Assembly: GCA_009839535.1 (NCBI GenBank)
Contig: VXPN01000103.1
Location: forward strand, 1 to 32,967
Source: Boseongicola sp. SB0662_bin_57
GTDB taxonomy: Bacteria > Pseudomonadota > Alphaproteobacteria > Rhodobacterales > Rhodobacteraceae
Length of the DNA: 32,967 bases
Direction of reading: 5' to 3'
The notes under the pieces were generated by a model. That model saw only the letters and a list, made by a program, of their open reading frames with translations. It did no database searches and was not told where the DNA came from. Positions 1 to 32,967 of the stretch are shown in pieces. Position 1 is the first letter of the stretch. Each line of letters begins with the position of its first letter. The position numbers and the translations under genes were made by a program.

Positions 1-448
1 CGAGGGCGGACGAAATCAAGCCACGGGCGAAACGTCGTGCTTTAATCGCTTACGTACAACGGGAAAGGGAACGATCCTGGCAAAAGCGCGGCAAACCGCC
101 GAAATCCCGCTCTCTCATGTCTCCGTCGACATGCTTGAATGTCCACGGACCGGAACGGTTGGATCATGTGCCCAGATTCGGAAGCGGCAAGCCTGCGCGA
201 CATGTTCGGGCCCCGAGATCGGACTCCTGCGATCATGGCCCTCGCGTGATCTCAATCACGCTGCCGCAGCGCCGGCGCCATCGCGAATGCACTGGAAGAA
301 CCGGAAAACGCGACGTTCGCGTGCAACGGTGCAACGGCCCATGGCAGGCTAGAATCGAGCAATTCGAACGTTGCCAACGAAAAGCGACCGCGTGGCCGAC
401 ACGTTGCTGGACCACGCCGTCCCCGTTCCGCGGTGCGTCCGAATGACA

Positions 449-1693
449 TCAGAAGAAGTGAATGAGGCGCAGCGTCGCCGATCGGGAGGGGCCCGCAAAG
501 ATCCCCGATCCGGCTGATGTTTCGCGACCGCCGAACTCTGAGCCATCGGCGCCAAACGGGCTGGAATAGTCGAAAGCCAGATCGGTGTTGTCGCCCAGCG
601 CGTAGTTGACGCTGACCGTGGCAAGCCTGCTGCCGTCGTTCAGGTTGAAGATCGCCCTGGGGCTGATCGAAAGATCGGCAGTCACCTGAATCTGACCCCC
701 GGGAGCCAGGAAGTCCTGCCCGCCGAAAAAGACCTGTCCGGCGGACATCCGTTTTGTCAGGCTTGCAGGCAGGGCGTCCGATGGCAACGAGGCATCCACG
801 CCGAAGCCGCTGCGAAAGTACTCCGCGAAATATGAGACGTTCCAATCCCCCAAAGTGCCGAAATTGGTGATGTTGAAAAGCCAGGACGGATGGGCTGTGC
901 CATCTGTCAGCCGCCAATGGACATACTCGGCGTTCCAGGACGCCCCGCCCAACGGACCGCTCAGGTTCAGCCCTGCCACACTGTCACCCCGGTCGCGGGC
1001 ATGGAAAAGCGCGCCGTCGAGGCTGCCTAGGGTGGTGCTGCCGCGGATTGCCAAGGTGCTTTGATCCAAGGAGACCGCCCCGCCGCGCGCCTCGGCACGC
1101 GGGACGGCAATGGTCTGGATGTCGGCACCATTGTCAAAAAGATATTGAGCGTAAAGCATGTCGACGCCGGGCTTGTAGCTGGTGTCGACCGCATCGGGCG
1201 AAAACGGGGCCACGATGTCGGAGGGGTGAAAGAACAGCCCGCTGCCCCATGTAATGGCTTGCCGTCCCGCCTTCAGGACCAGGTTTTCGCCGGCATAGGC
1301 GACCGAAGCACGGTCGATGACGCCGACAACTGCCTGATCCGGATCGTGCGACCAGTCGCCGCTCAAGTCCAGCAATGTCCGTGGCGGGCCTTCGGCAGGC
1401 ATCAACGCGGACGTCAAGGCAATCCGGCTGCCATGCGCAGCATTGAACTGTGCGTGAACCTCAAGGCGAAAAGGTCCCTCGAAACTGTCCCACATGAGAC
1501 GCGCGGCCGCATTCAACGCCCGGGTGTCCCGATTGCCCAGGTCAGCCTCCAGGCTTGTTGCATCCGCGCTGCTTGACGTCAGCCCGGCTTCGGTCCGCAC
1601 GCGAAACCCATCGGCCCAGACCGGCATTGCCATGATTGCGGCAATGAGAACCGCACTAGGCACTGCCGCGCGCATCGCTGTCGATCCTTCCAT
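449..1693 (-). CDS. Outer-membrane beta-barrel protein (DUF1302/porin-like), last gene of ABC exporter operon
   Basis: 414-aa ORF with signal peptide (MRAAVPSAVLIAAIMAMPVWA), alternating beta-strand-like composition, 'LKAGRQAITWGSGLFFHPSDIVAPFSP' motif typical of DUF1302-like barrels, C-terminal aromatic (..LIHFF). Start may be the internal Met at 1675; overlaps the end of the ATPase gene. Confidence 0.65.
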   Translation of the reverse strand: MEGSTAMRAAVPSAVLIAAIMAMPVWADGFRVRTEAGLTSSSADATSLEADLGNRDTRALNAAARLMWDSFEGPFRLEVHAQFNAAHGSRIALTSALMPAEGPPRTLLDLSGDWSHDPDQAVVGVIDRASVAYAGENLVLKAGRQAITWGSGLFFHPSDIVAPFSPDAVDTSYKPGVDMLYAQYLFDNGADIQTIAVPRAEARGGAVSLDQSTLAIRGSTTLGSLDGALFHARDRGDSVAGLNLSGPLGGASWNAEYVHWRLTDGTAHPSWLFNITNFGTLGDWNVSYFAEYFRSGFGVDASLPSDALPASLTKRMSAGQVFFGGQDFLAPGGQIQVTADLSISPRAIFNLNDGSRLATVSVNYALGDNTDLAFDYSSPFGADGSEFGGRETSAGSGIFAGPSRSATLRLIHFF

Positions 1694-2348
1694 CCACCAT
1701 TTCGATGTGACGCATCGAGTGCTCCATCACCCTGACGTCGTGGGTTCCGATCAGAAAGGTTGTACCGTGCTCGCGGTTGAGGTTGCGCATCAGGTCGACA
1801 AGCTCAAGCGCATTCCTCGTATCGAGGTTGGCGGTGGGCTCGTCAGCCAGAACGATGCTTGGGCGGGACACAAGCGCGCGGGCGACGGCCACCCGTTGCT
1901 GTTGCCCGCCAGACATCTTGCCGGGACGGCGGTCTTCCATGCCGGCAAGCCCGACCTCCTTGAGCGCCTCCAGCGCGCGATTGCGACGCTCACCAGTGGA
2001 AACACCCTGCAACTGCAGCACGAACTCGATGTTCTCGCGCGCCGACAGGACAGGGATCAGGTTGTAGGACTGGAAGACAAAGCCGATCTTCGACAGCCTC
2101 AGTTCCGAGAGTCGGGACCGGGAAAGCCCGCCCAGCGGCTGCCCGTCGACGGACACCTCACCAGAAGTCGGTTCGTCAAGGGCGCCGATCATGTTAAGAA
2201 GCGTGGTCTTGCCCGACCCCGACGGCCCGGCAAGCGTCGCAATGTCGCCGGGCATGATGTCCAGATCGACGTCCCTGAGGGCGTGCACGGCCAGTTCGCC
2301 CTTTCCGAAGGTCTTGGACAGACCGCGGCAGGCAACGATCGGATCCAT
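1656..2348 (-). CDS. ABC transporter ATP-binding protein, LolD/MacB-type
   Basis: Walker A GPSGSGKTTLLN, signature MSGGQQQRVAVARAL, Walker B IVLADEPTANLD, H-loop GTHD. Start taken at 2348 (MDPIVACRGLSKTFGKG) rather than the upstream Met at 2441. Confidence 0.9.
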   Translation of the reverse strand: MDPIVACRGLSKTFGKGELAVHALRDVDLDIMPGDIATLAGPSGSGKTTLLNMIGALDEPTSGEVSVDGQPLGGLSRSRLSELRLSKIGFVFQSYNLIPVLSARENIEFVLQLQGVSTGERRNRALEALKEVGLAGMEDRRPGKMSGGQQQRVAVARALVSRPSIVLADEPTANLDTRNALELVDLMRNLNREHGTTFLIGTHDVRVMEHSMRHIEMVDGRIDSDARGSA

Positions 2349-2361
2349 GCCTTGCTCCCTC

Positions 2362-3591
2362 CTAGGTCTCGCGTCGCATGGCTTCAACCGGGCGGCATTT
2401 CGCGGCACGTCCCGCGGGCCAGAGCGCAACCAACATGCCAAGAAGCCAGATCAGTCCCGGGAACAGGATGAATGCGTCCGGTTCGTAATCCAGATAGATG
2501 ATCTCGCCGGTCTGAACCATCTCCATGGCCCGTGCGAAGGCCGAAAAGTCAATGCCGTCGCTGACCGACCAAATGGTCACCGCTGCCAGCACCATGCCCA
2601 AAAGCACCCCTACGCCGATCAGCAGTGCGTTTTCGATCGCAACCATCAACAGAACCCGGCCCGGTTTCATCCCAAGCGCGCGCAACAGCCCGAATTCCTG
2701 CGTGCGCTCGAAGACCGCCATCAGTTGGGTGTTGACGATGCCGATCGCCATCAGCGCAAAGACGATGCCGAGCCAGATCTGGATGAAGACGCCCATGTAG
2801 CTGTCCATCGAAGCCAGGAACAGGTTGAGGTCCTTCCAGCTGCGGACGTCAAGGGCGGGCGCGGCGTCGGCCAGCGCCGCAACAGCGTCCTCCAATGCCA
2901 TCTCCTCCTTCAGAACGAAGACGACCTGGGCAATCTCGCCCTCAAGGCCAAGAAACTTCTGCGACGCCGCGCGCCCGGTGAAGACGTAAAGGTCTTCAGT
3001 CGCCTTGTCGGCGTCGTAGATGCCAACCACGTCGAAGCTCTGTTCGGACATCGCGCCTTCGGCGTTCTGCGACATCAGGATCACGCGACGGCCGAGTCCG
3101 GTCTTCAGCCGCTCGACCATGTGCAGCCCCAAAACGACCGAGTCGTCATCGCCGCTGTTCAGATATCGACCTTCGGCGATCTTGCCGGGGATCGACGAAA
3201 TCCGGGCCTCGGCCATGGGGTCGACGCCGACAATTGTGGCCGGCAAGGTCTTGTACTCGCTTTGAACCACCCCAGGAACGACGACGCGGGTTGTCCAGTC
3301 AGCCACCGCAGGTGCATCGAGCGCTGAGGCAAGGTCCTGGTCCGGCGGATTCATCAGCGCCTCAACTGAAGGGTCGTCCATGTAACCTTCGGCATGGATC
3401 TGTCCTGACCCGAGAAGAAGTCGAAGTGTCGTTTCCTTCGAGCTTTCGGCCCAGGCAATCATGAATGCATTGAAGAACAGGATCGACCACAGCCCGATGG
3501 CCACGACAATCAGCGTGATGCCGGTGCGACGCGGGTTCCGCCACAGGTTGCGCCAGGCGAGCGGCAACATGGTCTTGAAGCCGTCGATCAT
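2362..3591 (-). CDS. ABC transporter permease, FtsX/LolC-E family
   Basis: MIDGFKTMLPLAWRNLWRNPRRTGITLIVVAIGLW start at 3591, overlapping the upstream stop (ATGA); MacB-like periplasmic domain and C-terminal 'ERTQEFGLLRALGMKPGRV' FtsX motif. Confidence 0.88.
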   Translation of the reverse strand: MIDGFKTMLPLAWRNLWRNPRRTGITLIVVAIGLWSILFFNAFMIAWAESSKETTLRLLLGSGQIHAEGYMDDPSVEALMNPPDQDLASALDAPAVADWTTRVVVPGVVQSEYKTLPATIVGVDPMAEARISSIPGKIAEGRYLNSGDDDSVVLGLHMVERLKTGLGRRVILMSQNAEGAMSEQSFDVVGIYDADKATEDLYVFTGRAASQKFLGLEGEIAQVVFVLKEEMALEDAVAALADAAPALDVRSWKDLNLFLASMDSYMGVFIQIWLGIVFALMAIGIVNTQLMAVFERTQEFGLLRALGMKPGRVLLMVAIENALLIGVGVLLGMVLAAVTIWSVSDGIDFSAFARAMEMVQTGEIIYLDYEPDAFILFPGLIWLLGMLVALWPAGRAAKCRPVEAMRRET

Positions 3592-4805
3592 GATGCCATC
3601 GCCTTCACCGGTTCCAGCCCCAAGGCGCGGCGATAAGGCACGATGCCCAGAACCGTGACGGAAAGAACTATCGCCAGTGGCCCGAACAACACGCGAAACG
3701 GTGTCATCGCCGGGTAGAACCGTGCCGGCATTCCCCATGATTCATAAATCTCGGACAATCCTTCAATGGCGATGCCAACCTGCTGCACCCAATAGGTCAG
3801 GGCCATGCCAAGCAGGATTCCCAGCCCGTTGCCGAAAAGCGAAAGAAAGATCATTTCCATCCAGACCATGCGACCGATCGAGCGGCGTTTCATCCCAATC
3901 GCCAGAAGCACCCCGAACTCGCGCGTGCGCTCCAGGACGGACATGTAGAGCGTGTTGAGGGTGATGAAGACGACGACAACCACCAGCGTGACATAGATCA
4001 GCACGGCGGTGATCATGTCGGCCGCGATGGCCTCCTCGACATCGGGACGCAGTTCGGCCCAGTTGAGATACACCACCCCATGCCGTGCGGCCACCGCCCG
4101 CAAATCGGGCTCGGCCCGCACCACGTCGGGCAGGTCCTCTCCGGCAACCGCAATGGCATGGGCACCGCCTGCCATCACAAAGGTCTCGGAAAACCGCGCA
4201 AGCGGCATCTGCGCGAAGGCGCGGTCAAGCTCGGGCACCTTGGACCTGAATATCCCGACCACCTCGAGAACGTCGACGGCCACCGAGCCATCGCGCCCCG
4301 AACCCAGCAGCGCGACGCGGTCGCCAAGGCCCAGCCGCAGATTGCGCGCCAATCCGTCGCCCAGCACGATCGCGTCGCGGTCTTCGGGCGTGAGGCTGCG
4401 GCCCTGCTCGACCAGACCGGACAATGTCGAAACATCCGGCTCAAGCGCCGGATCGATCCCGAGGATGGCGACAGCAAAGCTGCGCTCTCCGCTGGCCAAC
4501 AGCCCGAAACCGGTGCCGCGGGCCGTTGCCACCGTAACGCCGGAGATACGCTCAAGGTCGGCCAGGAGCGCTGCCGGGTCGGCAATGACCTTGTCCATCT
4601 CGGGGTCGTCCTTGTAGCCCTCGACCTGAAACTGGCCGAAGCCGTCGGCGATGCGCAGCATGCTGGACTTCATCGTGTCGTAGGCCGCGAGTTGAAGGGA
4701 CAGCATGAACACCAGAAGCATCGACGTGAACGCCATGCCGAGAACCGACAGCGAGGTTCGGATCGGTTGGCGCCAGATGTTTCGCCAGGCAAGCGCGGCT
4801 ATCAA
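3588..4805 (-). CDS. ABC transporter permease, FtsX/LolC-E family
   Basis: MIAALAWRNIWRQPIRTSLSVLGMAF; 'LERTREFGVLLAIGMKRRSIGRMV' FtsX motif; 405 aa. Confidence 0.9.
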   Translation of the reverse strand: MIAALAWRNIWRQPIRTSLSVLGMAFTSMLLVFMLSLQLAAYDTMKSSMLRIADGFGQFQVEGYKDDPEMDKVIADPAALLADLERISGVTVATARGTGFGLLASGERSFAVAILGIDPALEPDVSTLSGLVEQGRSLTPEDRDAIVLGDGLARNLRLGLGDRVALLGSGRDGSVAVDVLEVVGIFRSKVPELDRAFAQMPLARFSETFVMAGGAHAIAVAGEDLPDVVRAEPDLRAVAARHGVVYLNWAELRPDVEEAIAADMITAVLIYVTLVVVVVFITLNTLYMSVLERTREFGVLLAIGMKRRSIGRMVWMEMIFLSLFGNGLGILLGMALTYWVQQVGIAIEGLSEIYESWGMPARFYPAMTPFRVLFGPLAIVLSVTVLGIVPYRRALGLEPVKAMAS

Positions 4806-4808
4806 GGG

Positions 4809-5738
4809 TCAGTTCCGTGGATTTCGAAGGTTTGACTTGGTGAACAGGTATGCGGGAACGCGGATGTCAAACTCGGCCGATTCAGTGGTAATGCGCGTGA
4901 ACTGCCCGGGCTTGGCATCCGTCCGCATGGTCATCACGACAGGGTAAGGGCGTCCGCCGATCCTGTCGACGCGGTCGGTCGTCATGACCCTGACGCGTTT
5001 GCCGACCTGATCGTAATATTCGACCTCCATCAACACGCCGTCCGTGCGGATCGTCAGAACCTGTTTGCCCCAGACCACCGGAACACCCCGTTTCGGAACC
5101 GACTCAATCACATGCGCTCGGCCGCCAGTAACACTCACAATGCCTTTCAGCGTATGCGTGTAATCGTCGATCACCTTGTCCGAACGGGCCAGATCGTCAT
5201 AGGAAAAGTCCGACCCCATCCAGCTTCGCGACATGGCGCTGGCGGGCAGCTTGATGACCTGGTTGAGCTTTGGATTGAAGACATGGGTCGAATTGCCAAC
5301 CTGCAGGGTTGCATTGCCGGCGTCGCGGGCAGGCGCGGTGAAACGGACAAGCGCCTTCTTTTCGCCCTGGGTCCAGCTTTCCATCGTCAGGTTGCGCGTG
5401 CCCGAGCCGCGGTTGATCGTCATCGACGTCGTCACGTGGCTGCTGTCCGCACGCCAGTTGTCGAAAGTCGCCCGCAGGATCGACTTCGCGTCCTGAGCCG
5501 CGGCCATGTTCGCAACGAGAGCGCCAGCTGACAGCGCGACGGTCGTACCAAGCAGAATCGCAAGGACCGATCGCCGGAAGGGAGCCTGTGGCTTCGCGAG
5601 CCCGTTCGTGGTCTTGCACGATTTCCAAATCAGCAGTCGCACAACAATTGGAGATTTGGGCCGGGTGGCCAGGTTGTCAAGACGCATCTGGGCCGTGCGC
5701 ACCAGAATTGCCAGCCATCCGGCAATGCCCGTCAGCAA
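4809..5738 (-). CDS. Outer-membrane lipoprotein-sorting protein-like (LolA-like fold)
   Basis: Hydrophobic N-terminal segment (FRRSVLAILLGTTVALSAGALVANMAAAQ), then 'SWTQGEKKALVRFTAPARDAGNATLQVGNSTHVFNPKLNQVIKLPASAMSRSWMGSDFSYDDLARSD', characteristic of LolA-like lipoprotein-sorting proteins. Exact start uncertain. Confidence 0.75.
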   Translation of the reverse strand: MLTGIAGWLAILVRTAQMRLDNLATRPKSPIVVRLLIWKSCKTTNGLAKPQAPFRRSVLAILLGTTVALSAGALVANMAAAQDAKSILRATFDNWRADSSHVTTSMTINRGSGTRNLTMESWTQGEKKALVRFTAPARDAGNATLQVGNSTHVFNPKLNQVIKLPASAMSRSWMGSDFSYDDLARSDKVIDDYTHTLKGIVSVTGGRAHVIESVPKRGVPVVWGKQVLTIRTDGVLMEVEYYDQVGKRVRVMTTDRVDRIGGRPYPVVMTMRTDAKPGQFTRITTESAEFDIRVPAYLFTKSNLRNPRN

Positions 5739-5757
5739 CAGGTCGCATGTCCGCTGG

Positions 5758-6111
5758 AGTTAACGAGCCATCTGCCGGCCCATGGCGAGAACCTCCGCAC
5801 GACGCGGTTTTCGACCGTCCAGGAACAAGAATTTCGAGGATGAAGCGACCGCCTTACGCCCGGCGGAAGGCGGCATGTTCCTTGAACGCGTCGCAGCAGC
5901 CGTCGCCGGCGTTCCAGTTCATGTTGGCGAGGGCGAGATAGCGCTCGTCGTAGTCCGCGAGCGGCCGGTCGCTGGTGGCGAGGTTGACCCGGATGCGCTT
6001 GGCCAGCCTGCCCTCGTCGTAGTGGATGCAGGGGATCCCGCAGCGCTCCAGGAACAGCGCGATCGAGGTCGTGCCGCAGCGCTGCATGCCGATCTGGAAG
6101 ATGCGCGCGCC
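5758..6111 (-). pseudogene. Sulfotransferase-family remnant
   Basis: 'ARIFQIGMQRCGTTSIALFLERCGIPCIHYDEGRLAKRIRVNLATSDRPLADYD' carries the PAPS 5'-loop motif; in-frame TAA after ..AFRRA, then 'GGRFILE' in the same frame and 'VENRVVRRFSPWAGRWL' in another frame. Boundaries approximate. Confidence 0.6.
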
Positions 6112-6167
6112 CGGCACCGACCGCTGGAGTGCTCTCGTTGCCCAAGACCGCTCCGGTCCGCCCCCTC

Positions 6168-6260
6168 TCACCAGCTGGTGCTGAGCCGCAGCCCGATGCT
6201 GTGGGCGGGGCCCGTGTCGCCGTCCGCCTCGCGGCGGCTGGCCTCGACCGAGAGCCGGAA
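6168..6260 (-). pseudogene. C-terminal scrap of a beta-barrel/autotransporter-like protein
   Basis: 'FRLSVEASRREADGDTGPAHSIGLRLSTSW*' resembles the final strands of alphaproteobacterial autotransporter-like barrels; joined in frame to an unrelated N-terminus. Confidence 0.4.
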
Positions 6261-6371
6261 CGGCAGCGCGTGTTCGAACAGCACGCTCGATCCGTCAGTG
6301 AGGTCCCAACCTGCGTCCGCGAGCAGCGCTTCGATCCTGACCCGTGCAAAGGCCTCCGTCGTGGCGCTCAT
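6261..6371 (-). pseudogene. N-terminal scrap of an HsdR/DEAD-box type I restriction R-subunit-like protein
   Basis: 'MSATTEAFARVRIEALLADAGWDLTDGSSVLFEHALP' resembles HsdR-like N-termini; ATG overlaps the stop of the VapC relic; breaks off at about 6260. Confidence 0.5.
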
Positions 6372-6799
6372 GCGGCCGTCCACGAATTGACGGTCTCGAT
6401 TCCGGTGCCTTCGAAGTCCCTGACGTTGCGCGTGCCACAGTCGTTCCGTGCGCGCAAGCAATCGCGGCGATCTGACCATCTCCTGACGGGGACAATGCGA
6501 ACGATGGAACAGAGCCTGGCCGCAATGCAAGCAAGTTCCCGGCCAGCGTCGCTGTCGAAGGGAAGCACGCGATCCTCGAATGCGTTGCGCAACAGGCTCG
6601 CAATGTCCGCGACCAGCGTTTCCCGGCACCGGTCCGCGGGCCAGATGGCCGCGCCATGGCGCAACTCCGCTTCACTGGCGGCAGAGAAAAACAAGGATTC
6701 CAAAGGCAGGCCTGCGGCCCGTCTCTCGACGGAGGGCTCCAGCTTCTTGCAGATCAACTCCGACACCACGTTGGCGTCGAGCAACACGTTCACGGCCAC
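6368..6799 (-). pseudogene. FitB/VapC-type PIN-domain toxin, frameshifted
   Basis: Frame A: 'VNVLLDANVVSELICKKLEPSVERRAAG...FFSAASEAELRHGAAI..VLPFDSDAGRELACIAARL'; frame B: 'SPSGDGQIAAIACAHGTTVA'; back in frame A: 'TRNVRDFEGTGIETVNSW'. The continuous PIN domain needs two frame changes. Confidence 0.8.
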
Positions 6800-6807
6800 C
6801 TGCCTGT

Positions 6808-7049
6808 TCAATCGAAGGACGAAGGCTCGCGTCCTGGTTCGCGCGCGGGCAATTCCAGGTCCACCCCATTGTCCGGTCCGAAGTGCGAACGGATGATGCT
6901 CACGAGGCTCCGGGAACTCGGTCTTCGGCCAACCACATCCCGCAGGATCCACCGTGCCTTCTCTTCCATGGACCTGCCGCGGTCCGCCGCCCGCACCGGA
7001 GGCGAGTCTTCACGTCATCGTCCAGGTTGCGAATCGTTATACTTGCCAT
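6808..7049 (-). pseudogene. FitA/VapB-type antitoxin, frameshifted
   Basis: 'MASITIRNLDDDVKTRLR' in one frame and 'VRAADRGRSMEEKARWILRDVVG...VDLELPAREPGREPSSFD' in the next, consistent with a 1-nt deletion near 6994-7000. Confidence 0.8.
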
Positions 7050-7639
7050 GTCCTGCCCCCGTTCTTTTCCAAGCAATCGGCTATCCGTTGATTGCGGTGC
7101 AATCATGCTGCCGAAGGGAGGGCACAAGGTCAATGAGGCCGTCGCCTGTGGAGACAAAATGGCCTGAGGCAGCGCCGAGCCCCGCGGCCCGGAATTCCCG
7201 GCACTGACCCAGGGGTGACCAAGATCAAGCACTGGCTCCGGAACACCGCCGTTCGCCCTGAGGCCCAGCTGCACGCTCGGGACCAGCGTCGCGGCAAGGC
7301 TGCTGGTCGACGAGCCCGACTCGGACACCGCGCGGGAACCGGTTGCGAGCGGACGGGAGCGGCACGCGCCGCGCCTGATGGCTTCCGAGGTTGCCGGCGC
7401 GGCGCAACGGGAGCCCGGGAGGTCCGGGTCGCCGACGATTCAGTGCGTGCCCTTGTCGATGCCAGTCCCGGCGCAGTCCCCCGTCACGACCTCCAGGCAC
7501 TCGGCCGCCCCTCTTCGCTTGCGTGGCATGCGGATCCCTCCTCCGGTTGCCTCGCTTCACTCGATCCAGGGAGGAACCAGGGCGAATCCTCGACATTCTG
7601 CACGCCTCACAGGATCTTTGTCGGCAAGACCCGATCCGG

Positions 7640-8833
7640 CTAGAAGGTGATCATCGGTGTCGTCGTCAGAAGTTCTGCGCCGTCATCGGTAACGATCACG
7701 TTTTGCTCGAATCCCGCGGTCCCGACCGAGCGGTGGCGGACAAAGGCTTCAATGCCCAGCATCGTGTCGGCCTGCACTACTGCATCGCCGTGATCTTGTA
7801 CAGAGCTCAGATAGGGAGGGGTCTCAAAGTATAGTCCATTTGGGTGTCCGTAGAATGGATACTGCGCAGACGCGCCACCGCGATCCGAGCCAAGCTCGCT
7901 CACGAGCCGGTCACCATGCTTCGCAAAGTCGAGAAACGAAATCCCGGGACGAACGGCGTCCACCAATTCGTTCACGATCGTCGCACACCCCTCGATCAAT
8001 TCCCGCTGATCGCTGGTTGGATTGTTCCCCACGACACCCGTTCGTCCAGGATCAAAGTAGTATCCCTCGAGCGCCGGGCCGATGATGAACGCTCGAACCA
8101 TGTCGCCGGCTTTCGTTGGGCGAGTGGAATATCCGGTCAGTGGATTGGTGCAAGTATAGTCGATGAACGCGCCATGACTGCACGCGATCTTGTGGTAGCC
8201 TCCTCCCCTGCGTGCCAGCTCCCGCATGGCATTGCCGGCGGCTTCGGCCTCCGTCTCGCCCGCGACGAGATCTGACATCAGCCGGTCCATGGCCGGGTTG
8301 ATCACGTCGGCACCTTCACGGAAGCAGTCAAGTTCCCGCGCCGTCTTGGCAAATCTGACCGACCTTATCAGGTCGTCCACCACCTGCCAGGCGACGTCCG
8401 GCGTCATGTCGACAAGCCGTTGCCATTGCTTCATGGGAAAGAAGTCAGAGCCGGCAATGGCCACTTCTCCTGGTCCGGCCCGTTCCTTCAATGCCGCCGC
8501 AACGCTCGCCACAGGGTCGGGGTGATTGCGGACCCTGTCGGTTGCAACGAGACCGGGCCGAAGCTCCGGGTCGTCAACGTGCAATTCCGGGTTCTCGCCA
8601 CGGCGCAACAGAACGGCGCAAAACGTTCGTGCCTTGTTTGTGGACGTGTCGGTTCCCTGCCCCGTCGTTCCGGAAAAGTAGTTCGTCAGGTAGAGGATGT
8701 CGCCGGCCCGATCGCAGGATGCACTGGTCCTGCCCCAGACCACGGCGGTCTCGATCCCGCGCTTCTCCATCTCCAGTTCAGCGCGCTGCCAGCGGAGTTC
8801 GTATTCTTCTGGCGGAAAGTAACAGCTGTCCAT
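7640..8833 (-). CDS. M24 (creatinase/prolidase-fold) family protein, divergent active site
   Basis: 397 aa; 'YYFDPGRTGVVG', 'YPFYGHPNGLYFETPP', 'AGFEQNVIVTDDGAELLT' match the pita-bread fold C-terminal half; some canonical metal-ligand positions substituted. Confidence 0.8.
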   Translation of the reverse strand: MDSCYFPPEEYELRWQRAELEMEKRGIETAVVWGRTSASCDRAGDILYLTNYFSGTTGQGTDTSTNKARTFCAVLLRRGENPELHVDDPELRPGLVATDRVRNHPDPVASVAAALKERAGPGEVAIAGSDFFPMKQWQRLVDMTPDVAWQVVDDLIRSVRFAKTARELDCFREGADVINPAMDRLMSDLVAGETEAEAAGNAMRELARRGGGYHKIACSHGAFIDYTCTNPLTGYSTRPTKAGDMVRAFIIGPALEGYYFDPGRTGVVGNNPTSDQRELIEGCATIVNELVDAVRPGISFLDFAKHGDRLVSELGSDRGGASAQYPFYGHPNGLYFETPPYLSSVQDHGDAVVQADTMLGIEAFVRHRSVGTAGFEQNVIVTDDGAELLTTTPMITF

Positions 8834-8851
8834 CTCTCCTCCGGGGACTGG

Positions 8852-11080
8852 TCAGGCGGTGTCAAACGGACGATCGTCAAGGAACCGCGCCAGGACGTTT
8901 CCGGTCACCTGAGACACGTTGTTGGCAAATCCTTTGTGAGAAAGCGACGTCACCCAGGTTATCGAGCCGACCGAGAACACTGCGCCGCCGTTGGGTGTCT
9001 CGAAGAACACCATGTCGGCGCGGACAAAGCCGTGCTGGAGGCCATCGGTTCCACGCGTGGCAATCGGGTATTCCTCGCAGCTGAGAATGCCGTCGATCCC
9101 CACGTTTTCCGAGGACGCCAGGACGACGCTGTTCGGCGGCGAACCCAGGTCAGGATCCCACCTGTCGATTTCCAGGCCAGCGGCACCCCCGCCGCGGCGC
9201 CCGAAATCGCCGATCACTTCGTCATCGTCAATTCCCTCGAAAATGAACCCGAAGCGCGGCTCGTGGCTCGCAGCTGACCGGCGATAGTACGTGGACCTGG
9301 CAAACATGGTTGAAGAGTAACCGACCCCGACCAGGCTCTGCGGCGCACGTCCGTCGGTACGCCAAAGTCCGCCAGGCTCCCCGGTGAACAGCATGTGACC
9401 TTCGCCGGGCTCGCCTTCCCACGCCCTCACGCCAGTCGCGTCCTTGCGGCATTCAAGGATGCCGGGGTAGTCTTCGTGAAACCCGACCCGCCAGTAGAAT
9501 CCGTTGCCTCCGAGATACATGTGCCGCCCGCCGTTCCGCTGGTAGGCGTCAAGCGCGTCCCACATCCTGGTCGAGGTGTACTCCGGATGCGACAACGTCA
9601 TGATCACGGAATAGTCGCTGATCGCCGCCACGCCGCCTTCGTGAATGTCCTCGTCGGTCACGATGTCGTAGTCCTGGCCGATGTGGTCCAGCCAGGCGAG
9701 GAGATGCGTGTCATTGACATAGTTGAAGGTATAGGGACCCGGGCGCATGGTCAGCATGGGTCGAAGCCTGCTCGAATAGCAGACGCCGCTGCCGTCTGAA
9801 TGGTGGTCATAGGTCGAATGGCCAAGCTCACGATGTTCATGCAGATGCATGTCGTACTTGCCGACCTGGGTAACCGCTTCACCCATCACCTCGGAGCCAA
9901 CGGTGTCGAACTTCACGTGCGTGTTTGCATAGGCGAGATACGTGGCCGTGGACGCAATCACGGCGACCCGTGAGGTCGGCCTGCCTGCCTTGGGCCGGAC
10001 GAAGAACGGTATGTAGTCCGATGCGCCGTCGTCGGTTTCTATCAAGGCGGCATAGTATCCGCTTGCCGCGTCGTCCGGGACTGTCCAGGCAAAGTCGGTG
10101 TCCCAGTCACAGTCATAGACGTCATCGGCATGGAAATGAATTGCGCCGTACTGATCCTTCGCGTGTCGCCAATCAAGTGTTGACGCATTCCAGTTGTGCC
10201 CGGTCATTGCCCTTGTCGGCATGTTCACCGTGCGTCCGCCCAACTCGTTTACGGACACGTCCTCGATCCGCTCCGTGGCAATCTGCCTGCTGAAATCCCA
10301 GGATGCGAGCACATGCCCGCCTTCCGGGACAACGCCGCCCCGGAGGTAGCCGATCGCCTCCTCTGTGCTGACCCCGCCCGAAAAGACGCTGGGTCTTTCG
10401 ATCTTTCCATTGAAGAACGCTTGGGCCTTTCCGCCGCTGGCGGCTGCTTCGGCGGCAATCAGGAAACGGCCGCCAAGGACGCTATCTGACCCGTCCTTGC
10501 GAAGGTCCGCCGATGTCGCAACGCGCCCGGCCATCCCGGGAATCTCCCGCAGCGCGTGCTGCACGACCGAGATCCTGCGACGTTCGAGATCAACGGTCGC
10601 GGCAACGGCATACCAATGGCGCCGGATGACCTCCTGTCCGCTCGAAACATGCTGATCGGAACCGACGCGGACAGCGATCTCGCCTGCGGCGGACACTTCC
10701 AGCGACCAGCCATCCCCCGATGCCTTGTCCCGATGGCTCAAGATCACCTGCCGCCCGGCATCGGGCAGTGTCGGATGAACAAGGACGGCAATGGTGAAGC
10801 GAGCCAGGCCGTCGAAGAACGAGGGGTCATCGACTTCAGCGAACGAACCGGGGTGAATCGGCTGGTGTCTGCACGCGAACGGTCCCCCAATGACGTCCGC
10901 GACGTGGTCGACCCGAAAGCCGGGACCGAGAGGATCCTGGTCAGCGCAAATCACGCGGCCGATCCTGGCGCCGAACTTTCCGGGGTCGTCGCAACTGACC
11001 TTGAATTCGATGGTGCTGCCCGGAGACGCGTGCCAGTCGTCGCAATAGCCCAGGATCCTGACGCCACTTGGAAGCTCCAT
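8852..11080 (-). CDS. N,N-dimethylformamidase large (beta) subunit-like protein
   Basis: 742 aa; size and architecture match the DMFase heavy subunit: N-terminal beta domain, LamG/ConA-like segment (FTIAVLVHPTLPDAGRQVILSH...DGWSLEV...WYAVAATVD), C-terminal catalytic region with 'STATYLAYAN', 'HSTYDHHSDGSGVCYSSRLRP', 'SHPEY', 'YLGGNGFYWRV'. Adjacent small-subunit gene. Confidence 0.85.
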   Translation of the reverse strand: MELPSGVRILGYCDDWHASPGSTIEFKVSCDDPGKFGARIGRVICADQDPLGPGFRVDHVADVIGGPFACRHQPIHPGSFAEVDDPSFFDGLARFTIAVLVHPTLPDAGRQVILSHRDKASGDGWSLEVSAAGEIAVRVGSDQHVSSGQEVIRRHWYAVAATVDLERRRISVVQHALREIPGMAGRVATSADLRKDGSDSVLGGRFLIAAEAAASGGKAQAFFNGKIERPSVFSGGVSTEEAIGYLRGGVVPEGGHVLASWDFSRQIATERIEDVSVNELGGRTVNMPTRAMTGHNWNASTLDWRHAKDQYGAIHFHADDVYDCDWDTDFAWTVPDDAASGYYAALIETDDGASDYIPFFVRPKAGRPTSRVAVIASTATYLAYANTHVKFDTVGSEVMGEAVTQVGKYDMHLHEHRELGHSTYDHHSDGSGVCYSSRLRPMLTMRPGPYTFNYVNDTHLLAWLDHIGQDYDIVTDEDIHEGGVAAISDYSVIMTLSHPEYTSTRMWDALDAYQRNGGRHMYLGGNGFYWRVGFHEDYPGILECRKDATGVRAWEGEPGEGHMLFTGEPGGLWRTDGRAPQSLVGVGYSSTMFARSTYYRRSAASHEPRFGFIFEGIDDDEVIGDFGRRGGGAAGLEIDRWDPDLGSPPNSVVLASSENVGIDGILSCEEYPIATRGTDGLQHGFVRADMVFFETPNGGAVFSVGSITWVTSLSHKGFANNVSQVTGNVLARFLDDRPFDTA

Positions 11081-11083
11081 GAC

Positions 11084-11482
11084 TCAGATCCTCAGTTCGT
11101 GACCGGTGAGATCGGCCCAACGCATCTTGAACACTTCCCACTCCGCTTCGCCCGGATCCTCGAAAATCCGGTCATCCACTGCCTCGATCGGGCTGCCGCG
11201 CTCGCTGATGCGGGCAATCCGCCAGGACTTGAACGGCTCCACGATTGCCAGGATGTACTTGCCGCGAACGGGTGTCGCGCGCATGCGATGCAGGATGTAC
11301 CGGAGTTCTTCGCTGTGCGGACCGCGGATGTTCACCTTGAACTCAAGTGCGAGGTCTGTCCTTTCAGGATCGACAGGATACACTGCGGCATCTTCCCAAT
11401 ATCGGCGCATTCGCTCTCCCTCCACCGTGACATGACCAGCATAGGTCAGCCTGGCACGGAACTGCTTGCCCGAAGACGACAC
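11084..11482 (-). CDS. N,N-dimethylformamidase small (alpha) subunit-like protein
   Basis: 132-aa ORF ending 3 nt before the heavy-subunit start; 'MRRYWEDAAVYPVDPERTDLALEFKVNIRGPHSEELRYILHRMR'. Alternative start at 11410. Confidence 0.75.
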   Translation of the reverse strand: MSSSGKQFRARLTYAGHVTVEGERMRRYWEDAAVYPVDPERTDLALEFKVNIRGPHSEELRYILHRMRATPVRGKYILAIVEPFKSWRIARISERGSPIEAVDDRIFEDPGEAEWEVFKMRWADLTGHELRI

Positions 11483-11528
11483 CTATGTGCGCCCAAAAGG
11501 ACGATTCGCCTGCACACGATCCGACGGT

Positions 11529-12563
11529 TCAATGGATCCGCTGCGCCGATCGATCGCTGATCTTCCTCACGTGGGTATGCGCCACCGTACCCGTTTCCAG
11601 CCGGCGCTGCCGACGGTCCCTTGTCGGGGGCAATCCGAATTCATCGCGATAGGAACGCGAAAAGTGGGCCACCGAACCGAAACCGCATGACAGCGCGACC
11701 TCCATGACAGACAAGTTTGACTGCGTCAGAAGGCGACGCGCAAGATCAAGACGGGTGCGAACGTAGAACTGCCTCGGCGACGTGTGAAGGTAGGACTTGA
11801 ACAAGCGCTGAAACTGCTTGCTGGTCACGCCCACCGAACTGGCGAGATCCGCGATCGGCAGCGGATCCTCAAGGTTGTTTTCCATCAGGTCAATGGCTTG
11901 GGCAAGCACCGGGTGGGCCAATCGAGGGAAACGGGCGCCGACGGGCTGGGGGAGTGTCGACTGGCGAATGCTGTCAAGAATGAACTGGTCGGACACGGCC
12001 ATGGCAATGGGCAACCCGAAGTGCTGATGCACCAAGTGCAGGCCCAGATCAACGACTGCCGAACCGCCGGCGCACGTCATGCGCTTTCTGTCGATCTCGA
12101 ACAGGCAGTTCGATACGTCGACGTCCGGGAATTCCTCCCTGAAGCTGTCCAGATACTCCCAGTGGATCGTCGCGCGATAACCCCCGAGCAGGCCTGCCTT
12201 GGCCAGCAACAGGCTGGCTGAACCCAGCGCGGAAATCGAGCTTCCCCCAACCGCCAAACGGCGAAGCCAGGCGGCAACCCCGCTGCTTACTTCCCGTTGG
12301 GGATCATTGCCGGCCACGACGACGACGTTCGGCAGATTGGGGAAATCGCCAATCGAGGCGTCTGCATCGACAGCCAGTCCCCCGTTCGAACTGACCTGCT
12401 TGCCGTTGCGCGTGATAACGGTCCACTCAAAGAGGCAGCGGTCAGCCATCCTGTTTGCAATCCGAAAGACCTCGGAAAAGTTCACGAACGGCACCATCGA
12501 GAATCGCTTGTCGAGAAAGAAGCCGACCTGGATTGGTTGATCGCCGCCAATGTGATTGAACAC
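11529..12563 (-). CDS. GlxA-family (DJ-1/PfpI-like + AraC HTH) transcriptional regulator
   Basis: N-terminal GATase1-like segment (..TCAGGSAVVDLGLHLVHQHFG..) and C-terminal AraC domain (LASSVGVTSKQFQRLFKSYLHTSPRQFYVRTRLDLARRLLTQSNLSVMEVALSCGFGSVAHFSRSYRDEFG). Confidence 0.92.
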   Translation of the reverse strand: MFNHIGGDQPIQVGFFLDKRFSMVPFVNFSEVFRIANRMADRCLFEWTVITRNGKQVSSNGGLAVDADASIGDFPNLPNVVVVAGNDPQREVSSGVAAWLRRLAVGGSSISALGSASLLLAKAGLLGGYRATIHWEYLDSFREEFPDVDVSNCLFEIDRKRMTCAGGSAVVDLGLHLVHQHFGLPIAMAVSDQFILDSIRQSTLPQPVGARFPRLAHPVLAQAIDLMENNLEDPLPIADLASSVGVTSKQFQRLFKSYLHTSPRQFYVRTRLDLARRLLTQSNLSVMEVALSCGFGSVAHFSRSYRDEFGLPPTRDRRQRRLETGTVAHTHVRKISDRSAQRIH

Positions 12564-12575
12564 TGCAGTACCCCG

Positions 12576-12896
12576 TTAGCTCGGGCCCCCTCTGTCGTAG
12601 ACGCGTGACGCCAGGAGAGGATAGTCAAAGGGTCTTGGAGCTTCGCCGTCCACGTACATGTACGCAAACGCGTCCGTTATGCCCTTCAGGTCCGCGGTCC
12701 GCGCCTTCCAGGCCAGGTAGGCGTCTTCCGAACTGAAGACCGTAACGGCTATTCGTGCCTCACCCTCGCCCATCAACTGCATGGCAAGGCAATCCGGCTC
12801 GCTCTCCATGGTCTCAAAAACCAATGATCTGAACAACTTGACGGACTCCTCTGCAAATTCCGGCTTGCAGCGCCAGTGAGACGTCCGAACGTACAT
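12576..12896 (-). CDS. Antibiotic biosynthesis monooxygenase (ABM)-fold / quinol monooxygenase-like protein
   Basis: 106 aa; small ferredoxin-like dimeric alpha/beta-barrel pattern 'YVRTSHWRCKPEFAEESVKLFRSLVFETMESEPDCLAMQL...VFSSEDAYLAWKA'. Confidence 0.65.
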   Translation of the reverse strand: MYVRTSHWRCKPEFAEESVKLFRSLVFETMESEPDCLAMQLMGEGEARIAVTVFSSEDAYLAWKARTADLKGITDAFAYMYVDGEAPRPFDYPLLASRVYDRGGPS

Positions 12897-12974
12897 TCAG
12901 CTTTCCCTTCGACACCCTGTGGCATTGGCTGCCCCCGAATGCTCAACCTGCTTGGCAGAATACTTGTCCAAAAG

Positions 12975-12992
12975 CATCAAGTCCATTTGATG
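12975..12992. promoter_or_regulatory. Inverted repeat CATCAA-N6-TTGATG upstream of the DMFase-type operon
   Basis: Perfect 6-bp arms with a 6-nt spacer, 79-96 bp upstream of the first gene (12896, - strand). Confidence 0.35.
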
Positions 12993-13020
12993 TAAAACGA
13001 CATCGCCATGACGGGTTCAG

Positions 13021-13170
13021 TCCTGGCGCAACACGCGTGCGGACGGCGCCCCCGCCCCGCTGGTTTCCGTCGCCGCGGCAGAGGTCACGGGCCCGGACTT
13101 CCCCGGCGAGCGGCTGATGGTCTGCCTGACCCCCGGCTGCGGCAGGGACCGCGCGGCGGGCAAGTGCCAC
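13021..13170 (+). mobile_element. IS1634-like transposase fragment (relic)
   Basis: Frame gives 'SWRNTRADGAPAPLVSVAAAEVTGPDFPGERLMVCLTPGCGRDRAAGK', resembling the '..DFPGERLxVCRNP.LAxERAxKRE' stretch of IS1634-type transposases; no full ORF or ends. Confidence 0.4.
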
Positions 13171-13988
13171 CCCGTACGCGGGGTTGGCGCCATCCGGCTT
13201 TCCACCCTGCCGATTCTGGAAACCGCTTCCATTGCGTGCAGATGGAGAACGCCGTGACGGCCTCAGCCGCCAACCGCGTTCCATGCTTGAAGTGCCGCGC
13301 CAGTTCCGGCGCGTTTTCGCCCGCTTCCCAACGTGGTCAAGACGCGTCCCCTTCGCAGCGCATTGGCCAACTGCAGCGACGATGGCTGCCTGGAAACCCT
13401 TCGACGCAAGGCGGGATGATCCTGCAGCGGTCGGACATCAACCTCCACGCCTTGTGCCTGCGACAAGCGCATCGAGGAACCCGCGCTCCTAGTCGCCCAG
13501 AGCCACTTGCACCGCCTTGCCTTTCGTCAAACTGCCTGCGGCTGATGTTGTCCGCCGCCTTGAAGGCATTGTCGTCACGGAAGACTGGACGATCGCAGGT
13601 GTTGGAGGACCTGCGTTTCCGTTCAGGCGCAGCAGGAAACAGGTGCACTTCATTGAATCCGAAGCGCCGGAGCACGAGGATCGGCATGCAGTCAGCCCGA
13701 TGCGCGCTGAGGCATTGCGAGGACACTACGCCTCGTCGAGCGCGCCGTCCATTCGGTACAAAGTTCGGTCGCCTGCATGCAATTTCACCCGCGAACCCCT
13801 GCTAGACTGTTGCTGCGGTTGTCGAGCTTCGGGTCTGTCCGGCCGCAAGGACATTGCGAAGTGACCAGGATCGCTCCACTCGATGTGAGTCACGCCGCAA
13901 AGCAAGATAGTGGTCAACGCGCTGGGCAACATGCTTCTCGGCAGCCGGCGTTGATCGCCATGCCACACCCGGACGGGAGGAAGAACAG

Positions 13989-14987
13989 ATGAACAAAGCT
14001 CTCACGAAGATAGCTGGAACTTGCACCGCCTTGGCAGTTTCCGTTGCTCCAGTGATGGCGCAGGAATACCGTTGGGACATGCCGAACGAATATGCAAAGG
14101 CCAGCGGACACTACTACGACGAGATTTTCGCAGACAAGCTTCGCGAGGCCACAGGTGGAGCGATCGACATCACGAACCACTATGGTGGATCGCTTGGCTA
14201 CAAGTCCAAGGACCATTGGAATGTCGTGGAAGACGGCGCCGCCCAGGTGGCCAGCACGTACACCGGCGTCTTTGCCGGGATCGACCCGATCTTCCTGTTG
14301 GTGTCGATGCCGTTCCTGGCGCGCAACATCGATGAATCGAAAGCGCTCTACGACGCTGCCCGCCCCTGGTACGAGGCTGCCTTCGAAAAGGGCAATCAGA
14401 AACTCCTTCTGGCTGTCCCGTTCCCGCCCGTGGGCATCTGGGCCAAGCAGCCTGTCACCGATACGGATGAACTGGCGCAGATCCGCATCCGCACTTACGA
14501 CAAGACCAGTACCGTTGCCCTGAAGGCAGCCGGAGCAAACGCGGTTCAGCTAAGCTGGGCGGACATCGTGCCAGCGTTGACAACCGGCACGATCGACGCG
14601 GTTCTTACCGCTGGCGAAGGCGGCGTTCTCTCCAGTTTCTATGAGCACATGGATCACTTCAACGCCATCAACTATGTTGCCGGAACGCAGATGTTCCACA
14701 TCAACAAGGATGCATTCGACGCGCTGACTCCCGGACTTCAGGAAACCGTTCTGCAGATTGCGAAAGAGACCGAGGACGAGGCCTGGGAGGCGATAAAGGA
14801 ACGAGTCGAAAAGTCATATGTCGCCATGCGCGAACAAGGCGTCACCATCATCACCGAGGATGATCTGGCGGACGGGTTCCTCGACAGTCTCAAGGAAGCG
14901 TCCCAGGTCGTTTTCCAGGAGTGGCGTGACAAGATGCCTGAAGGCGCCGCAGACAAGATCATTGCCAGCTTCAATGACATGAAGTGA
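13989..14987 (+). CDS. TRAP transporter substrate-binding protein (DctP family)
   Basis: Signal peptide MNKALTKIAGTCTALAVSVAPVMAQ; DctP pattern 'EIFADKLREATGGAIDITNHYGGSLGYKSKDHWNVVEDGA', 'IRIRTYDKTSTVALKAAGANAVQLSWADIVPALTTGTIDAVLT'. Confidence 0.93.
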   Translation: MNKALTKIAGTCTALAVSVAPVMAQEYRWDMPNEYAKASGHYYDEIFADKLREATGGAIDITNHYGGSLGYKSKDHWNVVEDGAAQVASTYTGVFAGIDPIFLLVSMPFLARNIDESKALYDAARPWYEAAFEKGNQKLLLAVPFPPVGIWAKQPVTDTDELAQIRIRTYDKTSTVALKAAGANAVQLSWADIVPALTTGTIDAVLTAGEGGVLSSFYEHMDHFNAINYVAGTQMFHINKDAFDALTPGLQETVLQIAKETEDEAWEAIKERVEKSYVAMREQGVTIITEDDLADGFLDSLKEASQVVFQEWRDKMPEGAADKIIASFNDMK

Positions 14988-15011
14988 TGCAGACCTGAAA
15001 TCGCAACTCGG

Positions 15012-15038
15012 CTGCAGGAGGCCAGCGACCTCCTGCAG
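15012..15038 (+). promoter_or_regulatory. Intercistronic RNA hairpin between TRAP binding protein and permease genes
   Basis: CTGCAGGAGG-CCAGCGA-CCTCCTGCAG: perfect 10-bp stem, 7-nt loop, not followed by a T-run. Confidence 0.6.
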
Positions 15039-15061
15039 GTTCCTGCCTGAAGACTTCTCGA

Positions 15062-15607
15062 ATGCCCGCCTCCGCCGTTGTTCTGTCCATCGATCGCGTT
15101 GCCCGCGGACTGTCCGTGGCGGGCGCAGTCGCGGCAGGCATCATCTTGATCGTGATGAGCTGCCACATCCTGGCCGAGATCGTCCTGCGTTCCTTCTTTT
15201 CCAGCACCACGTACGTCCTGGAGGAAATGATCGGCTACGGGATCGCGACCATGTCGTTTCTTGGTCTGGGATACGCGCTCAACAAGGGCGACCTGATACG
15301 GATGAACCTGGTGCTGGTTCGGCTGGGCGACACGACGGTGCGCCGGATTGTCGAGATCATCTGCATTGTCGGAGCGTTGACGTTCACAGGCATTGCATCC
15401 TGGTACTTTTTCATAAGCGCCGTGCGGGACTTTTCACGCGGCTACGTCAGCGAGACCCTGTCGGAGACACCGCTCTGGTTGCCGCCCTCGATCATGCTGC
15501 TCGGCATGATCATATTCATCCTTCAACTGCTGGCCTATCTGCTGCGCATCCTCGTTGGAGACGTGTCGTTCGCGGACGAAAGGTCCAGCGGGTTCCAAGA
15601 TCAGTGA
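15062..15607 (+). CDS. TRAP transporter small permease (DctQ family)
   Basis: 181 aa, 4 TM pattern; 'VLEEMIGYGIATMSFLGLGYALNKGDLIRMNLV'. Confidence 0.88.
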   Translation: MPASAVVLSIDRVARGLSVAGAVAAGIILIVMSCHILAEIVLRSFFSSTTYVLEEMIGYGIATMSFLGLGYALNKGDLIRMNLVLVRLGDTTVRRIVEIICIVGALTFTGIASWYFFISAVRDFSRGYVSETLSETPLWLPPSIMLLGMIIFILQLLAYLLRILVGDVSFADERSSGFQDQ

Positions 15608-15622
15608 AGGATCTTCCAGGAG

Positions 15623-16942
15623 ATGGATGTGGGCCCGCTTGAGGTAGCGTTCGTTACTTTGGGACTGCTGGCGCTCTACTTGACCTTGGGCGTCTGGGTC
15701 TTCGCTGCCGTCGGCCTCGTGGGGCTGACAACCCTGACGTTCATCCTGGACATGGATATCGACCGCATAGGAGCCATCATGCGTGGGGCGATGTGGCGGT
15801 CGGCCAGCACCTGGGAACTCTCGGCTGTTCCGATCTTCATCATGATGGGAGAGCTGATGTATCGCAGCGACTTTTCGGAGCGGCTCTTTCGCGGCCTGGC
15901 GCCATGGGTCTACAATGTTCCAGGAGGATTGCTTCACACGAACATTGCCGGATGCACGGTGTTTGCGGCCGTGAGCGGCTCGACGACGGCCACGACAGCC
16001 ACCGTCGGCAAGATAACGACGACGGCGCTGGCGGAAAGAAAATACGATCAGGGCCTCTCGATAGGGTCACTGGCTGGCGCCGGCAGCCTCGGGCTGATGA
16101 TCCCGCCGTCTATCTCGTTCATTATCTACGGCGTGCTGTCCGAAACCTCGATTGCCCGGCTCTTTGCTGCCGGGGTGTTCCCTGGCCTGCTGATCGCAGG
16201 ACTCTACTCCGGCTACATTGGCATGCGTGCGACAATGAACCCCGACCTCGCACCGCGCCACTCCGAGACATACACGGCATCTGACCGGCTGAGGGGCCTC
16301 ATCGATCTCCTGCCCGTGACCCTTCTCATTCTGCTTGTGCTGGGAAGCCTGTACAGCGGCATCGCGACTCCATCCGAAGCCGCGGCGGTTGGCTTTCTTG
16401 GTTCGTTCCTGCTGGTGACAGTGACCGGTCAAATGAGCTGGAAGCTGTTCATCGAGGCCGTGTCCGGGACAATTCGGATCACCACGATGGGCATCACGAT
16501 CCTTGTTGCCGCCAACTTCATGTCGTCGGCCATGGCATATCTGCACGTGCCCCAGGAAATCGCTCGGGTCATCGTCAGCCTTGGCTTGCCGGTGTATGCG
16601 CTCATGCTGCTTGTGGCAGTGTTCTACATAATCCTCGGACTGTTCCTGGATGGTCTCTCGATCATGGTCATGACGTTGCCGATCACGTTGCCCCTGATCG
16701 TGAGCGCGGGTTTTGATCCGGTCTGGTTCGGCGTCTTCATCGTCATCATGATCGAGCTCGGGCTCGTTACACCGCCGATCGGGTTCAACCTGTTCGTGCT
16801 TCAGGTCATGACAAAGCAGCCGATGGGATTCATCGCGCGTGCGGCGTTTCCGTTCTTCCTTCTGCTCTGTCTGGCGGCGGTCATAATCACGATCTTTCCA
16901 CAGATCGCGCTGTGGCTGCCGGACATCCTTTTCAACCGATAA
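15623..16942 (+). CDS. TRAP transporter large permease (DctM family)
   Basis: 439 aa; 'GCTVFAAVSGSTTATTATVGKI', 'GSLAGAGSLGLMIPPSISFIIYGVLSETSIARLFAAGVFPGLL', 'ELGLVTPPIGFNLFVLQ'. Confidence 0.95.
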   Translation: MDVGPLEVAFVTLGLLALYLTLGVWVFAAVGLVGLTTLTFILDMDIDRIGAIMRGAMWRSASTWELSAVPIFIMMGELMYRSDFSERLFRGLAPWVYNVPGGLLHTNIAGCTVFAAVSGSTTATTATVGKITTTALAERKYDQGLSIGSLAGAGSLGLMIPPSISFIIYGVLSETSIARLFAAGVFPGLLIAGLYSGYIGMRATMNPDLAPRHSETYTASDRLRGLIDLLPVTLLILLVLGSLYSGIATPSEAAAVGFLGSFLLVTVTGQMSWKLFIEAVSGTIRITTMGITILVAANFMSSAMAYLHVPQEIARVIVSLGLPVYALMLLVAVFYIILGLFLDGLSIMVMTLPITLPLIVSAGFDPVWFGVFIVIMIELGLVTPPIGFNLFVLQVMTKQPMGFIARAAFPFFLLLCLAAVIITIFPQIALWLPDILFNR

Positions 16943-16962
16943 CCACCGAAAGGCAGGCTCTG

Positions 16963-17505
16963 ATGTTCACAACTTTTGAAAGGCTGGCTCGCTACAATGC
17001 ATGGGCCAACCGCCGGATGCACAGGACATGCGCGAGGTTGACGGTCCGCGCATTGATGCAGGATCGTTCCGCGTTTCACGGCTCCATCTACTTGACGCTC
17101 GAGCACATCCATGCCGCTGATCGCCTTTACAGGGACCGGCTTGAGAAGCGGCCAATCAGCCTGGAGTGGCCCATCCAGCAGTTCTTCAAGGACATTGCGG
17201 AGCTGTCCAAGGCCCAGTTCGAACTTGACCAGTGGTATGTCGAGCGCATGTCCCGGGTCACGCAGGAAGAGCTGGAAGCCGACTGGCCGTTCATGAGCGT
17301 GGACGACGACCCCGTCCTGGTCAACGAGACGCTGGGGACCTGCCTGAGCAACCTGTATCAGCACCAGGTTCATCATCGCGGACAGGTTCACAACATGCTT
17401 TCGCAAGTCGGCGTCTATCCGCCGCCGATGGATTACGTGCTCTTCGCCATGGAAGATCGTGGGGACGAGATTCCCGACCACCTGAAGAGCCGCTGGCAGA
17501 ACTGA
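16963..17505 (+). CDS. DinB-fold family protein
   Basis: 'FERLARYNAWANRRMH', 'LTLEHIHAADRLYRDRL', 'LYQHQVHHRGQVHNMLSQVG' - intact DinB-type His motif; start taken at 16963. Confidence 0.88.
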   Translation: MFTTFERLARYNAWANRRMHRTCARLTVRALMQDRSAFHGSIYLTLEHIHAADRLYRDRLEKRPISLEWPIQQFFKDIAELSKAQFELDQWYVERMSRVTQEELEADWPFMSVDDDPVLVNETLGTCLSNLYQHQVHHRGQVHNMLSQVGVYPPPMDYVLFAMEDRGDEIPDHLKSRWQN

Positions 17506-17632
17506 ACAAGGTCCAGGGCCTGATCCCGAAGGCAGGCCACGAAGCAGGCATGCGTCGAACTGAAATGGCAGCGGAAGTCGCGGCCCGGCGCGGCGGGCAG
17601 AACGGGAATTCGTGCAGGAGGATGACGAACTC

Positions 17633-18568
17633 ATGAAACCACCCGCGTTTGTTGATTGCTACGGTGACCTAGCCGATCATCTGACGCCGGAGATCCTGGC
17701 GCACTGTCCAGGCATCGAGGTGATTTACGGCGAACCCGCCAGCGAGGACGAACTGATCGCGCGCCTCGCCGGGCGTCGCCACGCGATTGTGTACATGGGA
17801 TACCTCTCCAAGCGCGTGCTTGAAGCCTGTCCTGAACTCAGGTCGGTCGCCTACCTGTCGACAGGGTTGGCAACGCACGCGGACCTGCACGATGCAGACA
17901 GGCTTGGCGTGCGCATTGAAGGCGTGAGGAACTACGGTGATCGGGCGGTTGCCGAACACGCCATCACGCTGGCCCTCAGTTCGCTTAAGCGAATTGCCGA
18001 AGCCGACCGTCTCGTCCGGCAGGGCGGCTGGCAACTGTTGCGATCCGAAGAAATCGCGGGAGCGACATTCGGGATCGTGGGATTCGGCGGGACAGGTCGC
18101 GAAACGGCACGGATTGCCAAGGCGCTGGGCGCGGAGGTGATCGGGTGGTCGCGTTCCGGCGATCCCGGCGGGTGTGGCGCCACGCCGGTCGCCTTTGACG
18201 AAGTCCTGGAAAGGTCCGACATTCTCTCGCTGCACCTGGCACTGACGCCGGGCACCGCAGGCATAATTGGTCGGGATGCTTGCCAGCGATTGAAGCAGGG
18301 CGTCATTCTCGTCAATACCGCGCGCGGCGAACTCGTCGACCGGCAGGCGATGCTGGACGCTCTCGCGGCAGGGAGGATCGGGCACGTTGCCCTCGACGTC
18401 TTCCATCGGGAACCTCTTTCCCCGGATGACCCCTTGATCGGATGCGACAGGGTAACGCTGACCCCGCACTCCGGTTGGTACACCGGGCGCTCCGTCGACA
18501 ACCTCCTTGTCGCGGGCCTGAGAGTCCTTCGGCGACACATCGAGCAATCGAGCGTTGCCGATGGCTGA
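17633..18568 (+). CDS. D-2-hydroxyacid dehydrogenase (NAD-binding, phosphoglycerate dehydrogenase-like)
   Basis: 'GIVGFGGTGRETARIAKALGAEVIGWSRS', 'LKQGVILVNTARGELVD', 'ALDVFHREPLSPDDPL', 'TPHSGWYT' (catalytic R/E/H). Alternative start at 17612. Confidence 0.9.
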   Translation: MKPPAFVDCYGDLADHLTPEILAHCPGIEVIYGEPASEDELIARLAGRRHAIVYMGYLSKRVLEACPELRSVAYLSTGLATHADLHDADRLGVRIEGVRNYGDRAVAEHAITLALSSLKRIAEADRLVRQGGWQLLRSEEIAGATFGIVGFGGTGRETARIAKALGAEVIGWSRSGDPGGCGATPVAFDEVLERSDILSLHLALTPGTAGIIGRDACQRLKQGVILVNTARGELVDRQAMLDALAAGRIGHVALDVFHREPLSPDDPLIGCDRVTLTPHSGWYTGRSVDNLLVAGLRVLRRHIEQSSVADG

Positions 18569-19925
18569 AGCGACGGCAATCGAGACGCTTGCCAGGCATC
18601 TGGTCTCGGCAACGCGATCAGACATCCCCGATGACGTCTACGAGCGCGCAAAGGACTGCGTGGTTGATGTCATGGGCGCTGCGGCAGCCGGAGCGAACTC
18701 TTCGCCCGCGCGGGCAACGAATGCGGGGCTGACGGAACTCGTCGGTCCCGGCAGATCGTCGGTATGGTTCAGCGACGCCCAGGGTGGTGCAGCCGCTGCA
18801 GCGGCGGCGAACGCGATGGCGGCCACCGCACTTGATGTGGACGACGGGCATCGCAAGGCCGCCGGCCACCCAGGGGCGGCCGTCGTCAGCGCCGCGATTG
18901 CAGCTGCAGAAGAGAGCAATGCAAGCGTCGAGGAGTTCCTGTGCGCCGTGGTTCTCGGTTACGAGGCCTCGGTTGCGGCTGCCCTGGCGCGCCTTCCGGA
19001 GCACCACGGTTCAACAGTCAGCGGAAGATGGAGCGGGGTTGGCGCCGCCGTGGCCGCCGCGCGCCTGCGGGGGGTGACCAGCGACGTCATGGCCAATGCG
19101 ATCCTGGTTGCCGAGCAACACGCGCCCCGCCTGACATCGGCGCAATTGCACGGTTTCGCGGGATCAGACGTCAAGGAAGGCATATCATGGTCAGTGCTGA
19201 CAGGCATCGCGGCGGCCGGATTGGCGGCGCACGGCTTCAAGGGCTACCCCGGCACTTTCGAGGGCATGCTCTACGACGCTGAGCTTCTGGTTGGCGATCT
19301 GGGGAAATTCCAGGCCATTGGCGGCTTGTTTTTCAAGCCGTACGCGTGCTGCCGCTGGATTCACGCAGCGATGGACTGCCTGCATGACATTGTCCAGTCA
19401 TGGCAATTGAAGCCGGAGGACATAAGTCGCATCGAGGTGCGAACATTCAAGAATGCGGTTCGGCTGGCAAACGCGGTGGAGCCGAAATCCGGGCTTGAGG
19501 CCCAGTTCTCGATTCCGTTTTGCCTTGGTGCCATGGCGGTTCGTGGACCCGAGGCGCTCTGTCCTCTCGACCGGGACCTGCTTTCGGATTCGCGGATCAC
19601 TGACGTGGCACGCCGGACCCACATTGCCGAGGATCCAGGCATCGAAAGGTTGTTTCCAGCATGCACCGCGGCAATCGTGCGTGTGGAACTGCCGGATGCC
19701 AGTTCCTTCGAGAGACGTGCGGACACGCCTCTTGGGGATCCGACAAATCCCATGGACCGTGTTCAGCTCGTGCGCAAGTTCAAGCGGCTCATCGCCGAAG
19801 TCGCCGGATCGTGCGATGTTCCTTGGTTTCCCGAGGCCCTCTTTTCGGCCCCGCCGGAAAGCCGTTTGTCAGGGCTGACTTCGATGATTCGATGCCCACA
19901 GCCAGCCAGCGCCAGGCTCCAATGA
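18555..19925 (+). CDS. MmgE/PrpD family protein
   Basis: 'DVYERAKDCVVDVMGAAAAGA', 'ATALDVDDGHRKAAGHPGAAVVSAAIAAAEE', 'KPYACCRWIHAAMDC'; overlaps the previous gene by 14 nt. Confidence 0.9.
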   Translation: MPMAEATAIETLARHLVSATRSDIPDDVYERAKDCVVDVMGAAAAGANSSPARATNAGLTELVGPGRSSVWFSDAQGGAAAAAAANAMAATALDVDDGHRKAAGHPGAAVVSAAIAAAEESNASVEEFLCAVVLGYEASVAAALARLPEHHGSTVSGRWSGVGAAVAAARLRGVTSDVMANAILVAEQHAPRLTSAQLHGFAGSDVKEGISWSVLTGIAAAGLAAHGFKGYPGTFEGMLYDAELLVGDLGKFQAIGGLFFKPYACCRWIHAAMDCLHDIVQSWQLKPEDISRIEVRTFKNAVRLANAVEPKSGLEAQFSIPFCLGAMAVRGPEALCPLDRDLLSDSRITDVARRTHIAEDPGIERLFPACTAAIVRVELPDASSFERRADTPLGDPTNPMDRVQLVRKFKRLIAEVAGSCDVPWFPEALFSAPPESRLSGLTSMIRCPQPASARLQ

Positions 19926-20142
19926 CGGACAGTGATGTGGATCAAGGCCTCCGGATTTCCGACGCTCTTGTTTCACGGCGCCAAATGGCCGGAGACAAGG
20001 AATGGCAAAGCAAGACGTCCATGCCGCCGCCGTTGGTTCGCCAGATCTGTGAATCGTGACATCAGGCAAGGAGATTGCGCATGCATGCCAGGTGCATCCA
20101 GGATTCGTGATTGCCTTCAAGCGGGTCTAGCCGAAAGTTTCT

Positions 20143-20159
20143 CGCCTTGTCGCAAGGCG
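20143..20159. promoter_or_regulatory. Perfect palindrome CGCCTTG-TCG-CAAGGCG upstream of the monooxygenase/hydantoinase operon
   Basis: 7-bp arms, 3-nt spacer, about 150 nt upstream of 20308; a partial copy (TGGCGCAAGG, 20169-20178) lies 21 bp downstream of TGTCGCAAGG (20148-20157). Confidence 0.35.
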
Positions 20160-20307
20160 TCAGGGGATTGGCGCAAGGTATCAAGATTCCGTGCGCGATT
20201 GATTCCATAACTTGCGGAGCCGGACTTAACGATCCGCAGGAACAGGGCAAGTTGCAGCATGAGCTCGATCAGCAAAGCAAGACCTTCAGGCACTCGGTGA
20301 CTGGACC

Positions 20308-21555
20308 ATGCGGGAAGAGACGATTGTCATTGGTGCGGGTCAGGCAGGATTGTGCGCAAGCTATTTCCTGACGCAGTTCGGAGTCCCCCACACGGTGTTC
20401 GAGGCAGGACGTGTCGGAGAATCCTGGCTTTCCCGGCGTTGGGACAGTTTCTGCCTGGTCACGCCCAATTGGACCGTGCAGCTTCCAGGCGTCGAGCTTG
20501 AGAGTTTCGATGCCGACGCCTTCATGTCGGGGGACGACTTCGTGGGTGTTCTCCGGCAGTTTGCCGAATCGTTCAATGCGCCAGTTCAAACAGGTTCACT
20601 GGTTTCGTCGGTGACGCGTCGCGGCGCTTCGGGATTCGAAGTGGTGACGAACGGGGAAACTCGTTGCGCATCAAACGTCATAGTGTGCTGCGGAGGGTAT
20701 CAGTTCATCCGCAAGCCGCAATTCGCCCGGCAACTGCCCGCCAGCGTCGAGCAAGTCGATGTCTCCACCTACCGAAGTCCAGGCGATCTCCCAGACGGAT
20801 CGGTTCTGGTGGTAGGCTCTGGACAGTCCGGGACCCAGATCGCGGAAGAGCTCAGTGAATCGGGACGTGATGTCTATTTGTGCGTCGGCAAGGCTGGGCG
20901 AATCCCGCGAAGGTACCGAGGGCGGGACTTGAGCCATTGGCAACTGGAAATGGGGATAGTTGACCGCACGGTTGATCAGCTGGACTCTCCTGCCGACCGG
21001 TTTCGTGGCGATCCACATGTAAGTGGCAGACGCGGTGGGCACACCTTGAATCTCCACCAGCTTGCTCGCGACGGCGTTCAGTTGCTTGGGTCGCTTTCGG
21101 CGGTGGACGGCCCGAAGATCAGCTTCACGGACAATCTTGCCGAAAACATGAAGGCGGCCGACGACTTCTCTGACACCTTCTGCCGGATGGTCGACGACTA
21201 CATCGAGGAGAAATGCATAGACGCGCCTCTTCCCGACGACGAGAATTCGGATTTCGGAGGCGGGACGGGTCCATGTCCGTCTTCGCCAGGTGATCTCGAC
21301 CTGGGGAGCTGCAACATCCGCACGGTGGTATGGGCCACCGGGTTCGGGTTCGATTTCTCTTGGGTGCGTTTTCCGGTTTTCGATGAGTTTGGCTACCCGA
21401 AAACCAAGAGAGGCGTAACCGAAGTCGAGGGTCTCTATTTCCTGGGGCTGAACTGGCTGCACACGCGCAAGTCCGGGACCATACTGGGTGCTGGAGACGA
21501 TGCGAAGCACGTCGTCGATCACTTGCGTCAAACGCGAACCGTGCCGGTCAGATGA
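20308..21555 (+). CDS. NAD(P)/FAD-dependent flavin monooxygenase (CzcO/FMO-like)
   Basis: 'ETIVIGAGQAGLCASYFLTQFGVPHTVFEAGRVGESWLSRRWDSFCLVTPNW', second Rossmann 'VLVVGSGQSGTQIAEEL'. Confidence 0.9.
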   Translation: MREETIVIGAGQAGLCASYFLTQFGVPHTVFEAGRVGESWLSRRWDSFCLVTPNWTVQLPGVELESFDADAFMSGDDFVGVLRQFAESFNAPVQTGSLVSSVTRRGASGFEVVTNGETRCASNVIVCCGGYQFIRKPQFARQLPASVEQVDVSTYRSPGDLPDGSVLVVGSGQSGTQIAEELSESGRDVYLCVGKAGRIPRRYRGRDLSHWQLEMGIVDRTVDQLDSPADRFRGDPHVSGRRGGHTLNLHQLARDGVQLLGSLSAVDGPKISFTDNLAENMKAADDFSDTFCRMVDDYIEEKCIDAPLPDDENSDFGGGTGPCPSSPGDLDLGSCNIRTVVWATGFGFDFSWVRFPVFDEFGYPKTKRGVTEVEGLYFLGLNWLHTRKSGTILGAGDDAKHVVDHLRQTRTVPVR

Positions 21556-22898
21556 TGGGTGTGTCGGTGACCAAGGCACTCGACGCCCAGCCTGGGAGCC
21601 TTCCTCGCCGGTTTGAGGGGACTGACCAGCCATGGTGGTGGGAATGGGCGCCGCGCGACAAGCGACCTCCAGGCGCCTTGCCGAAGTCAGCCGATGCGGT
21701 GGTTGTCGGCTCGGGCTACGCCGGTCTGTCAGCGGCACTTACGCTGGCCCGGGCGGGGCGAGAGGTAATCGTGCTCGATGCAGGCTTCCCGGGACATGGC
21801 GCGTCCAGCCGGTCGGGCGGCATGATCGGGAGCGGGCACGTTGTTCCGTTCGAACGGCTCAGTCGTCTCTACGGCGATCAGCAGGCCTCGGCAATCCTGC
21901 GGGAAGGGCTGAATTCCTTTGCCTTCACGAAGAACCTGATCGAGTCAGAGAGCATCGAATGTCACTTCCGTCAGGTCGGGCGGTTGCGTGCTGCATGGCG
22001 ACCGCAGGATTTCGACATGATCCGGCGCGATGTCGACCTGGTCACGAAATTGCTCGACTACGATGTCACGGTGCTCGGAAAGGCAGAACTGGCCGAAGAA
22101 CTGGGCACGGACCGCTACGCAGGCGCCTGTGTCTACAACCGCCACGGCGGGCTGCATCCCGCGATGTTCCATTCCGGCCTCCTGGACGTCGTGGTTGAGG
22201 CCGGCGCCAGGGTGTTCGGAGACAGCAAGGTCGTAGCCATTGACGACGCGCGTCACCGCAAGATCGTTCGAACCGAACGTGGCCAGGTGGCGACGTCAAA
22301 CGTGATTGTCGCGACCAACGGCTATACTTTCCCGGAGCTTCGGCCGTTTGCGCAGCGACTCATTCGGGTTCACGCCTACATGATTGCCACGGAAGTCATC
22401 GGACAGGAACGTACCAGGCAGATAATTCGCAGGGATCGGATGGTCGTCGAAACGCGTTGGCGCCACTGCTACTATCGAAGGTCGCCCGACGGAGAGCGCA
22501 TCCTGTTCGGCGCCCGCGTATCGCTGGGCGCCGTCAGTCTGGACAGGGCAGCCAAGGTCATCAGGAAATTGATGGCCGAGCTGTATCCCGAGCTGAAAGA
22601 TGTCGGCGTGACCCACTGCTGGACGGGACAACTGGGGTTTGCCCGCGATTTCCTGCCGCACATCGGAGAGATTAATGGCGTTCACCACGCCTTGGCCTGC
22701 AACGGTTCTGGCGTTGCGATGCAGCCATACACCGGCCACAAGGCAGCGCTGAAAGTGCTGGGCTCTCCGGAAGGCAAGACAGCTTTTGACAGCCAGGAGT
22801 TCCGACCGATCCATCCGTTTTACGGGGGGCGTCCTTGGTTCCGCCCATTCCTGTCCGCCTACTACCGGATGAAGGACTTCAAGGAGGGATCGAGCTGA
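21552..22898 (+). CDS. FAD-dependent amine/amino-acid oxidoreductase (DadA/DAO family)
   Basis: 'DAVVVGSGYAGLSAALTLARAGREVIVLDAGFPGHGASSRSGGMIG' FAD motif; 'ATNGYT', 'CNGSGVAMQPYTG'. Overlaps the upstream stop (ATGA). Confidence 0.92.
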   Translation: MMGVSVTKALDAQPGSLPRRFEGTDQPWWWEWAPRDKRPPGALPKSADAVVVGSGYAGLSAALTLARAGREVIVLDAGFPGHGASSRSGGMIGSGHVVPFERLSRLYGDQQASAILREGLNSFAFTKNLIESESIECHFRQVGRLRAAWRPQDFDMIRRDVDLVTKLLDYDVTVLGKAELAEELGTDRYAGACVYNRHGGLHPAMFHSGLLDVVVEAGARVFGDSKVVAIDDARHRKIVRTERGQVATSNVIVATNGYTFPELRPFAQRLIRVHAYMIATEVIGQERTRQIIRRDRMVVETRWRHCYYRRSPDGERILFGARVSLGAVSLDRAAKVIRKLMAELYPELKDVGVTHCWTGQLGFARDFLPHIGEINGVHHALACNGSGVAMQPYTGHKAALKVLGSPEGKTAFDSQEFRPIHPFYGGRPWFRPFLSAYYRMKDFKEGSS

Positions 22899-22931
22899 TG
22901 ACAACCCACGGAACCGGAGTGCGCTAGACCG

Positions 22932-24983
22932 ATGGCCTGGACGGTAGGCGTTGATGTTGGCGGGACTTTCACCGACTTTTTCGCATTCGACGAAGTGCAC
23001 GGAAAGACGGTTGTTCACAAGACACTGTCAACGCCGGAAAACCCGGCTGAAGCCGTAACGGAGGGCCTCAGCGAACTTTGCGATGCCGAAGGGATCGACC
23101 TGGAGGAAATTGAGCGCTTTTCCCACGGAACGACTGTTGGAACGAACACGCTGATCCAAAGGAAGGGAGCTCGCGTTGCTGTCGTCACAACGCGTGGATT
23201 TCGCGACCTGCTCGAAATCGGTCGCCAGGTTCGCCCAAGGATCTTCAGTCTCCAGGAGGACTATCCGCCGCCGCTTGCATCCAGAAGGAACTGCTTCGAA
23301 GTCACCGAACGCATAGGCCCGGACGGAGAGATCATCGACCCTCTCAGCGAGGCAGAGATCGCCCACGCCATCGAGAGTGTCCTCTTGAGCGACGCGACGT
23401 CATGCGCGATTTGCCTGCTGTTTTCGTACGAATCCGATGCTCACGAAAAGGCGCTCGCCGAAGCGCTCAAGAACGAAATCCCTGGACTCTACGTCTCCTT
23501 GTCGTCCGAAATATATCCGGAGATACGGGAGTACGAACGTTTCTCGACTGCCGTGCTGAATGCCTATCTTCAGCCAGTCCTTGACCGGTACATGGCCCTG
23601 CTGGAAGAGACGCTCAGCAGCAGGATCCCGGGAGCGGTCATAGGCATCAATCAGTCCAATGGCGGCCTGACATCCATTCAACAGGCGCGAAACCATCCGA
23701 TCAAGACGGCACTCTCGGGCCCGGCAGCCGGAGTCATGGGTGCGCTCGACACCGCGACCCGGTCCGGTTTCGGCGACGTGCTTACGCTGGACATGGGCGG
23801 CACAAGCGCGGATGTAGGCCTCATTCGGAACGGAGAGGCGAACGTGAGCACCAGCCGGGATGTCGCCGGCTTTCCTGTTCGTCTGCCGATGATTGACATT
23901 CACACGGTTGGAGCCGGCGGCGGTTCCGTGGCCTGGTTTGACCGAGACGGCCTTTTGAAGGTCGGCCCAATCAGCGCTGGCGCAGACCCCGGTCCCGTTT
24001 GCTACGGCCGAGGGGGAACCCAGCCAACCGTCTCCGATGCAAACGCGGTCGTCGGCAGGCTGGATCCGTCGGGCCTGTTGGACGGCACCATGCCGCTTGA
24101 CGTCGAAGCCGCACGCGCCGCAATCCAGCCGGTCGCGGAACGCATTGGATTTACTGTCGAAGCCGCCGCAATTGGCATCATTGACATTGTTGTCGCGAAC
24201 ATGGCTCGCGCTGTGCGCATGATTTCCGTGGAGCGAGGATACGATCCAAGGGACATGGCGCTCATGTCGTTTGGCGGTGCAGGCGGGCTCCACGCGGTAG
24301 AAGTGGCGCGTTCACTTGGCGTGCGAAGGGTCATTGTCCCGGAGTCTCCCGGAATTCTCTGCGCCAAGGGACTGGTCGTCGCCGACAGGAAGCAAGACCT
24401 TGTACGGTCTGCGCGCATTCTGGTCGATGAAGGGTATCAAGACCAGGTCTACCCGGCACTCGCGAAACTCGAGCACGAGCTGCTGAGCTGGTACGACAGC
24501 GAGAGGATCGCGGAGTCCGAGCGCGAACAGCAAGTCACTTTGGACATGCGGTACGTAGGACAGAACCACGAACTGCGTGTTCACCAGCCTGGCTCAACTG
24601 TCCGTTCCTTGCCGCAAAGCGATGTGCTCAAGTCGATGTTCTTCAGTGAGCACCAGCGAAGCTATGGATATCACAATGACGGCGATGAAATCGAAATCGT
24701 CAACGTTCGGCTGACTGGAATCGGACGTCGTCGAATCGAGTTCTCTGGCGACGAGCTGAAGAAGGAACTCTGGGAACCCGAACCGGTTTCGCGGCAACTG
24801 GTTTGGTTTTCTGGCAATGGTCCGGAAGAAACAGACGTCTACCTGCGGGCGGAGCTGGCTCCGGGTCAGGGAATCTGTGGCCCAGCGATCATCAGGCAGC
24901 TTGACTCAACAACTGTACTGGCGCCAGGCGATCGGGCGTCGGTTGATCGGCACTTGAACTTGGATGTCGAGGTGCGCGGATGA
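22932..24983 (+). CDS. hyuA: Hydantoinase/oxoprolinase family protein, subunit A (ATP-dependent)
   Basis: 'GVDVGGTFTDFFAFDE', 'HGTTVGTNTLIQRKGARVAVVTTRGFRDLLEIGRQ', 'ALSGPAAGVMGALDTA', 'LTLDMGGTSADVGLI'; 683 aa. Confidence 0.95.
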   Translation: MAWTVGVDVGGTFTDFFAFDEVHGKTVVHKTLSTPENPAEAVTEGLSELCDAEGIDLEEIERFSHGTTVGTNTLIQRKGARVAVVTTRGFRDLLEIGRQVRPRIFSLQEDYPPPLASRRNCFEVTERIGPDGEIIDPLSEAEIAHAIESVLLSDATSCAICLLFSYESDAHEKALAEALKNEIPGLYVSLSSEIYPEIREYERFSTAVLNAYLQPVLDRYMALLEETLSSRIPGAVIGINQSNGGLTSIQQARNHPIKTALSGPAAGVMGALDTATRSGFGDVLTLDMGGTSADVGLIRNGEANVSTSRDVAGFPVRLPMIDIHTVGAGGGSVAWFDRDGLLKVGPISAGADPGPVCYGRGGTQPTVSDANAVVGRLDPSGLLDGTMPLDVEAARAAIQPVAERIGFTVEAAAIGIIDIVVANMARAVRMISVERGYDPRDMALMSFGGAGGLHAVEVARSLGVRRVIVPESPGILCAKGLVVADRKQDLVRSARILVDEGYQDQVYPALAKLEHELLSWYDSERIAESEREQQVTLDMRYVGQNHELRVHQPGSTVRSLPQSDVLKSMFFSEHQRSYGYHNDGDEIEIVNVRLTGIGRRRIEFSGDELKKELWEPEPVSRQLVWFSGNGPEETDVYLRAELAPGQGICGPAIIRQLDSTTVLAPGDRASVDRHLNLDVEVRG

Positions 24984-26734
24984 CCGGAAAGAGCAAGGCC
25001 TCAGAGGGCTTTCGCGTTGACCCGATTGCACTCGAGATCATGTTGAACGGACTGCGCTCGATTGCGGATGAAACCTACAACGCCCTGACCCGCAGCGCAT
25101 ATTCGACCAACATAAAGGAACGCAAGGACCATTCGACTGCTGTCATGGATGCCTCGGGCCGGCTGATCGCGCAGGCCGAGAACTCTCTGCCAATCCATCT
25201 TTCTTCGATGGCAGGAATAATGCAAGCGCTGCTGCAGAAGTACCGGCGAGGGGAAATCCAGGAAGGCGACATATTCGTTTCAAACGATCCTCACGTCGCC
25301 GGCGGTTCCCATCTGCCGGACATCAACCTGGCGCAACCGGTCTTCGCCAATGGCAAATTGCTGGCGTTTGTCTGCAACATTGCCCACCACGCCGACGTTG
25401 GCGGCATGGCGCCGGGGTCGGTCGCTGGCGGAATGACCGAGATCTACCAGGAGGGTCTGCGGATTCCCGCCGTCAAGCTGTTCGATCGCGGCGAACTGGT
25501 ACGTGATGTCTTTGACATTCTCTTGCTCAACGTTCGCGTGCCAGAGGAACGACGTGGCGACTACAACGCACAAGTTGCGGCCTGCAAGCTTGGTGAGCGT
25601 CGCATGCAGGAATTGGTCGAGCGCCATTCGGCGGAAATGCTGGAACGCGCCTTCGGGGACATCATTGCGAGGACCGAGAAGCGCCTGAGAGACGCGGTGC
25701 ACGCCATTCCGGACGGCGTATATCGCTACCGGGACTTGATGGATGATGACGGGTGCGGAAATCTCGACATTGAAATTGCTGTGGCGGTCACTGTGGACGG
25801 CGACAGGATCTCCTTTGATTTCGCGGGCACCGCTCCACAAGCTGCCGGCAACATCAACTCGCCGTTCAATGCGAGCCACGCGACGCTTTGCTACGTGGTC
25901 AAGGCTCTCGTCGACCCCGATGCGCCAAACAACCAGGGAGTGCTGAACGTCTGCGAAATGATCGCCGAACCTGGATCGCTGGTGAATTGCATTGCTCCAG
26001 CAGCATGTGCCGCGCGCGCGAATACCTGCCAGCGGATCGTGGACGTGGTGATCGGAGCCTTGGCCGACGCCATGCCCAAGGCCGTGGTTGCAGCGGCGAA
26101 CGGCGCAAATACCGCGGCGGTCTTTTCCGGCAAGCATCCGGATTCGGACAAGAGCTATCTCTACATCGAAACCATAGGGGGCGGTTTCGGTGGCCGTGCG
26201 ACGAAGGACGGCACGGACGGCGTGCAGGTTCATTCCACGAATACGTCGAACCTTCCTGTCGAAGTCATGGAAGCGGAGTACCCGCTTCGCGTGATGCGCT
26301 ACGAACTGGTTCAGGATTCAGGAGGTGCAGGTGAGCACAGGGGGGGGCTCTCGATCCGTCGGGACGTGACTCCCATTGGACACGTGTGCACGTTCAGCGG
26401 TCAGGGCGAGAGATTTCGCCATCAGCCTTGGGGGCTTTTCGGGGGAGAACCGGCCATGGCGGGACGTTTTGCCTTGATCTGCCCCGACGGGCAAATTGAC
26501 GTGTTGCCCGGAAAGCCTTCGGGCGTGGATGTTTCCGCCGGGACGATCATATCGATGCAAACGGCCGGTGGCGGAGGCTATGGGCACCCAGGAAACAGGT
26601 CACGGGACGAGGTGGACGAGGATGTCGCGAGCGGGAAATTCTCGACTTCCTTTGTCAACAAACACTACCGCGGCTGCAAAAAGGCAGGTCGGCCCAGCGG
26701 CAATCGGAAACGCCTGGATCGCAGAGACTCTTGA
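24980..26734 (+). CDS. hyuB: Hydantoinase B/oxoprolinase family protein
   Basis: 'NIKERKDHSTAVMDASGRLIAQAENSLPIHLSSM', 'SNDPHVAGGSHLPDINLAQPVF', 'YPLRVMRYELVQDSGGAGEHRGGLSIRRD'; ATGA overlap with hyuA. Confidence 0.95.
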   Translation: MTGKSKASEGFRVDPIALEIMLNGLRSIADETYNALTRSAYSTNIKERKDHSTAVMDASGRLIAQAENSLPIHLSSMAGIMQALLQKYRRGEIQEGDIFVSNDPHVAGGSHLPDINLAQPVFANGKLLAFVCNIAHHADVGGMAPGSVAGGMTEIYQEGLRIPAVKLFDRGELVRDVFDILLLNVRVPEERRGDYNAQVAACKLGERRMQELVERHSAEMLERAFGDIIARTEKRLRDAVHAIPDGVYRYRDLMDDDGCGNLDIEIAVAVTVDGDRISFDFAGTAPQAAGNINSPFNASHATLCYVVKALVDPDAPNNQGVLNVCEMIAEPGSLVNCIAPAACAARANTCQRIVDVVIGALADAMPKAVVAAANGANTAAVFSGKHPDSDKSYLYIETIGGGFGGRATKDGTDGVQVHSTNTSNLPVEVMEAEYPLRVMRYELVQDSGGAGEHRGGLSIRRDVTPIGHVCTFSGQGERFRHQPWGLFGGEPAMAGRFALICPDGQIDVLPGKPSGVDVSAGTIISMQTAGGGGYGHPGNRSRDEVDEDVASGKFSTSFVNKHYRGCKKAGRPSGNRKRLDRRDS

Positions 26735-26914
26735 AAATCGTCTTGCTACTCTTTTCTGAAGGCTCTGATTGCAAGTCGTATGCATGACCGGTCGATTGCG
26801 TTGACGACGATGCAGTTGCGAGGCGCAGCGTTGTCCAGTTCGACCTGCTGGAACCATCGAGGCAGTTGTCGAGACAATTGCTCACGATCCCGTGGCAGAG
26901 CCTTAGCAAGCCCT

Positions 26915-27388
26915 TCAACTGACCGTCATGCCGCTGCGTTCGGCGGCAACATGGACAGCCATCGGCGAGACGTCAGGCTCAATGATGTCGGCACGCAGTC
27001 CGCACTCGCTGGCAATGGCACGCACCCAAACAAGGACGTTGTTGTCCGCCATCGACAGCCAGAAGTGATCCTCAGCCAGCTTCAGGACAACGGGATCGCT
27101 GATCGAGATGCCCCGGTGGTCTCTCTTCGGGACGCAAATGCCTCGTCCCTCCGAGTTGCTTGGCAGGTCGCGCAATGAAACGATCTGGACGAGAGGTGCG
27201 GCATCCGGCCCCCTGATCTCGACCTGCCGCTGGCTGGCTGCGTTCATGGGGCGTTCGCATTCGGCATCAGGGCCGCCGTGGCAAACAGGCTTCAGCATCT
27301 TGTTGTATGGCGAGAAGGCGGTCACGCCGTCCATCGCGGTCGCTTCACAGTGCGGCGTGACGCGCAGCCGCGTATTGGGGCAGATTTC
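26915..27388 (-). pseudogene. GcvT/DmdA-like aminomethyltransferase fragment
   Basis: 'CPNTRLRVTPHCEATAMDGVTAFSPYNKMLKPV..', 'QRQVEIRGPDAAPLVQIVSLRDL', 'DHRGISISDPVVLKLAEDHFWLSMADNNVLVWVRAIASECGLRADIIEPDVSPMAVH' then stop; N-terminal part only, with a small internal gap. Confidence 0.7.
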
Positions 27389-27569
27389 AGCCACCTGTTG
27401 GCACCTTTTCACATACCCAAGCGAAACCGCCCGAGGCTGCTCACATGTCCTGCGCAGGCCGCTCGTGGAGATCGGTTGCATGCGGCACGGCCGACCTCAT
27501 GATCTTTGACAGGAATTGTTGCCCCCGAAAGCCAAGATCAGCCAAAGTGCTTCGCCAATTCGCAGATTC

Positions 27570-27609
27570 TTGTCCTATGGCGGCAAGTTTTTTGTCCTAT
27601 GGCGGCAAG
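27570..27609. repeat. Two copies of TTGTCCTATGGCGGCAAG, 22-bp period
   Basis: Identical 18-mers at 27570-27587 and 27592-27609, upstream of the ABC transporter ATPase start (27666); each has partial dyad symmetry (TTGTCC..GGCAAG). Confidence 0.8.
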
Positions 27610-27665
27610 CTCGTAGTTGTTCGACCGGTAAACTCGCTGGCGTGCAAGGGACTGCGAAACCTTTG

Positions 27666-28454
27666 ATGCAACCATCTGGCACTGACACTCAGCGAACTCT
27701 TTTGCAGCTCGGGAGCTTGCGCAAGTCTTTTGGCGAGAATGTCGTCCTCGACGGTGTCAGCCTTTCGGTGTCTGCAGGCGAAGTCGTTTCACTGATAGGT
27801 CCCAGCGGCTCGGGGAAAAGCACACTGCTGCGCAGTGTGAATCTGTTGGAAGTGCCCGACAGCGGAACGATAATTCTGGACGGGCAAGAGGTGCAGTATC
27901 GCAATGAAGGATCTGTCTGGCGCAACGCCCGAATCTTGTCAGACCTTCGCACCTCGGTTGGCATGGTATTTCAGAATTTCAATCTCTGGCCGCACAAGAC
28001 GGTCATCGAGAATGTCGTTGAAGCACCGATTCATGTGAGAGGAATTGCCTTGAAGGAAGCTCACGACAAAGCGTCCGAGCTCCTCGAGATGATCGGCCTG
28101 CTCGACAAGCGCGACGAATTTCCTCGACGTCTTTCAGGAGGACAGCAGCAACGTGTAGCGATCGCACGCGCGCTTGCCATGGATCCCAAGCTGATGCTGT
28201 TCGATGAAGTGACGTCCGCTCTCGACCCCGAACTTGTCGGAGAGGTTCTCGACATCATGACCAGCCTCGCGCGCAACGGCATGACGATGATCGTCGTCAC
28301 GCACGAAATGGGATTTGCGCGACACGTAAGTCATCGGACCGCCTTTCTGTTCAAGGGACGGATCGAGGAGTGCGGCGAGTCCGAGCAGATGCTCGCCAAT
28401 CCGCAAAGCCCACACACCCGGCAGTTCCTCAACCGCGTCCTTCATCATCAATAG
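27666..28454 (+). CDS. Polar amino acid ABC transporter, ATP-binding protein (GlnQ/HisP-type)
   Basis: Walker A GPSGSGKSTLLRSVN, Q-loop, LSGGQQQRVAIARALAMDPKLMLFDEVTSALDPE; start taken at 27666. Confidence 0.93.
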   Translation: MQPSGTDTQRTLLQLGSLRKSFGENVVLDGVSLSVSAGEVVSLIGPSGSGKSTLLRSVNLLEVPDSGTIILDGQEVQYRNEGSVWRNARILSDLRTSVGMVFQNFNLWPHKTVIENVVEAPIHVRGIALKEAHDKASELLEMIGLLDKRDEFPRRLSGGQQQRVAIARALAMDPKLMLFDEVTSALDPELVGEVLDIMTSLARNGMTMIVVTHEMGFARHVSHRTAFLFKGRIEECGESEQMLANPQSPHTRQFLNRVLHHQ

Positions 28455-28464
28455 AGGACCTTCA

Positions 28465-29136
28465 GTGATTGACGCCATCATACACTATTTCATTTGGTTT
28501 TCACCGTATCTGAGCGGCTTCTTTTGGGCATCACTGATCGCGCTTGAAGTGTCTTTCCTGGCCATTGTCATTAGCTGGTTCATCGGTTTGGCCGCGACGA
28601 TTGCAAAAGGCGCGAAAAGTCGATGGCTGCGCTGGCCAGCCGACTTCTACATCTGGTTCATTCGCGGAACGCCTAGCCTGATCCAGATATTCATCATCTA
28701 TTTCGGCATTCCTCATGTCACCGGAATCCCGCTGTCGCCATTTGTGGCCGGCGTCACGGCCCTTGCACTCAGCAGTGGAGCCTATGTGGCCGAGGTGTTC
28801 CGGTCCGGGTTCTCCGCAATTCCAAAGGGACAAACCGAGTCCGCTCTGGCCGTCGGCATGAGTCAGGTGTTGATGATGCGACGCATCATTCTGCCACAAG
28901 TCGTCCGGATTGTTGTCCCGGCGATGACCAATGAGGCGATCAACACCCTCAAGAACACGTCACTCCTGTCAACCATCACGATAATTGAGGTGACGATGTT
29001 TGCCCAATTGTCACTGGCCGCGACGTTCAGGCCATTCGACTTCTTGATCGCCGCAGCGATCATCTACCTGATCATGAACACGATCCTTAGCCAATTCGCC
29101 GCTTGGTATGAGCGACGGTACTCCCTTGACCTATGA
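28465..29136 (+). CDS. Polar amino acid ABC transporter, permease
   Basis: 223 aa; EAA-type loop 'KGQTESALAVGMSQVLMMRRIILPQVVRIVVPAMTNEAINTLKNTSLLSTI'. Confidence 0.93.
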   Translation: MIDAIIHYFIWFSPYLSGFFWASLIALEVSFLAIVISWFIGLAATIAKGAKSRWLRWPADFYIWFIRGTPSLIQIFIIYFGIPHVTGIPLSPFVAGVTALALSSGAYVAEVFRSGFSAIPKGQTESALAVGMSQVLMMRRIILPQVVRIVVPAMTNEAINTLKNTSLLSTITIIEVTMFAQLSLAATFRPFDFLIAAAIIYLIMNTILSQFAAWYERRYSLDL

Positions 29137-29159
29137 AACCAACCAAGGAGGAGAAAGTT

Positions 29160-29954
29160 ATGAGAAGAAGAGATTTTGTTGCCATTGCAGGGGCGTCAAC
29201 GGCTGCCTCGCTCATCGCAGGGCCGGTCTTTGCCCAAGGCGAGTTGGAACTCATTACCCCCGGCGTTCTGACATCCGCGACCGAAGGTGGTTATCCGCCA
29301 TTCAGCATGCGAACGCCCGGCGGCGAACTGGACGGGCTCGAAATGCGCATCATGGGCGAAATCTGCAGGCGCTTGGGTTTGAAGTACGAGCCGGTCATCG
29401 TGAAATGGGAATCCATGCTTGTCGGGCTCCAGGCGAACCAGTACGACATCGTCGGCAATGCCATGGGAATCACAGAGGAACGGCAAAAGGCGGTGACCTT
29501 CTGCGACGGTTGGGTGGAAACTGGAGCCCAGGTCGTTGTTCGAGAGGGTTCCGACTATTCGTCCGCCGATCAACTGAGGGGAAAGAAAATCGGTGCGATC
29601 GCCGCCTCGACGTTCATTCCAATCGTTGAGAGTCTCGGCGGCGAACTGAGAGCTTACAAGGGCGATATTGACGGCATGCAGGATCTCGTTAACGGCAACA
29701 TCGATGCCGTGATCCTCGAGGCAATTGCCGCTAACTTCGCGATCACGAAGTCCAAGCTCCCGCTGCGTGCACTTCCCGGACTGATTGATCCGGCCCAATT
29801 GGGGTGGGCGGTCAAGAAGGGGAAGCCGAACTTGGTAACCGCAATCAACGAGACCCGGGCAGAAATGGTCGCCGAAGGCAAAGTCGCCGAACTCTTCGAC
29901 GACATCATTGGTTTCGACCCGTCGCCTAAAGAGCCAATTCGCAGCATTCTATGA
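29160..29954 (+). CDS. Polar amino acid ABC transporter, substrate-binding protein
   Basis: Twin-Arg-like/Sec signal 'MRRRDFVAIAGASTAASLIAGPVFA'; 'GGYPPFSMRTPGGELDGLEMRIMGEICRRLGLKYEPVIVKWESMLVGLQANQYDIVGNAMGITEERQKAVTF'; strong RBS (aaggaggag) upstream of 29160. Confidence 0.93.
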   Translation: MRRRDFVAIAGASTAASLIAGPVFAQGELELITPGVLTSATEGGYPPFSMRTPGGELDGLEMRIMGEICRRLGLKYEPVIVKWESMLVGLQANQYDIVGNAMGITEERQKAVTFCDGWVETGAQVVVREGSDYSSADQLRGKKIGAIAASTFIPIVESLGGELRAYKGDIDGMQDLVNGNIDAVILEAIAANFAITKSKLPLRALPGLIDPAQLGWAVKKGKPNLVTAINETRAEMVAEGKVAELFDDIIGFDPSPKEPIRSIL

Positions 29955-29971
29955 GGGTGCCTTCGCAAAAG

Positions 29972-29997
29972 TCTTGAAAGGCATAGGCCTTTCAGGA
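29972..29997 (+). terminator. Stem-loop just after the ABC binding-protein gene (possible terminator/3' stabiliser)
   Basis: TCTTGAAAGGC-ATAG-GCCTTTCAGGA: 8-bp perfect core stem extendable to 11 with one G-T; no strong T-run. Confidence 0.4.
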
Positions 29998-30030
29998 GTC
30001 GATTCCTGCAGTGGGCGAAAGCCGGGCTTG

Positions 30031-30273
30031 TCGAAGCTGCGCCGTCCGGCTCGCCCCGTTCCGGATGCGCGTGACATTGCCAAGGAGCTCGAGCGGAGGA
30101 GCGTGACGCACGCTCTCGGCGCGGTCGTCCACGACCCCTCCGGCCCAACGGGCCGGATGTTTCTCAGCGTCGCCGCCACCTTCGAAGAGTTCGTGGCCGA
30201 CCTCATCAGGATGCGCACCCGAGGAGGCATGGCGCCTGCCAAGCCCAAGTGAAGAAGCCGAAATTGTCAAGAG
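30031..30273 (+). mobile_element. Serine resolvase/recombinase relic (internal-to-C-terminal part)
   Basis: 'SKLRRPARPVPDARDIAKELERRSVTHALGAVVHDPSGPTGRMFLSVAATFEEFVADLIRMRTRGGMAPAKPK*' then 'KKPKLS' in another frame; matches the 'TKLDRLARS..DARxIAxEL...VHDPTDPVGRLLFNVLAMVAEFEADLIRxRTREGMxxAKAKGRLRGKQPKLS' pattern; catalytic-Ser N-terminus missing. Confidence 0.75.
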
Positions 30274-30478
30274 ACCCGAACATCTGCCGGACGCGGTCGC
30301 CGGCCGCGTTCCTGGGGCTGGCACGCCACGCTCAGGGCATCGCTCCTCGCGGTCATGGGCGCGGCCTCGACGGCGATCGAGGACACGCGCGACCCGGGCC
30401 GGGCGGCACTGCGCCCGCACCGGGCGGCGGGTCGACGGAGTGTAAGGCAGTCAGTCAGCAGGAATCGGGAAGGGCGCG

Positions 30479-30918
30479 ATGAACAGGCGTTTGACCGCGA
30501 TCGTTGAACGCGAGGGCAAAGGCTATGTGGCGCTATGCCCGGAGGTCGATGTCGCCAGCCAGGGCGAAAGCGTGGCCGAAGCGAGAGACGACCTCGCCGA
30601 GGCGCTCGCGCTGTTCTTCGAGACCGCACCGGCGGACGAAGTTGACCGGCACCTGCGCGGCGAGGTTTACGTGGCCAGGTCGAGGTTGCGGTTGGCTGGG
30701 TTGCGCGTCCTCTCGGGACGTGAGGTCTGCCGCATTCTTGCCGGCCACGGTGTCGACGAATTCCGCAGACGCGGCGGTCATATTGCCACGCAAAAGCAAG
30801 ATTCGGACGGCACGGTGACGGAACGGCGCCGGATCATCGAGAACTGCGCACCGGCACACTGCTCGCCATCGTACGCCAATCTGGCGTGCCTCGCACGGCA
30901 TTCGAGAACGAGGCGTGA
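30479..30918 (+). pseudogene. HicB antitoxin and HicA toxin fused by frameshift, HicA C-terminus out of frame
   Basis: 'MNRRLTAIVEREGKGYVALCPEVDVASQGESVAEARDDLAEALALFFETA' (HicB) continues in frame into 'LRVLSGREVCRILAGHGVDEFRRRGGHIATQKQDSDGTVT' (HicA); the expected end 'DHRELRTGTLLAIVRQSGVPRTAFENEA*' is in another frame at 30832-30918. Confidence 0.82.
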
Positions 30919-31084
30919 GCGCAGCAACCCGGCGTACCGACAGCTGTCACCTTCGGCAAGGAAACGCTGTCGGAGACCCGGACTTGCGGGACCGGAATCA
31001 CGCCGTCCGGATCATTGATCCAACCGCGTCTGGTGACGGGACCGCACCGCAACAGCCCAGATCGGGATGCCGACTGAGAGGAGC

Positions 31085-31534
31085 CTAGCTTTCCGGCTTT
31101 CGATATATGCCCTGTTCCTTCAAGGCATCGATCACCTCCGCAGGCATGTAGGTCTCGTCGTGCTTTGCGAGGAGATCATCGGCCCTGAACACGCCGTCCA
31201 CGTAATGCCCCTTTGCAATGGTGCCCTGCCCCTCTCCGAACAGGTCCGGGGCGGGATCTCCTCCGACATATGTCACGGGAACCTCAGCCGCACCGTCGGT
31301 GACCACAAAGGAAAACCGCACGCCGTCAACGCCTGTCATCGAGCCGTCCTTCACGAGCCCTCCCAGCTGGAAATACTCGTCCTCCGCAGGCGGCGAGGCC
31401 AGGACTTCGCTCGGGGACCGAAAAAACTGGAACGCATCCTTCGGCAAGAACCACAGCACGACCAGCATGCCGACAAGGCATGCGCCCGCCAGTGCAAGGA
31501 CCTGCATGCGCCGCTGCTTCTTCAGGCCTTTCAT
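31085..31534 (-). CDS. ccmE: Cytochrome c maturation protein CcmE (haem chaperone)
   Basis: 'MKGLKKQRRMQVLALAGACLVGMLVVLW' anchor, 'FRLGG/FQLGGLVKDGS', 'VPVTYVGGDPAPDLFGEGQGTIAKGHY', haem-binding 'LLAKHDETYMP'. Confidence 0.95.
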   Translation of the reverse strand: MKGLKKQRRMQVLALAGACLVGMLVVLWFLPKDAFQFFRSPSEVLASPPAEDEYFQLGGLVKDGSMTGVDGVRFSFVVTDGAAEVPVTYVGGDPAPDLFGEGQGTIAKGHYVDGVFRADDLLAKHDETYMPAEVIDALKEQGIYRKPES

Positions 31535-31721
31535 CCGCTCAATCCGTGGAAGGGAGACGATTGGGGGAGCCCCATTCGATAACCGTCGATTTGACTCGGC
31601 GACTTCCTGCACGACCGGTGGCGCGCAGTTGCATAATTGATCTCCGATCCAGGATGCAACACCATATGGCCGAACCATGACCGCAGAAGGGCCGCAGTCA
31701 TTGCCCAAGGAAGCCGATGCT

Positions 31722-32750
31722 TCACGGATAGACGGGTGCGGCCATGAGGCCGGCTGTTTCGTCTTCGCCGAGCATCAGGTTCGCGTTCTGGATCGCCTGC
31801 CCGCTCGATCCCTTTGTCAGGTTGTCAAGCACCACAATCACGGTCGCGACCCGCTCGCGCCGATCCCCCGCCACGCCAATGTGGCAGAAGTTCGAGGCCC
31901 GCACATGCTTCATCTGTGGAACCTGGCCGAACGGCAGGACATGAATGAAGACCTCGCCGCCATAGACCTTGTCCAGTGCCTCATGGATCCGCTCTGGCAC
32001 GCCCTTCACGTAGCAGGTCATGACAACGCCCCGCGTGGAGGGCAGAAGATGCGGCGTCAGCGTGACTGTCGGCTTGCCTTCCGTCAGCTTGGCCAGTTCC
32101 TGGTCGAATTCCCCGAGATGCCGATGGGAGCCGCCCACTGAATACGGCATCACGTTGTCTTCTGCCTCGGCCATCAGCAGGTGCTCCTTCAACGAGCGCC
32201 CGGCACCGGAAACGGATGCCTTCAGGTCCAGGACGATGTCGTCGAAATCAATGCACCTCTCCATGAAAAGAGGCCGCAAGCCATAGAGTCCGGCCGCCGC
32301 GTTGCAGCCGGTGCCCGCGACAAGCCGCGCTGACCGGATGTCCTCCCGATAGAACTCGGTCAGCCCGTAGACCGCCTCTTTCTGCAGCTGCATTGCCGCA
32401 TGAGGCTTGCCGTACCACGTCTCATAGGCGTCGGGATCGTGCAGCCGAAAGTCGGCGGAAAGGTCGACGACCTTCACGTGCCGGGGAACGGATGGAATGA
32501 CGGCCTGGCTTGTCGCGTGCGGAAGAGCGCAGAATGCCAGGCCAATTCCTGACCAGTCCACCTGATCGATGGCGACAAGGTCAGGCAGCTTCAAGTGTCC
32601 AAGATGCGGGAACACCGACGACATTGGCCGGCCCGCCTTCCGGTCTCCGGTCAACGCAGCAATCCGGATCGACGGATGGGTCGAGATCAACCGAACGAGT
32701 TCGGCGCCTGTGTATCCGCTGGCACCAAGAATGGCGACGTGATGGGGCAT
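31722..32750 (-). CDS. argC: N-acetyl-gamma-glutamyl-phosphate reductase
   Basis: '[27 protein letters not shown]', '[19 protein letters not shown]', '[16 protein letters not shown]'; RBS GGAGGG upstream of 32750. Confidence 0.95.
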
Positions 32751-32806
32751 CCGGGCCCTCCTTCGGGAAATCATGAATGTCTATCGCGACAAGGGCCGTG
32801 CGGCAA

Positions 32807-32967
32807 TCACGCGGCGTGAAACTCCGTCTTCCGTCGGAGAAACCGGGTCGCCTGATCCGTAACGCGTTGCGGGTCGCCGGTAGTCAGGAACATGGAGATC
32901 TCGCCAGTGCCTCGCATTTCTGGATGCCGCTCCAGATAGTCGGCCAGGCTGTCGGCCACAAGGGCTG
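32807..32967 (-). CDS. murI: Glutamate racemase, C-terminal end (partial, runs off window)
   Basis: '[52 protein letters not shown]' resembles the MurI C-terminus. Confidence 0.55.

Follow-up and report, generated by a model that had tools for sequence, protein, structure and literature searches.

Among the known systems closest to the locus studied here is the dimethylformamidase (DMFase) DmfA1/DmfA2 of Paracoccus (6LVB; pAMI2). This enzyme consists of two subunits, with the small-subunit gene directly ahead of the large-subunit gene; a regulator is encoded upstream, in the same orientation. The iron ligands of DMFase are Tyr399, Tyr440 and Glu521, and His519 is the catalytic histidine (PMC7686228). 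In the copy of the PDB that we searched, this two-Tyr, one-Glu iron amidase fold was represented by two activities with solved structures. The other structurally characterised branch is 8HUY, an N-acetyl-(R)-beta-phenylalanine acylase whose structure is named N-acetyl-amino-acid acylase, and which provides a precedent for the cleavage of N-acyl amino acids by a DMFase-type fold.

The Paracoccus DMF locus is controlled by the LuxR-type activator DmfR (PMC4543880), as the initial annotation of our locus had correctly stated. In Pseudomonas, another type of regulator (GATR), with a DJ-1/PfpI (GATase-1) domain and an AraC-type helix-turn-helix (HTH), is linked to catabolic genes. The GATR proteins GbdR and CdhR control the catabolism of quaternary amines and SouR that of sarcosine, and a related factor, the arginine regulator ArgR, is described as having a closely similar binding site (PMC5806209).

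Layout and conservation of the five-gene unit

We analysed a stretch of 32,967 nucleotides from Boseongicola sp. SB0662_bin_57 (contig VXPN01000103.1), hereafter the window. The five same-strand genes described in the initial annotation were all recovered as open reading frames, in the same order, on the minus strand (12896-7640). The first gene (12576-12896) encodes an ABM-fold protein of 106 aa (PF03992, 3.5e-6). It is followed by a regulator gene (11529-12563), whose product carries both a DJ-1_PfpI (PF01965, 7.9e-9) and an HTH_18 domain (PF12833, 1.1e-22), the domain pair of GATR or GlxA-AraC regulators. The third gene (11084-11410, with an open reading frame to a GTG at 11482) encodes a DMFase-like small subunit without a Pfam match. 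The fourth (8852-11080) encodes a DMFase-like large, catalytic subunit of 742 aa (DMFA2_C, PF20254, 8e-97), and the last (7640-8833) an M24-fold protein (Peptidase_M24, PF00557, 1.3e-18).

The gaps of 12, 46, 3 and 18 nt given by the initial annotation are correct for the open reading frames, but the gap of 46 nt between regulator and small subunit is probably too short. The alignment with orthologous small subunits begins no earlier than the ATG at 11410 (MRRYW.../MYRYW.../MFRYW...), and this ATG is preceded by GGAGGGAG. Hence, the small subunit is probably 108 aa long and the gap 118 nt, with ATG 11410 rather than GTG 11482 as the most likely start. All five genes are on the same strand and no terminator-like site was found between them on the minus strand, which makes co-transcription plausible. 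No tRNA or Rfam family was found in the window.

Conservation of the gene order had been proposed as a check, and the order was indeed kept in 6 genomes, including that of the window. In the five other genomes, the unit was 62-84% identical to the window at the protein level and 69-71% at the DNA level. Furthermore, an excess at third codon positions, the pattern of constrained real genes, was found for all five genes between two related loci (L025 and L105) and for four of the five genes between the window and a third (L106). Because of this conserved order and codon-position pattern, the five-gene neighbourhood is not a product of chance. It is a genuine unit that has been conserved in the evolution of a small number of related bacteria.

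Subunits, catalytic residues and phylogeny

The large subunit is a member of the DMFase superfamily (PF20254 score of 325.4 against a Pfam cut-off of 27 bits), and matched 8HUY (488.7 bits) and 6LVB (475.1 bits) in the PDB. Equivalents of Y399, Y440, E521, H519 and N547 are all present, and these catalytic residues were invariant in 113 homologues including the window, DMFase and the acylase. In contrast, F693, which restricts the pocket of DMFase to small amides, is replaced by Ile in the window and by Ser in the acylase. The large subunit was 36.5% identical to the characterised DMFase and 39.4% to the acylase, and formed a clade separate from both. Grouping with DMFase (p-AU 1.6e-6) and grouping with 8HUY (p-AU 3e-7) were both rejected by the tree and AU test.

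The initial annotation had proposed that the operon is of a distinct DMFase-like class and may act on a substrate other than DMF, and had named the large-subunit phylogeny as a check. The tree, the AU test and the different gene neighbours agree with a distinct class. As to the substrate, we infer that the target compound of the gene set probably differs from the solvent DMF.

A search with the small subunit as a single sequence gave an E value of 0.16. A profile that contained Paracoccus DmfA1 gave 4e-22, which is circular, and the profile was therefore rebuilt without it. The profile built without DMFase members had 6lvb_B as its sole match (E 2.5e-6), and the best PDB match of the predicted structure was 6lvv_B (TM 0.72, E 1.8e-5). 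According to this profile search and structure model, the small subunit shares the fold of its DMFase counterpart, but it lacks the N-terminal ~24 residues found there. Natural fusions of small and large subunits (~840-865 aa) occurred in five of the loci compared. Unlike the window, five loci of the acylase clade had no small-subunit match, and the acylase also has other neighbours.

The M24 protein is structurally similar to prolidase, creatinase, the ectoine hydrolase DoeA and DddP, all with the M24 fold. It differs from them in the five-ligand set D-D-H-E-E, of which it keeps D261, H330, E362 and E376 while the first Asp is replaced by Phe. This first position was Phe, Trp or Thr in ten of ten orthologues, with the other four ligands conserved. 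The creatinase model did not match the M24 protein and DoeA gave only a trace match (E 0.0014). A creatinase or prolidase was rejected, since neither ligand set nor family models fit. Probably, the protein is a C-N hydrolase without peptidase function. Near M24 homologues with 40-43% identity in two other alphaproteobacterial genomes, the other module genes were absent except for weak matches.

A larger conserved module in the window

The five genes are part of a more extensive conserved module, whose other genes are on the plus strand of the window. A TRAP transporter is encoded by dctP (13989-14987; PF03480), dctQ (15062-15607) and dctM (15623-16942), with identities of 81-83% for DctP and 84-85% for DctM in five related loci. 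A DinB-family protein (16912-17505; PF05163, 1.4e-20) was 77-78% identical in all five. The D-2-hydroxyacid dehydrogenase (17612-18568; PF02826, 5e-54) was also present in nine other loci, in one of which (L106) it is cut by the end of the stretch. An MmgE/PrpD protein (18555-19925; PF03972/PF19305) showed 50-54% identity to more distant, second-tier loci. Next come a conserved MSMEG_0569-like flavin monooxygenase (FMO; 20308-21555), with 408.8 bits for TIGR04046 against a cut-off of 498, and an FAD oxidoreductase of the DAO family (21552-22898; PF01266, 2e-56), which is AmaA-like but below the cut-off. HyuA (22932-24983) and HyuB (24980-26734) resemble ATP-dependent lactam or hydantoin hydrolases (PF01968, PF02538). 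Their best curated models were those of caprolactamase, CapA and CapB, but scores of 556 and 290 bits against cut-offs of 1000 do not make them equivalogs. HyuB was 77-78% identical in three related loci. Finally, the ATPase, permease and binding protein (SBP_bac_3; 29133-29954) of an amino-acid (PAAT) ABC transporter (27516-29954) adjoin the M24 gene in six loci.

The TRAP, DinB, FMO, HyuAB and ABC neighbours were retained but reshuffled around the conserved five-gene order, and in related loci an aspartate-transaminase-like gene adjoins the small-large pair. FMO, ABM and DinB occurred together in three loci, one of which (L143) also had HyuAB. The ABM protein was 76-84% identical across five genomes, and its homologues in second-tier loci (33-42%) lie inside this ABM-DinB-FMO(-HyuAB) group. 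Hence, ABM may owe its position in the five-gene unit to regulation and not to the amidase step.

Among 397 genomes, close homologues of the M24 protein and of the large subunit had 6 genomes in common (p 9e-12), and a close DctP accompanied both in 5 genomes (p 3e-10), with identity thresholds chosen post hoc and genomes that are not wholly independent of one another. In one genome the large subunit is on one contig and M24, TRAP and HyuAB on another, unlinked in the assembly. Individual genes of the module could take part in more than one pathway. No description of the gene set turned up in the literature searched. The initial annotation had missed this larger module.

Regulation and candidate pathways

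The best curated model for the regulator was GbdR, yet its score of 296.6 bits is far below the equivalog cut-off of 480 (NCBIfam). Regulator orthologues with 62-64% identity were found only in genomes with the operon, and the next best were at 39-43%. Within the intergenic region ahead of ABM, the sequence closest to a GGTCGC-N15-GGTCGC-like operator was at 13145-13171 (2 mismatches), but equally good matches occurred throughout the window. No significant conserved GATR binding site was found in this search, and the upstream regions of the six operons showed no clear common block.

On balance, we favour the reading that the five genes form one regulated unit within a larger catabolic module, with an iron amidase that cleaves a carboxylate which is N-acylated or derived from a cyclic amide. 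The compound, similar to a carboxylate or an amino acid, would be taken up by the TRAP and/or amino-acid ABC transporter, and ABM, FMO and HyuA/HyuB would provide oxidation and ATP-dependent ring opening. Small and large subunits would make up an alpha/beta amide hydrolase that depends on Fe(III), with two Tyr and one Glu to hold the iron and a catalytic His, and would hydrolyse the amide of an N-acyl amino acid or of a ring-opened lactam or hydantoin product. The M24 protein would probably hydrolyse a C-N bond at a neighbouring step. The released amino acid may be processed by the DAO-family protein, the D-2-hydroxyacid dehydrogenase and, in relatives, a transaminase, and the regulator would activate the unit upon sensing a pathway compound. 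Two transporters that rely on binding proteins, together with a dedicated regulator and co-occurring enzymes, point to one pathway, and thereby offer a route to a new substrate. More tentatively, the five genes and their flanks might make up a complete, undescribed catabolic pathway for a nitrogen compound, from TRAP/ABC uptake, FMO/ABM oxidation and ATP-dependent ring opening to a reduced-ligand M24 hydrolase and a two-Tyr, one-Glu iron amidase of new specificity.

The module could instead degrade N-heteroaromatic or oxindole-type compounds, with FMO and ABM oxidising the ring, HyuAB using ATP to open the lactam and the DMFase-like enzyme removing an N-formyl or N-acyl group. The joint occurrence of FMO, ABM and DinB and the caprolactamase models for HyuAB fit this route, but no ring-cleaving dioxygenase or ring-hydroxylating oxygenase was recognised among the window proteins scanned, and we regard it as rather unlikely.

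Also unlikely is a pathway for N-methylated amines (creatinine-, methylhydantoin- or sarcosine-like), the reading closest to a hint in the initial annotation. Here HyuAB would open methylhydantoin, the DMFase-like or M24 enzyme would remove a carbamoyl or acyl group, DAO would demethylate, and a GbdR/SouR-like regulator would sense sarcosine or dimethylglycine. The GbdR match, the presence of HyuAB and a second-tier DAO2 nearest to models of N-methyltryptophan and sarcosine oxidases agree with it. The hint was not established, however, given the low GbdR score and the similar binding site of ArgR. Moreover, the M24 protein lacks a creatinase match and the first metal Asp, HyuA is closest to caprolactamase, and a creatinine deaminase was not noticed in an unsystematic look through the window.

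An ordinary dimethylformamidase under a different regulator, with DMF or N-methylformamide as physiological substrate, would explain the conserved catalytic residues and the two-subunit make-up. It is very improbable in view of the low identity, the separate clade, the AU rejection, the Ile at F693 and the carboxylate and amino-acid transporters among the neighbours. Compared with the Paracoccus locus, the window has a GATR in place of a LuxR-type regulator, and M24, ABM and a transport and ring-opening module are attached. In addition, P. aminophilus carries on pAMI5 a paralogue pair, 34/40% identical, which has not been linked to DMF use (PMC4543880).

That five unrelated genes became neighbours by chance might be argued from the 118 nt gap ahead of the small subunit, but is highly improbable given the order kept at this DNA divergence, the restriction of regulator orthologues to operon carriers and the co-occurrence that persists when the genes are unlinked.

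Homologues of the large subunit occur in a wide range of bacteria, among them Chloroflexota and Actinomycetota, as well as on a haloarchaeal plasmid. They are usually annotated as 'N,N-dimethylformamidase', a label that, as this locus suggests, is misleading for many of these homologues.

The five-gene unit and its DMFase-like subunits

The five genes described in the initial annotation were found on the minus strand of the window (12896-7640), in the order ABM, regulator, small subunit, large subunit and M24. Pfam searches identified an ABM domain (PF03992) in the first product, DJ-1_PfpI and HTH_18 in the regulator, DMFA2_C (8e-97) in the large subunit and Peptidase_M24 in the last product, and gave no match for the small subunit. 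The annotated gaps of 12, 46, 3 and 18 nt were correct for open reading frames, but small-subunit orthologues begin at the position matching ATG 11410, which in the window is preceded by GGAGGGAG, so that the 46 nt gap between regulator and small subunit is probably 118 nt. No terminator-like sites were found on the minus strand within the unit.

The best PDB matches of the large subunit were N-acetyl-(R)-beta-phenylalanine acylase (8huy; 488.7 bits) and Paracoccus N,N-dimethylformamidase (DMFase, 6lvb; 475.1 bits), and its sequence places it about equally distant from these two solved kinds. Across 113 aligned homologues, Y399, Y440, E521, H519 and N547 (DMFase numbering) were invariant; the first three are iron ligands in DMFase, and H519 and N547 also have assigned roles (PMC7686228). 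In contrast, F693, which narrows the DMFase pocket, was replaced by Ile in the window protein and by Ser in the acylase. With catalytic residues invariant but F693 replaced, the chemistry is very likely that of DMFase, whereas specificity would be free to differ.

A small-subunit profile lacking any DMFase sequence, which makes the confirmation non-circular, matched 6lvb_B alone in the PDB (2.5e-6). The predicted small-subunit model (pLDDT 85) was most similar to 6lvv_B (TM 0.72, E 1.8e-5). Furthermore, both subunits were fused in one reading frame of about 840-865 aa at five loci (L077:3991-6540, L078:9629-12187, L080:6770-9286, L098:2590-5184 and L104:9620-12169), which supports their action as one enzyme.

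Five loci of Rhodospirillaceae/Alphaproteobacteria MAGs (L047, L051, L076, L079 and L085; at about positions 3.7-12.2 kb in each) carried three tandem DMFase-like large subunits after a single small-subunit gene.

Surrounding module and proposed function

Beyond the ABM gene, the plus strand of the window encoded TRAP DctPQM, DinB, a D-2-hydroxyacid dehydrogenase and MmgE/PrpD, followed by an MSMEG_0569-like FMO, a DAO oxidoreductase, HyuA/HyuB and an amino-acid ABC transporter. These genes recurred in shuffled order near other operons and in second-tier loci, which are more distant relatives sharing module parts. The sub-blocks there were M24 with the ABC transporter, ABM-DinB-FMO(-HyuA-HyuB), DAO2-DHDH(-MmgE), TRAP, and an aspartate-transaminase-like gene divergent from small-large.

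The best-supported explanation is that the two subunits would form an Fe(III) amidase acting on an N-acyl or ring-opened carboxylate, within a dedicated module for uptake and breakdown. A pathway for N-heterocycles, as an alternative, is unlikely.

The aspartate-transaminase-like gene was intact beside the operon in L027 (6625-7866), reduced to a 45-aa remnant in L106 (13902-14036) and not detected in the window. A HyuB remnant lay near the large subunit in L108 (8161-8331).

M24 protein and regulator

In structure comparisons, the M24 fold was equally like prolidases, creatinase, DoeA and DddP. The first metal Asp was replaced by Phe, Trp or Thr in ten M24 orthologues, while D261, H330, E362 and E376 were kept. 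The protein would most likely act as a non-peptidase C-N hydrolase. In L107 (10668-11438), the large subunit was closely followed downstream by a broken M24 gene, in two pieces and on the reverse strand.

The Paracoccus DMFase operon has a LuxR-family activator (PMC4543880), as stated in the initial annotation, whereas the window operon has a GATR protein (GlxA/DJ-1 with AraC HTH). Among 397 genomes of the family, regulator orthologues at 62-64% occurred in operon carriers only; the next-best homologues (39-43% identity) occurred in about a hundred other genomes. Family membership does not point to a particular inducer: GbdR, CdhR and SouR take part in the breakdown of N-methylated amines, yet ArgR, whose binding site is very similar, is also listed among the related factors (PMC5806209). 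A scan for the published half-site pattern gave, in the gap upstream of ABM, a best match at 13145-13171 with two mismatches, and equally good matches were spread over the whole window. An N-methylamine or creatinine-like pathway is quite improbable.

Phylogeny and conservation

In two trees, the window and four other carriers formed one clade (support 100), with second-tier loci L028, L107, L108, L110 and L116 as sister group; the larger clade holding both excluded DMFase and the acylase. Grouping of the window clade with DMFase (p-AU 1.6e-6) or with acylase 8huy (p-AU 3e-7) was rejected. The phylogenetic check proposed earlier thus set the large subunit apart from characterised DMFase. That the enzyme is a true DMFase, despite the shared catalytic residues, is very improbable. 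P. aminophilus has a second dmfA1-dmfA2-like pair (34%/40%) for which no link to DMF use was found (PMC4543880); it is a precedent for a non-DMF function at such distance.

Five other genomes carried all five genes in unchanged order, in answer to the question of conserved gene order: an Albidovulum MAG (L025), a Rhodobacteraceae MAG (L027), G021 (L105), a Silicimonas MAG sharing its genus with the window (G007; L106 = L026) and G363 (L148). Protein identity with the window operon was 62-84%, DNA identity was 69-71% over matching parts, and in all genes compared the substitutions were concentrated at third codon positions. The window's assembly comprises 560 contigs and is 65% complete; because the operon recurs in five other genomes, a chimeric contig is an unlikely cause of the gene set.

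Among the 397 genomes, M24 occurred in 7, a near large subunit in 7 and both in 6 (p 9e-12), and a near DctP occurred in 5, always with both (p 3e-10); these p-values are indicative, as thresholds were fixed after inspection and genomes are non-independent. The G047 assembly has the large subunit on one contig and the M24/TRAP/HyuAB block on another, so the association goes beyond close physical linkage. That the five genes are chance neighbours is hardly credible.

G363 combined a window-type operon with a second-tier module version (contigs C96, C52 and C73; L148, L150 and L149, respectively). Elsewhere in the window, at 6368-7328, a degraded FitA-like antitoxin (PF22513, 8e-6, just below cut-off) adjoined a PIN-like frame that matched no Pfam family, and the minus strand at 2362-5738 encoded a LolA-like protein and two FtsX/MacB-type permeases. 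At L117 (6096-6359), a 'predicted AAK-1 beta-lactamase' from a plasmid table lay entirely within an IS3 transposase gene and is probably a mis-annotation.
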